NCBI GenBank assembly: GCA_004292955.1
Contig: RDXX01000054.1
Location: 1-64,000 of the forward strand
Source: Oscillatoriales cyanobacterium
GTDB taxonomy: Bacteria; Cyanobacteriota; Cyanobacteriia; Cyanobacteriales; Microcoleaceae
Reading direction: 5' to 3'
DNA: 64,000 nucleotides
The notes under the pieces were generated by a model, which ran no database searches, was not told where the DNA came from, and saw only the letters and a list, made by a program, of their open reading frames with translations. The position numbers were made by a program, and so were the translations under genes. Positions 1 to 64,000 of this stretch are shown here, one piece after another (position 1 is the first letter of the stretch; each line of letters opens with the position of its first letter).

Positions 1-1
1 T

Positions 2-565
2 GTAAGGCTAACACTGCATAATTTCAGCCCAAAAGCGTTTGGCTTCCAAGTTTTCACAACTGATAAAAAAATCCGACCCACATCTGCGGAATGTGGGCTG
101 GAATGGAAAGATGTATTTTTGGGGCGAAATAAAGATTACATCCGGTTTAGCAAGTCGTACAATGGGCGTTGCAAAAATATGCAAGTTCCAAAAACTGGCG
201 AAACTCGCATATTTAAGATATACCCTAAGCTATCCGAGTTTCTGAATCGGATCAAGCCTGCTGATGCTAAACCTACCGATTTGGTTTTCGTTAAGTTGAA
301 TGGCCGCTCCTGGGACAATAACTCGGTAAAGGATGTTTGGAATGGGAAATCTTCTGGTAGCGGCGGGGTAGTGACTCAACTTGCGGCCGACGGCTTAATA
401 AATGGCTACCTACCCTTTTACAGTTGCCGTCACACTTTCATTACCTTGATGGCTCATAGTGGCGCTGACTTACTCTTGCTAGCCACCGCCTGCGGTAACA
501 GCATAGAAGTCATTCAGCGTCATTACTTAGGGGTTGATACAACTGCTAACTTCCCCAACATCTAA
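2..565 (+). CDS. Tyrosine recombinase / phage integrase, C-terminal part (5' end outside window)
   Basis: The reading frame is open from base 2, so the gene enters from the left edge and only its catalytic C-terminal half is visible. It would cut and rejoin DNA at attachment sites through a tyrosine-DNA intermediate. The visible segment GLEWKDVF, followed by a KTGETRIF strand, matches the usual integrase fold. Near the end are YSCRHTFITLMAHSG (box II arginine, with Tyr in place of the usual first His), GNSIEVIQ (Asn where His is common) and RHY, which supplies the nucleophilic tyrosine. The segment RPTSAECGLEW resembles the box I arginine region but has one extra residue compared with R-P-S-E-type sequences. 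It may be atypical or decaying. A terminator follows directly. No attachment site can be identified from this fragment. Confidence 0.8.
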   Translation, partial: VRLTLHNFSPKAFGFQVFTTDKKIRPTSAECGLEWKDVFLGRNKDYIRFSKSYNGRCKNMQVPKTGETRIFKIYPKLSEFLNRIKPADAKPTDLVFVKLNGRSWDNNSVKDVWNGKSSGSGGVVTQLAADGLINGYLPFYSCRHTFITLMAHSGADLLLLATACGNSIEVIQRHYLGVDTTANFPNI

Positions 566-580
566 CCCAGCCCTACTTAG

Positions 581-608
581 CCCGCCCTAATAAGGCGGGT
601 TTTTTATT
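581..608 (+). terminator. Rho-independent terminator of the integrase gene
   Basis: CCCGCC, a seven-base loop and GGCGGG are followed at once by a run of T, 16 bases after the integrase stop codon. Confidence 0.85.
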
Positions 609-836
609 GTCTATACTCCCATCTTAATATACATATGTAGCCTACATATGTAATTTATAGGTAGAATAAACAGCCAATAAAGTTGCTATCGCACCTTACT
701 TACCGGACTCTAGAATATTGATAGATAGGTTTGCCTGTAGCAAGTTGATAGATGGGTCAAGGGGTAATAGTGAATCAGCCCCACAAGGGCGATCGCGATG
801 CCTAAAATAGCTGATTTGATAGAGCTGTGATAGAAT

Positions 837-977
837 TTGGGTGAGAAGAGGCTGAAAGCGTTGGCAAATAACAACTATATCACTATTATAAAACAGTGGG
901 GCCCTTACGATTCTGCTGAAGATGCGATCGCCCGACGCATCGGTTTAATTCGCGCTGGTAAATGTCAACCGCAATAA
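837..977 (+). CDS. Small hypothetical protein (46 aa, TTG start)
   Basis: A short open frame reads from a TTG at 837 (a second TTG at 861 is possible). The C-terminal half, WGPYDSAEDAIARRIG followed by LIRAGKCQPQ, is compositionally like a real protein, and I have the impression of similar short cyanobacterial proteins. The function is unknown. There is no ATG or GTG start and no strong ribosome binding site, so it may be a gene remnant left next to the integrase. The rest of the 566-1100 gap holds only the terminator and a dispersed repeat. Confidence 0.3.
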   Translation: MGEKRLKALANNNYITIIKQWGPYDSAEDAIARRIGLIRAGKCQPQ

Positions 978-987
978 ACGAACTTGG

Positions 988-1073
988 AAGGACTAAAGTC
1001 CTCACTACAAACCAGGTTCGTAGTGAGGACTTTAGTCCTTCAAACCAGGTTCGTAGTGAGGACTTTAGTCCTT
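988..1073. repeat. Dispersed palindromic repeat, three tandem/inverted copies
   Basis: The unit GTAGTGAGGACTTTAGTCCT contains the palindrome AGGACTTTAGTCCT with one mismatch. One copy is inverted at 988-1008 and two are direct at 1019-1040 and 1050-1073, joined by CAAACCAGGTTC. The same unit recurs as an inverted pair at 57692-57742. Confidence 0.8.
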
Positions 1074-1100
1074 CTTTACTGAAGTTTTTGTGACTAAAAA

Positions 1101-2456
1101 CTACTTAGATTTAGCAGGTGCCGCACTCGGTTTAGACTGCGCCGCAGCGGGCTTAGAAGGCGTCGCCTGCGGTTTCGACTCAGCCTTACTATCTCCTGTT
1201 TTACCAGTAACTTTATTGGTCAAAATTTCCAAAGCTTTCGCGTACTGCGGATCGGCCGTCGTAGCAATTTTATCGCGATCGCGCCGCAACTCCTGTTTTT
1301 GAGCGTCAGTGAGTTCAACCTGAAAATCCGGTTTAATTCCCATGTGGTTGATATCAGTGCCGTTGGGAGTAAAATACTTGGCAATTGTCACCGCCAAACC
1401 GGCACCATTTCCCACACCGCGTACTGACTGAACCAAACCCTTACCAAACGTCTTGGTTCCCACCAAAACCGCGCGCTTGTTGTCTTGCAAAGCGCCGGAT
1501 AGAATCTCGCTAGCACTTGCTGAACCGCCGTCTACGAGGACAACTAAAGGTTTGTCGGTAATCTCTCCTTTGTTTGCGGTTTGTCGATCGGCTTCACCGA
1601 CGCGATCGACCGTAGAGACGATCGTACCTTCTTTGAGCCACATCCGAGCAATTTCAATACTGCCGTAGAGCAACCCACCCGGATTGGAACGCAAGTCTAG
1701 AATATAACCCGTCACCTTTTTCTGTTCCAAATCCTTAATTGCCGATCGCATTTCCGATGCAGCGTTCGCGCTAAACTGATTTAAGCGAATATAGCCAATT
1801 TCGCCGATCGGGCTTTTCTGCACCGACTTCCGCACGGGATGAATTTCAATTTTAGCGCGTTTCAGCTTAAAATCTATTTCCTTTTTGTCCCGCAAAATAG
1901 TCAGAGTCACCTCAGTATTAGCCTGGCCGCGAATCAAACTTACCGCTTGATTCGTATCCATCCCTTCAGTAGTTTTGCCATCAATCTTAGTAATGATATC
2001 TTTTGCTAGAATACCAGCAGTAAAAGCAGGAGTATCCTCAATTGGAGAAATCACCACCAACTTCTTAGTTTTCTCATCTTGAGTCAACTGAATCCCAACT
2101 CCTGTGAGTTCACCAGAAGTTTCAACCTGCATATTTTTGAACTCTTCCGGGTTCATAAACCGCGTATAAGGATCGTCCAGCTTCTTCAGCATTTCTCGAA
2201 TTGCTTTATAAGCTTCCTCATCGCTAGTATAAGTCCGGTTCAAATAATCATTCCGCACCGCTTTCCAGTCAACCTGGTTAAAAGTGCCATCAACATAACT
2301 TTTGTCAATAATCTGCCAAACTTCATCAACCAATTCTTTAGGACTTCCCCTAAAAGAAGCCAGGGATTTAGAACTGCAACCAGTGTTGGCAAGAGTTGCA
2401 GCAGTGAGTAACACCGCTGCTGCACTTAGAACAAGCCCTCGTTTTGTTATAACCAT
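1101..2456 (-). CDS. ctpB: Carboxyl-terminal processing protease (S41 family)
   Basis: This is a periplasmic or lumenal serine protease that trims or degrades proteins from their C-termini. Residues 1-27 are a hydrophobic signal sequence ending in NTGC, which is lipoprotein-like although the -3 position is unusual. A PDZ domain spans about 105-200 (GELTGVGIQL). The S41 core follows: GYIRLNQFS, DLRSNPGGLL, then GSASASEI with the predicted nucleophile Ser314 and FGKG with general base Lys339, spaced 25 residues apart as in this family. After about residue 410 the tail is low-complexity and rich in Pro, Ala, Lys and Ser. Cyanobacteria have several Ctp paralogues. The choice of CtpB over CtpC is from remembered similarity, and a D1-processing CtpA role is less likely. 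It reads away from the integrase and is probably monocistronic. Confidence 0.9.
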   Translation of the reverse strand: MVITKRGLVLSAAAVLLTAATLANTGCSSKSLASFRGSPKELVDEVWQIIDKSYVDGTFNQVDWKAVRNDYLNRTYTSDEEAYKAIREMLKKLDDPYTRFMNPEEFKNMQVETSGELTGVGIQLTQDEKTKKLVVISPIEDTPAFTAGILAKDIITKIDGKTTEGMDTNQAVSLIRGQANTEVTLTILRDKKEIDFKLKRAKIEIHPVRKSVQKSPIGEIGYIRLNQFSANAASEMRSAIKDLEQKKVTGYILDLRSNPGGLLYGSIEIARMWLKEGTIVSTVDRVGEADRQTANKGEITDKPLVVLVDGGSASASEILSGALQDNKRAVLVGTKTFGKGLVQSVRGVGNGAGLAVTIAKYFTPNGTDINHMGIKPDFQVELTDAQKQELRRDRDKIATTADPQYAKALEILTNKVTGKTGDSKAESKPQATPSKPAAAQSKPSAAPAKSK

Positions 2457-2570
2457 TTGTCTGACGCGCGGGAGGAAAAGAGTTCAGAATAATCACGCCC
2501 AATCTAACACAGGCAAGGCTTGGTCGGATTTTGGATACATATTTATTCAACTTTGCCGAGTTGTATTCCC

Positions 2571-2763
2571 AAAAGCCACAGGCAAGATGCCTGTGCCACC
2601 ACAAGAGTTGTGGGGTGGGCATCTTGCCCGCCCCCAAAAGCCACAGGCAAGATGCCTGTGCCACCACAAGAGTTGTGGGGTGGGCATCTTGCCCGCCCCA
2701 AAAGCAACAGGCAAGATGCCTGTGCCACCACAAGAGTTGTGGGGTGGGCATCTTGCCCGCCCC
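2571..2763. repeat. Three tandem ~64-bp palindromic units (GGCAAGATGCC family)
   Basis: Units start at 2571, 2636 and 2700, with a period of 65 then 64 bp. Each contains CAGGCAAGATGCCTGTG followed by GGGTGGGCATCTTGCCCG, so each can fold as a hairpin. The array lies between the start of the Ctp gene and the 3' end of ispG. Related units occur at 20303-20370, inside dacB at 21412-21480, and at 60910-60974. The open frames seen across this array on both strands are artefacts of the repeat. Confidence 0.9.
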
Positions 2764-2790
2764 AAACCTGAAAACTATATCCAGTAAAGC

Positions 2791-4014
2791 CTACTCAGGT
2801 TCAACCCAGCGATCGTCCGACTTAATCAAATTAATCAATTCTGCCACACCTTCAGACTCAGGAACCTTCTTAATTTCATCCCGGCCGCGGTACAGAGAAA
2901 TATAACCCGGTTGCTTCCCCACATAGCCATAATCAGCATCAGCCATTTCGCCCGGCCCATTGACAATACAGCCCATCACTGCAATATCCAAACCCGTGAG
3001 ATGCTTCGTCGCCTCTCTCACTTGATGTAACACTTCCTCCAAATTAAACAAAGTGCGGCCACAGGAAGGACAAGCCACATACTCAACCATAGTTTTCCGC
3101 AATCCCAAAGCTTGCAGAATGCTGTAGCAGACAGGAATCTCCTTTTCCGGCGCCTCAGTCAGCGAGACGCGGATAGTATCGCCGATACCGTCAGCCAACA
3201 GCGGTGCGATACCAGCCGTGGATTTGATGCGCCCGTATTCGCCATCGCCAGCTTCCGTAACGCCCAAATGCAGCGGGTAATCCATCCCCAATTCGTCCAT
3301 CCGGTGCGCCATCAAGCGGTAAGCAGCCACCATCACCGGCGCGCGGGAGGCTTTCAGGGAAATCACGATGTTGCGGAAGTCCAGGGATTCGCAAATTCTA
3401 ATAAATTCCAGGGCCGATTCCACCATACCTTCCGGGGTGTCGCCGTAGGTAAACAGCATCCGTTCCGCGAGGGAACCGTGATTGACGCCGATTCGCAAAG
3501 CTTTACCTTGATCTCGCAGGGAAATCACCAGAGGTTCCAGGGTTTCGCGGATTTTATCCCCAATTTCCGCGAATTCCGCCTCAGTGTATTCGCTTCTGTC
3601 GGCTTTCGGCTTCTCGAACACGTAAAGTCCGGGATTGATTCTCACTTTGTCTACGTGTTTGGCGACTTCCAGCGCAATTTTCATCCCGTTGTGGTGGACA
3701 TCAGCAACCAGGGGCACGGCTTGGTAGGTTTCGTGCAATTTTTGCTTAATTTCGGCTAAAGCTTTGGCGTGGGCCATACTGGGCACCGTAACGCGGACGA
3801 TTTCGCAGCCAATCTCGTGCAGTCGCCGAATTCCTGCGACCGATCCGTCGATGTCGAGGGTGTCTTCGTTAATCATCGATTGTACGACGACTGGGTTGCC
3901 TCCGCCGATCGTGATACTGCCGACTTTGACGGGACGGGTTTTGCGGCGTTTGATGCTGGTGTCGAATACTGGTTGGCTAGATGCGGTTTTAGTTGGATTG
4001 GGCAGAGTTTGCAT
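2791..4014 (-). CDS. ispG: 4-hydroxy-3-methylbut-2-enyl diphosphate synthase
   Basis: This enzyme catalyses the next-to-last step of the MEP isoprenoid pathway. It reductively converts MEcPP to HMBPP using a [4Fe-4S] cluster and, in cyanobacteria, ferredoxin. The 407-residue protein has the N-terminal TIM-barrel part ([24 protein letters not shown]) and the C-terminal cluster domain. The predicted cluster ligands are Cys315 and Cys318 in ACPSCGR, Cys349 in GCIVNGPGE, and Glu356 as the fourth ligand. The length fits the family and no extra domain is present. It supplies precursors for carotenoids, the phytyl chain of chlorophyll and quinones. The gene stands alone between repeat-filled gaps. 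Confidence 0.97.
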
Positions 4015-4247
4015 AATTGATGGCTGGTGTTCTCTAATTAAAGTTTATAAAATTGTGTCTGCTGTTTTTTAGGTTGCCATAGAAATGACCTGTTTGGACA
4101 AACAGGTTTTGGGTTTTGGGATTTGGGATAAAAATGCTCGCGTACCTCTCACTCACATGATGTAGGTTGGCTGCGTCGTGTTACGCAGCCATCACCGGGA
4201 AGGCGAAGATAGGTTAATTCGGTACAATTCAATAAGGTTCAGTAGTC

Positions 4248-4312
4248 GTAGGGTGTGTCGCCTCGAAAAATATTCAACAAAAATCAACAATTTCATAGCG
4301 ACGCACCTTACC
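4248..4312. mobile_element. Small inverted-repeat element (GTAGGGTGCGTCGC family)
   Basis: Ends are GTAGGGTGTGTCGCC on the left and GCGACGCACC on the right, about 65 bp apart, with an AT-rich centre. There is no coding capacity. Related copies lie at 15359-15426 and 24952-25009, and a variant with GTAGGGTGCGTCA ends at 23211-23377. The remainder of 4015-4320 holds a short hairpin at 4089-4110 and nothing else I can name. Confidence 0.7.
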
Positions 4313-4322
4313 AAATACTCGA

Positions 4323-4538
4323 TCAAATAAATGTTGGCGTAGTTAAATCTTCAAAATATTTTACTTTCCCGCGCATATCCTTAAATAATTCTTCAGTTGA
4401 AAGAGACTTTTCATACTGAGAAATTCTCACAACTGGTTTATTCCCATCCATCACTAAAATCTCTTCGCCTTCAATCTCGACAAGTTGCAATAATTCGAGT
4501 AATTGAGCGGTTAATTGACTTTTGTCAACGGTTTTCAT
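4323..4538 (-). CDS. Phd/YefM-like antitoxin, no partner visible
   Basis: This 71-residue protein begins MKTVDKSQL and contains the segment EEILVMDGNKPVVRI, typical of antitoxins that bind DNA with the N-terminal half and mask a toxin with the C-terminal tail. In such operons the toxin (often a PIN-domain RNase) usually overlaps or follows directly. Here the 300 bases downstream hold only a small repeat element and the start region of ispG, so no toxin gene fits. It is therefore an orphan antitoxin, a remnant of a pair, or a regulator acting on a toxin elsewhere. The family call rests on the overall pattern. Confidence 0.7.
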   Translation of the reverse strand: MKTVDKSQLTAQLLELLQLVEIEGEEILVMDGNKPVVRISQYEKSLSTEELFKDMRGKVKYFEDLTTPTFI

Positions 4539-4740
4539 AGGACAATAATTTGTGTTCTGTTAAAACTCTATTATATCTCAATACGATTCATTTAGAATTA
4601 GAATGCGTCAGAATAATGAGATTTTCGCTACTTTCATCACAATCTCAAAAATGACGCACGCCCGGAATAAATGGTGCGTCAGAATGAGATTTTTAGTGAT
4701 AATTGAGAATTACAAAACTGATCGAGAATTTCAAAGGTGC

Positions 4741-4846
4741 TATAGCGGTTCTCAGAAAGATGAGGTATGTTGTTGGGCTTGGGCCCTCTTGGTTTAAGGG
4801 TTGTGTGGGCTGTCAGTTATACCTCATCTTTTTGAGAAAGGCTATA
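4741..4846. mobile_element. Small inverted-repeat element (TATAGC family)
   Basis: Left end TATAGCGGTTCTCAGAAAGA (continuing TGAGGTAT) and right end ATACCTCATC...GGCTATA form imperfect ~28-bp terminal inverted repeats around about 50 bases. A longer copy lies at 23378-23628 and a single left end at 17417-17444. It carries no gene of its own. Confidence 0.75.
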
Positions 4847-4880
4847 CAAGCCCCCGGATTTATCCGTGGAATCAATCCCA

Positions 4881-4977
4881 AATCGAAAATCGAAAATCCT
4901 CTCTTCCCCCGAATTTATCCGTGGGATCGCCTCTAAAATCTAAAATCTAAAATCTAAAATCGATTGACGCACCCTAC
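4881..4977. repeat. Repeat block with four TCTAAAA heptamers, near-identical inverted copy at 23211
   Basis: The block contains AATCGAAAATCGAAAATCCT, a 'gaatttatccgtggga' segment, four copies of the TCTAAAA heptamer and the end TTGACGCACCCTACC. Read on the other strand it matches 23211-23318 almost base for base, except that the other copy has five heptamers. Confidence 0.85.
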
Positions 4978-5007
4978 CGCTGAACTACGGTATCTACAAA
5001 CTGCTAT

Positions 5008-6018
5008 TCATCCAACCGCAGAATCTAACCACGCAATTAAATCCTCTTCACTTGTAAAATCCAACAAAGCCTCTCCCAAATCATCTAACTGTGCCGCAGA
5101 TAACCCCTGGATGCGAGTTTGAATTTCCATTGTAACATCACCCACCCGCCGCACAATCTGACGCATAATTAATCCTATTTCCCCCTCAATTTTACCCCTT
5201 TCGATTCCCTGTTCAATCCCTTGTTCAATCCCTTGTTCAATCCCTTGTTCAATCCCTTGTTGAAGTCCTTGTTGTATTCCTTGTTGTATTCCCCTTTGAA
5301 TACCAATCTCTATCCCTTTTGTCACAGAACCTAGTTGGTCTTGGATAAACATTTCTCGCTTGTCTACATCATTTAATTCGTCGAGGGTCAAATTTGCTCG
5401 GTTGGCAATTCCCATCGCGGCATTAATCTCTGCAACTGACCCCAATGTCTCTGGTACTACTTCCAATGAGGGTGCGTTTTTCATGAAGTAAATCCATTTT
5501 TCTGGCAGGGTTTCGAGTTCATTCAATTCTTTTTTGAATTTCGGTAACTCGACAAACACTAATTTGATTTCGCAGTTGGGATAGACGAATTTCTCTTCGG
5601 CTTCTGTGAATTCAAAGTGCGAAATTAGTTTTTCGGTGTTTTCAAATAAGATGAAGTCGGTGATGGTTAAGGCAATGACTGGTTTTAATCTTAAGTAACC
5701 GTCTCCAGCTTTGAGTTGAGTAGAATAGGTTTTGGCTGCGTTGTACACGACTCGTTTTTCAAAGGCGGCGACGTTGAGTACCTGCATTTCCACAATTACG
5801 GTTTTGTTTCCGGTAATCTTGGCTTTGACATCCAGGTAGGTGTCTTTTAATCCTGTGACGCTTCCGGCTGAATAAGGGTCAATTATTTCTATTTCTTCGA
5901 TTGTGGATTCTCCGTTATACAGCATTGCATTTAGGAAGCTGATTAAAATTTCTGGATGTTCTGAAGATGCGAAGATTTTTTTGAATGCAAAGTCTGTTTT
6001 GGGGCTGATGAAACGCAT
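5008..6018 (-). CDS. Rpn-like PD-(D/E)XK nuclease / putative transposase with DUF4351 tail
   Basis: This 336-residue protein begins MRFISPKTDFAFKKIF, the usual start of the Rpn/PDDEXK_2 family (recombination-promoting nucleases related to transposases). The catalytic core is visible as LDVKAK (Asp63) and VEMQV (Glu77, Gln79, the E-x-Q form of the motif). Residues 230-265 are a run of GI(E/Q)QG-type tetrapeptides coded by a 12-bp tandem repeat (5203-5298) that probably makes an extended helix. The C-terminus (IMRQIVRRVG, LGEALLDFTS, DLIAWL) matches DUF4351. Family members cut DNA and may act in recombination or defence. The substrate is unknown. The gene stands alone. Confidence 0.85.
   Translation of the reverse strand: MRFISPKTDFAFKKIFASSEHPEILISFLNAMLYNGESTIEEIEIIDPYSAGSVTGLKDTYLDVKAKITGNKTVIVEMQVLNVAAFEKRVVYNAAKTYSTQLKAGDGYLRLKPVIALTITDFILFENTEKLISHFEFTEAEEKFVYPNCEIKLVFVELPKFKKELNELETLPEKWIYFMKNAPSLEVVPETLGSVAEINAAMGIANRANLTLDELNDVDKREMFIQDQLGSVTKGIEIGIQRGIQQGIQQGLQQGIEQGIEQGIEQGIEQGIERGKIEGEIGLIMRQIVRRVGDVTMEIQTRIQGLSAAQLDDLGEALLDFTSEEDLIAWLDSAVG
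5203..5298 (-). repeat. 12-bp tandem repeat inside the Rpn-like gene
   Basis: The unit TTGTTCAATCCC (top strand) is repeated with small changes (TTGTTGTATTCC) about eight times and codes for repeated G-I-E-Q / G-I-Q-Q. Unit length is a multiple of three, so copy changes keep the frame. Confidence 0.85.
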
Positions 6019-6135
6019 ATAGTTATAGTTTTTCGTGAACAGCAGATGACACTGAGGAAGATGTAGAGGTAAGAGAAAAATCTGGAGTTAGGGCGGGCAT
6101 GGGCACCGCCCTTACAAATTATCTAAATTCAGCTA

Positions 6136-6501
6136 TCAGCCTGTGGCTTCAGTAGTTGTTACAGATGACATAACTAGCTTTCCAGTTATATCCATTGTTG
6201 CCAGTTTCAACACTTCATTAAAAGCTAAACCCCGAATTTTGAGTTCCCACCGAATGCCTTTTGCTTTCATCCGCTTGGCTTTCCGCATATCAACATCCGC
6301 AGCTTTTTGATTCAGTAGCAAATGTTTCATTGCTGCTGTGGCTTCTACTTTTGTGGGATATGCAATGTAGGTGATAAATCCGCCGTCCCAGTGGTTGGCG
6401 TTGCGGATGCTGCTGATAGTCGCTACTCTCGGACTAAATCGGTTCCAGTATAAGTCGCTGTAGCCGATCGCCTGTGTGTTCACTTGGAGTTTGTTTGCCA
6501 T
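6136..6501 (-). CDS. Hypothetical protein (121 aa)
   Basis: I do not recognise this family. The protein starts MANKLQVNTQAIGYSDLYWN and is rich in aromatic residues in its first half (WNRF, HWDGGF, TYIAYPT). A basic stretch, RKAKRMKAKGIRWELKIRG, lies near residues 73-91. There is no signal peptide or membrane segment. The start is supported by a 'ggagttaag' sequence shortly upstream. It lies between the Rpn-like gene and tamB, same strand, with repeat-bearing gaps on both sides, so there is no operon context. Confidence 0.6.
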   Translation of the reverse strand: MANKLQVNTQAIGYSDLYWNRFSPRVATISSIRNANHWDGGFITYIAYPTKVEATAAMKHLLLNQKAADVDMRKAKRMKAKGIRWELKIRGLAFNEVLKLATMDITGKLVMSSVTTTEATG

Positions 6502-6590
6502 TTGACTTAACTCCTATAACCTTGTGTGCGGGGTTTGCAGTACCGTTTTGGTTTTGCTATTTATATTATAGCAAATTAATGCGGAATGGG

Positions 6591-6655
6591 GAATTGGGCA
6601 TTGGGCATTGGGCATTGGGAATTGGGCATCGCTGCACTGGGCATTGGGTGTAAAA
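6591..6655. repeat. Heptamer array (ATTGGGC)
   Basis: Several tandem copies of ATTGGGC/ATTGGGA lie downstream of tamB. This matches the short tandemly repeated heptanucleotide class known from filamentous cyanobacteria. Confidence 0.8.
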
Positions 6656-6721
6656 CTCAAGACTAAGTGCAGCGCACATCTACAAACTAATGACTCATGA
6701 CTGATGACAACTGACTAATGA

Positions 6722-9700
6722 CTAAAATCTCAATTCGTATTCGGCGGTGACGCGATTGTCTCCTTGGAAATTGGTTGAACCTCTGAGCAATATTTTGTCG
6801 TTTAAACGATACCGCACGTTGAATTCTGTTGGCTGATTTGCTGACAATACTCGAATGATTGATGCTGAAAGATTGCGGGTGATATCGGCCCCGACTTCTA
6901 AGCCTATACCGAGGGAACCTGCACCGGATGCGGCCCCTGAACTGGAACTGGCTGTTTGTCCTTCGTTTCCTCTAATTCGTGTGGGAAATAACCTAAATTC
7001 GCTCAATCCGGTGGCGTTGGTAATTACGGATTGCAGGTTGTTGAATAATCCGGCACCGGCTAAATTGGCGATCGCCAGTGTACTATCTCCCTGTCCTAAT
7101 GTTTGCACGAAACTGCCGCCTAATAGCGCTACAATCTCTGTTTGCGATCGCCCTGGAGAACTCCTCAACTCGATATTTTCGGCCAACTGGGAGGCTTTAC
7201 CCTTGACTAATGCTTGAATTCGGACACTCCGCACGCTGCCGAAACTTGTCGGTTCGTCGGCTATTTCAGACGCGACAGATGTTCCTGGAGTGCGAAACCG
7301 CGAGACTTCTTGTACCGATGTTGCTAATCTCACGTCCAATGTCGGATCGAGTCCTTGTGTTGGTACAAAGGTAGCTGTTTGTGGGTATCCCTTATCAAGC
7401 TTAAACTGCGTGGTAAACAAATTCACCGCACCCGAAGTCAACCGAATCGTACCCGCAGGGCGAATATCGTCTAAAGTTCCATTCACCGTCAAAGCCCCTG
7501 TCGCCTGAAAATTCAATATCGGCGCACTCGTTACCCGCACTCCTCGGCCTAATTTCAGCGCCAAATCGTTTAATCCAACTTCAAAGGAAGGGGAAGATGT
7601 CGGCGAAGTCGGAGTCGCAGGAGAAGTAGAAACCTCAGTCGGAGTCGTAGGGGAAGATGTCGTAGTGGAAGGGGAATCGGAAGAAGCTAACCGAGTTCCG
7701 CCCCCGCCGGCGCTGGGGAGAAATACTTCGCCGTCGTACAGTTCAATTTTACCGCTCAACTGCGGCCGCAAAGCTGTGCCCCTTGCTTGGACTTGACCGA
7801 CTGCGCCGCCGCGGTACAATCCTCTGAGATTCAATCCCAATTTATCTAGATTGACAGCCAAAGGATTCGCTGCATCGACATCGCCCTCCGCAAAAGGGAC
7901 AGACAGCGGAATCACGCCCTGGGCTACAACTTCCCCTTTACTCAATTGTCCCCGAATTCCTTCTACCCGAATTCGATCGCCCTCAAAGCGCACTGTCCCA
8001 GTCAGCCCTGTCAGCGGTTCTGGGAAAGCTCTCGCCCGGACGGTTGCATTTTCAAAATTCGCAATTCCTTGCGCTACAGGCTGTTGCAGCGTCCCTCCGA
8101 TGCGAATTTGCACCTGTCCCTTGCCATTGACCCAGGCAATTTGGGGAGTTAAGACATTAATAATTGCTAATCCTTCATTCTGCAAATTCGCCCTTAAATC
8201 TATTTGATTGTTGTCGGGTTTTACCGCAGCAAAGGGTAACTCGAAAGGCAAACTTCCCTGTACTTCAATTGGTTCGGTTTGAGTTACCAAAGCGCTGCCT
8301 CCAAAATTCAGGCGGGCGTTGCTATAACTGAAACTGCTGTCGGCTTTTTTAATCGGTTCTCCGTTTAGCGTCCCGTCCAGCAAACTTAATTCGCCGGTGG
8401 CTTGCGGATTTTCTAAACTTCCGGCTAAGTTTGCCCGCAAATTTAAGTTTCCGGTTACGTCTACAAAGGGTAATTCGATTAGTTTTGCTAACTCTTCTAC
8501 GGGTACATTTTCTACCCGCAACTGCCCGGATTGAGCTTTCTGTCCGAGTTGTCCCGAAAATCCGATCGCACTTTTGCCCGATCGAATTTCCAGCGGCAAC
8601 ACGGTTAAAATCCCGTCCTGAAAACTGCCTTCAATGCTGAACTGTTCGGCGACATATTTTCCCCACTGCCAATTATCGCCTTTGACGTTAAATTGAGCTT
8701 GCACGCCTGTTCGCAGAGAACCTGCGACTGCAATTTCGCCACCAAAAGTTCCCTGCAATTGAGATAAGGCAGGCAATTTTTCCGATGATTTCACAGCTTG
8801 CTGCTGCTGCAAGATTACTTCGATTTCTGCCAAGCGGCGCAACTGTTCGATTAACGGCGCTTCCGGTTCTCCGACTGCGACTGTTTTCACGTCACCGCTG
8901 TTACCGTAAACGGGAGGTTTCAAGCCTCTCGCGAAATCTCCTAAATTGAAATACTGCAAAGCTGCTAAAACTTGCTGCAAATTCCCCTGCTGGATGTTAA
9001 CTTTCCCGGTAAATTCGGGGTTTGCGCCTGCTTTGACGTTACCGGAAATGGAGTATTGACCGGTACCTTGCCGGAAGATGCCGTTTGTGAGAGTGGCGCT
9101 GCCGTTAGCATAGCTGAATTCGGCTTGGAAACTGTCACCTTTAATGTAGCCGATCGCCGGTTGGGCGATCGCAATTTGTCCAGTTGCTTGCAAAGTCGCT
9201 GGATTTAACGGCATCTTCCAACCGGGCACGTTGACTTGTCCTGAAACAGTACCGGTTATCGGCCCCAAACCTGCCTCTTCTCCCGGTGAGAGATTCAATG
9301 CAGCCAGCGGGAAATCGCTTAAATTAACTCGCAAAGTTTCGCCCTCAGCTTGGCCGCGGGCTACAGATTCCCCGCGTTTAACTAAGAATGATGTCGGCAG
9401 AAACGACTGATTTAAAGCGACTTCGATTTTGTCTTGGGGGCCAGCCAAACGCAAATCTACACTTTTATCGGAACTCGCCGTCACTTTTCCTGCCAGTACA
9501 GGATCGAAAGCGACTTGATTTACTGCTAAATTCCGCACTTCCACGTCGCCAACTAAACTCAGGGCGGCCAATGTTCCGGTGAGGCGCCCCGTGAAATCGA
9601 CATTGCCGCGCACAGGCTGATTTTTCTCTGAAGACTTTTTGGCACCCATGGGTGTCAAAAATGCCAACTGTTCTGCTGGCAAGGCTTCCAGGTTAAAGTT

Positions 9701-12700
9701 GGAGAGTTTTACATCCAAATCTAGATTGGAAATTGACGGTAATCCTTTCCCAGCTAACTCAACGCCGACAAATCCGCTGGCTGTCAAACCGCGAGTTGCA
9801 GCTTTTTCTACTTCTATCCGTTTGCCATCCCAGTTAAATATTGCATCAAAAGGTTGTTTGAGAAAGGGCAATTCCGAGATGCGGAAACTGCCGCCGGCGC
9901 GAACATTTTGCGGGGAAGCAGCAGCAATCGGGCCGGATAAATCAACATTCCCGTTAAATAGTCCCCGCAGTAGGGGGAGATTTTGGGCTTGGGAGACTAA
10001 ACCGCTGCCTTGCAAGCTTTGCCGCTGGGCTTCAAAGGCTTTCTGGAAGCGACTTAGGGCAATTTGGTCGCCTTCAATTGACGCGCGCCAATTCCCCGAT
10101 TGTGCGCTACCTTTGGCGTTGACAACTCCGCCACCGTTGGCGAGTCGAATTTGTCCGTCGCCGTTGGCTGTGATGCCGTTGGCGGTTAAATTATCTGTAT
10201 TTCCCACTATTCTGATTTTGCCGTCGAGGGTTCCGGCAATTTCTCGCGGTAAATTGGTTGTCAGCAAACCTGTTTGTTTGAGGGTTTGTTCTAAATTGCT
10301 GACTGTAACTCCGTTGGTTGCTAGCGATGCTTCCAAGTTGCCGTTTTCCAATTTTGCCGTAGTATCGATCGCCCCGAGTCGATCGACCAAAATCCGTCCT
10401 TCTCCACTAGCACGAATTCCTTTAGCTGTCAAATTATCCAAACTGCCCGATGCTTGGTATTGGCCGTTAACTCTGCCGTCAAATCCTTTAGGCAAAGTCG
10501 CCGTCAGCGGAAACAGTTGGAGATTGCGGACTGTTTGTTCTAGGCGGCTGAGAATAACTCGATCGAGATCCGCAACAGCTTGCCATTGTCCAGCATCTAA
10601 TTTTCCCTTAAAATCAACCGTACCGTCGGCAATATTTAATTTGCCACTGCTGTTAACAGAAACATCGGCGATGCTTGATTTGTCAAGACTTCCCGCCGCT
10701 TGAATTTGATTTGATATTTGGCCGTCAATCGATTTGAGATTTTGAATTTTGGATTTTAGATTGCTATATTGTTCTTGCTTTTCGGGATTGAATGCCGAAG
10801 CCACATCTAACAGCGGCAATCCTAAATTTACCAGGCTGCTGATAGAAGTGCGATCTGTTTCTGCGGTTCCTTGCCAATTTCCCGCTGCCAATTCTCCTTT
10901 GAAATTGACATTGTTGCCGCCCAGATTGAGTTTGCCGCTACCGTTGAGATTAATTGCGCTAGCCGTCAAATTTTCCAGACTTCCAGAAGCTGTAAATTGA
11001 CTCGATAACTGGCCGTCGATCGATTTTAGATTTTGGATTTTAGATTTTAGATTGGCAGATTGCTGATTTTCGGGATTGAATGCGGAAGCCACATCTAAAA
11101 TAGGCAGTGTTAAATCTACCAAGCGGCTGATGGAAGTGCGATCTGTTTCTGCGGTTGCTTGCCAATTTCCGTCTGTCAATTCTCCTTTGAGATTGACACT
11201 GCTGTCGGCAATATTGAGTTTACCGTTGGTGCTAAGATTGATGCCGCTAGCGGTTAAATTGTCAAGATTTCCCGCAGCTTGAAATTCTCCTGCTAGCTGG
11301 CCATCCAATGATTTTAGATTTTGGATTTTGGATTTTAGATTGTCGAGATTGGCAGAATTTGCGATCGCCAAAAATGGCAAGCCAATATCAAGTAAGGGAT
11401 TGATGGCAACTTTTTCGGTTTTGCCAGAAGCTTGCCAGCGGCCTGATTCTAGTTTGCCATTAACATCAACAATACTATCAGCAACATTCAGCGTTCCTTT
11501 GCCGCTAGCATAAATACCATTTAAACTCAAATCGTCCAGAGTTCCCGCAACTTCGGCAGTGCCGCTGAACAAACCAGCTAATTCAGGAGGTAAATTAAGT
11601 CGGGGAATCAGTGGCTGCAAACTTTTGACTGCCACGCGATCGCCCTTGATTATAGCTTCCCACTGACGGTCTTGGATCGCCGCATCCACATTCACCGTAG
11701 CATCGCCAATTTTGACAACGGTATTTTGCAAATCCGCCGTATTACCTCCGGCGCGAATTTCGCCGCTAGCCGGAAAAGTCCCTTGTGGTGCTTGCCATTT
11801 AGCTCTAGCTTGGATATTATTTAACGGCCCGAAAACTTGAGCTTTGGCGGACACACTGCCAATTTTAACAGCAGCGGGAATCGGGAGAGCGTAAATTTGG
11901 GCGATCGCATCTCCGGGCAGATTTTCCGCTTGCAAATCGAACACCAAACCCGATCGCGAATTCTCACTTCCCAACGTTATATCGACTTCACCTTTGCCAC
12001 CAATTTTACCGCCCGCCGCCGGCACAACTAATATATCGCTCAATGTCAAAGCTAAAGAGGACAACGGCACAGTTGACGGTGGAGAATTCGGCGTTGGAGT
12101 TTGAGCTGTTCTCCCGCGTTCCAATTTAAAGTTAGTGCTAATATTGTTTAATTGCAGGCGATCGACTGTAGCGGGTTTTGTCGAGGCGATCGTACCTGTC
12201 AGCACTGGATTTGCAACGGTTCCAGTCAGTTTAGCATCCGCCTTCACTTCTCCGGCAACTGCGATCGGCAATACTACTTTCTGCCCTAACTCTGCCTCCA
12301 CCGCACTAATAACACTTGCCACAGCTACCGGTTGCACGTTAGTTATCAGATTGAAACTCGCTTGTTCGGTATTAAAATTAGCTCCAGTCGCAACTGTTCC
12401 GGCTATTTGAACGGGAATTAAACCGTAATTACCTGTGAGAGTATCGACAATTAAATTAGTTCCCTGAAACCGCAATTGACCGCTACCATTTTGGATAATC
12501 TGTTTCAGCGGTTTGATACTTGCTTGCACTCCGGCAAAACTTGCTGTTCCAGTAATTCCAGATAATTTATTGTCTCGCACTTGCACGGTTAAATTGCTAT
12601 TTGCCAGACCTTTTTGTAGAGAAATGCCGGAAACTTTCAGCAAGCGAGTGATGTCGGACAAAGGTAAGTTTTGCGATTGCAGTAGCACGTTAGTTTGAGC

Positions 12701-13366
12701 CGCAGGCAACAGAGAATCAGCCTTGACTGCAAAATTGTCATTATTGGTAAACTGACCGTTAAGTTCGTAGAGAACGCGCTGATTTTGCTCGCGAAACAAA
12801 GCGCTGCCATTTTTGAGAGTTACCGAAATCGGCGCCGAAGTTTTCTGTCCGACTTCGGGACTAGGCACTAAAACTGCACCGGCATTTTCAACTCGAATTG
12901 CTTCAATTTCCGTTTTAAATAAACCCGCAGGTTTTTTGTCCTGGGTGGGAATATCAACCCAGCGGCCTTCTGCATCCTGTTCGATATAAGCGCTAGGTTT
13001 AACTAAGGTAATATCTAATTTGAGAGTGCGGTTGAACAGCAGCGGCCAAATTGAAAATTTCACTTCCACTGCTTCTGTGGAAGCGTAATCTGGATCGATC
13101 GCAGTTGCGGGTACAGTCGATCGACCAAACCGCAACCCGATCGGAGAAAATCGCTCCAAACGTCCGATTTGCACTGGCCGCTTCAGTGTCTGACTGACCT
13201 CAGATGCCACCAAAGGAGCTAACTTTTTCTGCACCCACTCCCGTGCGGCTACCGCCCCAACCAAGCCGAGAATGCCCACTCCCGTACCGCTAAGCAGCAA
13301 GATACGCCACCAGTGGCGCCCAGAACGGGGTGCGAGTTGTTTTTTGTCATCGTCCGAGTTAGTCAT
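6722..13366 (-). CDS. tamB: TamB-like translocation and assembly / lipid-bridge protein (2214 aa)
   Basis: This is a very large envelope protein with one N-terminal membrane anchor (about 19-42, WWRILLLSGTGVGILG) and a long series of beta-rich repeats. It ends in the DUF490/TamB domain (about 1800-2214, with STLAIANLAGAGLFNNLQS, LSEFRLFPT and a terminal VTAEYELRF strand like an outer-membrane signal). TamB-type proteins span the periplasm and help outer-membrane assembly or carry lipids. Residues about 600-910 are near-identical ~97-residue units carrying KGELTDGNWQATAETDRTS-like sequence. Three of these units contain the peptide NLKSKIQNLKS, which is translated heptamer repeat. A Ser/Thr/Pro-rich linker lies near residue 1900. 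The start has ATG with hydrophilic residues before the anchor. Confidence 0.92.
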   Translation of the reverse strand: MTNSDDDKKQLAPRSGRHWWRILLLSGTGVGILGLVGAVAAREWVQKKLAPLVASEVSQTLKRPVQIGRLERFSPIGLRFGRSTVPATAIDPDYASTEAVEVKFSIWPLLFNRTLKLDITLVKPSAYIEQDAEGRWVDIPTQDKKPAGLFKTEIEAIRVENAGAVLVPSPEVGQKTSAPISVTLKNGSALFREQNQRVLYELNGQFTNNDNFAVKADSLLPAAQTNVLLQSQNLPLSDITRLLKVSGISLQKGLANSNLTVQVRDNKLSGITGTASFAGVQASIKPLKQIIQNGSGQLRFQGTNLIVDTLTGNYGLIPVQIAGTVATGANFNTEQASFNLITNVQPVAVASVISAVEAELGQKVVLPIAVAGEVKADAKLTGTVANPVLTGTIASTKPATVDRLQLNNISTNFKLERGRTAQTPTPNSPPSTVPLSSLALTLSDILVVPAAGGKIGGKGEVDITLGSENSRSGLVFDLQAENLPGDAIAQIYALPIPAAVKIGSVSAKAQVFGPLNNIQARAKWQAPQGTFPASGEIRAGGNTADLQNTVVKIGDATVNVDAAIQDRQWEAIIKGDRVAVKSLQPLIPRLNLPPELAGLFSGTAEVAGTLDDLSLNGIYASGKGTLNVADSIVDVNGKLESGRWQASGKTEKVAINPLLDIGLPFLAIANSANLDNLKSKIQNLKSLDGQLAGEFQAAGNLDNLTASGINLSTNGKLNIADSSVNLKGELTDGNWQATAETDRTSISRLVDLTLPILDVASAFNPENQQSANLKSKIQNLKSIDGQLSSQFTASGSLENLTASAINLNGSGKLNLGGNNVNFKGELAAGNWQGTAETDRTSISSLVNLGLPLLDVASAFNPEKQEQYSNLKSKIQNLKSIDGQISNQIQAAGSLDKSSIADVSVNSSGKLNIADGTVDFKGKLDAGQWQAVADLDRVILSRLEQTVRNLQLFPLTATLPKGFDGRVNGQYQASGSLDNLTAKGIRASGEGRILVDRLGAIDTTAKLENGNLEASLATNGVTVSNLEQTLKQTGLLTTNLPREIAGTLDGKIRIVGNTDNLTANGITANGDGQIRLANGGGVVNAKGSAQSGNWRASIEGDQIALSRFQKAFEAQRQSLQGSGLVSQAQNLPLLRGLFNGNVDLSGPIAAASPQNVRAGGSFRISELPFLKQPFDAIFNWDGKRIEVEKAATRGLTASGFVGVELAGKGLPSISNLDLDVKLSNFNLEALPAEQLAFLTPMGAKKSSEKNQPVRGNVDFTGRLTGTLAALSLVGDVEVRNLAVNQVAFDPVLAGKVTASSDKSVDLRLAGPQDKIEVALNQSFLPTSFLVKRGESVARGQAEGETLRVNLSDFPLAALNLSPGEEAGLGPITGTVSGQVNVPGWKMPLNPATLQATGQIAIAQPAIGYIKGDSFQAEFSYANGSATLTNGIFRQGTGQYSISGNVKAGANPEFTGKVNIQQGNLQQVLAALQYFNLGDFARGLKPPVYGNSGDVKTVAVGEPEAPLIEQLRRLAEIEVILQQQQAVKSSEKLPALSQLQGTFGGEIAVAGSLRTGVQAQFNVKGDNWQWGKYVAEQFSIEGSFQDGILTVLPLEIRSGKSAIGFSGQLGQKAQSGQLRVENVPVEELAKLIELPFVDVTGNLNLRANLAGSLENPQATGELSLLDGTLNGEPIKKADSSFSYSNARLNFGGSALVTQTEPIEVQGSLPFELPFAAVKPDNNQIDLRANLQNEGLAIINVLTPQIAWVNGKGQVQIRIGGTLQQPVAQGIANFENATVRARAFPEPLTGLTGTVRFEGDRIRVEGIRGQLSKGEVVAQGVIPLSVPFAEGDVDAANPLAVNLDKLGLNLRGLYRGGAVGQVQARGTALRPQLSGKIELYDGEVFLPSAGGGGTRLASSDSPSTTTSSPTTPTEVSTSPATPTSPTSSPSFEVGLNDLALKLGRGVRVTSAPILNFQATGALTVNGTLDDIRPAGTIRLTSGAVNLFTTQFKLDKGYPQTATFVPTQGLDPTLDVRLATSVQEVSRFRTPGTSVASEIADEPTSFGSVRSVRIQALVKGKASQLAENIELRSSPGRSQTEIVALLGGSFVQTLGQGDSTLAIANLAGAGLFNNLQSVITNATGLSEFRLFPTRIRGNEGQTASSSSGAASGAGSLGIGLEVGADITRNLSASIIRVLSANQPTEFNVRYRLNDKILLRGSTNFQGDNRVTAEYELRF
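10640..11560 (-). repeat. ~290-bp internal repeats of tamB carrying translated TCTAAAA heptamers
   Basis: Three units spaced about 290 bp apart each contain a short run of the heptamer otherwise found between genes, at about 10733-10766, 11023-11058 and 11309-11346. In frame these give NLKSKIQNLKS at equivalent positions of each unit. Confidence 0.85.
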
Positions 13367-13417
13367 GCTTATTTCTCAAGGTTGTGAGAATTCAGGAATT
13401 GAGGAAATCAGCCGGTT

Positions 13418-13476
13418 TGAGAGAGGAAGAGGAAAGAGGGGGAGAAAGGGAGAGGGGGAGGGGGAGAGGGGGGATT
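13418..13476 (+). other. Polypurine tract upstream of tamB
   Basis: About 59 bases are almost only A and G on the top strand, with many runs of three to six G. It lies 50-110 bases upstream of the tamB start. It could form a triplex or G-quadruplex, or may simply be a simple-sequence tract. Confidence 0.6.
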
Positions 13477-13659
13477 TGACGAGTTTTGGTCGAGAATTGA
13501 AATATACAATTTAGTAGTAGAGCGGAAAAATTCTGGGATTCTGACGAAGGCTTTCTGTCTTTGCTAGACTCATAACTGAGCTTGGAAGTGCCGATCGCAC
13601 AATGAAACTTCAATATTCACCCCCTCCTATGTCGCACAGACTCCAGAAATCTTTACCAA

Positions 13660-13790
13660 ACTTAATCTAAAATCGTCACACCTCGTACAACCGACAGTCA
13701 ATCTAAAATCTAAAATCTACAATCGCCACACCTCGTACAACAGACAGTCAATCTAAAATCTAAAATCTAAAATCTAAAATTGCCCGATCG
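13660..13790. repeat. Heptamer arrays with a duplicated ~60-bp spacer unit
   Basis: Copies of ATCTAAA alternate with the segment CACACCTCGTACAAC..GACAGTCA, which appears twice with one or two changes. The block lies between the divergently transcribed tamB and DUF3110 genes. The rest of 13367-13834 shows no gene. Confidence 0.8.
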
Positions 13791-13834
13791 CTTCTAAGAT
13801 AAAAAAACGGTGGTTAAGAAGGTCTTTAAAACTT

Positions 13835-14221
13835 ATGCGAGTGTTCGTCTTACTCTTCAATGCCCGCACCGAGAATGAGGGAATTCACACCATTCAACTC
13901 GGCGATCGCAACAAAGTTCTGATGTTTGAGTCAGAAGACGACGCCACACGCTTTGGCGTGATGTTGGAAGCTCAGGATTTTCCCGAACCCGCTGTCGAGG
14001 CGATCGACGATGAGGAAATTAAGGAGTTCTGCGACAGTGTTGATTATGATTGGGAACTTGTGCCGGCGGGCGCACTAGCGATTCCGCCAGAAGACAATGT
14101 AACACAGACTCAGTGGCAGGCAGAGGGGCAGTCGGAACCGGAGTCACAGCCGGAGTCGGATTCTGAGGTTTCTCAAGACGAACTGGATTCTATGCGCCGC
14201 CGACTCGAAGGACTTTTGTAA
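13835..14221 (+). CDS. DUF3110 domain protein
   Basis: This 128-residue cyanobacterial and plastid-lineage protein of unknown function begins MRVFVLLFNARTENEGIHTI. The DUF3110 core covers about residues 1-75 (VLMFESEDDATRF, LEAQDFPEPAVE, EFCDSVDYDWELV). The C-terminal 45 residues are acidic and Ser/Glu/Pro-rich, ending in a short amphipathic helix (DELDSMRRRLEGLL). No membrane segment or catalytic motif is visible. It precedes murQ by 210 bases with a simple-sequence tract between, so a shared operon is possible but not shown. Confidence 0.85.
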   Translation: MRVFVLLFNARTENEGIHTIQLGDRNKVLMFESEDDATRFGVMLEAQDFPEPAVEAIDDEEIKEFCDSVDYDWELVPAGALAIPPEDNVTQTQWQAEGQSEPESQPESDSEVSQDELDSMRRRLEGLL

Positions 14222-14289
14222 TCACGAAGGAAGAAGGAAGAAGGAAGAGGGAAGAAGGAAGAAGGAAGAGGGAAGAAGGAAGAAGGATA
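14222..14289 (+). repeat. GGAAGAA simple-sequence tract
   Basis: Tandem GAAGGAA/GAGGGAA heptamer-like units begin directly after the DUF3110 stop codon. Confidence 0.8.
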
Positions 14290-14431
14290 AATTTGATATC
14301 TTCCAGCATTCTCAATCCTAGACTCGATTTCTAGATACAGGCTTCTAGGCTGAAGCTGGGACTCTGTATGTCTCCTGACTCTGCCCACCAGAAGCAAAAA
14401 TTGCCAACGGATCGTTAATAACTGACAAAAA

Positions 14432-15346
14432 ATGAAGAATTTGGAAGAACGGGGGCATCTGCTGACGGAACAGGTGAATGCCAACAGCGCGAATTTAGAC
14501 CAACTTAGCTCGATCGAATTGGTGGACTTGTTCAACGCAGAAGACGCCCAAACCTTAAATGCGATCGCCCGTGCCCGCGAACAGTTAGCCCGGGCGATCG
14601 ACATTGCTGCCGAATCTCTACGTCAAGGAGGCCGCCTATTTTACGTCGGTGCGGGCACTTCCGGGCGTTTGGGGGTACTCGATGCCGCCGAGTGTCCCCC
14701 CACCTTCTGCACGCCGCCAGAACTCGTACAGGGCATAATTGCCGGGGGTGCGGGGGCTTTGGTGCGGAGTTCGGAGGATTTGGAGGATCGGGCTGAAGAT
14801 GGCGCTGAGTCGATCGCCCACCGTCACATTAACAATCTCGATGTGGTTGTCGGGATTACGGCTGGGGGTACAACGCCCTTTGTAGCGGGTGCTTTACACG
14901 CGGCGCGCCAGCGGGGGGCGAAAACAGTGTTTATCGCCTGCGTACCCGTCGAACAGGTGAATTTTGAGGCTGATGTGGATATTCGGTTGTTGGTTGGCCC
15001 GGAGATAGTCGCGGGTTCGACGCGCTTGAAAGCTGGTACTGTGACAAAAATGGCTTTGAATATTCTTTCGACTGGCGTAATGGTCAAGCTGGGGAAGGTT
15101 TACGGCAATCGGATGGTTGATGTGGCGGTGACTAATAAGAAATTGCGCGATCGGGCGGTACGGATGTTACAAGATTTAACTGATTTGGGCCGGGATGAAG
15201 CGGGTTTTTTGTTGGAAAAAAGCGGCAAGTCTGTAAAATTAGCTTTGATGATGCACTGGACTGGTTTGGAGAAGCAAGAGTGCGATCGAATTTTGGGCGA
15301 GTTTCAAGGGAATTTGCGATCGGCAGTAGCATCAATACAATTGTAG
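14432..15346 (+). CDS. murQ: N-acetylmuramic acid 6-phosphate etherase
   Basis: This enzyme cleaves the lactyl ether of MurNAc-6-phosphate to give GlcNAc-6-phosphate and D-lactate during recycling of cell-wall sugars. The 304-residue protein has the family N-terminus (LEERGHLLTEQVN) and a SIS sugar-phosphate domain with VGAGTSGRLGVLDAAECPPT, in which Glu87 is the expected catalytic acid. Also present are GITAGGTTPFV and GSTRLKAGTVTKMALN. The length is normal. The last 17 codons and stop (15296-15346) are duplicated about 130 bp downstream, beyond a small inverted-repeat element, so the present 3' end may be a repaired or duplicated one. Confidence 0.96.
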   Translation: MKNLEERGHLLTEQVNANSANLDQLSSIELVDLFNAEDAQTLNAIARAREQLARAIDIAAESLRQGGRLFYVGAGTSGRLGVLDAAECPPTFCTPPELVQGIIAGGAGALVRSSEDLEDRAEDGAESIAHRHINNLDVVVGITAGGTTPFVAGALHAARQRGAKTVFIACVPVEQVNFEADVDIRLLVGPEIVAGSTRLKAGTVTKMALNILSTGVMVKLGKVYGNRMVDVAVTNKKLRDRAVRMLQDLTDLGRDEAGFLLEKSGKSVKLALMMHWTGLEKQECDRILGEFQGNLRSAVASIQL

Positions 15347-15484
15347 ATTTTTGCGATCGTAGGGTGCGTCGCCACAGAAAATCCCTCGCCTTGCATACCG
15401 ACAATCTCAAAGCGACGCACCTGTTGTTAGGCGAATTTCAAGGCAATTTGCGATCGGCTGTAGCATCAATACAATTGTAGATTT
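15296..15484. mobile_element. murQ tail duplication bracketing a GTAGGGTGCGTCGC element
   Basis: The 55 bp at 15296-15350 and at 15430-15484 differ at three positions, and both code for GEFQGNLRSAVASIQL plus stop. Between them lies an element with ends GTAGGGTGCGTCGCC (15359-15373) and AGCGACGCACC (15411-15421). Confidence 0.85.
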
Positions 15485-15490
15485 TACGTG

Positions 15491-15722
15491 AATACGAGAA
15501 GAATACTCGGCGGTTGAAACCGCGTCTACAGACACGAAGTCCGCCTCCGCGGACTGAAGAAAGAAGAATACGAGAAGACTCGGCGGTTGAAACCGCGTCT
15601 ACACACACGAAGTCCGCCTCCGCGGACTGAAGAAAGAAGATTAACTCGTTCTTGTCGCTGTACCTGGTAACGAGTAATCTTCAACCCGCGAAGGCGGGTT
15701 TAGTTTGTATAGACGCGGTTTC
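15491..15722. repeat. Dispersed GGCGGTTGAAACCGCGTCTACA repeat block (2.5 copies)
   Basis: Two near-identical ~75-bp units at 15491-15567 and 15569-15640 contain CGGCGGTTGAAACCGCGTCT and TCCGCCTCCGCGGACTGAAG. An inverted partial copy ends at 15722. The same family occurs at 30427-30803 and at 59957-60002. Confidence 0.85.
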
Positions 15723-15740
15723 AACTGCCCGATCTACTTC

Positions 15741-17075
15741 CTAAATTGCACTCACAAAAACAGAAGATGTAAGCTGACTTTGACTTACACCCTGCACGAT
15801 TCCCAAATAATTAGCCCCCGACTTAATCGCCGTAGAAGCGATGCTTGCACCTGCATCCAACTTCAAACTCACAGATTCAAAAGTCAAGTTGGCAAATCCG
15901 ATCCCGTCGGTTAAACCAATCTTATCCCCGGCGACAAAATCGGTAATCACATCGGCACCAACTAACGTAGCCGAAACAGACAAACCTCCTGCTAGGATAA
16001 ACGTATCATTACCAGCACCGCCGGTCAGAATGTCTTGCCCGCGATCGCCCCCCAGCAAATCATCGCCGTTACCGCCAATCAAGATATCATTTTCCTTGCC
16101 GCCCCGGAGAGTATCGTTGCCATCTCCTCCGATCAGTCGATCGTTATCATTGTTGCCGCTGATAAAATCATTACCAACACCGCCATCAATTAAATCCGAA
16201 TCTTTACCGCCGGATAAGATGTCATTACCACCTGCGCCGTTAATTGTATCCGCGCCTTGCATTCCATTAATCGTATCAGCGCCTGCTCCTCCAGTGAGAT
16301 TGTCTTTCCCGGAAAGGGCAAAAATTTGCAATCCCACAGCGCTGGCAGGTATTTGAGTATCAGCAGCATCTGATAGGAAATAATTGCCACCGCTGGCTAT
16401 ATTCTTGGGTGCTGTCGTCGGGGTGCCGTCCCCTGTAGCATTGGGTATTGGGGAAGTAATGGAGACTAATGTGCTGGGTGTTGGAGTTGGAGTTGGAGTT
16501 GGTACGGGAGTTGGTGTGGGAGTTGGAGTTGGAGTTGGCGTTGGAGGTGGTGCGGGATTGACACTACCATCAAGCGAAGTAGCAAAAACTTGCGTCCAAT
16601 AGTGATTGTAATTGACGCTGCCAGTATCGTTGGCTAAGAAATAGTAACCAATGCCAATCTCTTTCAGATTCGGATTAAGAATGTTAGCCCGGTGGCCACT
16701 GCTGTTCATCCATGATGATACAACTTGGTCGGGTGTAGACGATCCCGCAGCGATATTTTCTGCTGCCGAGCTGAATTTATAGCCCGTTGCAGTAATCCGA
16801 TTTCCCATTGACGAACCATCTTTTCCGGTGTGATCGAAAAAGTCTTGCACTGCCATGTTTTGGGTGTGATTTTGCGCCGCATTCAACAACTGAGTATTTA
16901 AGGTTAGGGGGGACAAACTCAATTTGCTGCGCTCTATGTTCGTAAGTTCTAAAACTTTATAAATAAAGTTTTGATTGGTTGTGGCTGGTGCGGGTTGTGA
17001 CAGTTGAGAAGCCGATCGCTCTCCTGTTAAAATGTCCGCAGACTGAGAATCGGAATTTTGTAGTTGTTCAAGCAT
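15741..17075 (-). CDS. Secreted CAP-domain protein with RTX calcium-binding repeats
   Basis: In this 444-residue protein, residues about 35-180 are a CAP/SCP domain: NIERSKLSLSPL, DFFDHTGKDGSSMGNRI, AENIAAGSS, SSGHRANIL and a tryptophan-containing HYWTQVF strand. A Pro-Thr repeat linker follows (about 183-212, coded by a 6-bp repeat near 16480-16550). The C-terminal half holds about eight GGxGxDxL-type RTX nonapeptides (GGNDILSGG, GVGNDFISG, GGDGNDTLRGG) that bind calcium. There is no N-terminal signal peptide, as expected for type I secretion through a C-terminal signal. The role is probably extracellular or surface. No ABC exporter genes lie next to it. Confidence 0.88.
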   Translation of the reverse strand: MLEQLQNSDSQSADILTGERSASQLSQPAPATTNQNFIYKVLELTNIERSKLSLSPLTLNTQLLNAAQNHTQNMAVQDFFDHTGKDGSSMGNRITATGYKFSSAAENIAAGSSTPDQVVSSWMNSSGHRANILNPNLKEIGIGYYFLANDTGSVNYNHYWTQVFATSLDGSVNPAPPPTPTPTPTPTPTPVPTPTPTPTPSTLVSITSPIPNATGDGTPTTAPKNIASGGNYFLSDAADTQIPASAVGLQIFALSGKDNLTGGAGADTINGMQGADTINGAGGNDILSGGKDSDLIDGGVGNDFISGNNDNDRLIGGDGNDTLRGGKENDILIGGNGDDLLGGDRGQDILTGGAGNDTFILAGGLSVSATLVGADVITDFVAGDKIGLTDGIGFANLTFESVSLKLDAGASIASTAIKSGANYLGIVQGVSQSQLTSSVFVSAI

Positions 17076-17416
17076 GGGGATGATAAAAATGTTTAAGACT
17101 GGGCTGAGCTGGTAGATGGCTTACCGTCTTAACGATAATTTCCCCGATCGCAGGCTGGGCAGGCTTCAACAATTGTCTTAATCCCTGCCACTGTTGTATC
17201 TATTGTTATTATACCTATTCTTCAACTGCGGATGTCAATATCCGGACTCTGGTTGAAAAAAGCCAAGAGTGCGATCGCCCGTGGAATCAATACAACCGAG
17301 ATTCCGCAGCCACGAGCGCGTCACGCAGAACAATTACCCACAACATTATTTTTAAAGTAATTTATTATACTTGCTTTTTAAGGTTTAACCGTTAATATAC
17401 GTACAACAATACAATT

Positions 17417-17444
17417 TATAGCGGTTCTCAAAAAAAGTGAGGTA
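17417..17444 (+). repeat. Solo left end of the TATAGC element
   Basis: TATAGCGGTTCTCA followed by GTGAGGTAT matches the left terminus of the element at 4741. No matching right end is found nearby. Confidence 0.6.
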
Positions 17445-17492
17445 TGCCCCATGCCCTAAGTATCGCTCAAAGATCGGCTCGCATCTGGATCG

Positions 17493-17561
17493 AGGTACGT
17501 AGTTGCGCTTAAGCGCTCTTTATAATATTAGGAAAGAGCGCTTAAGCGCAACTACGTACCT
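17493..17561. repeat. Inverted repeat with 29-bp perfect arms (GTACGTAGTTGCGCTT family)
   Basis: Arms at 17493-17521 and 17533-17561 are exact reverse complements around an 11-base AT-rich loop. Relatives are at 28647-28783 and 33001-33044. Confidence 0.9.
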
Positions 17562-17653
17562 AACTTGTCTGACGACAATAAAACCGCCCTGTGCGGAATC
17601 TGAGATAGAGCTTGAGATTTGAGATTTTTCCTGATTAGCTTAACAGACGGGAA

Positions 17654-17688
17654 TCCCCACACTATACCGATCGAAGGTTAGTGTGGGA
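17654..17688 (+). other. Hairpin resembling the end of an IS200/IS605-type element
   Basis: GGGAATCCCCACACTA pairs with TAGTGTGGGA. The GGGAATCCCC context recalls IS200/IS605 right ends. The following 17700-18010 shows no convincing coding frame and may be degraded transposon sequence. The 1.1-kb gap 17076-18188 otherwise holds only the repeats listed. Confidence 0.25.
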
Positions 17689-18038
17689 TGAGAGGCGTGT
17701 GAGACTCCGATTCCACCTGTCCATAATCTCAAAGCGCAGCTTTGAGCAGTGGGCGGGTGGATGACGAGATGAACAAAAGTTCAATAGTCGTGGTAAAATA
17801 CTTAGATCTTGGATCAAAGAATAACAATCTGGGTCTAAGTCCAAAAAATTCAGGTGACAAGTGGGGCGGGACGTGTTCCTCACTATAAAACGCCGTAAAG
17901 GGAAACCATTGGAGTCCGCGGGAAGGAAGATCTCGATATCCTTAACAGGACTCAGATGCCTACAATATACCGCTTGCGGTTGATGTAGGAGCGTCACTAA
18001 GGTTCATATTGCGCGTCCAGTTCGCGGGCTGGGGGCTA

Positions 18039-18100
18039 GAAACCCGGTTTCTTCGAGTTTTGCGTTTAGTTACGAAAAATCTACGAAGAAACCGGGTTTC
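18039..18100. repeat. Inverted pair of AGAAACCCGGTTTCTTCG palindromes
   Basis: Arms at 18039-18056 and 18084-18100 are each palindromic at the core (AAACCCGGTTT). Related sequence lies at 26779-26846 and 62319-62386. Confidence 0.75.
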
Positions 18101-18188
18101 ACTCTTGTTAGCGATCGCGCGCCAACTAATTTTTTAGTAGAATCCTCACAAAAAATTCTCAATTAATTCAAAATTCACCGCTCAAAAC

Positions 18189-18863
18189 TCACAATTTCAA
18201 AATATTATCTTGTCCGACTTTAGCCTCCTGAGACACTTGCTCAACCTCATCTTTGGCAAGAATTTCCAAAGCTGCATCTGCTTCGACACCGCCCAACCGC
18301 CCCAAAGCTTGGGCGACTCTATAACGAATCTGCCAATCTGCATTGGAAGCGTAGGGAAGCAGCAGCGGCAGGGCCCGTTTATCCCCTAATTCTCCTAATG
18401 CACTGATGGCAATAGTTTGGATCAATTCGTTTTCAGAACCCAGGGCATTTTCTAACATCGGAAATGCTTTTGGATCGCCCATTTCTCCCAAAGCTGCGAC
18501 GATGCTGAGTTGCACCAACCATTCAGATGTACTGCTGTAAACTTGCTGCAAATCTTCTAAAGCAGCGGTTAATTTCAAGGCGCCCAAAGCATCGGCTGCG
18601 GCTGCTTGCACGTCGGGTTCGGGATCGTTTCGCAAGCTGTGAAGCAGTACCTCTAAAGCGTTCGGCAGATTTTGCTCGCCGAGGGTTGACATTTGGCTGA
18701 CGGCTGCGTATCTAACGCGGACGTTTTTGTCGCCGATCGCAATTTGAATCAAATTATAGGCGATCGCTGGTTCTAGCTGTCGCAGTTGGTTGACAGCCCG
18801 CAACCTTTCGCCAAAATCCTCGGAATTTAGCAATTGTTCGACAGATTCAGGGGTAATACTCAT
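18189..18863 (-). CDS. nblB: HEAT-repeat protein, NblB-like (phycobilisome degradation)
   Basis: In this 224-residue all-helical protein, almost the whole length is HEAT repeats (VRVRYAAVSQMSTLGE, PDVQAAAADALGALKL, ELIQTIAISALGELGD, WQIRYRVAQALGRLGG). This family includes phycobilin lyase subunits of the CpcE type and NblB, a protein needed for phycobilisome breakdown under nutrient starvation. The start MSITPESVEQLL and the full-length layout fit NblB better than CpcE, but this is from memory of the family. No cpc or apc genes are nearby. A heptamer array lies just upstream. Confidence 0.75.
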   Translation of the reverse strand: MSITPESVEQLLNSEDFGERLRAVNQLRQLEPAIAYNLIQIAIGDKNVRVRYAAVSQMSTLGEQNLPNALEVLLHSLRNDPEPDVQAAAADALGALKLTAALEDLQQVYSSTSEWLVQLSIVAALGEMGDPKAFPMLENALGSENELIQTIAISALGELGDKRALPLLLPYASNADWQIRYRVAQALGRLGGVEADAALEILAKDEVEQVSQEAKVGQDNILKL

Positions 18864-18874
18864 GCGATTTTAAA

Positions 18875-18922
18875 ATTGGTAATTGGTAATTGGTAATTGG
18901 TAATTGGTAATTGGTGATTGCC
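18875..18922. repeat. Heptamer array (TAATTGG)
   Basis: Six to seven tandem TAATTGG units lie immediately upstream of the nblB-like start codon, within its likely leader region. Confidence 0.85.
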
Positions 18923-18989
18923 AAAAGCTTAGAGATTGAAGGAGCGATCGGCTCATTTTCTGATACAATCCTTCAACTGCAACAATTAA

Positions 18990-19451
18990 TTAAGACTCGG
19001 CTGCCATCCATCGGATAATATCTCCCCTAGTGAGGATGCCGATTACTTTGCCAGCACTATCGACTACCGGCAATCGGTGGATGCTGCGATCGTGCATTAG
19101 TTTGGCTGCTGCTTGGACAGATTTGTCTGGTTCGATGGTAACGGGTTCTTGACTCATCGCTTCTCCTACTGTTTGCCCTAAAGCCTTGTGGAGTTCTCGC
19201 TCGTAACGCGAGGGATTTTCTAGATAAATCACGCTGTCGAGTACCATGATGTAAGCGGGCGGAGTAACGCCGGTTTCCCGCCACATCAAGTCGGTTTCGG
19301 AGATGACTCCTACCAATAAACCATTCTCATCTACAACGGGAAGGCCGCTAATACGTCGATCGGCTAAAATTTTAATCGCTTCGTTTAAGGGCGTTTCGGG
19401 GCGCGCCAAAATCGGATCGCGACTCATCACATCGGCTACTGTTTTGGGCAT
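18990..19451 (-). CDS. CBS-domain pair protein
   Basis: In this 153-residue protein made of two CBS domains, the first spans about residues 1-60 (VADVMSRDPILARPETPL, DRRISGLPVVDENGLLVGV) and the second about 90-150 (TVGEAMSQEPVTIEPD, DRSIHRLPVVDSAGKVIGIL). Stand-alone CBS pairs bind adenine nucleotides such as AMP, ATP or SAM and tune partner enzymes. The inter-domain segment with GVTPPAYIMVLDSVIYLENP is typical of the cyanobacterial and plastid CBSX-like group, where thioredoxin regulation has been described for plant members. No partner can be named from the context. Confidence 0.9.
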   Translation of the reverse strand: MPKTVADVMSRDPILARPETPLNEAIKILADRRISGLPVVDENGLLVGVISETDLMWRETGVTPPAYIMVLDSVIYLENPSRYERELHKALGQTVGEAMSQEPVTIEPDKSVQAAAKLMHDRSIHRLPVVDSAGKVIGILTRGDIIRWMAAES

Positions 19452-19699
19452 GATTGGCGGTTGATTTAGTTGTTGCTCTACATCCGATCATATAGGGAAA
19501 GCGTGACACAGACTGAAGAAAAGCAGCCGGGGAGAAGGGATTCGTGACAAGCTAGAAGGACTCAAATAGTTTGAATGCCAGAATTTATCAAGGTTTTTGC
19601 GATCGCACTCACGAATTCTGCCGTTTGTCAGTCAAGCGCGCGGGCGATCGACCTCACAACATTGTTAAGATAAATTAAACAGCCGATAAATTCTTAGCG

Positions 19700-20026
19700 A
19701 TGCCAGAATCTACCGCCGCAGAAGCAGATACCCAACCAGAAACGCGCTGTGTATTAGTTTGCCAGTATCAATCTTGCCTGAGACATGGTTCAGCAGCAGT
19801 GCTAGCTGCCTTTGAAGCCCAACCAGTCCCAGGAGTAAAAGTTGAAGCTTCTAGCTGTCAGGGACAGTGCAACACGGGCCCGACTGTGCGAGTCACCCCA
19901 GACCAAATTTGGTATTGTCGAGTTAAACCGAGTGATGTAGAGTCGATCGTGGAACAGCACCTCAAAGGCGGAAAACCTGTAGAGGCGCTGTTCAATCCGA
20001 GAATTCATATGCGTTATTATTATTAG
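19700..20026 (+). CDS. Thioredoxin-like (2Fe-2S) ferredoxin domain protein
   Basis: In this 108-residue protein, the core LVCQYQSCLRHG (Cys21, Cys26) and SSCQGQCNTGP (Cys53, Cys57) supplies four cysteines spaced as in thioredoxin-like [2Fe-2S] ferredoxins. One more cysteine (Cys17) lies just before. The strand TPDQIWYCRVKPSDVESIVEQHL closes the fold. Such proteins shuttle electrons or act as redox sensors. The partner is not known. The tail HMRYYY is unusually aromatic. It is a single gene with repeats on the downstream side. Confidence 0.88.
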   Translation: MPESTAAEADTQPETRCVLVCQYQSCLRHGSAAVLAAFEAQPVPGVKVEASSCQGQCNTGPTVRVTPDQIWYCRVKPSDVESIVEQHLKGGKPVEALFNPRIHMRYYY

Positions 20027-20183
20027 TCTTGACTCGGTGATTTTTATCAGATATGTTTGCATCTAATTTGGACTTTTCTCTTAAGTCTTTGATTGGTGGT
20101 TAACCGCAGATTTAAAGCAGAGAGGCGCAGATGAACGCAGATATTTTTCGGGTGCATCTCAATGCAAGCGAATATATCCGTAG

Positions 20184-20250
20184 GGGCGAAGCATGACCGC
20201 AGTCAATATGAGATGATAACTAATAACTTATATGCGGTCATGCTTCGCCC
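20184..20250. repeat. Inverted repeat, 18-bp perfect arms
   Basis: GGGCGAAGCATGACCGCA at 20184-20201 is the exact reverse complement of 20233-20250, with a 31-base spacer. Confidence 0.85.
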
Positions 20251-20302
20251 GATTTTGATAAAAAGTATTTTGAATGGCGATCGCACCTCTTGCAAAAATA
20301 CC

Positions 20303-20370
20303 TGGAACGGGCAAGATGCCCGTTCCACAAGAAAAGATTTTTTTGGTGGGACGGGCTTCTTGCCCGTCCG
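20303..20370. repeat. GGCAAGATGCC-family hairpin
   Basis: GGAACGGGCAAGATGCCCGT is followed by a spacer and GACGGGCTTCTTGCCCGTCC. It is a degenerate inverted copy of the family at 2571 and 60910 and lies just upstream of dacB. Confidence 0.8.
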
Positions 20371-20424
20371 AAAATTTGATTTAAAGGACTTTTCTAAGAA
20401 GTCTATTGTGATGGAAGTGATGCT

Positions 20425-21903
20425 TTGAGAATTAAAGGAATTGCGGTTAGTTTGTTAGTCCTAATTTTGGGGCGCACGTCGGCGGTAGTCGCTCAAACGC
20501 CTGCGGTTGCTGGGGATATTTGTCCTGGGGAATTGGGGGCGAAGGTAGATGCGATCGCCAATCGTGCTGAATTTAGCCGATCGCGCTGGGGCATTTTGAT
20601 TCAACCGCTATCATCTGCGGCGACTCTCTACAGCCGTGACGCCACCAAATATTTTATTCCAGCATCCAATGTCAAGCTGCTAACCACAGCGGCTGCTTTG
20701 CAGAAACTCGGTGCCGATTTTCGGATTAAGACATCGGTTTACAGCGGCGCAAATGGGAGTTTGTATGTTGCCGGTAGGGGCGATCCGAGCATTGTGGAGG
20801 CTCAGTTGAAGGACTTGGCGCAGCAGTTGAAACGCCGCGGAGTCGATCGCATAAATGAGTTGATTGGCGATGACAGCTATTTTCAAGGCAGTGCAGTCAA
20901 TCCGAATTGGGAATGGGAAGACGCCCAAGCTGGCTATGGCGCGCCGGTTAACAGTTTAATTTTCAATCAAAACGCGATCGAGCTTGTTTTGTCCCCACAG
21001 GCGATCGGGCAACCTCTGAAAGTCACTTTTGCCGAACCAAAGTTAGCCAATCAGTGGCAAATTCTGAACAATTCAGTCACAGTCTCTCAAAACGAATCGG
21101 AGTTTATTGAAGTTGGCAGGGAGTTCGATCGGCCTGTCATTCGAGTTGGCGGGCAGTTGAAAGTTGGTGCGGAATCTGAATCAGCTTATGTCGCAGTTGT
21201 CAATCCCGCTAATAATTTTTTACAGCATTTTCAGCAAGTTTTAGTAGCTGAGGGAATCCCTGTCAAACAAGCTTTGGTTGCCCCTGTTCCTCGCAATTTA
21301 AATCAGGAATTAGCGTTTGTTGAATCGCCACCGCTGGCCGAATTGGTGAAAGAAACTAATCGGGAAAGTAACAATCTTTATGCAGAAGTTTTATTGAGAT
21401 TGTTGGGAAAAGTCACAGGCTCCATGCCTGTTTCACAAGCAGTCACAGGCAAGATGCCTGTGCCACAAGAGGATACAGGTGAAATTGGTTTGAAGGAGTT
21501 AAAAATAGCTTTAACTCAATTAGGTGTAAATCCAAACAGCTACATATTAGCCGACGGTTCCGGACTTTCCCGCCACAATTTAATTAGTCCAGAAGCCTTG
21601 GTGCAAACTTTGAGATTGATGGCGAATTCACCTACTGGATCTATCTACCGCGCATCACTGCCCGTGGCTGGCGATAGCGGTACTTTGAAAAATCGCATAA
21701 ACTCTACACCAAACCGCGTAATTTTGCAAGCAAAAACTGGAACTTTGAGCGGAGTTTCGGCGCTGTCGGGATATATCGAAGTTCCCAATTACGAGCCGCT
21801 GGTGTTTAGTATTATCATCAATCAATCCGATCTGTCTGCTTCAAAAATGCGATCGGCAACGGACGAAATTGTGCTATTATTAAACCGCCTGCGCCGCTGT
21901 TAA
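20425..21903 (+). CDS. dacB: D-alanyl-D-alanine carboxypeptidase / endopeptidase (PBP4 type, S13 family)
   Basis: This is a periplasmic penicillin-binding protein that trims pentapeptides and cuts peptide cross-links in peptidoglycan. The 492-residue protein has a signal peptide (about 1-23, ending AVVAQ) and the three active-site motifs: SNVK in IPASNVKLLTTAAAL, SNN in RESNNLYAEVLL, and KTG in LQAKTGTLSGVSA. The first in-frame start is TTG at 20425 with a weak GGAAG upstream. The codon that opens the hydrophobic leader fits, but the start is not certain. Between SNN and KTG, residues about 330-352 are two 10-residue units, VTGSMPVSQA and VTGKMPVPQE. These are translated copies of the intergenic GGCAAGATGCC repeat. 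Confidence 0.93.
   Translation: MRIKGIAVSLLVLILGRTSAVVAQTPAVAGDICPGELGAKVDAIANRAEFSRSRWGILIQPLSSAATLYSRDATKYFIPASNVKLLTTAAALQKLGADFRIKTSVYSGANGSLYVAGRGDPSIVEAQLKDLAQQLKRRGVDRINELIGDDSYFQGSAVNPNWEWEDAQAGYGAPVNSLIFNQNAIELVLSPQAIGQPLKVTFAEPKLANQWQILNNSVTVSQNESEFIEVGREFDRPVIRVGGQLKVGAESESAYVAVVNPANNFLQHFQQVLVAEGIPVKQALVAPVPRNLNQELAFVESPPLAELVKETNRESNNLYAEVLLRLLGKVTGSMPVSQAVTGKMPVPQEDTGEIGLKELKIALTQLGVNPNSYILADGSGLSRHNLISPEALVQTLRLMANSPTGSIYRASLPVAGDSGTLKNRINSTPNRVILQAKTGTLSGVSALSGYIEVPNYEPLVFSIIINQSDLSASKMRSATDEIVLLLNRLRRC
21412..21480 (+). repeat. Two in-frame 30-bp repeat units inside dacB
   Basis: Units at 21412-21441 and 21442-21471 contain GTCACAGGC..ATGCCTGT and match the palindromic repeat family otherwise found between genes. 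The unit length is divisible by three. Confidence 0.9.
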
Positions 21904-21964
21904 AACCACAGATTTAAGGTGAGAAAGTTTATCTAAGTAGTTACACCTAAAAAACAAGACGTTA

Positions 21965-21994
21965 AACAGTTGACAGTTGACAGTTGACAGTTGA
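21965..21994. repeat. Heptamer array (CAGTTGA)
   Basis: Four CAGTTGA units lie in the gap between dacB and the hydrolase gene. The rest of 21904-22239 shows a short inverted repeat around 22050-22070 and no gene. Confidence 0.8.
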
Positions 21995-22239
21995 GTGCGA
22001 AGTGATAAGAACATAGATTTAAACTCCGTTCTTATCACAATCTGCCGACCTGAGTAAGGGCTTCAAACCCTTGCTATTCGGCGAAAAACTCTACAAGTTT
22101 TAAGTTTAATGAGATTGCAGCGGCGGGGATCGAAAAGCAGCTAGAATAAAAACAGAAGAATTAAAACCATTGGGCTGTTTGAACCTGCTATCAGTCGGCG
22201 AGTTCTGTACAGCCCGAAAATAAGTCTAACTTTCCAACT

Positions 22240-23136
22240 ATGAAGTCTTTAGATTCCGAACAGCAACACATCTTTGTCGAAACCAACAACATCCGCTTGC
22301 ACTGCGTTTCCCAAGGAGAAGGCGAGCTCGTGATCCTCCTGCACGGGTTTCCTGAGTTTTGGTACTCTTGGCGCCATCAAATTCCTGCCTTAGCGCGTCA
22401 TTTCAAGGTTGTGGTGCCGGATTTGCGGGGCTACAACGATTCGGACAAGCCGGAAAGCGGTTATGATTTGGATACGCTGAGTGCTGATATTCGCGGTTTG
22501 ATCGATCGGCTGGGCTATACAAAAGCGCACATTGTCGGTCACGATTGCGGTGGTGCGATCGCGTGGCATTTAGCTCAAAAATTCCCCGAAAAACTCAACC
22601 GCTTGGCAATTTTAAACGCTCCGCACCCGCAGCGATTCGTGCAGGAAATGGCAAGCAATTTAGACCAACTCCGCCGCAGTTGGCATATTTTGGCATTTCA
22701 AGTTCCCGGCATTCCTGAATGGTTGATCCGGCAAAATTTGAAAGATTTTGTACAAAATATCTTGCAAGGACAAGCTGTTCGCAAAGGAGCTTTTAGCGCT
22801 GAGGAAACTAAGATTTATCAAACCGCTTTAGAAAAGCCAGGAGTGTTAGCGGCGGCGATGAATTATTACCAGCAGATGTTTCACCCGCAGCGTCTTTGGC
22901 ATTGGGGGCAGAAGTTAGATCCTGTGACAGTGCCTACTTTGGTGCTTTGGGGAGAAGAAGATGCGTTTTTGAGCCACACACTTGTAGAAGGTTTGGATCG
23001 GTTAATTAGCGCTCCGTTTAAGTTAAAATTAATCCCTAATTGTGGTCACTGGATTCAGCAGGAAGCGCCGCAAACGGTGAATCGAGAATTGCTGAATTTT
23101 TTGAGAAATTCTTCTCGTTCTTTGGCTTTGGCATAA
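22240..23136 (+). CDS. Alpha/beta hydrolase, epoxide-hydrolase-like
   Basis: This 298-residue soluble enzyme has an oxyanion region LLHGFPEFWYSWRHQI. The nucleophile elbow VGHDCGGAIAW makes Asp102 the likely nucleophile, an Asp as in epoxide hydrolases and haloalkane dehalogenases rather than a Ser. LWGEEDAF gives the acid (Asp241) and NCGHWIQQEAP the catalytic His270. These set the class. The substrate cannot be told from the sequence, and haloacetate or haloalkane dehalogenase activity is an alternative. The ATG start is followed by a hydrophilic N-terminus with no signal. A clear terminator follows, so it is the last gene of its transcript. Confidence 0.88.
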   Translation: MKSLDSEQQHIFVETNNIRLHCVSQGEGELVILLHGFPEFWYSWRHQIPALARHFKVVVPDLRGYNDSDKPESGYDLDTLSADIRGLIDRLGYTKAHIVGHDCGGAIAWHLAQKFPEKLNRLAILNAPHPQRFVQEMASNLDQLRRSWHILAFQVPGIPEWLIRQNLKDFVQNILQGQAVRKGAFSAEETKIYQTALEKPGVLAAAMNYYQQMFHPQRLWHWGQKLDPVTVPTLVLWGEEDAFLSHTLVEGLDRLISAPFKLKLIPNCGHWIQQEAPQTVNRELLNFLRNSSRSLALA

Positions 23137-23157
23137 AAGGTTTTAAATATTGCAAAT

Positions 23158-23195
23158 AAAAACCCGGTTTCACACGGAAACTGGGTTTTTATTTT
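23158..23195 (+). terminator. Rho-independent terminator after the hydrolase gene
   Basis: AAAAACCCGGTTTC and GAAACTGGGTTTTTA form a stem about 14 bp long around five bases, followed by T-rich sequence, 22 bases after the stop. Confidence 0.8.
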
Positions 23196-23210
23196 TCTCC
23201 GAGTATGTCT

Positions 23211-23377
23211 GTAGGGTGCGTCAATCGATTTTAGATTTTAGATTTTAGATTTTAGATTTTAGAGGCGACCCCACGGATAAATTCGGGGGAAGAGAGGATT
23301 TTCGATTTTCGATTTGGGGCTTGTCAGTAGAGAATTTCTGAGTTACCAGAGAATTAAATCAGGCTGACGCACCCTAC
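23211..23377. mobile_element. Inverted-repeat element with GTAGGGTGCGTCA ends and five heptamers
   Basis: The left end GTAGGGTGCGTCAATCG and right end GGCTGACGCACCCTAC pair as terminal repeats. Inside are five TTTTAGA heptamers and sequence matching the inverted copy at 4881-4977. It abuts the TATAGC element that begins at 23378. Confidence 0.75.
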
Positions 23378-23628
23378 TATAGCCTTTCTCAAAGAGATGA
23401 GGTATGATTGACCAGAAAGAATTGGTTGAAAGCCCCAAGTCTTTGAGGGAGAAATTAAAATCAGACTATTCATTACTCCAATCCTCGGACTTAAGGGTAA
23501 AGGTCGCTCTCAAACTGTCAACTGTCAACTGTCAACTGTCAACTGTCAACTGTTGACAGCTTCTATAACCATTAAACTAAGAGGGCTGAAGCCCAACTAC
23601 GTACCGCATCTTTCTGAGAACCGCTATA
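23378..23628. mobile_element. Long TATAGC-family element
   Basis: The left end TATAGCCTTTCTCAAAGAGA and right end CATCTTTCTGAGAACCGCTA match the ends of the 4741-4846 element. The interior holds a 110-bp block shared with 26521-26632, a run of CAACTGT heptamers (23513-23555) and a GTACGTAGTTG-type fragment. Confidence 0.75.
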
Positions 23629-23765
23629 TCTAACTTATTCCGCCTCAAAAACAGGTATAAATGCCCGACACGAGGGTCAAAATCGATTCCCAAATTTTAG
23701 ACCATAGTTCAAGTTCCCTGATTCATCAAGGTGAGTCAACGTAAAATCTAAAATCTAAAATCGAC

Positions 23766-23993
23766 TCATGAGTCCCAGAGCATATTTTCTTGCATCAACA
23801 GTGCAATCATCGCAGTTCTAGAACAAACACCGAGTTTGATAAAAATCCGCCTCACGTAAGTAGCCACCGTCCAGTGACTGATATTTAAATTTTTGGCAAT
23901 ACATTTGTTTGGCAGACCTTGCGCTACTAATTGGGCGATCGCTCTTTCTCGCGGGCTCAGGCTGATTACCGGTTTGTAAATTGTGCTTTGCAT
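23766..23993 (-). CDS. Stand-alone LuxR-type helix-turn-helix protein
   Basis: In this 75-residue protein, nearly all of it is one LuxR/FixJ C-terminal DNA-binding domain: LSPRERAIAQLVAQGLPNKC, IAKNLNISHWTVATYVRRIF and KLGVCSRTAMIALLM. There is no receiver or ligand domain, so any signal input must come from a partner, or it acts as a simple DNA-binding protein. It is transcribed in the same direction as the broken Coq4-like gene that lies upstream on the minus strand. Confidence 0.88.
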   Translation of the reverse strand: MQSTIYKPVISLSPRERAIAQLVAQGLPNKCIAKNLNISHWTVATYVRRIFIKLGVCSRTAMIALLMQENMLWDS

Positions 23994-24023
23994 AGTTTTG
24001 CAGTGCAGTGACGAGTTAAAAAA

Positions 24024-24497
24024 TTAATCAATTAATGGTAGAATCCCCAGTTTCTCTCGGACTTCAGATAAGGGAGTTTCCCAATCAGATGCAACGTCCC
24101 AGTCAATTAGCCGCTCGGCTAATTTTCCATGTTTTAAACCTTTGATAATTTGTCCGATCGGGCATTTGCCACTTAGCAATCCAACTAACACTAAAATCGC
24201 ACAGGAAGGGCGAAATACTTGAGCGCGAGTAAACGCTTGAAGTACAAATTCATCTTCGGCAGAAGGTGAAAGACCAGTGAGAACCGGTTAAACGTCGTGG
24301 TTTCGTTGAATCCAGTCTCCAGATGCGATCGGCTCAAACCCTTGTTCGTCTAGAAATCGCGCCACTTCGCACCCTAATGTTCCTGCTGGCAGTTGACGCA
24401 ATTTTTCCAAGTCTATTTCAAAATGTCGATCGCTCTCAATTTGAGGATTAATTGTTTGAGCCATCTTTAATATAACTCCTAATTGACCGTCAGTCAT
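24024..24497 (-). pseudogene. Coq4-family protein gene broken by an in-frame stop
   Basis: The first 69 codons (24288-24497) encode LPAGTLGCEVARFLDEQGFE and end ...WIQRNHDV at a TAA (24288-24290). The same frame then continues for 87 codons to 24024 with PVLTGLSPSAEDEF, LVLVGLLSGKCPIG and WETPLSEVREKLGILPLID. Joined together this is a complete Coq4-like protein of about 157 residues. Coq4 proteins bind a metal through an HDxxH motif and act in quinone biosynthesis in eukaryotes and proteobacteria. The cyanobacterial role is unknown. The stop falls exactly within HDxxH, and the expected second His reads Pro, so two motif positions are lost. The second half has no good start codon. Recent loss of function is the simplest reading. 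Confidence 0.82.
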
Positions 24498-24951
24498 GAT
24501 TGATTCTCCTGGGATAAGAATTTAAGTTCCTGAAAAATGAAATTCATGTTTGTCCAGTTCATTTTTGCGATGAATCAAGACAACTTTTTTTTACAGTTCA
24601 GCTCAGAAATCCTACATTCTGTAACAGCAATTAACTTTCAGGAGCTTTTACATTTCTTTACAAACAGCCTCAGAGGTGAAATCTGTCAGTTGTCAAAATC
24701 TGGCTAGTGTTAGTTACCGCAGCTTGACCCAGAGGGAAGTAACCGTAAACTCCACAGTATTTAGCGGTGATTGGAACTCCTTTACTTACGTATATGAATC
24801 TATTCTGCTCCTAAGTATTTGCACCTGCAATGAGTCAGAAGCTGAAGCGTGTAAACGCAGTGATGCGAGTGCTACCAAGTGAATCAAGGTGAAGAGACCA
24901 GAAGCAGGGTGAAGTAAACATTTGACAGCTTGCCCTGTAGCAATATTATTC

Positions 24952-25009
24952 GTAGGGTGTGTCGCCATTAAACTGAATTAAAATCGACTTTTCGAGTAGC
25001 GACCCACCT
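24952..25009. mobile_element. Degenerate GTAGGGTGCGTCGC element
   Basis: GTAGGGTGTGTCGCC and AGCGACCCACC bracket about 30 AT-rich bases. The rest of 24498-25233 holds the next repeat and no gene I can support. Confidence 0.6.
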
Positions 25010-25093
25010 CAATAGCTCTCGGTGACAGAAATTTCCCCGGGCGATGGCTACGTCCCGGCTTGCGCCTACGCACTCGAAGCGAGCTAGTATTGA

Positions 25094-25212
25094 TGCAAAA
25101 ATGAGATGCACCCATTTAATTTGAGAGCATCTCATTTTTGTAACAAGCATTTTTGATTTTAGTGGTGTCCGCGAAGAGCGTATTATACAATACGCTCTTC
25201 GCGGACAGAACT
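25094..25212. mobile_element. Composite fragment of the GGGAGCATCTCA palindromic element
   Basis: A right end (AAAATGAGATGCACCC, 25098-25113) is followed directly by a left half beginning GAGAGCATCTCATTTTTG and the core palindrome 25167-25206 (18-bp perfect arms, 4-base loop). The right outer end is missing. Full relatives are at 34316, 41524 and 59827. Confidence 0.75.
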
Positions 25213-25233
25213 AATGACCGATCGCGACAAAAT

Positions 25234-26373
25234 TTAAATTTCTTCCATGTCTCCTACATCTTGAATGTCATCATTATCAACAACCTCATCATCATCAGCA
25301 TCGACATCATCAGCATCGACATCCACAGGAGCGACAGAATTAGCAGAAACCACTGCCCCAGTATCAAGTTTTTCCCGTACTAGCCGCTCGATCTCATTTT
25401 TGAAATCGATATTTTTCTCCATGTGTTGAATCACTTTGTCTCGTCCTTGAGCGATGTTCTCGCCGTTGTAACTATACCAAGAACCTTTTTTCAGGATTAC
25501 TCCCATCTCGTCTGCCAAGTCAGTCAGACAGCCTAAGGTAGAAATGCCTTTACCAAATACAATGTCAAATTCGGCAATGCGGAAAGGCGGAGCAACTTTA
25601 TTTTTAGCAACTTTAACTTTTGTGCGGTTGCCGTATTCTTCGGTACCTTTTTTCAAGCTTTGAATGCGGCGAATGTCGAGCCGCACGCTGGCGTAAAATT
25701 TGAGGGCGTTACCGCCGGTTGTGGTTTCGGGGTTGCCGTAAGTTATGCCGATTTTCTGCCGCAATTGGTTGAGGAAAATCACGGTACAGCCGGATTTACC
25801 GATGTTGCCGGTGATTTTCCGCAGTGCTTGACTCATCAAGCGGGCTTGCAAACCCATGTGGGAGTCGCCCATGTCGCCTTCGATTTCGGCGCGGGGGACG
25901 AGGGCGGCTACGGAGTCAATGACTACGATATCGACGGCGACGGATCGCACGAGTTGATCGACAATTTCTAGGGCCATTTCGCCGGTATCCGGCTGGGAAA
26001 CTAAGAGATTTTCAATATCGACGCCTAATGCTGAGGCGTAGGTGGGATCGAGGGCGTGCTCGGCATCTACGAAGGCTGCGATGCCGCCGGTTTTTTGGAC
26101 TTCGGCGATCGCGTGGAGCGCTAGAGTAGTTTTACCGGAACTTTCCGGGCCGTAAATTTCAATTACTCGGCCTTTTGGCAAACCGCCGCCCAAAGCAATG
26201 TCCAGTGTCAGAGCTCCGGTGGGGATGGTTTCTACCCTCATGCGAGTGGAGTCTCCCAATCGGACGATCGCTCCTTTGCCAAAGCTGCGCTCGATTTGGG
26301 ACAGTACGGAAGTTAGGGCTTTTTGCTTTTCTGTGTTTTCAGTAGTTTTTGTAGAAGCTTCTTTTTTTGCCAT
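25234..26373 (-). CDS. recA: Recombinase A
   Basis: This is the central homologous recombination ATPase: it coats single-stranded DNA, pairs it with duplex DNA and drives repair. The 379-residue protein has Walker [10 protein letters not shown] (about 75-83), [20 protein letters not shown] and the L2 region [20 protein letters not shown]. The C-terminal ~40 residues are highly acidic ([18 protein letters not shown]), coded by a short GAT-rich repeat. Acidic tails of RecA are known to modulate DNA access, and this one is longer than in E. coli. The ATG start at 26373 gives the normal N-terminus. It is probably monocistronic. Confidence 0.98.
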
Positions 26374-26520
26374 TTTCGGTACGCGGGTAGACCCCTTGCG
26401 GAGCTTGTTGATTAACTGTACAACACGTATGTTAGCAGTTATTTTTGGGGTCTGGAGGTTCTGGGGGGATTTGGTTTAGAATTCTTGATTTTGCGGTGGT
26501 TGGGCCCGATCGCGCCCTCA

Positions 26521-26665
26521 CCAGAAAGAATTGGTTGAAAGCCCGCCCGCCTTCGAGAGAGAAATTAAAATCAGACTATTCATTACTCCAATCCTCGGAT
26601 TTAAGGGTAGAGGTCGCTCTCCTTCGGTCAACTGTCAACTGTCAACTATCAACTGTCAACTGTTG
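26521..26665. repeat. Second copy of the ~110-bp block of 23411-23520, plus CAACTGT array
   Basis: CCAGAAAGAATTGGTTGAAA through GGTCGCTCTC is shared with 23411-23520 with a few changes. Both copies run into CAACTGT heptamers. The flanking TATAGC-element ends are absent here. Confidence 0.85.
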
Positions 26666-26778
26666 AAGGTGGCTCTTGCTTGGAAGGTAGAAGGCTTTCG
26701 GCAGAAGGTAGAATAATGGTCGGTTGGGATCTGTACAGGTATCGATCGATCTTTTACAGGGCCCAAACGGGGGTGGAG

Positions 26779-26846
26779 AGAAACCGGGTTTTTCCACAGC
26801 AATACACAGGTTGCAGCAGGCGAACCCGGTAAAAAACCCGGTTTCT
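26779..26846. repeat. AAACCGGGTTT inverted repeat
   Basis: AGAAACCGGGTTTTT (26779-26793) is inverted at 26831-26846. It lies 70 bases upstream of the GT39 start and could be a leader hairpin or a dispersed palindrome. Confidence 0.6.
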
Positions 26847-26918
26847 GAGCGTAGTGGTGCGATCGTCCCCGGAGTCGATCGGTACGCATCTGGGACGATC
26901 GCTACAATTAGGACAAGC

Positions 26919-28544
26919 ATGGCATCTACAACACATCAAGACACATCTGTTAATCCCAAAAATCCTCAAAATTCGCGGTTGCTGATCTGGTTATTGGCGA
27001 TCGGCATTTTACTAGGTATCGGATTTCGGTTCTTCGAGATCGATCGCAAACTTTACTGGCACGACGAAGCTTACACATCAATCCGCGCCGCTGGTTTCAC
27101 CAGGCAAGAAATCGACGACGAACTATTTCAAAACCGCATTATTCCCGCACCAGAATTGCAGAAATATCAGCGGATAAAACCGGGAAGTACAGCAGCAGAC
27201 ACAATACGTTCCTTAGCACTAGAAGACCCGCAGCATCCGCCTTTGTACTTTTTGATGGCTCGTTTGTGGATGCAGCAATTTGGCAGTTCTCTTGCAGCAT
27301 CCCGCAGTTTGCCAGCAATATTGAGTTTGCTGTCGCTGCCTTTGATGTACGCTTTAGCCCAGGAACTTTTCGCTTCAAATTTGGCAGCCTTAGTAGCAAC
27401 AACACTTTTGGCTTTATCTCCCTTTGATATCTTGTTTGCTCAGACAGCAAGGCAGTACAGTTTGCTGACTGCAACGGTGATTGGCAGCAGTTGGCTGCTG
27501 CTGAGAGCATTGCGGTTGCGGGGGTGGCAAAATTGGGCGTATTACTCGATCGCGATCGCGATCGGTTGCTACACTCACCCTTTCTTCACGTTAACACTTG
27601 TCGGACATGGAGTTTTTATAATTGCTTGCTGGCTGTTTGTCAAAAAAAGAAAATTGCGAGGTCACTTAACTAATTCGCAATTTTTCTTAGCAGTAACAGC
27701 AGCTTTAATCTTGTATCTGCCGTGGATTTACGTGCTGGCGACCAACCTGGAACGAGCCTCAGCAACGACAGATTGGACGCGAATATCTCCTGGTTGGCTG
27801 TACCTGGCAAAATTGTGGACGCTCAGCTTTACAGCCTTATTTTTTGACTTCGACTTCGGCTTTGACAATATCTGGACTTATCTGCTAAGATTGCCATTTT
27901 TGCTGTTAATTGCGGCAGCCGTTTACAACATCTGCCGCCGCACAAATATTTCAACTTTGATGTTTATTATAACATCAATTTTCGTCCCGTTTTTGATGCT
28001 AGTTTTACCGGATATAATCCTAGGTGGCAAACGCTCCGCCGTCAGTCGGTATCTGATTTCCTGCTTTCCGGGGGTGCAGCTAGCAGTTGCTTGCTTGCTG
28101 GCCAGTAATGTGAAAACTCAGCAGCGGTTTTGGCAAGTCGTTTTAGCCGGGGTATTTACAGCAAGCATAGCATCCTGTACAGTCAGCGGTGTTTCTGATA
28201 CTTGGTGGAGCAAAGACTTGAGTTATTTTAATGCTGAAGTTGCGAGAAATATTAACAAAGAGGCGATGGCTAATCGCTCGATTAAAGATACAATTGTAAT
28301 TAGCGATCGCGGTAATGACTTTACTAACATGGGAGATTTGCTCTCCCTGAGTTATTTGCTCGACAAAGATGTACGGCTGATGTTGCTGAGTCAGTCGCCC
28401 GATATCGAGATGCTGAACAAATATTCGGCTCCTCTGGTGTTCCGCCCTTCGGAAAAATTGCGATCGGCACTCAAGCAAAATCAACGCCGCCTAGAGCCGA
28501 TATTGCCATACGCCAAACTTTTTCGAGTGCGACGAACTTCTTAG
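26919..28544 (+). CDS. Membrane glycosyltransferase, GT39/ArnT-PMT superfamily
   Basis: This 541-residue protein has about ten membrane segments, beginning with LLIWLLAIGILLGIGFRFF. The first loop has DRKLYWHDEAYT, the conserved acidic D-E motif of GT-C transferases that take a sugar from a polyprenyl phosphate. PQHPPLYFLMARLW follows. A C-terminal soluble part (about 450-541) faces outside. The frame is open further upstream, but that part runs through palindromic repeats. The ATG at 26919 has AGGAC nine bases before it and gives a normal N-terminus. Acceptor and sugar are unknown. The neighbouring genes give no pathway. Confidence 0.82.
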   Translation: MASTTHQDTSVNPKNPQNSRLLIWLLAIGILLGIGFRFFEIDRKLYWHDEAYTSIRAAGFTRQEIDDELFQNRIIPAPELQKYQRIKPGSTAADTIRSLALEDPQHPPLYFLMARLWMQQFGSSLAASRSLPAILSLLSLPLMYALAQELFASNLAALVATTLLALSPFDILFAQTARQYSLLTATVIGSSWLLLRALRLRGWQNWAYYSIAIAIGCYTHPFFTLTLVGHGVFIIACWLFVKKRKLRGHLTNSQFFLAVTAALILYLPWIYVLATNLERASATTDWTRISPGWLYLAKLWTLSFTALFFDFDFGFDNIWTYLLRLPFLLLIAAAVYNICRRTNISTLMFIITSIFVPFLMLVLPDIILGGKRSAVSRYLISCFPGVQLAVACLLASNVKTQQRFWQVVLAGVFTASIASCTVSGVSDTWWSKDLSYFNAEVARNINKEAMANRSIKDTIVISDRGNDFTNMGDLLSLSYLLDKDVRLMLLSQSPDIEMLNKYSAPLVFRPSEKLRSALKQNQRRLEPILPYAKLFRVRRTS

Positions 28545-28646
28545 TTCCCGATAGGGTGCGGAGTGAAAAAAACTGTTTGATTTGTCTCAAATATTTGATC
28601 TGAGGCACCTTAAGTCACTATTTGAGAATTTTGTCAATTTAAATAA

Positions 28647-28783
28647 AGGTACGTAGTTGCGCTTCAGCGCCATCTTGGTACGTAGTTGCGCTTCAGCGCC
28701 ATCTTGGTACGTAGTTGCGCTTCAGCGCCATCTTGGTACGTAGTTGTTATATATGTAAGCGCCCAAGCGCAACAACGTAGCTA
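28647..28783. repeat. Tandem 29-bp repeats of the GTACGTAGTTGCGCTT family
   Basis: Direct units start at 28648, 28677 and 28706, with a fourth partial unit at 28735. An inverted partial copy ends near 28783. GTAGGGTGCG-type ends flank the block at 28553 and 28835. The 343-base gap contains no gene. Confidence 0.85.
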
Positions 28784-28887
28784 AAAATTAACCCCTATAA
28801 GAGTGCCAGTTGAGTTGTCTCAACTATTTGGGCTGACGCACCCTACATCATTAGCAATAATTATTTGAATAATTAGGAGAAAACGCC

Positions 28888-30405
28888 ATGCAAGAGTCTA
28901 ACAATTCATCTTCCGAATACTCGCAAAAATTTCGCAATCTTCAGACAGAATTACGCGAACGTTGGCGAGAGATAGAAGAATTTGACAGCGGAGATTGTGA
29001 TATTATCGTCATTCCTTCTCTCAGCTTAGATCAGCAAGAAATTCTGAAAGTTGAGGGTGCTTACCACTACGAAGAGCGGCATTTATTTTCATTGATTCGC
29101 CTGCGAAATCCTCGCACGCGCTTAATTTACATCACCTCGGAGCCGCTGCACCCCATGATTATAGATTATTACCTGCAATTGCTCCCAGGTATTCCATTTT
29201 CTCACGCGCGCGATCGCCTTTTGCTGTTCTCGGCTTACGATGCATCGGCGAAATCCCTCACCCAGAAAATTTTAGAACGTCCTCGCTTGATGGAGCGAAT
29301 TCGCCAAGCAGTACGCCCGACAAAATCTTATATGGTTTGTTACAACTCGACGCCCTTAGAGCGCGAGTTATCTGTTAAATTGGGAATTCCTTTGTGGGCT
29401 AGCGATCCGGATTTGCTTTATTGGGGAACAAAAAGCGGCAGCAGGCAAATTTTTCAAGAAGCTGGCGTACCTTATCCTGACGGTTCCGAGTTGGTTTGGA
29501 ATGCAGAAGATTTGGCCCAAGCTGCGACTGCGTTGTGGGAAAGACAGCCGGATTTGCAGCGGATGGTAATTAAGTTAAATGAAGGTTTTTCGGGGGAAGG
29601 AAATGCAATTTTAGATTTGAAGCCGATCGCAGGTAAAGCACCTCAAGAAAGAGTTAAAGCAATTGGCGATTGCTTCCACAATTTGCGCTTTCAATCAACA
29701 GGCGAAACCTGGAAAAATTTCAGCAGCCGCATTCCCGAATTAGGGGCAATTGCGGAAGCATTTATCGAAGGAGAAGAAAAGCGATCGCCCAGCGTTCAAG
29801 GTCGAATTGTCCCCAGTGGCGAAGTTGAAATTCTGTCAACCCACGACCAGATTTTAGGCGGCCCAGACGGTCAAATTTTCTTGGGTTGCCGATTTCCGGC
29901 GGATGAATCCTATCGGTTGGCGTTGCAAGAATTGGGATGGAAAGTGGGAAAAAATTTAGCAGCAAAAGGTGCTTTGGAGCGATTTGGAGTGGATTATGTT
30001 GCTGTCAAGCAATCGGACGGGAAATGGGATATTCAAGCAATAGAAATTAACTTGCGTAAAGGAGGTACAACTCATCCTTTTATGGCTTTGAAGCTGTTAA
30101 CAAACGGTCGGTACGAGCGAACTACGGGATTATTTTACAGCCAGCAGGGGCGTCCGAAATATTATGTGGCTTCGGATAATTTGAAAAAGGAGCGGTATCG
30201 GGGATTGTTGCCGAATGATTTGATGGATATTATTGCTGACAATCAACTGCATTTTGACACTGGTACTGAGACGGGGAGCGTGTTTCATTTAATGGGTTGT
30301 TTGTCGGAGTTTGGCAAATTGGGATTGACGAGTATTGGCAATTCGCCACAAGAAGCTGAGGATATGTATAACAAGGTTGTGAAAGTGCTCGATCGCGAAA
30401 CTTGA
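28888..30405 (+). CDS. ATP-grasp peptide ligase, PGM1-related
   Basis: This 505-residue soluble protein has an N-terminal third (about 1-160) lacking recognisable motifs. It includes YHYEERHLFSLIRLRNPRTR and YITSEPLHPMIIDYYL. From about 165 an ATP-grasp fold is seen: GTKSGSRQIFQEAGVPYP, MVIKLNEGFSGEGN, EAFIEGEE, and the metal-binding AIEINLRKGGTTHPFMALKL. PGM1 is the ligase that joins an N-terminal amino acid derivative to a peptide in pheganomycin biosynthesis. Relatives are widespread with unknown substrates. Here no precursor peptide or modification genes adjoin, so a peptide or amino-acid ligase role is inferred from the fold only. Confidence 0.75.
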   Translation: MQESNNSSSEYSQKFRNLQTELRERWREIEEFDSGDCDIIVIPSLSLDQQEILKVEGAYHYEERHLFSLIRLRNPRTRLIYITSEPLHPMIIDYYLQLLPGIPFSHARDRLLLFSAYDASAKSLTQKILERPRLMERIRQAVRPTKSYMVCYNSTPLERELSVKLGIPLWASDPDLLYWGTKSGSRQIFQEAGVPYPDGSELVWNAEDLAQAATALWERQPDLQRMVIKLNEGFSGEGNAILDLKPIAGKAPQERVKAIGDCFHNLRFQSTGETWKNFSSRIPELGAIAEAFIEGEEKRSPSVQGRIVPSGEVEILSTHDQILGGPDGQIFLGCRFPADESYRLALQELGWKVGKNLAAKGALERFGVDYVAVKQSDGKWDIQAIEINLRKGGTTHPFMALKLLTNGRYERTTGLFYSQQGRPKYYVASDNLKKERYRGLLPNDLMDIIADNQLHFDTGTETGSVFHLMGCLSEFGKLGLTSIGNSPQEAEDMYNKVVKVLDRET

Positions 30406-30426
30406 GGCTAAATCTGCTCGTCAACC

Positions 30427-30803
30427 CACAAACCCCGGCGGTTTCCAACCGCCGAGGATTTGAAATGATTCCGATGTCACCGGAATTGATATCACCCATC
30501 AACTCACAAACCCCGGCGGTTGAAACCGCGTCTACACAACCAAAACCCGCCTCCGCGGGTTGAAGAGTCGATCCTAATATTGCTCTGAAATTCCATATTT
30601 CTTAGTCCGCGGAGGCGGACATCGTTTGTGTAGACGCGGTTTCCAACCGCCGAGGATTTGAAATGATTCTGATGTCACCGGAGGCGGACATCGTTTGTGT
30701 AGACGCGGTTTCCAACCGCCGAGGATTTGAAATGATTCTGATGTCACCGGAGGCGGACATCGTTTGTATAGACGCGGTTTCCAACCGCCGAGGATTTGAA
30801 TGG
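30427..30803. repeat. GGCGGTTGAAACCGCGTCTAC repeat block with three tandem 69-bp units
   Basis: Direct and inverted copies of the 15491 family are present. Units beginning GGAGGCGGACATCG at 30611, 30680 and 30749 repeat with a 69-bp period and end 4 bases before the lepB stop codon. A separate short segment (30464-30495, ATTCCGATGTCACCGGAATT) matches the end of the element at 42487-42623. Confidence 0.88.
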
Positions 30804-30806
30804 TAG

Positions 30807-31415
30807 CTATTTTTTAGCGGGATAAATCGGTGTGGGGTCGATCGAGCCTGTGCGGTTGAGAGGCCAAAAACGGACGATCGCCCTACCGATGATATTTTGT
30901 CTGGGTACAAAGCCCCAATAATGGCTGTCACAGCTTGCGTTGCGGTTGTCCCCGAGTACCAAGTAAGAATTTTGAGATACAACTACAGGCCCGTAGGGAT
31001 ACTGCGGAATTTCTTCAATATATTTTTCCTGTAGCGGCTGCTTGTTGATATAAACTTTTCCATCTTTGACTTCCACAGTATCGCCCGGAAGTCCGATCAC
31101 TCGCTTGATGTAGGCATCTTTGATCGGCGGCGGCTGTCCCGTGCACAAACTCGCCGGATCGGGAGGCATAAACACGATAATATCTCCTCGCTGCGGGTCT
31201 TGAAGTCGATAGCTCACCTTGTCTATAATTAATCGATCGTTAATTTGCAAGGTTGGGAGCATTGAGCCGGTGGGAATGTAGCGAGCTTCAGCAACCAGGG
31301 TGCGGATACCAAAGGCTAAGAATGCTGCTAAGCCGATCGTCTTAATTCCTTCTATCCAAGGATTTTCGGTATCTTGCGGGGGTTTTTGGTCGGCTGACTT
31401 GTCTAGACGAGTCAT
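30807..31415 (-). CDS. lepB: Signal peptidase I
   Basis: This membrane-bound serine protease removes signal peptides from exported proteins. The 202-residue protein has one N-terminal membrane segment (about 23-43, [18 protein letters not shown]). The catalytic Ser51 lies in [10 protein letters not shown] and the general base Lys104 in [15 protein letters not shown]. The box E motif [15 protein letters not shown] follows, and the protein ends with the short KK tail. All family boxes are in place and the length is normal. Its 3' end lies next to a 69-bp tandem repeat that may affect termination. Confidence 0.95.
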
Positions 31416-31660
31416 AAGTATTTAAGTCACTGGGCTGGATACAAATTATAAACTTATTTCGGGGTTTTTTGAGGAAATCTGCAAAATCTGCGCCCCAGAC
31501 GCGAGTTTTTGTACTATCTGGTTGAGTAAAGTGCGCCGAGGTCGATCGTAAAAATTACAATTTTCCTGAAAGCTAGTTATATTTATTAGTATTTTTCTAA
31601 CTCTTTTGAGGATAAAATTTGTCTGGGCTTCTACGTACATTACCTATTTAATTATAGCTT

Positions 31661-32983
31661 ATGCAGACGACATCAAGTTTGTTAATCCGTCGCGCTCGCG
31701 TTCTTTTACCAGACGGTGAGTTTTTGGTAGGGGACGTGCAAATTAGCGATGGCAAAATTGTTCGGGTTGCTCCGGAGATTGCCATGTCCGGCGATCGCGA
31801 AATAAATGCGATCGGCTTAACTCTGTTACCCGGAGTAATTGACCCGCAGGTACACTTCCGCGAACCGGGTTTGGAACACAAGGAAGATTTGTTTACGGCT
31901 AGCTGTGCCTGCGCTAAGGGCGGCGTGACATCGTTTTTGGAAATGCCGAATACCCGCCCCCTAACCACAACCCAAGCGGCCTTAGATGACAAGCTAAGGC
32001 GCGCTGCTGACAAGTGTTTGGTCAATTACGGCTTTTTTATTGGGGCGACGCCGGAGAATTTACCGGATTTGTTGGATGCGAATCCGACTCCGGGGATTAA
32101 GGTGTTTATGGGTTCGATGCACGGACAGTTGTTGATGGATGGAGAGGAAAATTTAGAGCGAGTTTTCGCAAAGGGCGATCGATTAATTGCAGTACACGCC
32201 GAAGATCAAACTAGAATTAATCAGCGCCGTCAGGAATTTGCCGGCAGTACCGATTTAGCTGTGCACTCCCAAATTCAAGACAATCAAGCAGCCTTGTTAG
32301 CAACTCAGCTAGCCGTAAAACTTTCTAAGAAATATCAGCGACGTTTGCATATCCTGCATCTTTCAACTGGCGACGAAGCTGAGTTTTTGCGACAAGAAAA
32401 ACCCAGTTGGGTAACAGCGGAAGTAACGCCGCAGCATTTGTTGTTAAATACCAGCGCCTATGAGAAGATTGGTAGTTTAGCCCAGATGAATCCGCCGTTG
32501 CGCGATACCCGCGATAACGAAATACTTTGGCAAGCCTTATTAGACGGCGTAATTGATTTTATCGCCACCGATCACGCGCCGCACACCTTAGAAGAAAAAG
32601 CTCAAGAATATCCAAATAGCCCATCGGGAATGCCCGGAGTTGAAACTTCTTTGCCTTTGATGTTGACGCAAGCAGTCGAGGGAAGGTGTACAGTTGCACA
32701 AGTTGCTAATTGGATGTCGGGGGCGGTTGCTAAGGCTTATAAGATTCCGAACAAAGGGGCGATCGCTCCGGGTTTTGACGCCGATTTAGTCTTAGTTGAT
32801 TTGGACAACTACCGCCCGGTGATCGGAGCAGAAATGGCGAGCAAGTGCGGCTGGAGTTCCTTTGAGGGTTGGAATTTAACTGGATGGCCCGTGGTGACAG
32901 TTGTGGGAGGAAAAGTTGTTTTTGAGAACGGTAAATTAGATACAAATGTCAGGGGTAAAGCCTTGACATTTGACGTTGAGTAG
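31661..32983 (+). CDS. pyrC: Dihydroorotase (class I type)
   Basis: This enzyme closes carbamoyl-aspartate to dihydroorotate in pyrimidine synthesis, or is a catalytically weak relative. The 440-residue amidohydrolase has VIDPQVHFREPGLEHKED, LHILHLSTGDEAEF, VTPQHLLL and FIATDHAPHTLEEKAQ. In the first metal motif the usual D-x-H-x-H-x-R reads D-P-Q-V-H-F-R, so the first zinc-binding His is Gln63. The later His residues and the catalytic Asp (TDHAPH) remain. I recall this Gln from other cyanobacterial sequences, so it may be a lineage trait and not damage. Gene symbol by family. It is divergent from lepB and followed by a 44-bp palindrome. Confidence 0.85.
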   Translation: MQTTSSLLIRRARVLLPDGEFLVGDVQISDGKIVRVAPEIAMSGDREINAIGLTLLPGVIDPQVHFREPGLEHKEDLFTASCACAKGGVTSFLEMPNTRPLTTTQAALDDKLRRAADKCLVNYGFFIGATPENLPDLLDANPTPGIKVFMGSMHGQLLMDGEENLERVFAKGDRLIAVHAEDQTRINQRRQEFAGSTDLAVHSQIQDNQAALLATQLAVKLSKKYQRRLHILHLSTGDEAEFLRQEKPSWVTAEVTPQHLLLNTSAYEKIGSLAQMNPPLRDTRDNEILWQALLDGVIDFIATDHAPHTLEEKAQEYPNSPSGMPGVETSLPLMLTQAVEGRCTVAQVANWMSGAVAKAYKIPNKGAIAPGFDADLVLVDLDNYRPVIGAEMASKCGWSSFEGWNLTGWPVVTVVGGKVVFENGKLDTNVRGKALTFDVE

Positions 32984-33000
32984 TCAATTTATATAAACAA

Positions 33001-33044
33001 AGGTATGTAGTTGCGCTTCAGCGCTGAAGCGCAACTACATACCT
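33001..33044. repeat. Perfect 44-bp palindrome
   Basis: Bases 33001-33022 (AGGTATGTAGTTGCGCTTCA + GC) are the exact reverse complement of 33023-33044 with no spacer. It is the most compact member of the GTACGTAGTTGCGCTT family, 17 bases after the pyrC stop, and could act as its terminator on both strands. Confidence 0.9.
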
Positions 33045-33114
33045 AAAACATTACAGCAAAAGTTGTGCTAAAATTATCAGAGTATATTCCCTTACGATCG
33101 AGGCGATATTACCT

Positions 33115-33438
33115 ATGCTCCAAGAACTAGAAACACAACTTCTTGCCTTAACTCCGACCGAGAAATCTGAAGCAATACGGCTGTTAACCCAAAGTTTAAG
33201 CAATAGCTGGCCGGGAATTACCAAGACTCCCGAAGTGTGCGGCGGCGATGCTTGTATTGCCAAAACTCGCATTCCAGTGTGGCTGCTTGTTGGTTTTCGC
33301 AATGAAGGTTCAAGCGATTCCGAACTTCTCCAATTTTATCCCCATCTAAGTGCTGCTGATTTGGTCAATGTTTGGACTTATGCTGATTCACATATAGAGG
33401 AAATTGAACAAGCAATCAGCAAAAATGAGGAAGCATAA
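33115..33438 (+). CDS. DUF433 antitoxin-like protein
   Basis: This 107-residue protein has an N-terminal helical part (LETQLLALTPTEKSEAIRLL) followed by the DUF433 domain: CGGDACIAKTRIPVWLLVGF, SDSELLQFYPHLSAADL and VNVWTYADSHIEEIEQAI. DUF433 proteins are commonly the antitoxin of a pair with a PIN-like DUF5615 toxin, which is exactly what follows after three bases. It would bind the toxin and probably repress the shared promoter. The start is ATG at 33115. Confidence 0.88.
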   Translation: MLQELETQLLALTPTEKSEAIRLLTQSLSNSWPGITKTPEVCGGDACIAKTRIPVWLLVGFRNEGSSDSELLQFYPHLSAADLVNVWTYADSHIEEIEQAISKNEEA

Positions 33439-33441
33439 CTT

Positions 33442-33783
33442 ATGGCATTATTATATGCAGACGAACAATTTCCTTTGCCAGTTGTGGAATTGCTGCGGGC
33501 TTTTGGTCACAATGTGCTTACAGTTCAGGAAGCAGGAAAAGCAAATCTGGGCATTCCCGATCCTGAAGTGCTAGAATTTGCTGTGAGTAACGATCGCGCT
33601 ATTTTGACATTAAATCGGTTTGATTTTATCGGACTGCACAACCGAAAGCCAGACCATGCAGGTATTATTGTCTGCACTAAAAATCGGAATGTAGAAAGAT
33701 TGGCAACACGCATTAATGATGCTATTGCTGGTGAAGAAACTTTGAGGGGCAAATTGATTCGAGTCAACCGCCCGCCGCAGTAA
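33442..33783 (+). CDS. DUF5615 PIN-like toxin
   Basis: This 113-residue protein begins MALLYADEQFPLPVVELLRAFGH, with the first acidic residues (Asp7, Glu8) of a PIN-like site. ILTLNRFDFIGLH has the central Asp, and HAGIIVCTKNRN follows. The DUF5615/Mut7-C-like family is predicted to be an RNase toxin. Position directly after a DUF433 gene supports a type II toxin-antitoxin operon. Activity is inferred. The pair lies between pyrC and tsaE, a usual sort of place for an inserted small module. Confidence 0.88.
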   Translation: MALLYADEQFPLPVVELLRAFGHNVLTVQEAGKANLGIPDPEVLEFAVSNDRAILTLNRFDFIGLHNRKPDHAGIIVCTKNRNVERLATRINDAIAGEETLRGKLIRVNRPPQ

Positions 33784-33822
33784 GTACGCGCTGTAGCTAT
33801 CCCGAGCGTGAATCGCACTTTC

Positions 33823-34281
33823 TCAATTTTCCCACGCCCAATCCGATAAATCGCCAGTCCCCATCACTTCAATTTGGCGCCCGTTATCGAGATAACTCAA
33901 AGAAATTTGCAAATAATTTTCGGGTTTGTACTGCAATCTTTCGGCCCATTCGATCGCCACAATTCCCAAATCCCTTTCTAATCCGTCCCAATAACTCTCT
34001 AAGTGCAAAGCCTCCGCTTCTTCGGGTGCGAGTCGATACAAGTCTAGATGGTACAGCGGAATCCGCCCTGCAAAATACTCGTTAATCAGGGTGAAAGTAG
34101 GACTTTCCACAGATTCGGAGATTCCCAAACCTTCGGCGATACCTTGAACCAAGGTGGTTTTGCCGGCGCCTAAGTCTCCTTGTAACAAGATTACAGTGCC
34201 TGGGGGAAGCGATCGACCTAATTTTATGCCCAACTTGCGCGTAGCTTCAGCATCTGGAAGAGGAAGTATCATATCAGTCAT
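33823..34281 (-). CDS. tsaE: tRNA threonylcarbamoyladenosine biosynthesis ATPase
   Basis: TsaE works with TsaB and TsaD to place the t6A modification at position 37 of tRNAs that read ANN codons. The 152-residue protein has Walker A QGDLGAGKTTLVQ (about 34-46), SPTFTLINEY (conserved switch-like region), and HLDLYRL. VAIEWAERL supplies the conserved Glu-Trp. The length is normal. It is convergent with the DUF5615 gene, leaving 39 bases between stop codons. Confidence 0.96.
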   Translation of the reverse strand: MTDMILPLPDAEATRKLGIKLGRSLPPGTVILLQGDLGAGKTTLVQGIAEGLGISESVESPTFTLINEYFAGRIPLYHLDLYRLAPEEAEALHLESYWDGLERDLGIVAIEWAERLQYKPENYLQISLSYLDNGRQIEVMGTGDLSDWAWEN

Positions 34282-34315
34282 TAGTCATTAGTCATTAGTC
34301 ATTAGTCAACAGTTA

Positions 34316-34432
34316 GGGAGCATCTCAGTTTTTCATTTATAGTGCTGTCCCCGCTCGCGTATTGTACAATACGCGAGCGGGGACGCTCGCACTCATATAA
34401 AAAAATCCTTTTTACAAACATGAGATGCTCCC
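34316..34432. mobile_element. GGGAGCATCTCA palindromic element, full copy
   Basis: Terminal repeats GGGAGCATCTCAGTTTTT and TGAGATGCTCCC bracket a perfect 38-bp palindromic core at 34347-34384 that begins GTCCCCGCTCGCG. It is about 117 bp long and sits between an ATTAGTC heptamer array (34278-34312) and a CAACTGT array (34438-34461). Confidence 0.88.
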
Positions 34433-34467
34433 CAACAGCCAACTGTCAACTGTCAACTGTCAGCAGC

Positions 34468-35868
34468 TTAAATATTCTGGGCTCGCCCGTACCAACGCAG
34501 CAACATCCCCGCCAATCTCTGGGAATTGTGGCGAATTAAACCGGTATTTTTATCTTCATCCATGACGTTGGCGATCACAATTCGCCGCCCCAGTTGCGTT
34601 ATGGCTTCTCTATCGAGCACAACTGGATAGGAATTCTCCTGAGAATAGCGGATCAAAGATTTTGCAGATGGGACTTTTCCTTGAACTACTACAGCATCGA
34701 ACAGGGGGCGGCCGCAAGCCCGATCGATCGCCCGAATGTGATCGGCAACGCTGTATCCGTCTGTTTCTCCCGGCTGAGTCATAATATTGCACACATAAAT
34801 GCGCGGAACTTCACTATTGGCGATCGCATCAGCAATTTCCTTCACCAACAAATTCGGAATCACACTCGTATAAAGACTCCCCGGCCCAATAATAATAAAA
34901 TCCGCTTCCCGCAGCGCTTCGACGGCCCTGGGCAAAGCCGGAGGATTAGCCGGATTGCAGCCAATTTTGACGATTTTTCCGTTAGCTTTGGTGATGCTGG
35001 ACTCCCCCTCAATTCTCCGGCCATCAGACAGTTCTGCCCACAAAGAAACGTCGCTCAGAGTAGCCGGCAGCACCTCCCCCCTCACAGCTAAAACTTTAGA
35101 ACTGGCGGCGATCGCCTGTTCCAAATCTCCAGCAATATCGCTCATCGCAGTCAAAAACAAATTCCCAAAACTGTGACCAACCAAACCGTCACCAGCCTGA
35201 AAGCGATATTGAAATAACTCAGTTAATAACTTTTCCTCATCGGCCAAAGCGGCCAAACAATTGCGAATATCTCCCGGCGGCAATACTCCAATTTCCCGTC
35301 GCAGTCGCCCGGAAGACCCGCCATCATCGGCCACCGTGACGATCGCAGTAATTTTGGCACTGTAATCTTTCAATCCCCTAAGCAAATGAGAAAGGCCTGT
35401 ACCCCCTCCAATGGCGACAATTTTAGGGCCGCGGTGCAAGCGGCGGTGGTTGAGGAGTCGATCGACCAATTCTTCATTGCCTTCGGGCATCAGCACTTGG
35501 GTAATCGAGTTCAAACTGCGAGTTTGGCCCCACAGAATTAACAAAATCCCGCCCGCAATCACGATCGGGCCCGACACGTAATTGGGAATAACTTCCGCAA
35601 TCCAAGTCAAAAAATTTCTCAACAATTGCAACAGCAAAAAGATCGGAGTCATCCCAGTCCAAATCGCTAAACCCAAAGTGGCAAGTACCACACCGCTAGC
35701 ACTGATCAGCAGCCACCGTTTCACCAACAGTCCGGGGGCCAACCACTTAAACCACTGGTGAACTCGCCCGTTCCGCAAAGAAGAAGGGTAAGGATTTCTG
35801 GATTGGACAAAAACCTGCTTAGCTTTGGCAAAGACTCGCAGGGCTTTAGGAAATGAACTAATTGACAT
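34468..35868 (-). CDS. yvcK: YvcK-family UDP-sugar-binding protein (gluconeogenesis factor-like)
   Basis: In this 466-residue protein the N-terminal ~120 residues hold two membrane segments ([33 protein letters not shown]), an addition common in cyanobacterial members. The YvcK domain follows: [41 protein letters not shown] and [18 protein letters not shown]. In Bacillus, YvcK binds UDP-GlcNAc and links carbon status to cell-wall synthesis. The family shares a fold with CofD. ATG at 35868 is the start. Confidence 0.92.
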
Positions 35869-35952
35869 GGTTAATTAGTCTTAATGGTATTGGAATAGCT
35901 CAAGCTGACAAATTTACAATACAAGAGAGTTTTGATTCTGGCAGTCAATTTA

Positions 35953-36012
35953 AGTCATTAGTCATTAATCATTAGTCATTAGTCATTAGCTAGACTGATG
36001 ACTGATGACTGA
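35953..36012. repeat. Heptamer array (ATTAGTC / ATGACTG)
   Basis: Several TCATTAG units are followed by inverted GACTGATGACTGA, forming a stem-capable array between the divergent yvcK and mlaF genes. Confidence 0.8.
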
Positions 36013-36036
36013 CAACATAATAATCGATCGCATCTT

Positions 36037-36819
36037 ATGGCTGAGCCGCTAATCGAACTCAAGGGGGTAAGTAAGTCCTTCGGGGATAACCCGATCCTCG
36101 ATCGAGTTGATCTGAGGATATATCGGGGAGAGGCCCTGGCAATTATTGGCCCTTCCGGGACGGGGAAATCTACGATTTTGCGGATAATCGCGGGTTTGTT
36201 GGCCCCGGATGCCGGCGAGGTTTTCGTTCAGGGACAACGGCGGATGGGATGGGTGGACGACGTGGCAGATCCGATCGGGATTGGGATGGTATTTCAGCAA
36301 GCTGCTTTGTTTGATTCGCTTACGGTAGAGGAGAATGTCGGTTTTTTACTGTACCAGCATTCTAAGCTGCCACGCCGCCGGATTCGGGAATTGGTCGAGG
36401 AAAAGTTAGAGATGGTGGGTTTGCGGGGAATTGGCGAACGCTATCCAGCGCAGTTGTCTGGGGGAATGCGGAAGCGGGTAAGTTTTGCCCGCGCCATCAT
36501 GGCAAATCCCGATAATGCGAGGGACAATCCGGAGGTTTTGTTGTACGACGAACCGACGGCGGGCTTAGATCCCATCGCTTCGACGGTAATTGAAGATTTA
36601 ATTCGGGATTTGCAGAGAGCTCAGGGAGTTTGCAGCACTTATGCGATCGTCACTCACCAAGACAGTACCATTCGCCGGACTGCCGATCGCATCGTGTTTC
36701 TCTATCAAGGCAAAGTGCAGTGGGAGGGAACTGTCAGCGACATTGCATCGACAGATAATTTGTTAATTAAACAATTTTTTAGTGGCAGCGTTACCGGCCC
36801 AATTCAAGTGATTGGATAG
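36037..36819 (+). CDS. mlaF: ABC transporter ATPase of the MCE/Mla lipid-transport type
   Basis: This 260-residue ATPase has Walker A IGPSGTGKSTILR, Q-loop VFQQAALFDSLTV, signature LSGGMRKRVSFARA and Walker B VLLYDEPTAGLDP. The LSGGMRKR signature and DSLTV sequence fit MlaF/Ttg2A, the ATPase that drives phospholipid movement between envelope membranes (in plastids the TGD3 system). The natural partner, an MCE protein, is encoded downstream at 37589, after an interposed small gene. The MlaE permease gene is not in the window. Confidence 0.9.
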   Translation: MAEPLIELKGVSKSFGDNPILDRVDLRIYRGEALAIIGPSGTGKSTILRIIAGLLAPDAGEVFVQGQRRMGWVDDVADPIGIGMVFQQAALFDSLTVEENVGFLLYQHSKLPRRRIRELVEEKLEMVGLRGIGERYPAQLSGGMRKRVSFARAIMANPDNARDNPEVLLYDEPTAGLDPIASTVIEDLIRDLQRAQGVCSTYAIVTHQDSTIRRTADRIVFLYQGKVQWEGTVSDIASTDNLLIKQFFSGSVTGPIQVIG

Positions 36820-36823
36820 TCAA

Positions 36824-37065
36824 TTGTCAGTGGGCAGTTGGCAGTGGGCAGTTGGCAGTTGGCAGTGGGCAGTTGGCAGTTGGCAGTTGGCAGTTGGCAG
36901 TTGGCAGTTGGCAGTTGTTAGTTGGCAGTGGGCAGTTGGCAGTTGGCAGTTGGCAGTTGGCAGTTGTTAGTTGACAGTGGGCAGTTGTTAGTTGTTAGTT
37001 GACAGTGGGCAGTTGTTAGTTAACAGTGGGCGGTTGTTAGGAAAGCGGTTGGCAGTGGTTAATTG
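36824..37065. repeat. Left heptamer array (GGCAGTT) of an opposed pair
   Basis: About 30 units of GGCAGTT, GGCAGTG and GTTAGTT run on from the mlaF stop codon. The complementary array lies at 37462-37577. Confidence 0.9.
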
Positions 37066-37088
37066 TTTGTATTATTGGGAGATGGGAT

Positions 37089-37463
37089 ATGTCACAAACA
37101 AATTTTCAAAAATTAGATGTTTATAAATTATCAGAAAAATTAGCTGATGAAATTTGGAATATTGTTATAAAATGGGACGCACTAGCTAAAGATACGGTCG
37201 GCAAGCAAATTATTCGAGCTGCTGATAGTATTGGTGCTAATATTGCTGAAGGAGATGGTCGAGGCAGCTATCAGGATCATCGGAGATTTATCAAGATTGC
37301 CAGAGGTTCTTTATATGAAACAAAGCACTGGTTGAGACGGGCTTATACTAGGCAACTACTAACAACTACACAAGTAGAAACACTCAAGCCAATTATTGAC
37401 GAACTGTCACCCCGGCTAAACGCCTATCTAAAATCTATAGGCAACACATCAGATAAAAATTAA
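37089..37463 (+). CDS. Four-helix-bundle protein (S23 / 23S rRNA intervening-sequence family)
   Basis: This 124-residue protein has the family signature FQKLDVYKLSEKLADEIW, IIRAADSIGANIAEGDGRGS, RFIKIARGSLYETKHWLRRA and a final helix ending in SPRLNAYLKSI. The family was first seen inside intervening sequences of 23S rRNA genes. It includes Avd, the accessory protein of diversity-generating retroelements, and forms pentameric nucleic-acid-binding bundles. Here it sits alone between mlaF and mlaD. It is separated from both by long heptamer arrays that are complementary to each other, so it appears inserted into the transport operon. No reverse transcriptase is nearby. Confidence 0.92.
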   Translation: MSQTNFQKLDVYKLSEKLADEIWNIVIKWDALAKDTVGKQIIRAADSIGANIAEGDGRGSYQDHRRFIKIARGSLYETKHWLRRAYTRQLLTTTQVETLKPIIDELSPRLNAYLKSIGNTSDKN

Positions 37464-37577
37464 CAACTGCCAACTATCAACTATCAACTATCAACTGCCA
37501 ACTGCCAACTGCCAACTATCAACTATCAACTATCAACTATCAACTGCCAACTGCCAACTGCCAACTGCCAATTGCCA
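37462..37577. repeat. Right heptamer array (AACTGCC / AACTATC) of an opposed pair
   Basis: About 16 units, the reverse complement of the left array, end directly at the AAAGGAGG ribosome binding site of mlaD (37578-37585). Confidence 0.9.
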
Positions 37578-37588
37578 AAGGAGGCAAT

Positions 37589-39112
37589 ATGCGATCGCGA
37601 ACTGTAAGAGAAGGTTCTGTCGGATTCTTGATTTTAGTAGGAATCGGTTTATTTGGGGGCTTAGTGCTCTGGCTACAGGGCGTGCAGCTAGGCAACCGCA
37701 GCTACAAATTCGCCGTAGAATTTGCCAGCGCCCAGGGAATGCAAATAGGCACGCCCGTCAGGTATCGCGGCGTCGCCGTCGGTAAAATTACCGCCATCAA
37801 AGCCAGCGCCAACGGGGTAGACGTGACGATGGAGATAGCCCCCGGTACTTTAGTCATGCCACGCGATGTGGCGATCGAAGCAAATAAATCGGGTTTAATT
37901 GGCGAATCGTCGATCGACATTACCCCCAACTCAATTTTACCAGACTCCTTACTCACCGCCAATCCCTTTAGCGCCGACTGTCCCCCTGAAATAATCTGCA
38001 AAAATTCCCGCTTAAAAGGTCAAGCTGGAGTCAGTCTCGACGAACTAATTAGATCCACAGTCCGCCTATCTAATTTATACACCGACCCCGCGCTGTTCAA
38101 CAATATTAAATCAATTGCAGAGAATACAGCCAGTACAGCTAAAGGTGCAGCTAAACTCACTCAAGATTTATCAAGTTTAACTCAAACAGCAAAAGCAGAA
38201 ATCAAAACTTTGAATAAATCTGTAACTGGAGATGTTGGTAAATTAAGTGAGTCAGTAAAAACCGAATTGGCAACTTTAAATCAATCCTTAAAAGGGGAAG
38301 CCAACAGTTTGACCCAATCTTTAAAGGACGAAGTAACCAGTTTAAATCAATCTTTAAAAGGAGAAGCTAGCAGTTTGAATCAATCGCTCAAGGGGGAAAT
38401 ATCAGGAGTCGCCGCAGATGTTTCTAAAGTAGCAGTTACAGCGGACACTTCCACAAAAGCCGTATCGGCCGCTGCAATAAATTCTGCCAATTCAGTAACT
38501 CAAGCAGCAAATAAAATCACATTAACAGCTAACGAAGTCAATTCATTAGTAATAACCAACCGCGCCAGTTTAGTCTCAACCCTGAATAACATCAATCAAA
38601 GCAGTCAAGAATTGCGGGTAGCCGTCAGCAGTTTGAGTCCAACAATTAATCGAATCAACCAAGGACAATTGCTCAACAATTTAGAAATCCTCTCAGCCAA
38701 TGCAGCCCAAGCTTCTGCTACTTTGCGAGACTTATCCAGCCAGCTAAACAATCCCGCAACTTTGCTATTATTGCAACAAACCCTAGATTCTGCACGAGCT
38801 ACATTTCAGAACGTGCAGAAAATCACTTCCGACGTGGATGAACTGACGGGAGACCCGGCTTTCCGCAACAACATTCGCAGGTTATTTAACGGATTGGGAG
38901 GCTTGTTGGGCTCGACAGAACAACTGCGGCAGCAAGTTAAAGTTGCTCAAACATTAGCTCCTATTTCAGAGAAAGTAAATGCGAGTACAACGGCAGTAAA
39001 TCAATCTGTTAAGCCGGGATTGCCCAGTTTTAACAAACAGCAAAAATTGCCTGTTATTCCTTCTCAAACTGCAAAATCAGCAGAACCAGTTGCTCCCGAA
39101 AATACTCCTTGA
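37589..39112 (+). CDS. mlaD: MCE-domain lipid-transport protein
   Basis: This 507-residue protein has an N-terminal membrane anchor (about 9-29, VGFLILVGIGLFGGLVLWLQ) and one MCE domain (about 35-115: FASAQGMQIGTPVRYRGVAV, GESSIDITPN). A long helical region follows. Residues about 200-270 are 11-residue repeats of the form LKGEANSLNQS, typical of a coiled coil, as in substrate-binding subunits that form hexameric rings and tunnels. The C-terminus is Pro/Gln-rich. It works with the MlaF-type ATPase encoded upstream. AAAGGAGG just before ATG 37589 fixes the start. Confidence 0.92.
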   Translation: MRSRTVREGSVGFLILVGIGLFGGLVLWLQGVQLGNRSYKFAVEFASAQGMQIGTPVRYRGVAVGKITAIKASANGVDVTMEIAPGTLVMPRDVAIEANKSGLIGESSIDITPNSILPDSLLTANPFSADCPPEIICKNSRLKGQAGVSLDELIRSTVRLSNLYTDPALFNNIKSIAENTASTAKGAAKLTQDLSSLTQTAKAEIKTLNKSVTGDVGKLSESVKTELATLNQSLKGEANSLTQSLKDEVTSLNQSLKGEASSLNQSLKGEISGVAADVSKVAVTADTSTKAVSAAAINSANSVTQAANKITLTANEVNSLVITNRASLVSTLNNINQSSQELRVAVSSLSPTINRINQGQLLNNLEILSANAAQASATLRDLSSQLNNPATLLLLQQTLDSARATFQNVQKITSDVDELTGDPAFRNNIRRLFNGLGGLLGSTEQLRQQVKVAQTLAPISEKVNASTTAVNQSVKPGLPSFNKQQKLPVIPSQTAKSAEPVAPENTP

Positions 39113-39279
39113 AATCTGGTATCATTGAATAACCGTCGGTAAGGTGCGTGGCGCGCCCTACAGTTAGGAAGGTACGCATTATAGAGGTTTCAGTTAGTAA
39201 GGTTGGCAGCGCGCACCCCGAGATTAAAGTTGTGCAAATCTTATTAAAAAAACTCTTTCAATCGAAACAAGGAAAAGCA

Positions 39280-40032
39280 ATGACGCAAACATTATCAAAA
39301 CCGCCCGCAACGCAAACCAAGTACAATATAACTTGGGAAAAATTGCCAGACGATTTTAAATTACCGGACGATCCAGTTGAAAACATCGACCAACCACTTT
39401 TAGCAGCCGCCCTGCGAGAAGCCTTGGAACTTGCAGGATTTATCATAGCTTCAATGCTAATAGCTTCCAACTTTGGACTGTGCGCCAAAGTCAATGACAA
39501 AACAGTAGTAAAAGCACCAGATTGGGTCTACGTTCCCTCGGTATTACCAGCAGAACTAGGAGAAGTCCGCCGCAGTTATACGCGCACTGCTGAGGGATAA
39601 GTTCCAGCAGTAGTGATGGAATTTTTATCGGATACTAAGGGCAGTGAATATTCGACAATATCAAAATATCCTTACGGCAAGTGGCGGTTTTACGAGCAAA
39701 TTTTGCAAGTTCCAGTTTATGCAATCTTCGATCCTAAATCGGGAGAATTAGAAGTATACCTTTTGGTTTCAGGACAGTACACAAAGCAAGAACCAGATGC
39801 TAATAGTCGATTTTGGATAGAATCAATGGGTTTATTTCTGGGGGTTTGGTCAGGAAAAAAATCTCAGAGAACGGGTTATTGGTTGCGCTGGTGGGATGAG
39901 AATGGCAATTTGTTGCTGTGGGGTGCGGAACGGGTGGAACAGGAACAACAGCGGGCCGATGAGGAACGCCAGCGTGCCGATCGCCTAATGGCATACTTGA
40001 TAAGTCAGGGTATAGATCCTGATGCCATTTGA
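39280..40032 (+). pseudogene. Uma2-family endonuclease gene with an internal stop codon
   Basis: From ATG 39280 (AAGGA upstream) the frame encodes the Uma2 N-terminal part (WEKLPDDFKLPDDPVENIDQ, VKAPDWVYVPSVLPAELGEV). It stops at TAA 39598-39600 after YTRTAEG. The same frame resumes with VPAVVMEFLSDTKGSEYS, YEQILQVPVYAIFDPKSGEL and the RRRADEERQR-like coiled tail. One base change (GAA to TAA) would explain it. Uma2 proteins have a PD-(D/E)XK nuclease fold and are greatly expanded in cyanobacteria, with no known role. GTG or ATG at 39613-39618 might restart a C-terminal fragment. The upstream extension to 39148 is unlikely to be coding. Confidence 0.85.
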
Positions 40033-40076
40033 AGGTCGATCGATTTGAGATTTTACATTAGGAATAAAGGAGCGCC

Positions 40077-40664
40077 ATGACTGCAACAACATTAGAAGAA
40101 AAATTAGATCGGCCGTTACTATTTCCAGGGTTAAGCTGGGAACAATTCAAAACCTTAGAACCGATGCTGGATATTCCCGGAGTTCGGCTGTCATTTTTAG
40201 ATGGGATACTGGAGATTCAGAGAATGCCTGGAAGAAAACACGAAATAGGGAAAGAACGAATTGGTGCTTTACTGGAAACATATTTGCTGAAAGCAGGAAT
40301 CGATTTCACTCCAACGGGTTCGTTGACTTTAGAAAATGAATCGGAACGAGTGAAGTGTGAAGCAGACAAATCTTACGAATTGGGTGCTGATAGAGAACGT
40401 CCAGATTTAGCGATCGAAGTAGTCGTAACTAGCGGCGGAATTGATAAGCTAGAGGCTTACAAACGCCTGCAAATTTCTGAAGTCTGGTTTTGGGAAAACA
40501 GCCGACTGTCTCTGTATGCTCTGGGAAAGGAAGGATACGAACAGATTGCGAGTTCTCAATTGCTCCCAGAACTCGATATTGATTTACTTGTCAGGTGTGT
40601 TAATATGCCGAGTCATGTTGAGGCAGTTAAGGAATTCAAAAGGGCGATCGAACTCAATTATTAG
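40077..40664 (+). CDS. Uma2-family endonuclease
   Basis: This 195-residue protein has WEQFKTLEPMLDIPGVRLSF, FLDGILEIQRMPGRKHEI, and the PD-(D/E)XK core ERPDLAIEVVVTSGGIDKL. Here Asp, then Glu in IEVV, and a later Lys (DKLEAYKRL) form the expected site. SEVWFWENSRLSLYAL follows. The start ATG at 40077 is preceded by AAAGGAG. It follows the damaged Uma2 gene by 44 bases and appears intact. Function in vivo is unknown, as for the family. Confidence 0.88.
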   Translation: MTATTLEEKLDRPLLFPGLSWEQFKTLEPMLDIPGVRLSFLDGILEIQRMPGRKHEIGKERIGALLETYLLKAGIDFTPTGSLTLENESERVKCEADKSYELGADRERPDLAIEVVVTSGGIDKLEAYKRLQISEVWFWENSRLSLYALGKEGYEQIASSQLLPELDIDLLVRCVNMPSHVEAVKEFKRAIELNY

Positions 40665-40859
40665 TCAAAAATATTGAGCGTATGTGACATCATTGAAGAA
40701 TTGGTAAGCTGTTGCGGCCTTAAAATTTAATTTTTTGGGGCTAGGTAGGAGCATCGCCCCACTCGTTGTTTCCAGAAACATGATTGTTAAAATTAGATGC
40801 GCGCCAGCTTAACACCAGAAAAGTTTATAATAGAGCTACAACTCACAGGAAGCACGACC

Positions 40860-41524
40860 ATGACAGCAGTCGTTACCACCCTCAAAACTTCTGAAATCAT
40901 ATACCCTAGCGCTGATGGAGAACCAGTGGCAGAAACGCAGACCGTCGAGCTACTGTTTTAGCAAACCAATTTTTATACTACGCTCAAGGTTTCCCAAAAG
41001 TCCGCTTAACACCTGATGTGATGGTAATTTTTGATGTAGAACCAGGTGGCAGAGATAATTACAAAATCTGGGAAGAAGGACAAGTGCCGAAGGTGATTTT
41101 TGAAATGACATCACCAAGCACGCAGTCGGAAGATAAAGTGATTAAAAAAGATTTGTATGAAAGATTAGAAGTTCAGGAATACTGGTTATTTGACCCAAAA
41201 GGTGAATGGATTCCTGAAAAATTGCGCGGATATCGACTGGGGGTAGAGGGTTATCAAATAATTACAGATAGTCGTTGCGAAGTATTGCAACTGCGTTTAG
41301 AAATAGAAGGAAAACTGATTGGGTTTTATCGGGAAGATAATGGAGAAAAATTATTAACTCCTGATGAATTGGCTTCAGCTTTAAAAGCGGAACGGCAACG
41401 GGCTGAGGCGGAACGGCAACACGCAGAAGTGGAGAGTCAACGTGCACAATCGGAAAGTCAGCGGGCTGCTGAACTCGAATCTTTGCTAGCGCGTTATCGA
41501 GAGCAGTTTGGAAAATTGCCGTAG
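40860..41524 (+). pseudogene. Uma2-family gene, N-terminal deletion and frameshift (copy 1)
   Basis: ATG 40860 opens MTAVVTTLKTSEIIYPSADG, then EPVAE. The frame then breaks and stops at 40957. The body continues in another frame (ADRRATVLANQFLYYAQGF, PDVMVIFDVEPGGRDNYKIW, VIFEMTSPST, EYWLFDPKGEWI) to 41524, ending in a short Q-R-A-E coiled tail. The segment usually present between the start and the RATVLANQF helix is missing. A truncated product could start at 41018. The first 75 bases are identical to those of copy 2 at 42695. Confidence 0.82.
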
Positions 41525-41644
41525 GGTGCATCTCACTTTTGTAAAAAGCATTTTTTTCTTATAGTGCGAGCACTTCAAGAGCTCGCGTATCGTATAATAC
41601 GCGAGCGGGGACAGCACTATTAAATGCAAAACTGAGATGCTCCC
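41524..41644. mobile_element. GGGAGCATCTCA palindromic element, partly degraded core
   Basis: The left end GGGTGCATCTCACTTTTG overlaps the stop codon of Uma2 copy 1 and the right end is CTGAGATGCTCCC. The core palindrome has one arm altered (ACTTCAAGAGCTCGCG against CGCGAGCGGGGAC). Confidence 0.8.
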
Positions 41645-41743
41645 TTGCCGTAGAATAAATAGTATAGGGGCGGGGCATCGCCCCTACAAAAATAGTTAGA
41701 GTCAACTAAAATTAAATATAATTAGAATAAAGGAGCAATCGAC

Positions 41744-42370
41744 ATGATTCAAGCCTTAACAAAATTAGTAACATTTGACGAATTCATTGCCTGGTATCCT
41801 GAAAATTCAGAACATCACTACGAACTGCACAATGGAGTAATTATTGAAATGCCCAAAGGAACTGGCCAACATTCAGAAATATCTGGCTTTCTCAATATAG
41901 AAGTTGGCGTTATATGTCGCAATACCCGATTGCCCTATTTCCTTCCCAAAGAATGTGTCCTTAAACCCGATCGCGACGAATCAGGATATGAGCCAGATGT
42001 CATAGTTCTCGATCGCCAGCAAGTGATAAATGAGCCACGTTGGGCAGCAGAATCGATTATCACAATGGGTTCATCAGTACGTTTGGCAGTAGAAGTAGTC
42101 AGCACCAACTGGCAGACTGATTATCTTACCAAACTGCGAGATTATGAAGAAATGGGCATTTTTGAATACTGGATTGTGGATTATTTGGGATTGGGTGGAA
42201 GACGCTACATAGGCAATCCCAAACAACCGACGCTTTCGGTATATCAATTAGTTGACGGGGAATACGAGTTGGCGCAATTCCGGGGAGACGATAGAATTGA
42301 ATCCGGTGCTTTCCCCGAGTTAAACTTGACTGCTCAACAGGTGTTTGAAGCAGGAATTGTGAATGAATAA
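41744..42370 (+). CDS. Uma2-family endonuclease (WYPEN subgroup)
   Basis: This 208-residue protein has VTFDEFIAWYPEN, YELHNGVIIEMPKGTGQHSE, PKECVLKPDRDESGYEPDVI and SSVRLAVEVVSTNWQTDYL. Asp in EPDVIVLD and Glu in VEVVS with Lys in TKLRDYEE form the PD-(D/E)XK site. The end LGLGGRRYIGNPKQPTLSVY is shared with the proteins at 57853 and 60038, so these three are close paralogues. AAAGGAG lies before the ATG. It is intact, and a probable terminator hairpin follows. Confidence 0.9.
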   Translation: MIQALTKLVTFDEFIAWYPENSEHHYELHNGVIIEMPKGTGQHSEISGFLNIEVGVICRNTRLPYFLPKECVLKPDRDESGYEPDVIVLDRQQVINEPRWAAESIITMGSSVRLAVEVVSTNWQTDYLTKLRDYEEMGIFEYWIVDYLGLGGRRYIGNPKQPTLSVYQLVDGEYELAQFRGDDRIESGAFPELNLTAQQVFEAGIVNE

Positions 42371-42429
42371 GGAGAATTGTCATAGGATAAGAGGTATTAA
42401 ATAGACCAAACTAAAAAACAGAACTCCCA

Positions 42430-42466
42430 GAACCCCGACTTCTTAAAGAAGTCAGGGTTCTTCTAA
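42430..42466 (+). terminator. Possible terminator of the Uma2 gene at 41744
   Basis: AGAACCCCGACTTCTT pairs with AAGAAGTCAGGGTTCT with one mismatch, followed by TCTT. Such hairpins are also a dispersed repeat in cyanobacteria. Confidence 0.45.
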
Positions 42467-42486
42467 GAAAGATCGCATTTTAGGTT

Positions 42487-42623
42487 ATATCAATTCCGGT
42501 TACACGACCTATGATATAGAGGAGACGGCAGTGCCGTGTCCCTACAATATTTTGGGTAGGGACACGGCACTGCCTTCTCCTAATTTCGGCTAATAATCAT
42601 TCCGATGCTACCGGATTTGATAT
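42487..42623. mobile_element. Inverted-repeat element with ATATCAATTCCGGT ends
   Basis: Ends ATATCAATTCCGGT (42487-42500) and ACCGGATTTGATAT (42610-42623) pair. Inside is a 25-bp stem (42521-42545 with 42556-42580, one mismatch). The right-hand end is also present at 30464-30495. Confidence 0.75.
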
Positions 42624-42694
42624 TAATTAAATTAACCTACTTAATTACAGCAAAAAAGTTTATAATATGTATACAACTCACAGGAAGCACGACC

Positions 42695-43430
42695 ATGACA
42701 GCAGTCGTTACCACCCTCAAAACTTCTGAAATCATATACCCTAGCGCTGATGGAGAACCAGTGGCAGAAAGCAAACCAATTTTTATACTACGCTCAAGGA
42801 TTCCCAAAACTGCGGGTAGCACCTGATGTGATGGTGATTTTTGATGTAGAACCAGGTGGCAGAGATAATTACAAAATCTGGGAAGAAGGACAAGTGCCGA
42901 AGGTAATTTTTGAAATGACATCACCGGGCACAAAGTCGGAAGATATAATCAATAAAAAAGACTTGTATGAGGGGATAGAAGTTGAGGAATATTGGTTGTT
43001 TGACCCTAGAGGTGAATGGATTCGGGAACAATTGCGCGGGTATCGATTGGGGGAAGATGGGTATGAATTAATCAGAGACAATCGCAGCGAGGTATTGCAA
43101 CTGCGGTTAGAAATAGAAGGAAAACTGATTGGGTTTTATCGCGAAGATAATGGGGAGAAATTATTGATTCCCGATGAATTGGCTTCAGCTTTAAAAGCAG
43201 AACGACAACGGGCTGAATCTGAACGACAACGGGCTGAATCTGAAAGTCAACGGGCTGAAGCTGAAAGTCAACGTGCTGAAGCCGAAAGTCAACGGGCTGA
43301 AGCTGAAAGTCAACGGGCTGAGGCCGAAAGTCAACGGGCTGAGGCTGAAAGTCAACGGGCGACTGAACTGGAATCTTTGCTAGCGAGTTATCGATCGCAG
43401 TTTGGAGAATTACCACAGGATAACAGCTAA
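42695..43430 (+). pseudogene. Uma2-family gene, N-terminal deletion and frameshift (copy 2)
   Basis: The same start as copy 1 (MTAVVTTLKTSEIIYPSADG) runs out of frame and stops at 42826. The body is in another frame and could be read from ATG 42750 as MENQWQKANQFLYYAQGF, giving a 226-residue product. Compared with copy 1 it lacks 25 more bases at the same left junction. The C-terminal 43203-43365 is a 21-bp tandem repeat coding QRAEAES heptads, a coiled coil. Whether the shortened product is made is open. Core residues (APDVMVIFD, KVIFEMTSPG) are retained. Confidence 0.8.
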
Positions 43431-43623
43431 AGAATTAGAAGTGCGATCACCCTTCACCGAGATCGCGCTTCTAAATTCTCGGTTAAATAGTGTTGACAAG
43501 TCCAAATTGTTGTGTTAAGCGAATCTCGAATTTTACAACTGATCGTTTTGCGATCGAACTTGGGCAATCTAGATATAGGTACGAGTGCGAGTGCCTGGAA
43601 AACAGCTACAGTAAAGGTTAGCA

Positions 43624-44019
43624 ATGGAAAGTACGCAGAAAAAGTCTAGTGATAGTCAGGTTCGTAAGGGCGATCGAATTAAGCAGATTTTTGCGTTTGT
43701 ATCGATGGCTGGTTTTGCTGGTTCTACGATTTTTGGTATTGTGAGTCTGTTCAGCAGCGGTTTGAGCAGCCAGCACCAACAAAAACCTGTAGCTGTTGCT
43801 GTTTCTCAGGAGTCTCTACTGGCGGCCCAGGAACGGGGATATCTAACGGTTTTGCAGCGGGAACCTCAGAATCAGACGGCTCTTGAGGGGTTGGCAAATG
43901 TGCGGTTGGAGATGAATAATGGGAAAGGGGCGATCGAGCCTTTGGAGAAGTTGGTGAAGTTGAATGGCGATCGGGCTGATTATCAGGCACTGTTGCGGCA
44001 GGCGAAGGGGAAGAAGTAA
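43624..44019 (+). CDS. Small membrane-anchored TPR-like protein
   Basis: This 131-residue protein has one membrane segment at about 22-47 (IFAFVSMAGFAGSTIFGIVS). A TPR-like helical pair follows (LAAQERGYLTVLQREPQNQT, ALEGLANVRLEMNNGKGAIE), ending in a basic tail (QAKGKK). Such proteins usually serve as assembly or docking factors. No specific partner is apparent. The ATG at 43624 follows a weak AAAGG. It precedes the glycan cluster by 75 bases in the same direction, so co-transcription is possible. Confidence 0.78.
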   Translation: MESTQKKSSDSQVRKGDRIKQIFAFVSMAGFAGSTIFGIVSLFSSGLSSQHQQKPVAVAVSQESLLAAQERGYLTVLQREPQNQTALEGLANVRLEMNNGKGAIEPLEKLVKLNGDRADYQALLRQAKGKK

Positions 44020-44094
44020 GGAAAGGGCGATCGGTAAAGCCCAAATCGAAACACAGGCAAGCTACGATGATTTTACAAAACAAAAATTATTTTT

Positions 44095-46392
44095 ATGTTC
44101 TTTCTCCCAAGTTTAAAGAAAAGCGGTCATTTAGATCGAGTTCACATCACGATATGTATTGTTGGTTCTCGCAAAATTGAAAAGCAGGATGATTATGCCA
44201 GTCAAAACTGGGACATTTTCGCCCCTAACTTAACTATTTATGGATTTGATGCAGATCTAGAAGCTTGCGAGCAAGCTAATGCTGACCTAGCAGCTAGAAA
44301 AGTAAATTGGACTGAAAAACATATTCCCTTAGCTCTTAGCAATACAGAAGGAAAAGCCACACTTTATGTAACTAAATATCCTGGATGTAGTTCTTTATAT
44401 CCCCCCAGTGAAGAGTATATCAAGCGTTTTTCCGGCAATTCAGAACTAATCGAGCTAGAGTCTACATTAGATTTATCCACTACCACTTTAGAAAAATTTT
44501 GTAAAGCTGAAGGTATCAAAGAAATAGATTTTCTCCACCTAGACGTTCAGGGAGGAGAACTTAATGTTTTACAAGGAGCTGATGGGATATTAAATAATAG
44601 TGTATTGGGATTAATGACGGAAGTTGAGTTCACCGAGATATATGCAGGTCAACCTTTATTTAGCGATGTAGATGTTTATCTTAGAAAGCAAGGCTTGACA
44701 CTGTTTGACTTTGGAAGTATGTATCGCGATCGACGCCGCGACATCCCAGTTATATCACAAAGCCATCCTGGGGCTTTAATTTGGTCAGATGCTTTTTATT
44801 TTCGCGATTTGATGCGATCGGATTTGAACCCAAGCTTAAAAACACCTGAAAGACTGCTAAAGCTAGCTTGTCTGGCTGACGTAATGAAATTTCCAGATTA
44901 TGCCCTAGAAATTCTTGAGTATCTGACCTTGAATCACGGTCGCGATCCCAACTATAACTTTGCAAATAATATCATTGAGAGTCTGGGTGAAATTCCCGAA
45001 CTGGTAGAACAAGGGCTAGAATCGCTACCGATAGTTGCTAGACTTCGAGAATACATAAGTCTTGATGAAGGATACATTCCGAATACTGCCGAACCGATAA
45101 TCCCAGACTTAGAAACTACTCTGCTTAGAAACTGGAAACCTACTTTTATTTACAAAGGAAAACATCTCCCATACAACCGCATCGGGTACAATAATACTGG
45201 CGAGCGAGCCATTGAAATTCCAATTGCTTTGAATTTTCTAGCAACTTTAGAAAAGAAAGATAATATCCTGGAAGTTGGCAATACCCTCTCTCACTATGAA
45301 AACTCATTAAGCGAATATATTGGGATTAGACCAAGGCGCATAGTCGATAAATTTGAAGTTGCTCTAGGTGTAGACAATGTAGATTTTATGGACATTCCCT
45401 CTGAGGAAAAGTACGATGTTATAGTTTCAGTTTCTACTGTCGAACACATAGGACAAGGAATTGAGCCGTCTTCACAAGCCTATGGCGAGCAGATTCAAAT
45501 TCGCGACATGGAAGCGCCGCTGAAGGCGATCGCCAAAATTTATGACTTGTTAGCGGTAGGAGGTAAGGCTTTAATTACAGTACCATTTGGCAAGCTGATT
45601 GACGGCGGATGGTACATTCAGTTCGATCGACTATATTTAGAGACTTTAATAACTAAATATCAAATTCCGCGCGCAGCCATTTCTACAGTTTTTATGAGAA
45701 TTTTAGACATGGAAGTGCCAAGCAACAATCCCAGGGAAATCTGGATAGAGGAACAAAAAGAAAACCTTCAAAATGTCGAATATAACTACCCTTATCCTTG
45801 TGCAAATGCTATAGCCTTAATAGAGCTTAACAAACTTTCGGAAGCCTTTTATTTAAACCTAGATATTCCTTCCACAGCCCTAACTTATCATCAACCTGTT
45901 TGTGAAAGAGCGACATTTTTTCCCGACTTAATAAAAGATAGTTTCTTGCTGCTGTTATCAAAGCTAAGAGATATTAATTTAATCTGTTTTCCAGATTGGG
46001 AGCAACCCGAAGAATCTTTGTGTTCATATCTGGAAAAAGTCATTAGCTCAATTTTGGCTCACCCAGATCTAAGTCGCATAACTTTGCTGATATATCACAG
46101 CAATATTTCTGAGGAAGATGCAAACTTCGTGTTAGCTGGTGCAACAATGAACGTTTTGATGGAAGAGCAATTAGAGGTTGATCGTGAACCAGAATTTCAT
46201 TTAATGGAAAACATTAGTCAGGTTGAATGGGCCGCTTTGATACCTCGTATCTATTCGGAAATTGTCTGCGAAGACTCGAATAAGCAAGCAAGTGTAAACC
46301 TGCTATCAAAAAATATTCCTGTCTGTGACTTAGAAAACTTTAGCAAGCAGCGAATTGTTATGTTAGAAACAGAAGCTTGTGTTCTTAGATAA
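44095..46392 (+). CDS. FkbM methyltransferase / class I methyltransferase fusion with C-terminal FPDW module
   Basis: This is a 765-residue three-part protein. Residues about 40-235 are an FkbM-type methyltransferase (YGFDADLEACEQANADLAAR, IDFLHLDVQGGELNVLQGAD, GLMTEVEF). Residues about 375-560 are a second SAM-dependent methyltransferase-like domain (NILEVGNTLSHYE, YDVIVSVSTVEHIGQG, VGGKALITVPFG). Residues about 626-750 are the FPDW module (LICFPDWEQPEESL, SRITLLIYH, ATMNVLMEEQL, VEWAALIPRI), also found in the proteins at 46438 and 55476. FkbM enzymes O-methylate sugars or polyketides. In this setting, methylation of a surface glycan is likely. The first motif of the second methyltransferase (EVGNTLS) is atypical, so it may be weak or inactive. 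Confidence 0.85.
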   Translation: MFFLPSLKKSGHLDRVHITICIVGSRKIEKQDDYASQNWDIFAPNLTIYGFDADLEACEQANADLAARKVNWTEKHIPLALSNTEGKATLYVTKYPGCSSLYPPSEEYIKRFSGNSELIELESTLDLSTTTLEKFCKAEGIKEIDFLHLDVQGGELNVLQGADGILNNSVLGLMTEVEFTEIYAGQPLFSDVDVYLRKQGLTLFDFGSMYRDRRRDIPVISQSHPGALIWSDAFYFRDLMRSDLNPSLKTPERLLKLACLADVMKFPDYALEILEYLTLNHGRDPNYNFANNIIESLGEIPELVEQGLESLPIVARLREYISLDEGYIPNTAEPIIPDLETTLLRNWKPTFIYKGKHLPYNRIGYNNTGERAIEIPIALNFLATLEKKDNILEVGNTLSHYENSLSEYIGIRPRRIVDKFEVALGVDNVDFMDIPSEEKYDVIVSVSTVEHIGQGIEPSSQAYGEQIQIRDMEAPLKAIAKIYDLLAVGGKALITVPFGKLIDGGWYIQFDRLYLETLITKYQIPRAAISTVFMRILDMEVPSNNPREIWIEEQKENLQNVEYNYPYPCANAIALIELNKLSEAFYLNLDIPSTALTYHQPVCERATFFPDLIKDSFLLLLSKLRDINLICFPDWEQPEESLCSYLEKVISSILAHPDLSRITLLIYHSNISEEDANFVLAGATMNVLMEEQLEVDREPEFHLMENISQVEWAALIPRIYSEIVCEDSNKQASVNLLSKNIPVCDLENFSKQRIVMLETEACVLR

Positions 46393-46437
46393 TCACTTTT
46401 GTACTATTGCAACATTTCCAAACATCACACAGCAAAT

Positions 46438-47910
46438 ATGGTAATTGTCATTGATGGCGTATTTTTTCAGCTATACAGAACCGGAATAGCCCGTGTTTGG
46501 CGATCGTTATTAGAAGAATGGGCAGTCAGCAATTTCGCTGAATGTATTGTGGTTTTTGATCGTGCGGGTACGGCCCCAAAAATTCCTGGCATCAAATATC
46601 GTACCATCTCGCCTTATGACTACAACGCTACGGATGCTGATCGCGAAATGCTACAGCAAGTGTGCGATGAAGAAGGTGCAGATTTATTTATCTCTACTTA
46701 CTATACAACGCCACTATCAACTCCTTCTGTATTCATGGCCTATGATATGATTCCAGAAGTTTTGGGTGCCAACTTTGATGAACCCATGTGGAGGGAAAAA
46801 CATCGTGGAATTCGTCACGCATCTGCCTATATTTCAATTTCAGAAAATACAGCTTGTGATTTAGTCAAGTTTTTTCCTCAAATTCATTCTAATTTAGTAA
46901 CTGTCGCTCATTGCGGAGTTGCGAATAATTTCTCACCTGCTAATCTAGTGGAAGTTAATTGTTTTAAAAGCAAGTACGGGATTTCCAAGCCTTACTTTAT
47001 TTTAGTCGGTGCAGGAAGTGGCTATAAAAATGCAAATTTGTTCTTCCAAGCTTTTGCTAAACTTTATAGCAGACAAGGTTTTGAAATTGTCTGTACGGGT
47101 AGTGGCATATTATTAAGTCCAGAATTTAGAGATTGTACGTGGGGGAGTACAGTGCATATGCTGCAACTCAGCGATGAGGAGTTGACTCTAGCTTATTCTG
47201 GTGCGATCGCACTGGTTTATCCGTCGAAGTATGAAGGTTTTGGGATGCCGGTTTTAGAGGCGATTGCTAGTGCCTGCCCTGTGATTACTTGCCCTAATTC
47301 CTCTATTCCTGAAGTTGCAGGAGCCGCAGCTTTATATGTGAATGATGATGATATTGATGGGCTAGCAGATGCGCTTTGCGAGGTGCAGAAACCCAAAGTT
47401 CGCGACTCATTGATTCCTGCTGGGCTGGAACAAGCGAAAAATTTTTCGTGGTCAAAGATGGCCAAAATAGTTAGTTCAGCCTTGATTGAAGCTACTCTCT
47501 TCCGTTTGAATTTGAAAGAGATTAATTTAATTATTTTCCCAGATTGGTCGAAATTAGAAGAGTTTTTGGGTTTAGAGTTGCTAGAAGTGATTAGGGCGAT
47601 CGCAACTCACCCAGATAAAAGCAAGATGACTTTACTGGTAGACACCACCAACATTTCTGACGAAGATGCTGATTTAGCTTTATCTAGCGTTGCCATGAAT
47701 CTGCTGATGGAAAAAGATTTAGATGTTTCGGACGGACCTGAGATTGTAGCGATCGGACATTTGAACGAAATTCAGTGGCAAGCGCTCGTGCCTTACCTTC
47801 GTGCTAGAATTGTCTTGGAGAATGAGAATAAAGAAGCGATCGCGCAAATAGCCTCCCCAAAAATTCCCTTGGTTCAAATCGATAGTTTAAGTGAGTTCAC
47901 AAATTTATAA
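46438..47910 (+). CDS. Glycosyltransferase family 4 protein with C-terminal FPDW module
   Basis: This is a 490-residue GT-B-fold retaining glycosyltransferase. Its N-terminal part has VIDGVFFQLYRTGIARVW and DLFISTYYTTPL. The C-terminal catalytic part (about 180-345) has FILVGAGSGYKNANLFFQAF, then LSDEELTLAYSGAIALVYPS, KYEGFGMPVLEAIASACPVI and SSIPEVAGAAALYV. Residues about 362-490 are the FPDW module (INLIIFPDWSKLEEFL, KMTLLVDTTNISDEDADL, MNLLMEKDLDV, IQWQALVPYL). The ATG at 46438 is preferred over a TTG at 46399 because it begins the first beta strand. It lies 46 bases after the FkbM fusion gene, same strand, probably the same operon. Confidence 0.88.
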   Translation: MVIVIDGVFFQLYRTGIARVWRSLLEEWAVSNFAECIVVFDRAGTAPKIPGIKYRTISPYDYNATDADREMLQQVCDEEGADLFISTYYTTPLSTPSVFMAYDMIPEVLGANFDEPMWREKHRGIRHASAYISISENTACDLVKFFPQIHSNLVTVAHCGVANNFSPANLVEVNCFKSKYGISKPYFILVGAGSGYKNANLFFQAFAKLYSRQGFEIVCTGSGILLSPEFRDCTWGSTVHMLQLSDEELTLAYSGAIALVYPSKYEGFGMPVLEAIASACPVITCPNSSIPEVAGAAALYVNDDDIDGLADALCEVQKPKVRDSLIPAGLEQAKNFSWSKMAKIVSSALIEATLFRLNLKEINLIIFPDWSKLEEFLGLELLEVIRAIATHPDKSKMTLLVDTTNISDEDADLALSSVAMNLLMEKDLDVSDGPEIVAIGHLNEIQWQALVPYLRARIVLENENKEAIAQIASPKIPLVQIDSLSEFTNL

Positions 47911-47920
47911 GTTTGTTCGT

Positions 47921-49501
47921 CTAGTTTTTACAGTAAAGGTGAATTTTCGTATTTTTATTTAAGTTTCGATTAAAATTACCAAATTCATACTGCTTAAATT
48001 TATCCTTCAAAAACCAAGATGAATTTCTCAAAAATATTTCCTTCTGGTATGGCAAAAGCACAACGCATGGCAAATATTTTTTGTTTTTAAGTTTATCCAA
48101 AGTTTGATAATTATAAAATTTTTCTATCTTTTGATAAAAAGAATTTTTAGGACTAACATAGCTATCAAAATACAAATTATTTCTACTTGATACATAATTA
48201 AGATATTTTTTTATTGAAAAACTCCATTCATAGGAAAGATGAGGGTTTGAAACAATTAAGATTGGATCGTTTACTTGAGTTTTTGCTTCTATTGTTCGCA
48301 GTAAAGCAGCGGTAGATTTCCCTTCAAGTGCAAAAGTATGTGCTGCATCCCAAGCTAAACTCAAGTTAAAGCTCAACGTAATCATAATTAATAATAAAAT
48401 CAACTTAGCTGCAAATTTATAATTTTTATTGAGATAATTGTAGATAGTTATTATTAAAAAAGCATAACCTAAAATTCCGGGTAATATGTATCGTTGAACA
48501 ATTCCAGACTTGGCGTAAAGCAATATTTGAGGTATTGCAACTAAGAAAAGTAAAATAACCGAAAAATACAAAGCATTTAAAATCGGGGGTAGAGATTGAG
48601 AATAAGGGGGCTTAATAGTTAATCTAATTGATATCAAACTTATTAATATGATCCACCAATAACCAGCCTGACTTAAACTTTGAGTAGCGTTGATGATACT
48701 GGAAATATTAAATCCATCAACTCCAGCGTATCCAATCTCAGGATTTAGCCCAATATAAAATTTGATAAACACAAATTCTGTACAAAAAATTATACCCAAA
48801 ATTGATAGCGATAAACTATTCTTCTTCAGAGATTCAAGCCATGACAAAGTTTTTATATGACGAGACATCCAAACTTTGAGCGCCGCTATAGCTGGAATCA
48901 CAAGAATAAAACTTTCTTTAGACAAAGACATTATTAAAACTAAAACAACAAATAAACTTTCATATAAACTTTTATATTTATTAACTTTCTCACTCAGTGC
49001 TGCAAATACTAAAGCACCCGCTAGTAAAAATGTACCTATTGTTTCAGCAGGCCCAAGTTGCCACCAGACTGCTGATTGCGGCCCCAAAGTTATTAAAAAG
49101 GAAAATAGTAGAGCTTCTCTTATTGAAAAATTGATCAACCTTCCAAACATGAATAGGAAGAATGTAGTGAAAACTCCTAACATTCCCGTATAAAGTGACC
49201 ACCAAGCGAAATTAATTCCTAGTAATCTTGTTTGAAGAATTCTATGAAAATAATAAAAGGGTCGAAACCTTCCAGTTAATAAATCATTGTGAATCCATTG
49301 ACTACTTACTTCAAAAATACCGAGTTTTTCAACTGTAAGATTATAGTTAATATGAGCTATTTCATGGTCATCAGTAAAGTGATATCCAGAAAACAGTGAA
49401 CCACTTGTGATAAATAGGAGAAACCAAAATATTAAGATGAACAGGAAAACAGTTAGATAATCATATTTTTTGAAAAAGCTAACATAGTTAGATATTTTCA
49501 C
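47921..49501 (-). CDS. Polytopic membrane protein, GT-C-like
   Basis: This 526-residue protein has about ten to twelve hydrophobic segments. After the first (VFLFILIFWFLLFITSG), the first outer loop has SGYHFTDDHEIAH, an acidic pair placed as in GT-C transferases that use polyprenyl-phosphate sugars. A C-terminal soluble part begins about residue 420. Family assignment is uncertain. GTG at 49501 is chosen because an ATG at 49594 would overlap the upstream gene by 74 bases. The gene is clearly richer in A and T than its neighbours, a possible sign of separate origin. It follows the GT41 gene by 19 bases. Confidence 0.7.
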   Translation of the reverse strand: MKISNYVSFFKKYDYLTVFLFILIFWFLLFITSGSLFSGYHFTDDHEIAHINYNLTVEKLGIFEVSSQWIHNDLLTGRFRPFYYFHRILQTRLLGINFAWWSLYTGMLGVFTTFFLFMFGRLINFSIREALLFSFLITLGPQSAVWWQLGPAETIGTFLLAGALVFAALSEKVNKYKSLYESLFVVLVLIMSLSKESFILVIPAIAALKVWMSRHIKTLSWLESLKKNSLSLSILGIIFCTEFVFIKFYIGLNPEIGYAGVDGFNISSIINATQSLSQAGYWWIILISLISIRLTIKPPYSQSLPPILNALYFSVILLFLVAIPQILLYAKSGIVQRYILPGILGYAFLIITIYNYLNKNYKFAAKLILLLIMITLSFNLSLAWDAAHTFALEGKSTAALLRTIEAKTQVNDPILIVSNPHLSYEWSFSIKKYLNYVSSRNNLYFDSYVSPKNSFYQKIEKFYNYQTLDKLKNKKYLPCVVLLPYQKEIFLRNSSWFLKDKFKQYEFGNFNRNLNKNTKIHLYCKN

Positions 49502-49520
49502 GCTAAACCATCTCGATAGA

Positions 49521-51770
49521 CTAAGTGTTATCACAATATTTCTGCCACATCTGCTCGTAAGCATTTTCCATTTCACGAGTAAACTGTTTGGCATTCCAGA
49601 GGGGAGATGTTTGCCTTGATTGCCGCAGTCGCCACGCTATCTGTTGTCGCAAAGCCGAATCTTTACCCAAGCGAACTCCCCACTCCACATACTCTTCATC
49701 AGTCCAAGCAATTCCTTCAGTTACACCCACATTCATCATCATCGTATAGCTGTTACGAGCAGCAAACTGCTCGCCAACTCGCGTTACCAGAGGAATACCC
49801 ATCCACAGAGTTTCTAGGGTGGTTGTAGCTCCGTTATACGGGTAGGTATCAAGAACTACGTCAGCGATGCCTAAGTTAGCTCGGTGAAAGGCTTCTGAGG
49901 GGTCTTGCGACAAAAATCGCAGGCGATCGCCCTCCACACCCTCTTCTTCCGCTAGCTGAGTAAAAAAGCGTTCAATCGCTTTTCTATCAGCCCCACCCTT
50001 GATTAAAAAGTAACTGTTCGGTACTTCTGCCAGAATCTTAATTTGTAATCGCGCTGTGTCAGGATGCCGCTTGTAGCCAACCTGAGAACTAAGATATATA
50101 ACGGCGTCGCTAGAAATATTCAAATGCTCGCGGCGCAGAGTCGGTACCTCCACCTCAAAACCATCCACAGCTATATAGGTTTGAGGCAAGCGCCAAATTT
50201 TTTCGCTGTAATAATCCTCGGCTGACTCCGGCAGAACATAGGGATCTGCAATAAAATAATCAATAGCGGGCAGTCCAGAAGCATCCCAACCCAACCAAGT
50301 AACTTGAATAGGTGCCGGTTTGAGCGCCATCACTTCACCAGTCAAATCCAGAGTGATGCTGTCTAAATCTATCAGAATATCAATCTCATCCTGATAAATT
50401 TGCTCAGCCATTTCTCCCGGAAAAAAACTACCTTGATGAGCTTTATGGGCCTGCTCAACATAGAATTCTTCTAACCAATCGTAGAGCGGCTTTTTTCTAT
50501 AAGCCATGAAATAAGTATAAAGTTGAAAGCGATCGCGGTCGTGATACTGAAACAGCCATCTCACCAGCCAGCCCACAGAATGTCTTCCCAGGCAATGGGA
50601 TAGGTAGCCAATCTTCAAAGGCTTGACAGTAGCACCAAGATTGCGACGAGCTAAGTTCCCCTGCCGAAATCGCTCTACCTCCTCCCTGGCATAGATTTCA
50701 ATGTTGGTTTGGCACAGTTTAGCCACTTGGTTTTGAAGTTGTCTGTTATTTTTTGCCCGATCCTGAAAGTAGGGGAAAAAGAAAGTTGTAGTCAACAAAC
50801 TTTGAACTCTGGTTTGAATCAGCGAGGTCGCCTGTCGATCGATCAGAGACTGCAATTGTGATTGGTGACGTTTCATGACAGAACAGACTTCTTCCCAATA
50901 TCCAACTGCACCCATCAACCCTCGAAGAATCTTGTAATTCGCATAAACTTTCTCGGGTAATTCCTCTGATAAGGAATAGCACAATTTAGCCAGTTCTATA
51001 CCTTTTTCGTACTGCCTAGCATTTTGGTAACAAGCCGCCAAATGATGTAAAAGAGTCAACCTTTGCAAAATGTCTAAATTTTCAAAATCTAAACGGCGAC
51101 CTATCTCAGCAAAACTAGCAGCTAGTGTCGCCGACGACGAAGAAATTTTTATACAGGCTACGATCATAAGTTGGACAAAATCTTGAGGCTCGCGGACATG
51201 GGGAAGACAGGCTTCCGCTAATTCCAGAGCGGACGGGTGAAAAGGATCGCAATCTAAAACACTTTTCAAGACTTGCATTAATAGCTCAAACTCTACTTCT
51301 ATCGGTGGTTCCGACTGGAGGAGTTCTATTACACCAAAAGAATATAGTTCATCTCCTGTGTAGATATCAAGGAGGATGGACAGCCCTATCAAATGGAACA
51401 GATTGTTAATATCGGTGGGATTAATCTCTCTTATGTGCTGGCGGATTGTCCAAGCTAGCGAATAGTCTGCCAAATTTCCCCTGCGAACAGCTTCAGCTTG
51501 CAGCACCTCAATCAGTTCCGCTGTCCACTGCTCAACTTGTTCCGGCTCTCCTTCTGCCATGCCAAGCAGCCAAGTTGTCTGAGCTTCTGCCTCTTGCCCT
51601 TGCAACAGCAACATCAACCCTAAATACCAGTAACAAGACTTAGTATCAGCTTCGTCTTCAATCGCCTGCTCGTATAAGTTTGCAGCTTGACTATAATCGC
51701 CTCTGAGCAGGCATTGATGGGCTTGTTGCTGCCAAAGGGCAGGCTCAGGAGATAGCGAACTAGCAATCAT
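49521..51770 (-). CDS. TPR / O-GlcNAc-transferase-like (GT41, SPINDLY) protein
   Basis: In this 749-residue protein the N-terminal ~350 residues are helical repeats of TPR type (LWQQQAHQCLLRGDYSQAAN, CYWYLGLMLLLQGQEAEAQT, HLAACYQNARQYEKGIELAK). The GT41 catalytic half starts near residue 364: KIGYLSHCLGRHSVGWLVRW, IDILIDLDSITLDLTGEVMA, APIQVTWLGWDASGLP, IADVVLDTYPYNGATTTLET and GIPLVTRVGEQFAARNSYTM. Such enzymes add a sugar to Ser/Thr of proteins. It lies downstream of the pilin gene on the same strand. The frame is open to 51863, but ATG 51770 gives the natural N-terminus. Pilin glycosylation is an inference from position. Confidence 0.88.
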   Translation of the reverse strand: MIASSLSPEPALWQQQAHQCLLRGDYSQAANLYEQAIEDEADTKSCYWYLGLMLLLQGQEAEAQTTWLLGMAEGEPEQVEQWTAELIEVLQAEAVRRGNLADYSLAWTIRQHIREINPTDINNLFHLIGLSILLDIYTGDELYSFGVIELLQSEPPIEVEFELLMQVLKSVLDCDPFHPSALELAEACLPHVREPQDFVQLMIVACIKISSSSATLAASFAEIGRRLDFENLDILQRLTLLHHLAACYQNARQYEKGIELAKLCYSLSEELPEKVYANYKILRGLMGAVGYWEEVCSVMKRHQSQLQSLIDRQATSLIQTRVQSLLTTTFFFPYFQDRAKNNRQLQNQVAKLCQTNIEIYAREEVERFRQGNLARRNLGATVKPLKIGYLSHCLGRHSVGWLVRWLFQYHDRDRFQLYTYFMAYRKKPLYDWLEEFYVEQAHKAHQGSFFPGEMAEQIYQDEIDILIDLDSITLDLTGEVMALKPAPIQVTWLGWDASGLPAIDYFIADPYVLPESAEDYYSEKIWRLPQTYIAVDGFEVEVPTLRREHLNISSDAVIYLSSQVGYKRHPDTARLQIKILAEVPNSYFLIKGGADRKAIERFFTQLAEEEGVEGDRLRFLSQDPSEAFHRANLGIADVVLDTYPYNGATTTLETLWMGIPLVTRVGEQFAARNSYTMMMNVGVTEGIAWTDEEYVEWGVRLGKDSALRQQIAWRLRQSRQTSPLWNAKQFTREMENAYEQMWQKYCDNT

Positions 51771-51944
51771 AAAGGCAAGATTCTCAAAAATTACTGGTTG
51801 AAAACTTATGCAACCCCGAATGTTATTGCGAGGGGTAGGTAGCTCAAGAAGAGATCTCGCCAAACAAAGCTTAAGATTACTGTGTTACAGCTATCGCTTC
51901 GCTGGCAATAACAAACTACGCAAGTCATACGATCCTCTAAGAAG

Positions 51945-51974
51945 AGTGGGTAGCGTACACATACACTACCCACT
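51945..51974 (-). terminator. Hairpin downstream of the pilin gene
   Basis: AGTGGGTAGCGTA and TACACTACCCACT form a 13-bp stem with one G-T pair, 56 bases after the pilin stop. There is no long T run on the minus strand, so it may stabilise the pilin mRNA end or attenuate read-through into the GT41 gene. Confidence 0.5.
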
Positions 51975-52029
51975 TTCCTAAAAATTTTAGGCTATGCCAG
52001 AAAAAAACATTCTCAAGCTAATGCCTTTC

Positions 52030-52557
52030 CTACTTCGAGACTTCTTGGCTGTCAGCCTTAGCGCAGACTGGAGGATTGGTAGCAACTCCAGCGAGTGCAG
52101 TTTGTTGGGTTGCTAGACTCTCGCACAATACTGCTAACGTAGTTGCTTCACTTGTAGCAAGAACCGTACCCAGAACCACCGATCCTGTATACGCTTTAAG
52201 TGCACCAACCCTGGCTATTCCCTGATTGGCAACTGCACTTTGACTAGAGCCTGAGACTGCGTAGTCGTAGTTAGTAGTTTGAGTTTTGATACCAATTCCT
52301 AGTTTATCAATGGTGTCTGTTACGAAGCCACCAGCTTCCGCATATTTTGCTTGCTGAGCTCGGTTCATTGAACCAGTGTACTGCTTGGCTTCAGACTGCT
52401 TAGCTTTGTTGGCTTGGTTGAGGAAGGAAGGCAAAGCAATAGCAGATAGAATACCGATGATGATGATCACGACCAGCAGTTCAATTAACGTGAAACCCTT
52501 ATCCAGTTTTTTATGATTGAGGTGTTGCAGGAATCTGGCTTTAAATTCAGTCTTCAT
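52030..52557 (-). CDS. pilA: Type IV pilin-like protein (PilA family)
   Basis: This is a 175-residue pre-pilin with a long leader (21 residues) ending in the cleavage site KGFTLIELLVVIIIIGILSA. Glu5 of the mature protein is present and the first helix is the conserved hydrophobic one. SFLNQANKAKQSEAKQYTGS and NRAQQAKYAEAGGFV follow, as in cyanobacterial major and minor pilins. The C-terminal part is Ser/Thr/Ala-rich with two cysteines (CESL, PVCAKA) that could form the D-loop. The Ser/Thr content and neighbours (GT41, methyltransferases) suggest it is glycosylated. Which pilin class it belongs to cannot be settled here. Confidence 0.88.
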   Translation of the reverse strand: MKTEFKARFLQHLNHKKLDKGFTLIELLVVIIIIGILSAIALPSFLNQANKAKQSEAKQYTGSMNRAQQAKYAEAGGFVTDTIDKLGIGIKTQTTNYDYAVSGSSQSAVANQGIARVGALKAYTGSVVLGTVLATSEATTLAVLCESLATQQTALAGVATNPPVCAKADSQEVSK

Positions 52558-52664
52558 GATTAGTTTCTCCTAGAGGTGTGGATGCTTGACTTCTAACTCG
52601 TAAACTTAACTTACCCACTTTTGCCAACGTTCATATCACCCGCCGCCCATTTTTTTTCCTCTCC

Positions 52665-54902
52665 TCAAGCCGATCGCTCCAAAAGCACGTACAGAAAAGC
52701 TTCTAGCATACTTAAGAGTTCTTTCACTTCCTCAAAAGCCGTCTCTGGGCTCACCAGCTCCAGGGTGGCTGGGTGCAGCGGCCTGAGTTTGAGCCAGAGT
52801 TCTACTAAAGAGTTGACAGGCTGCGCTCCCTCCCACAGAGGTAGCAGGCAAGCCGCTAGCATACTCTCGATCGCGATCGGAACTTGAGTAGGCAAAGGAA
52901 TGTAACTGCTAATGATAAAAGGTTTCTGGCTGGCGATGCACTTGAGCAAATCTTCCCTCACCTGAGGAGTTTTCAATTGAGGATGCAAGTGAACCCGTGC
53001 TTGCTGCCAGTCCCACTCACTCCATTCGGCAACTGGCACAAAGAACTCAGGTTTCTGGCTGGGATGACCGCACCAAAAGTCAATGAGACGATGGACGGGA
53101 TGTAACAGTTCAAACATATGCAGCCGATCTTCTACAGAAATTTCTGGCAAGCTCATTTCTAAAAAGGCAGGCAAATTTTCTGAATCTTGGAACAGATCCG
53201 TCACATCCCAGTGCCGCCAGCCCACCATGCTGACAAACTCTAAATCAGCCGCTCTCAAGGCGGCAAACACTTCTGGGATAGTATACCCTTTGTCCCCCTG
53301 GAGTAAATAGTTCATGAAAATCCATTCATCAGTATTATTAGAATTCCAGTTTCTTGCTTTTAGAAGAACTTCATTCTTCAAAGCATTCATGGTTTCTCGA
53401 ACTATTTCAAGCTCTAAATCCTGCGGGTTTTCATCCATCAAACCCATCATGTTACAAATTTTTTGAGCCCTAAAAAAGCTAGCTCGCTGCAAGGCGCTAT
53501 GTAAATTTGTCCGAATAATTCCGTCTGGCTTTAAAACAGACTTCATTGCTTGCAACCCTACAACAATATCTGGCAAAAGGTAAAGAACTTCATCGTTATT
53601 AATCAAATCAAATTGCAAACCTAAACTAGGTAATTTTTCGATTGAGATTGCATGAAATTCTACATTTTCAAAACCGTGATATTCCAAGCGCTGACGAGCT
53701 AGTTTTACAGACTCTTCTGACAAATCAATGCCGACAATTTTAGCTCCTGGATTTGCTTCTGCCAAAATCAAGGCTTTGTATCCACTGCCACATCCAGCAT
53801 CCAAAATTATTTTACCTTCAGTTTCTATTACTATTTGATTTTTTAAGTAATAAGGCGTCACCAAATTATGAATATAAAGCTGTACATAGTTATTTTTGGG
53901 TGATTCCTCTAGCGGAGTTCTGGGGTAACAAACGGTATCGAATTGCTGGCGCACTTTGTCTGATACATCTAATTTTTCATTATTAACTGGCAAATTATTT
54001 TGAACCTTAATTGAAGTGGTCATCAGATTATTTTCTAGTTCTGTGGCGAGTTCGGCAAGCTCCTCTGACAGAGGATACATATGCTGGTACTGAAGGATTT
54101 GTTTGCCTATCAATGCCAAACGCCGCTCGAAATTTGGAGTAACAGACGGGTCAAGTAGAGGAGTTTTGTAAGGCTCAACATCACACCTTTGAAATTCAAA
54201 AGCTAAGCTAATGCGCGGATGAGGTGCTCTTTCGCTGCTGCGGCCTCCCCAGTGCAATACTGCGTGATTCCAACACAAGACAGAACCCGCATTTGCGGGT
54301 AATGCACGAATGTCTTGAAAGTTGATATTTTCCTTTTTTTCACCTTTTTTGATGTTACCATAATTGGCATCAAAAGGAGCTGGCAGGATGTACATACATC
54401 CATTGAGTGGGATGGCATCGCTAAGGGGAATCCAGATGGTTACACACTTGGGCATCCCGTCTGCTAAAAGAGTGTCATTCAAGTTGTCGCGATGTGGCTG
54501 CCATCCTTTTTCACTATTGGTTGTGTTGATATACCAAGCCCAAAAAGCGGGCAACTGTTGGTACTCCTCACCGAGGATAGCTGATAATATTTGCGACAAC
54601 CGAGAAAAAGTATGCCAAAACTCATCGTAAATGAAGGCGAATGGCACAGGCCAGCCGGACTCTCGCAGTTTTTCTATGCCATCTGCCATCCGCAAAATCT
54701 CTGCTTCAGACAAAAATGAATCGAGTTGAAAGTAGCCTTCTTTCTTGAGATTGAACAACAGTTTGTCCATGTGTTCTTGCTCAACTGCAAGAGCACTTCT
54801 AGATAGTGAAGTAACATCTTCACTTACCGTTAACTGGGGATTCAGGCTTTTCCAATAGTCGGGATTTTGAGCTTGCTCTAAAATAGTTTTGAGGCTAATC
54901 AT
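52665..54902 (-). CDS. Phytanoyl-CoA dioxygenase-like / SAM methyltransferase fusion
   Basis: In this 745-residue fusion, residues about 45-240 are a PhyH-type Fe(II)/2-oxoglutarate oxygenase. WQPHRDN supplies His137 and Asp139, VLHWGGRSS the distal His217, and HPRISLAFEF the likely 2-oxoglutarate-binding Arg230, so the iron site is complete. Residues about 340-480 are a class I methyltransferase (IILDAGCGSGYKALILAEAN, IVGIDLSEES, VEFHAISIEKLPSL). The C-terminal ~260 residues are helical, Trp-rich and unassigned. It would hydroxylate and methylate one substrate, perhaps a sugar or lipid of the surface glycan. It reads toward the pilin gene, 107 bases upstream of it. Confidence 0.85.
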   Translation of the reverse strand: MISLKTILEQAQNPDYWKSLNPQLTVSEDVTSLSRSALAVEQEHMDKLLFNLKKEGYFQLDSFLSEAEILRMADGIEKLRESGWPVPFAFIYDEFWHTFSRLSQILSAILGEEYQQLPAFWAWYINTTNSEKGWQPHRDNLNDTLLADGMPKCVTIWIPLSDAIPLNGCMYILPAPFDANYGNIKKGEKKENINFQDIRALPANAGSVLCWNHAVLHWGGRSSERAPHPRISLAFEFQRCDVEPYKTPLLDPSVTPNFERRLALIGKQILQYQHMYPLSEELAELATELENNLMTTSIKVQNNLPVNNEKLDVSDKVRQQFDTVCYPRTPLEESPKNNYVQLYIHNLVTPYYLKNQIVIETEGKIILDAGCGSGYKALILAEANPGAKIVGIDLSEESVKLARQRLEYHGFENVEFHAISIEKLPSLGLQFDLINNDEVLYLLPDIVVGLQAMKSVLKPDGIIRTNLHSALQRASFFRAQKICNMMGLMDENPQDLELEIVRETMNALKNEVLLKARNWNSNNTDEWIFMNYLLQGDKGYTIPEVFAALRAADLEFVSMVGWRHWDVTDLFQDSENLPAFLEMSLPEISVEDRLHMFELLHPVHRLIDFWCGHPSQKPEFFVPVAEWSEWDWQQARVHLHPQLKTPQVREDLLKCIASQKPFIISSYIPLPTQVPIAIESMLAACLLPLWEGAQPVNSLVELWLKLRPLHPATLELVSPETAFEEVKELLSMLEAFLYVLLERSA

Positions 54903-55217
54903 CGGTTTTGGCTGTGTCTCCCCTGAGTTGACGACTTATAATTTATCAATTTTTGCGGCAATATCCTTGGCTAGCTTAAAGGCCAGCAACAAGTTCAGCT
55001 CTTGCGGACTTAGCTTAACGTAGGAAATGTCAATGATGCGAATCTACCTTTAAACTGAAGCTTACCCAAAATTATCATAAATATTATCAGCACTCCCGGC
55101 ACGATCGATCGCACTTTTCCCCAAACCCCACACAAAACAAGACCACAGCCTTGCCATAATAGTTAAGGTCAAAGTTTCCCTCCCCCTCGCCAGATCGTAC
55201 AACCAACCAGCACATCC

Positions 55218-55409
55218 ATGAACACCAACATCAGCCCCATCCTCAAAGTATTCTGCTTCTCCGCCGCGTTTTCCCTGGCCATCAAGTACGCAGGGCCCAG
55301 CCTATCCATAGCCTCAACCGACTTCAACGCCCTGATCGCCGTGTTTACCCCCAGTATCATCCTAGCTGCGATTCTGGGCTGGCGGGCATGGCAACAGCAG
55401 CCGAGGTAG
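55218..55409 (+). CDS. Small hypothetical membrane protein (63 aa)
   Basis: Two predicted membrane segments are seen (about 8-25, ILKVFCFSAAFSLAIKYA, and 37-54, ALIAVFTPSIILAAILGW), ending in RAWQQQPR. No known motif is present. The pattern of charge at the ends and the codon use look like a real gene, and it lies 66 bases upstream of the SPINDLY-like gene. The 54903-55217 gap contains no other frame I can support. Confidence 0.55.
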   Translation: MNTNISPILKVFCFSAAFSLAIKYAGPSLSIASTDFNALIAVFTPSIILAAILGWRAWQQQPR

Positions 55410-55475
55410 GAGTTGAGCAGCCGCACACAACACCAAAAGCCCCACAATACCCAAGAATACAGGACAGACGATCGC

Positions 55476-57614
55476 ATGGATCTAACCACCTTGAATCTCA
55501 AACCCTTAAATTTGCTCATTTTCCCCGATTGGAGCCAACCAGAAGAATTGCTATATTTAGAGTTGGCCGCAATTATTAAAAGTATTGTCACTCATCGCGA
55601 TCGCCACAATCTAGCTCTTTTAATAGATAGCACCGAAATTTCAGAAGACTCTGAGTTAGACGCTGATTTAATTTTGTCCGGGATTCTCATGAATCTCTGC
55701 ATGGAAGAAGATTTAGAGTCAAGCGTCGAACCGGAAATTATTTTATTAGAAAACCTCAGTCAAAGCCAGTGGCAAACTCTTCTGCCACAAATTCAATATA
55801 GAATTAAGTTGGCTGCGGAAAATCAAATAGCACTAGCCTTGTCCGGCGCAGAAATTATCCCACTATTGGAACAGGATCGACTTGGCGATATAACGCTGGA
55901 ATCACCAGCATCAATGGCCCTGAGTTTGGCTAACACACTCTACTCTCAAGGAAGATATGAAGAAGCTATTAAGCAGTATCAAAGATTTTCGCAATTCCAG
56001 GTAGGAGATATAGCACTATTTTTGAACTTCAGCGATTGCTGGCGAAGAATTAATCAAATCTCAGCAGCTATCGCAATTCTTGAACACGGGCTTCGCTATT
56101 ACCGGACAGCCGGACAACTGCACTTTGAACTCATCAAAATTTGTCAGCAGAGCGGACAAACAAAAAAAGCTATTTCAAATGCAGAAATAGCCGCAGAGAT
56201 TCTCCCTAATGAATACGTTTTCAAACTTTTTAGCCACTTAACATTACCAATTATTTACAATAGCTTACTTGAAATTCAAACTTACCGTAAGAGATTTGTC
56301 AGAGAATTAGAAAGCTTGATTCAGCAAACATCTTTGAAAACTCCACAAGAAAAAATCAATGCTTTTTTCGGCTTGCAGAGTTTCACTAATTTTTACCTAG
56401 CCTATCAAGCCCACAATGTTGTGGAATCCCAATCAAAATATGCCAATTTAGTGCATCAAATTATGGCGGCGAACTATCCCCAGTGGGTGGAACCGCGACA
56501 GATGCCTCCGCTGCCGGAAAATGGTAAAATTAGAGTCGGTTATGTTTCTAGTTACTTGCATTCTTACAGCGGCACTTTATGGTTGACCGGCTGGTTGCGC
56601 TATGCCGATACGAAAAAAATAGAAATTTACTGTTACTACACGGGTAACGAACCCGATCTAATTACAGAACAATTTCGCGAATACAGCCATGTATTCCGCC
56701 ACATTCCTCACAACTTAGAAGCTGTATGCCAACAAATTATTGATGACAAATTGCACATTCTTGTCTTCCCGGAAATTGGGATGGATGCACCAACTGTCCA
56801 AATAGCAGCTTTGCGCCTCGCACCCGTGCAATGTTCGGCGTGGGGACATCCTGTAACCTCTGGTTTACCCACAGTTGACTATTTTATTTCCAGCCAATTG
56901 ATGGAACCGGAAAATGCACAATTGCATTACTCAGAAACCTTAGTTAAGTTGCCTAATATTGGGGTTTCCTACCCAAAACCACTCGTGGGAGAATTAAACA
57001 ACAGTCGCTTAGATTTTGACCTGCGAGAAGATGCAATAATTTACTTTTGCTGCCAAGCTCCTTTCAAATACTTACCGCAATATGATTTTATTTTAGCAGA
57101 AATTGCCCGCCACGTTCCGCAAGCTCAGTTTATTTTTCCGCGCGGTGAACTTTTGCGAAAACGGCTCAAGCGGGCTTTTGCTGCTGTTAACCTCGATAGC
57201 GAAGATTACTGTGTATTTCGAGCGATTGCAACTCGACAAGAGTATATAGCCATGAACTTTCTTGCCGATGTTTTCTTGGATACTTTCACTTGGTCGGGGG
57301 GAAATACGTCTTTGGAGGCGATCGCCTGCAATTTACCTATAGTAACTTGTCCGGGAGAATTTATGCGGGGACTGCACGCTTATAGCTTTCTCAAGATGCT
57401 GGGAGTAACAGAGACAATTGCCCAAAACGAAGAGGAATACATTGAAATTGCTGTCAAGTTGGGTCTAGATTCAGAGTGGCGGCGAGATATTTCACAACGC
57501 ATGAGTGAGCGACACGCTCTTCTGTTTGATGATAAAGTTTGCGTGACAGCTTTAGAGAGTTTTTATCAAGGAGTTGTTCGAGAAAGACTTAAACAGTTGA
57601 CAGTTGACAGTTGA
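55476..57614 (+). CDS. SPINDLY-like glycosyltransferase with N-terminal FPDW module and TPRs
   Basis: This is a 712-residue protein. Residues about 8-125 are the FPDW module (LNLLIFPDWSQPEELLYLEL, LALLIDSTEIS, MNLCMEEDLESS, SQWQTLLPQIQYRI), here at the N-terminus instead of the C-terminus. Residues 140-260 are TPRs (ANTLYSQGRYEEAIKQYQRF). The GT41-like half starts near 350: KIRVGYVSSYLHSYSGTLWL, LHILVFPEIGMDAPTVQIAA, APVQCSAWGHPVTSGLP, DVFLDTFTWSGGNTSLEAIA and LPIVTCPGEFMRGLHAYSFL. ATG 55476 with AGGACAG upstream is preferred to the earlier frame opening at 55413. It probably transfers a sugar to a protein. Its run into CAGTTGA heptamers at the 3' end is notable. Confidence 0.88.
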   Translation: MDLTTLNLKPLNLLIFPDWSQPEELLYLELAAIIKSIVTHRDRHNLALLIDSTEISEDSELDADLILSGILMNLCMEEDLESSVEPEIILLENLSQSQWQTLLPQIQYRIKLAAENQIALALSGAEIIPLLEQDRLGDITLESPASMALSLANTLYSQGRYEEAIKQYQRFSQFQVGDIALFLNFSDCWRRINQISAAIAILEHGLRYYRTAGQLHFELIKICQQSGQTKKAISNAEIAAEILPNEYVFKLFSHLTLPIIYNSLLEIQTYRKRFVRELESLIQQTSLKTPQEKINAFFGLQSFTNFYLAYQAHNVVESQSKYANLVHQIMAANYPQWVEPRQMPPLPENGKIRVGYVSSYLHSYSGTLWLTGWLRYADTKKIEIYCYYTGNEPDLITEQFREYSHVFRHIPHNLEAVCQQIIDDKLHILVFPEIGMDAPTVQIAALRLAPVQCSAWGHPVTSGLPTVDYFISSQLMEPENAQLHYSETLVKLPNIGVSYPKPLVGELNNSRLDFDLREDAIIYFCCQAPFKYLPQYDFILAEIARHVPQAQFIFPRGELLRKRLKRAFAAVNLDSEDYCVFRAIATRQEYIAMNFLADVFLDTFTWSGGNTSLEAIACNLPIVTCPGEFMRGLHAYSFLKMLGVTETIAQNEEEYIEIAVKLGLDSEWRRDISQRMSERHALLFDDKVCVTALESFYQGVVRERLKQLTVDS

Positions 57615-57746
57615 TAGTTGACAGTTGACAGCGAGGTTTTTTGGATGGGATTTATATCAAGTCCGATCGAATGATGACAATAAAATTAGTTTGTAGTGAG
57701 GACTTTAGTCCTTGACAGAATCAGGACTAAAGTCCTCACTACGAAC
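57594..57746. repeat. CAGTTGA heptamers overlapping the gene end, then an inverted GTAGTGAGGACT pair
   Basis: The array begins inside the last codons of the SPINDLY-like gene (coding QLTVDS) and runs to about 57630. TTGTAGTGAGGACTTTAGTC at 57692 and its inverse at 57723-57742 belong to the family at 988-1073. Confidence 0.85.
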
Positions 57747-57852
57747 CTTAGAGCCGAAACCCTCGAAAATCGCCCTACAAGTTCGTCTGACGCACCCTAC
57801 AAGTCATATAATATACGTTAGGACGATCGCAACCAAACTCAAGGCACTCACC

Positions 57853-58470
57853 ATGATTCAAACCATAACTGAATTAGTAACATTCGATGAATTCATTGAC
57901 TGGTATCCTGAGAATTCAGGATGTCACTATGAACTACACAACGGAGAAATTGTTGAAATGCCAAAAGCAACAGGCAAGCATTCTAAAGTAGCAGGTTTTA
58001 CCTCGCTGAAGGTAGGAATTGAGATTGAGCGTCTTAATTTACCCTACTTCATCCCGAAAGAAGCCGTCATCAAACCCATGCGCGAGGAATCTGGTTATGA
58101 ACCAGATATTATTGTACTCAACGAACAAACCATTGGAAACGAGCCGCGATGGGAGAAATCATCAATTATTACAATGGGTTCATCAGTTCCCCTAATCGTA
58201 GAAGTAACTAGCACTAACTGGGAGGATGATTATGCCCGCAAACTAGAGGCTTACGAGTCAATGGGCATCCAAGAATATTGGATTATAGACTATCTAGGAT
58301 TGGGCGGGAGACGGTTTATCGGCAATCCTAAGCAACCAACTTTTTCGGTTTACCAACTAATTGATGGGGAATACCAAGTTAAACTGTTCCGAGGGGCTGA
58401 GGTGATTGAGTCGCCAACTTTCCCAAAATTGAATCTGACAGCGCAGCAGGTGTTCGCGAAAGGGAATTGA
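57853..58470 (+). CDS. Uma2-family endonuclease (WYPEN subgroup)
   Basis: This is a 205-residue paralogue of the genes at 41744 and 60038: VTFDEFIDWYPENSGCHYEL, EIVEMPKATGKHSKVAGF, EESGYEPDIIVL, VPLIVEVTSTNWEDDYARKL and LGLGGRRFIGNPKQPTFSVY. Active-site Asp (EPDII), Glu (VEVTS) and Lys (ARKLEAYE) are present. ATG 57853 is chosen over the upstream frame opening because it matches the paralogues' start. The upstream part runs through repeats. It appears intact. Confidence 0.9.
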   Translation: MIQTITELVTFDEFIDWYPENSGCHYELHNGEIVEMPKATGKHSKVAGFTSLKVGIEIERLNLPYFIPKEAVIKPMREESGYEPDIIVLNEQTIGNEPRWEKSSIITMGSSVPLIVEVTSTNWEDDYARKLEAYESMGIQEYWIIDYLGLGGRRFIGNPKQPTFSVYQLIDGEYQVKLFRGAEVIESPTFPKLNLTAQQVFAKGN

Positions 58471-58594
58471 AGAGGCTGCGTTGTAGGAGTATATTGTAAA
58501 GAGGCGATCGCATTTAAGCTATCTTGTAGAGACGCGATTCCAAAAGCGTCTAAAGCAATGTCGGCAATTCCCCGTTATAATATCTAAAAATCGC

Positions 58595-59779
58595 ATGAAG
58601 CTAGGACAGTGGATGGGCTTATTAGCCCTCATCGCATCTTGTTACATCCTCTGGCAAATCAGGCAAGCGCTACTGCTGCTGTTTGCCGCCATCGTCTTAG
58701 CCACGGCCTTAAACAAACTAGCACGCTACTTACAAAAAAAATTCCGACTCAAAAGGTCGATCGCCGTACTGTGCTCAATTAGCTTCTTATTCCTCGTCTT
58801 CGTAGGCTTGTTCCTGATAATTGTACCGCCCTTCGCCCTGCAATTCCAACAACTTACCCAAAGAGCTCCTCAAGGAATAGCAAGATTAAATGATTGGGTA
58901 GATCAAATCGAAACTCGCTTCTCGGGACAACTAGGCCAGCGCCTGCCAAATCTTGATGTTAACGACATTATGCGGCAACTGCAACCTTTATTCAACCAAC
59001 TCGTTGGCGGTGCAGGAGCATTTGTCGGCAATACATTAGGCGTTATCCTGAGTTTTTTGTTAGTCTTAGTTTTGACCTTGATGACTTTAGCAGATCCCCT
59101 ATCTTACCGCAAAGCATTTACACAACTATTTCCCTCTTTTTATCGGCGGCGAATCGAGGGTATTTTAGATGAATGCGAAATAGCTCTCGGTAGATGGGTC
59201 ATCGGCGCTTTAATTAGCATGAGTGTGATTGCTTTTTTGAGCTTAATTGGTTTGTCAGTTTTGCAAGTTCCCCTACCGTTAGCTCACGCTGTAGTAGCAG
59301 GATTTCTGAACTTGATTCCGAATATTGGCCCTACTATTAGCGTCATTCCGCCAATGACGATCGCACTTTTAGACTCTCCCTTAAAATCAGGTTTAGTCCT
59401 CATTCTTTACTTTCTAATTCAACAGTTTGAAAGCAACATCCTCACCCCCTACGTCATGGCACAGCAAGTATCGCTGCTGCCAGCAGTAACTTTAATAGCT
59501 CAAGTATTCTTCGCCACATTTTTTGGATTTTTAGGCTTATTGCTAGCCCTTCCCCTCACAGTTGTCGCTCAAGTTTGGATTAGGGAAGTGCTAATTAAAG
59601 ACATTCTCAACCAGTGGGACGCCAATCCTAAAAGGTTGGCGGCAATTGATTCGGCTATTCATGAAGAGTACGAATCTATAGGAGTCACACAAAGCCGATC
59701 AGAAAATTTACCCGAACACAAACCAGACATTTCCGATGATCCAGAGAATGACGCAAATGACGTTCCTGGAAATCAGTAA
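58595..59779 (+). CDS. AI-2E family transporter (PF01594-type permease)
   Basis: This 394-residue protein has about eight membrane segments: LLALIASCYILWQIRQALLL, SISFLFLVFVGLFLIIVPPF, ISMSVIAFLSLIGLSVLQVP, and the conserved LNLIPNIGPTISVIPPM. A long soluble loop lies near 85-150 and the C-terminal tail is acidic. The family includes exporters of the signal AI-2 and Na+/H+ antiporter-like members. The cyanobacterial substrate is unknown and should not be read as AI-2 from the name. ATG 58595 is the start. It is a single gene with a palindromic element after the stop. Confidence 0.9.
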   Translation: MKLGQWMGLLALIASCYILWQIRQALLLLFAAIVLATALNKLARYLQKKFRLKRSIAVLCSISFLFLVFVGLFLIIVPPFALQFQQLTQRAPQGIARLNDWVDQIETRFSGQLGQRLPNLDVNDIMRQLQPLFNQLVGGAGAFVGNTLGVILSFLLVLVLTLMTLADPLSYRKAFTQLFPSFYRRRIEGILDECEIALGRWVIGALISMSVIAFLSLIGLSVLQVPLPLAHAVVAGFLNLIPNIGPTISVIPPMTIALLDSPLKSGLVLILYFLIQQFESNILTPYVMAQQVSLLPAVTLIAQVFFATFFGFLGLLLALPLTVVAQVWIREVLIKDILNQWDANPKRLAAIDSAIHEEYESIGVTQSRSENLPEHKPDISDDPENDANDVPGNQ

Positions 59780-59826
59780 TTCAGGTTTGTACTCATCCCA
59801 GATCTGGCTTAAATAGCAGTTTATTT

Positions 59827-59944
59827 GGGAGCATCTCAGTTTTGCAAGAAGCATTTTTTATGGTAGTGCGAGCGTCCCCGCTCGCGTGCTTGTACAAGCA
59901 CGCGAGCGGGGACAGCACTGTAAATGCAAAACTGAGATGCTCCC
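59827..59944. mobile_element. GGGAGCATCTCA palindromic element, full copy with altered core
   Basis: Ends GGGAGCATCTCAGTTTTG and CAAAACTGAGATGCTCCC are exact inverted repeats. The core palindrome (59874-59913) is perfect over 40 bp and contains GTGCTTGTACAAGCAC where the copy at 34347 has GTATTGTACAATAC. Confidence 0.9.
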
Positions 59945-59956
59945 GTTTATTTTTCA

Positions 59957-60002
59957 GTCCGCGAAGGCGGACTTTGTTTTTATAGAAGCGATTTCAATCG
60001 CC
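59957..60002. repeat. Fragment of the GGCGGTTGAAACCGCGTCTAC repeat
   Basis: CAGTCCGCGAAGGCGGAC followed by ATAGAAGCGATTTCAATCGC is a diverged copy of the 15491 and 30427 family. Confidence 0.6.
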
Positions 60003-60037
60003 GATTTTTTTAAATATCTATCTTCTATCCTAGCACT

Positions 60038-60664
60038 CTAAACCGCATCTTGTCCAGCGCTAAAAATCTGTTGCACAGTCAAATTTAACTCTGGAAATGT
60101 GGGCGAAATAATCCGATCGCTCCCCCGAAACTGACTAACTTGATACTCGCTATCTACCAAATGGTGAACGAAAAAAGTAGGTTGTTTTGGATTGCCAATA
60201 TAGCGTCTGCCACCAAGTCCCAAATAATCCGCAATCCAGTATTCAGAAATACCCAAAGCTTCGTAATCAACCAACTTGTAGCCATAATCATCCCGCCAAT
60301 TGGTACTGACAACTTCGACAATTAGCCGGACAGAACTACCCATTGTAATGATAGATTGCTTTTTCCATCTCGGTTCGCTGTTCGTCCCTTGTCTGTCCAA
60401 AACGATCGCATCCGGTTCGTAACCAGATAACTCGTTATCAGCTTTGACAACGCATTCCTTGGGAAGGAAGTAGGGCAATTGCAGCCTCTGGATTTCCATC
60501 CCTAGCTTCAGGCAAAGGAAGCCAGCTACTTCTGAATGTTCTCCGGTTGCTTTAGGCATCTCAACAATCGTTCCATTATGGAGTTCGTAACGGTTTATCG
60601 AATTTTCAGGATACCAGTCAATAAATTCATCGAAAGTGACTGGTTTTAATATCGCTTGAGTCAT
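60038..60664 (-). CDS. Uma2-family endonuclease (WYPEN subgroup)
   Basis: This 208-residue protein has VTFDEFIDWYPENSINRYEL, TIVEMPKATGEHSEVAGF, NELSGYEPDAIVLDR, SVRLIVEVVSTNWRDDYGYK and LGLGGRRYIGNPKQPTFFVH. The PD-(D/E)XK residues are in place and the length matches the copies at 41744 and 57853. It reads toward the AI-2E permease gene. It is intact, with ATG 60664 and an AAAGGG sequence upstream. Confidence 0.9.
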   Translation of the reverse strand: MTQAILKPVTFDEFIDWYPENSINRYELHNGTIVEMPKATGEHSEVAGFLCLKLGMEIQRLQLPYFLPKECVVKADNELSGYEPDAIVLDRQGTNSEPRWKKQSIITMGSSVRLIVEVVSTNWRDDYGYKLVDYEALGISEYWIADYLGLGGRRYIGNPKQPTFFVHHLVDSEYQVSQFRGSDRIISPTFPELNLTVQQIFSAGQDAV

Positions 60665-60707
60665 GGCGATCGCCCTTTATTTGATTTATGATATTATTCT
60701 TATATCC

Positions 60708-60887
60708 GTTATAACTCAATACGGTTCAGATAAGACAGATCCCCCCTAGCCAAGAGGGCGGGAACGGGGGCACCGCCCCTACAAGGGGGGGGACAAGAAG
60801 TTGCTCAAAATCCCCCGACTATCAGGGGGGATTTAGGGGGATATCCGGGGAATTAACAGTGTTAACTGAACCGTATTGCGTTATAAC
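60708..60887. mobile_element. Inverted-repeat element with 26-bp ends (GTTATAACTCAATACGGTTC)
   Basis: Ends at 60708-60733 and 60862-60887 are inverted repeats with two mismatches. The 128-base interior is very rich in C on the top strand then G (CCCCCC and GGGGGG runs) and has no coding frame. Confidence 0.8.
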
Positions 60888-60909
60888 TCACATCTTGCAT
60901 CATTATCAA

Positions 60910-60974
60910 GAACAGGCAAGATGCCTGTTCCACAAGAAAATCAACTCTTTGTGGAACAGGCATCTTGCCTGTTC
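60910..60974. repeat. GGCAAGATGCC-family hairpin with 26-bp perfect arms
   Basis: GAACAGGCAAGATGCCTGTT (60910 on) is inverted exactly at 60949-60974 around a 13-base loop. It lies upstream of the DUF39 gene. Confidence 0.9.
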
Positions 60975-61086
60975 AGAAAAGGCTAATTGAGAATGGTGTA
61001 ACATCTCAGTTATAATACATTTCTTTTATCTCAAACTATCGCCCGATCGCCAATCTATCAAACTAAAATCCAAATAAAATAGTGTT

Positions 61087-62262
61087 ATGAGATCGATCGA
61101 CGAAATCAACGATAAAATCAGCCAAGGCAAAGCCACAGTCTGGACAATCGAAGAACTCAAAACCAGAGTCAGAGAAACCAGCATTACCGAAGCCGCCAAA
61201 CAAGTCGATGTGATTACCACCGGCACCTTCGAGCCCATGGAATCCTCCGGCGCCATCATCAACCTCGGCCATACAGATCCCCCGATCAAAATCCGGCAGT
61301 GCTGGCTGGACGGCGTTTTAGCCTACTCCGGCTTCGGCGCCGTAGACCTGTACCTCGGAGCCACCCAAGTAGCCGAAGACGGCGAAGAATCGCGGGAACG
61401 GGGCGGCGGACACGTCATCGAAGACTTAATCGCCGGCAAACCCGTGCAGTTACGGGCTTTGGGGCAAGTCACAGACTGCTATCCCCGCGCCTCCTTTGAA
61501 ACCACGATTACCCGGGATACAATCAACCAGTTTTATTTATTCAATCCCCGGAACGCCTATCAAAACTTTATTGTGGGAGTCAACGGGGGCGATCGCCCGC
61601 TGTTCACCTACCTCGGCCCCCTGCAACCGAACCTCGGCAACGCCGTCTATTCGAGCCTGGGAGCCATGTCACCCCTGCTAAACGACCCCCACCTCCAACT
61701 CATCGGCATCGGCACCCGTATCTTCCTAGGAGGTGCTCAGGGCTACATCACCTGGGAAGGAACCCAACACTTCCCGCTGCAAAAACGGCAGCCTAACGGG
61801 ACTCCGATCGGCCCAGCCGCCACCCTGGCACTCATCGGCGACGCCAAACAGATGAACTCCAAATGGGTGCGCGGCTGCTACTTCAAAAACTACGGCCCAT
61901 CCTTGATGCTGGGAGTCGGCATCCCTTTTCCTGTTTTAAACGAAACAGTCGTGGCGCACTGTGCAGTATCAGACAAAAAAATAGTAGCGCCGGTGGTAGA
62001 TTTCTCTATCCCCCGGCGCGTTCGTCCCACATTTGGTTTAGTTAGCTATGCTCAATTAAAAACTGGTCGCATTCTCATCGAGGGTAAACCCGTGCGGGCC
62101 GCCCCGCTGGCGAGTATGTTTCTCTCGCGGCAAGTAGCTTTGGAATTGAAGCAGCAAATTGAAGCGGGTTTATTTACCCTCACGGCCCCAGTTGCTCCTC
62201 TATCTGTCGATCGAGTATTTCTTCCCCAAGATTTGTGGGGAGCCCAAGTCAGGATTGAATAA
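61087..62262 (+). CDS. Homocysteine biosynthesis protein (DUF39 / HcyS family)
   Basis: In this 391-residue protein the DUF39 domain covers nearly the whole length: KATVWTIEELKTRVRE, VITTGTFEPMESSGAIINLG, WLDGVLAYSGFGAVDLYLGA, GGGHVIEDLIAGKPVQL, TDCYPRASFET, FLGGAQGYITWEGTQH and RRVRPTFGLVSYAQLKTGRI. In methanogens, DUF39 proteins together with ferredoxin-like partners put sulfur into aspartate semialdehyde to make homocysteine. Cyanobacteria have members of unknown activity. Several cysteines (Cys72 in RQCWLDG, one in TDCYP, one in RGCYF) may carry the sulfur. No partner ferredoxin gene is adjacent. Confidence 0.88.
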   Translation: MRSIDEINDKISQGKATVWTIEELKTRVRETSITEAAKQVDVITTGTFEPMESSGAIINLGHTDPPIKIRQCWLDGVLAYSGFGAVDLYLGATQVAEDGEESRERGGGHVIEDLIAGKPVQLRALGQVTDCYPRASFETTITRDTINQFYLFNPRNAYQNFIVGVNGGDRPLFTYLGPLQPNLGNAVYSSLGAMSPLLNDPHLQLIGIGTRIFLGGAQGYITWEGTQHFPLQKRQPNGTPIGPAATLALIGDAKQMNSKWVRGCYFKNYGPSLMLGVGIPFPVLNETVVAHCAVSDKKIVAPVVDFSIPRRVRPTFGLVSYAQLKTGRILIEGKPVRAAPLASMFLSRQVALELKQQIEAGLFTLTAPVAPLSVDRVFLPQDLWGAQVRIE

Positions 62263-62271
62263 ACAATTTGA

Positions 62272-62512
62272 GATTTTAGATTCTAGATTTTAGATTTTTT
62301 TGTGGAAGCACAAGGTCTTAGAAACCGGGTTTCTTGTCCCCGGCGTTGCTTGAAAGCTGAGGTTTGTTGTCAAGAAACTCAGTTTCCGATCCTTGCGAGT
62401 GCGTCCAGGATTCTAGATTTTAGATTGAAGTCTTCTGGTGAAAAACTGCACCCATGGGAAACTGATGCACTCACCGAAAATCTAAAATCTAAAATCTAAG
62501 AATCTAAAATAG
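62272..62512. repeat. TCTAAAA heptamer fragments and an AAACCGGGTTTC pair
   Basis: Scattered TTTTAGA heptamers at 62272-62300 and 62411-62425, an inverse array at 62478-62512, and AGAAACCGGGTTTCTTG with a diverged partner AAGAAACTCAGTTTCC at 62372-62388. There is no gene in this gap. Confidence 0.7.
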
Positions 62513-62514
62513 TC

Positions 62515-63834
62515 TTATTCCTCAACAAGCTTAGGCTTCTTCACAGGCTTAGGAAGAGGTTCCTTGGGGACAGGCGGTGCTGCTGCGGACTTGATAGTAG
62601 GACGCCCTACAGGAGTACCGTCACCGCTGGGCTTAGGAGTAAAGGCACGCTTGTTTCCCCCTCCTTTGTAGCCACCACCGGGCGGCTTGCTACCGGGGGG
62701 GAATTTCCGCTTTTTAATCGGCAGGGCGCCAATATTGTTGGCCTGCTCAATCATCAGACTGTCAGCTTGCAATTTGACGTGGAAATCCCAAAAAAACCCG
62801 ATCGCCTTTGTTCCTACATCCCCCTTGAGTTTCAACTTAAAAAACTTCATCTTGTCGTCATTCTTGCGAGGAGCTTGCTTGATTTTGACGATGAGATATT
62901 TTTCTTCCTCTTGCGATTGTTGATAAATCACCTCGCCTCGAATCGAAAAATAGCCATCTTCAACATCAGGTTCCGAGGGCGGCAAAGATGCAGTCGATGG
63001 TTCGCCGCCCTGCTCAATCTCCCCTGCTTCCTGATTTTCCTCATCAGAGGAAGTTTCGGGAGATTTTTTCAGGGTTTCCGGCTCCCAAACACCCATAATT
63101 TGGGCGTGCAAGTTGCCGTCTTCTTGCCTGGTGCGGGGATAGACCACCCACAGGTGTTCTTGTTCGAGATCCAGGTGATTTTTGACTAAACTCATAACTC
63201 TACCCAGCAAAACTGCGTCGATGGCAGTTCCGTCGGCAGCTATCAACATACCTCGGGTGAATTGCTCTTCAGATTGGGTGTAGCGGCCCCGCACTAAACC
63301 AACAGCTCGGTACTGTCTGGGTTCACTGGGAGGGGGAATGGGATGTTGGCGCATGACAGAGGGTATGTCATCATCATCGACCTGAGTTTCGTTAGTGGGA
63401 GGCTTGGGGGTTGGGGTAGGTACGACCGTGAGTTCAGTTGTCTTACCAGCAGATTCCGCAGGCGCTGCTGGCTCCGAGATCGCAGGAGCATCGCTGGGCT
63501 TTGGCTTTGTTTTGTCCCCATCGGGGGCAGAACTGTAGCGTGGTCGTTGCAGCGTATCCTTTGGCGCTGGGGCGTCTGTTGTCGCTGGGGCGTCCGTTGG
63601 CGCTAGGGCGTCATTTGGCGCTGGGGCGTCCGTTGTCGCTGGGGCGTCCGTTGGCGCTGGTGGTTGATTTTCGTCAACAGGTGCAGCCGACGCGGAAGAC
63701 ACGGGACTTTCGTCTGGTGTCTCGGGCACGGAGGCTGTAACTGCGGGCTGATTCACGGCGGGCTCGGTTGGCTGAGCCTTGCGAGCAGAAGTAGATTTGG
63801 ACGATTTGGAAGACCGGTTGGGAGAGGGGTTCAT
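62515..63834 (-). CDS. Hypothetical protein with Pro/Ala/Thr-rich N-terminus
   Basis: This is a 439-residue protein. The first ~170 residues are low-complexity, with a repeat of DAPATTDAPAP type (coded at 63565-63662). The middle (about 175-260) looks folded: PRQYRAVGLVRGRYTQSEEQ, FTRGMLIAADGTAIDAVLLG and HLWVVYPRTRQEDGNLHAQI. A second folded part (about 285-375) has GYFSIRGEVIYQQSQEEEKY and KFFKLKLKGDVGTKAIGFFW. The tail is basic and Gly/Pro-rich. I recognise it only as a cyanobacterial type of unknown function. AAGGAG eight bases before ATG 63834 decides that start over one at 63858. Confidence 0.75.
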   Translation of the reverse strand: MNPSPNRSSKSSKSTSARKAQPTEPAVNQPAVTASVPETPDESPVSSASAAPVDENQPPAPTDAPATTDAPAPNDALAPTDAPATTDAPAPKDTLQRPRYSSAPDGDKTKPKPSDAPAISEPAAPAESAGKTTELTVVPTPTPKPPTNETQVDDDDIPSVMRQHPIPPPSEPRQYRAVGLVRGRYTQSEEQFTRGMLIAADGTAIDAVLLGRVMSLVKNHLDLEQEHLWVVYPRTRQEDGNLHAQIMGVWEPETLKKSPETSSDEENQEAGEIEQGGEPSTASLPPSEPDVEDGYFSIRGEVIYQQSQEEEKYLIVKIKQAPRKNDDKMKFFKLKLKGDVGTKAIGFFWDFHVKLQADSLMIEQANNIGALPIKKRKFPPGSKPPGGGYKGGGNKRAFTPKPSGDGTPVGRPTIKSAAAPPVPKEPLPKPVKKPKLVEE

Positions 63835-63858
63835 AAAAACTCCTTGCAGCGGAGACAC

Positions 63859-64000
63859 ATCCCTTGAGGGAAATTAGGAATAAACTGAAGAAACTGATTT
63901 AAAAACTACTAGCACCCGACTTGAGGCTTGCGCCGGAAAGTTTGGTTTTGACCCGTCAACGCCAACTTTCTACTGCGCTACGAGCGATCCCGGATTTGCT
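63859..64000. other. Window end, nothing identified
   Basis: These 142 bases upstream of the hypothetical gene show no coding frame, repeat or RNA I can support. Confidence 0.5.

Follow-up and report, generated by a model that had tools for sequence, protein, structure and literature searches.

A putative adaptor domain of cyanobacterial glycosyltransferases and methyltransferases encoded near pilin genes

Here we report a protein module, marked by the motif FPDW, that is common to three glycan-related enzymes of one cyanobacterial locus and represents a new adaptor-like domain family within a known kind of glycosylation locus. The locus lies in a stretch of 64,000 nt from an Oscillatoriales cyanobacterium (contig RDXX01000054.1), which was analysed as a whole and is called the window below. 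The module is a putative docking or address tag that would gather the enzymes of a pilin glycan on one substrate, a function to which we give an even chance. The features of the locus, in window positions, are as follows.

43624–44019, + strand: small TPR protein with a single hydrophobic (TM-like) segment, directly 5′ of the module genes
44095–46392, + strand: FkbM methyltransferase, weak Methyltransf_23 region and module, 765 aa
45940–46347, + strand: module copy 1, C-terminal part of the FkbM/methyltransferase fusion; FPDW at 45988
46399–47910, + strand: GT4 glycosyltransferase and module, 503 aa (Pfam, full-length model)
47488–47904, + strand: module copy 2, C-terminal part of the GT4 enzyme, after the complete GT-B catalytic unit; FPDW at 47536
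47921–49594, − strand: hydrophobic membrane protein, 557 residues, between the GT4 and OgtA-like genes
49521–51863, − strand: module-free TPR-GT41 (OgtA-like) enzyme adjoining the pilin gene
52030–52557, − strand: type IV pilin (Pilin_GH PF16734, N_methyl; Pfam)
52665–54902, − strand: PhyH region and SAM methyltransferase (Pfam); relatives adjoin the pilin gene in other loci
55413–57614, + strand: module, TPR and GT41 glycosyltransferase, 733 aa (Pfam)
55473–55892, + strand: module copy 3, N-terminal part of the TPR-GT41 (SPINDLY-like) enzyme; FPDW at 55521

The second methyltransferase region of the FkbM fusion is weak (Methyltransf_23, E 0.021, below the family cut-off in Pfam). The membrane protein at 47921–49594 had no Pfam or NCBIfam match at E ≤ 0.1; by likeness, it is a possible membrane glycosyltransferase. 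In many loci, a shorter relative of the PhyH–SAM methyltransferase, usually about 450 aa long, is encoded no more than 600 bp from the pilin gene. Two TPR-GT41 enzymes are encoded in the locus (49521–51863 and 55413–57614), and only the one away from the pilin gene carries the module. Genes of the Uma2 family are present on both flanks (40077–43430 and 57712–58470). Pfam matches to Uma2 were obtained at 40077–40661 and 42750–43427, while the ORF at 57712–58470, presumably Uma2, groups by sequence with the ORF at 41726. Rfam and tRNA scans of the window gave no match.

An earlier note on this DNA had proposed a module of about 115 residues at the C terminus of the FkbM fusion and the GT4 enzyme and at the N terminus of the SPINDLY/GT41 enzyme. 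All three copies were found in these places, with a common FPDW core that stands in frame in each ORF; the module is slightly longer than proposed, at about 125–140 residues. The three-way alignment has 38 invariant columns, and the other two copies are 40% and 47% identical to the GT4 copy. When the GT4 copy was searched against its own genome (7.29 Mb, 163 contigs), it retrieved itself and the two others (E 6.2e-30, 49%; E 4.5e-28, 43%) but nothing further at E ≤ 0.01. A profile of the three rows again found three copies. Judged from sequence, the similarity of the copies is far above chance.

Relatives were collected by a search of genome contigs, in which the best 80 of 180 stretches encoding module relatives were taken and yielded 78 loci; judged by genus names, the titles of these are all cyanobacterial. 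In an even draw of genomes within the cyanobacterial phylum, the module was detected at E ≤ 1e-3 in 62 of 386 genomes and 38 of 142 genera. Plasmid records contained no module match at the same threshold. A total of 119 near-complete modules was reduced to 93 modules aligned at ≤80% identity. No Pfam family exceeded its gathering cut-off for any of these 93 modules (best E 0.0043), and no PDB sequence matched their profile at E ≤ 10, in agreement with the claim of the earlier note that the module belongs to no named family; a match to a Pfam domain of known function, which would have spoken against it, was likewise not among the results for the 93 modules. The 25 Pfam families that were listed are unrelated to each other and were matched at chance level, each by one or two of the 93 modules, and do not include the Asp1 family. 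When the window proteins were searched with Pfam and NCBIfam, their catalytic parts were annotated and the modules left blank, save for one match of 16 residues at chance level (E 0.082) in the GT41 copy. The module is therefore unnamed in Pfam and, for the three window proteins, in NCBIfam; its fold class and the type of locus are already known. No published description of the module was found in the literature listings searched, which lay outside the primary Ogt papers.

An AlphaFold model built from the 93-row alignment is a compact five-stranded alpha/beta module (pLDDT 86.6, pTM 0.83) with the element order helix-E-H-E-H-E-H-E-H-E-H. In the model of the full GT4 enzyme (pLDDT 87.2, pTM 0.86), a complete two-halved GT-B unit (residues 16–346, the halves being read from the list of secondary-structure elements) is followed by a helix (351–370) and by the module (375–492) as a third alpha/beta unit. 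According to these predictions, the module folds as a separate domain outside the complete GT-B unit.

The solved structures that come nearest to the model are Asp1 and GT-B enzymes. A Foldseek search of the PDB gave two matches at E ≤ 1e-3, both to Asp1 (5vaf), a GT-B-like protein not known to be an enzyme. Four chains of 5vaf led the list (E 3.4e-4 to 2.1e-3), and a chain of the Gap123 complex (6oyc) was 11th. Among the 50 matches listed of 1484 were trehalose-6-phosphate synthases, the C domain of glycogen synthase (2bfw) and an entry for O-GlcNAc transferase (2xgm); receptor entries and other clear noise were interspersed. The streptococcal Asp1/Gap1 proteins are chains of about 500 residues from another phylum, whereas the module comprises one alpha/beta unit, is fused to enzymes and has no sequence match to Asp1/Gap1; the accessory Sec systems of these proteins serve glycoprotein export (PMC5578698).

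With the C-terminal half of GT-B enzymes (GT4, GT41, OtsA, glycogen synthase) the module shares Foldseek matches and, in one model, an alternating alpha/beta Rossmann-like arrangement with the element order of the GT4 C half, but no profile similarity. Alignment with hhalign to GT4 and GT41 halves gave probabilities of 0.1–6.5% (93 rows, with secondary structure added, or 180 rows; all alignments shallow). Decoys behaved alike (2–3% with FkbM, up to 4.2% for decoy pairs), and the positive control, GT4C versus GT41C, a true pair by fold, reached only 60–63%, so that the power of the test is limited. Homology of the module to these halves was thus undetected at decoy level in a weak test. The GT-B donor site is marked by a conserved E and basic residues; no EGFG-like stretch occurs in the module consensus, although the GT4 half of the same protein has the motif. 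At the 40 module positions of highest conservation, the most frequent residue is never K or R. Because the order of elements is similar but profile homology was not detected, we call the module Rossmann-like and GT-B-half-like rather than a member of the GT-B fold.

Conservation was calculated from weighted frequencies over 180 distinct modules, after matches of 100 residues or less had been dropped. N15, W22, P20, D21 and F19 are conserved at 91–99%, and E26, E27, D54, E61 and N116 at 68–85%. In the module model, FPDW is located just after strand 1 and D54 at the end of strand 2; strand ends are the usual ligand edge of Rossmann-like folds. In five pairs, dN/dS was 0.19–0.42 for the modules versus 0.12–0.19 for the catalytic parts, with the highest module value coming from a pair with few changes. 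The module is under purifying selection, which is looser than that on the catalytic domains.

The module is attached to a variety of enzymes. Pfam identified GT4, GT2, GT41, GT61 with TPR, FkbM and Methyltransf_24 in eight selected module chains, several SAM methyltransferase families in eight further chains (Methyltransf_11, 23 and 24 are among the partners overall), and Glyco_trans_1_2, DUF5672, Methyltransf_11 and TylF in another nine, which provides the list of domain partners that the earlier note had called for. Four of the eight proteins in the SAM methyltransferase set had no Pfam match at E ≤ 0.5 (L004:7610, L010:6299, L022:3843 and L013:4160); by eye, the first two resemble exostosins and the third resembles GT9. 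The partner without Pfam match in L004:7610–9211 and L010:6299–8011 is about 400 aa long and is found on the 5′ side of nine distinct modules. Of the 180 distinct modules, a GT4 C half precedes 80, GT41 precedes 20 and follows 16, the exostosin-like domain precedes 9 and another module precedes 10; for 27, our own set of models recognises no neighbour. The catalytic domains, described as unrelated in the earlier note, do comprise many different glycan enzymes with the module at either end; GT4 and GT41, however, are both GT-B enzymes, so that not all partners are unrelated. Giant polyproteins of 2138–2341 aa (L128:8452–15474, L023:1078–7983 and L040:1–6414, the last cut at the locus edge) fuse methyltransferases, GT4, GT2 and GT41 in varied mixes with modules.

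On a tree of the modules, 37 changes of partner label were counted, versus a mean of 94 after shuffling, and the strongly supported branches alone force at least five changes for the GT4 label (resolution is lacking at 67 of 177 inner branches, and the joins of several long ones are doubtful). These changes suggest that the module moved between enzymes repeatedly and yet stayed with one enzyme type in many lineages. Repeated transfer between enzymes has therefore probably occurred, as far as the tree of sequences can tell.

Copy numbers were determined for 162 of 173 module polypeptides, namely those uncut by a locus edge (module fragments were merged and stop-to-stop ORFs were used; chains were collapsed only if they had the same module core, which leaves related species as separate counts). 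One module is present in 150 chains, two in 11 and three in one. A module is located no more than 30 aa from the C terminus in 129 chains and no more than 60 aa from the ORF start in 23, and 14 chains show neither placement (the counts overlap). The mean number of modules is 1.0–1.06 for chains of up to 1600 aa, 1.25 at 1600–2000 aa (four chains) and 2.0 at 2000 aa and above (seven chains); for 0, 1, 2, 3 and 4 or more catalytic domains it is 1.11, 1.0, 1.09, 1.4 and 1.33, respectively. Module number rises weakly with the number of catalytic domains (rho 0.16, p 0.046) and correlates with length at rho 0.32. With the exception of the giant chains, these counts fit one tag per polypeptide better than one accessory per active site.

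The earlier note had not linked the locus to pilin glycosylation; this link is added here. In the window, the pilin gene adjoins a TPR-GT41 gene (49521–52557; Pfam). Before pilin positions were known, 40 regions were chosen by hand for spread; each is at most 20 kb long, and 39 of the 62 module-positive genomes are represented. Together with the window, these make 41 regions. A pilin of the window's family is encoded in 24 of these, and in all 24 the nearest GT41 gene is 4–417 bp away and lacks the module. The nearest distance between a module and Pilin_GH is ≤10 kb in 25 of 40 genomes (0.46 expected) and ≤25 kb in 28 (1.16 expected), the expectations being simple density estimates. In the other 12 genomes the distance is larger (four), Pilin_GH is on another contig (six), or there is no Pilin_GH (two; G177 and G332).

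An Ogt encoded beside pilA is involved in PilA glycosylation in other strains and affects pilus assembly, as stated in a review (PMC12288463) that cites Khayatan 2017 and Suban 2022 for Ogt. In Nostoc punctiforme, expression of ogtA depends on sigJ, as does that of pilus genes (PMC6495340). The window likewise pairs a pilin with a TPR-GT41 enzyme, and in many related genomes such pairs have module genes nearby, whereas the accessible text on the pilA–ogt (OgtA) locus (PMC12288463) mentions neither the module nor the module enzymes nor the small TM-TPR companion. Most simply, the module enzymes are further enzymes of the pilin glycosylation pathway, a view suggested by their position.

The TM-TPR companion is encoded at 43624–44019 in the window (131 residues; TPR_19, E 5.3e-6; one hydrophobic segment) and was found in 22 of the 41 regions, in 12 of which its ORF immediately precedes a module ORF on the same strand, at a distance of 0–116 bp (stop-to-stop ORFs). 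A profile of 19 of the 22 proteins, all from module loci, detected relatives in 129 of the 386 genomes of the phylum draw at E ≤ 1e-15. Close matches at E ≤ 6e-40, a limit set post hoc at a gap in the list that drops some true neighbours, such as that of G008, occur in 49 genomes. Of these, 47 are module-positive, and the distance to the module is ≤16 kb in 44 of the 47; when the 19 source genomes of the profile are left aside, 28 of 30 genomes with a close match are module-positive. Fifteen module-positive genomes have no close TM-TPR match. Basic residues are more frequent before than after the hydrophobic segment in 18 of 19 members, some of which have an only moderately hydrophobic segment. 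From this bias, the TPR part is predicted to lie outside the cytosol, which argues against direct contact with cytosolic enzymes. The idea of the TM-TPR protein as a cytosolic docking receptor is weakened to that extent.

Several other explanations of the module were weighed against docking. That the segments extend the adjoining catalytic folds at their C-terminal side and form no separate domain, an objection foreseen in kind by the earlier note, is hardly credible. The last GT-B helix does run into the first helix of the module (351–370) in the full GT4 model, but the GT-B unit is complete without the module, so the module is not part of the neighbouring catalytic fold; both AlphaFold models contradict that placement, the module being well modelled on its own (pLDDT 86.6), and it is also found at the N-terminal side of GT41 and in chains that contain GT61 or methyltransferases. 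It is very unlikely, too, that the module lacks a selected function and is spread by recombination among adjacent genes. Many partner changes, tandem copies and a constraint looser than that of the catalytic domains would suit such an element, but dN/dS is <0.45 in all five module comparisons and the five leading residues are 91–99% conserved over 180 modules. A regulatory sensor of a nucleotide or nucleotide sugar is improbable, although the Rossmann-like topology, the conserved residues at the canonical ligand edge and the universal stress protein folds among the Foldseek matches (3idf, 7ji4) would be consistent with one: the 40 most conserved positions contain no conserved basic residue and no glycine-rich phosphate loop, and the module is found on sugar transferases and methyltransferases, which use different cofactors.

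A greater, if still limited, probability belongs to an eroded GT-B half that binds sugar, that is, a lectin-like domain or reader of the acceptor glycan that would hold the growing pilin glycan, by analogy to the GT-B-like Asp1/Gap1 proteins of accessory Sec glycoprotein systems. Asp1/Gap1 proteins are not known to be catalytic. Such a reader agrees with the best Foldseek matches (Asp1, the Gap123 chain and GT-B enzymes) and with the conservation of F19, P20, D21, W22, E26, E27, D54 and N116 at or near strand ends, since aromatic and acidic residues are frequent in sugar sites. The Foldseek matches at E ≤ 1e-3 number only two, though, with clear noise among the 50 listed; the hhalign values against GT4 and GT41 halves (6.5% or less) are no better than those of decoys; and most chains that fuse two catalytic domains carry one module. 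Docking is preferred to glycan reading because there is one copy per chain and its placement is terminal, while the matches of the predicted fold pull toward glycan reading. The two could be one, since a tag that binds glycosylated pilin would be both.

Docking was already the idea of the earlier note, which had proposed a docking or scaffold module. One copy per polypeptide, terminal placement and linkage to pilin genes speak for it; the binding itself is what we infer, and folds like those of Asp1 and GT-B enzymes would equally allow binding of a glycan or acceptor. According to the docking reading, the module would be an independently folding, probably non-catalytic alpha/beta adaptor domain (Rossmann-like and GT-B-half-like) that in cyanobacteria is fused to glycosyltransferases and methyltransferases, as a rule terminally and in a single copy per polypeptide. 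The enzymes so tagged, which lie near pilA and the module-free OgtA-like enzyme in most genomes examined, would probably build or cap the pilin glycan. The module would bind a shared partner and thereby gather enzymes of different kinds on one substrate; candidates for the partner are the pilin or the glycan growing on it, the OgtA-like hub and other modules. Several observations count against such a tag. No Pilin_GH gene lies within 10 kb in 15 of 40 genomes, two of which have none at all; some enzymes in the same loci lack the module; the conserved polar residues at strand ends resemble a ligand site and would suit sugar binding equally well; and the module evolves faster than the catalytic domains. 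A strict rule of one tag per chain is also at odds with the 2.0 modules in the seven chains of 2000 aa or more and the 1.3–1.4 modules in chains with three or more catalytic domains.

The docking domains of modular polyketide synthases and the dockerins of cellulosomes differ from the module in fold. Like it, they are small terminal tags on diverse enzymes, which the module could similarly bring together; no cognate receptor was identified for the module in this analysis. As a more speculative proposal, the module may be part of an undescribed docking code for a pilin-glycan assembly line, in which tagged enzymes would join a complex of the OgtA-like enzyme and pilin, strains would swap tagged enzymes, and the TM-TPR protein would be the membrane partner.

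The module is a practical marker with which to seek the remaining enzymes of the pilin-glycan pathway in cyanobacterial genomes. Ogt affects pilus assembly, and no specific module enzyme is named in the accessible part of the review (PMC12288463). One tag for one complex is a simple hypothesis that is testable by removal of about 130 residues. If the module is indeed a docking tag, it would offer a plug-in means of addressing glycosyltransferases to a chosen protein.
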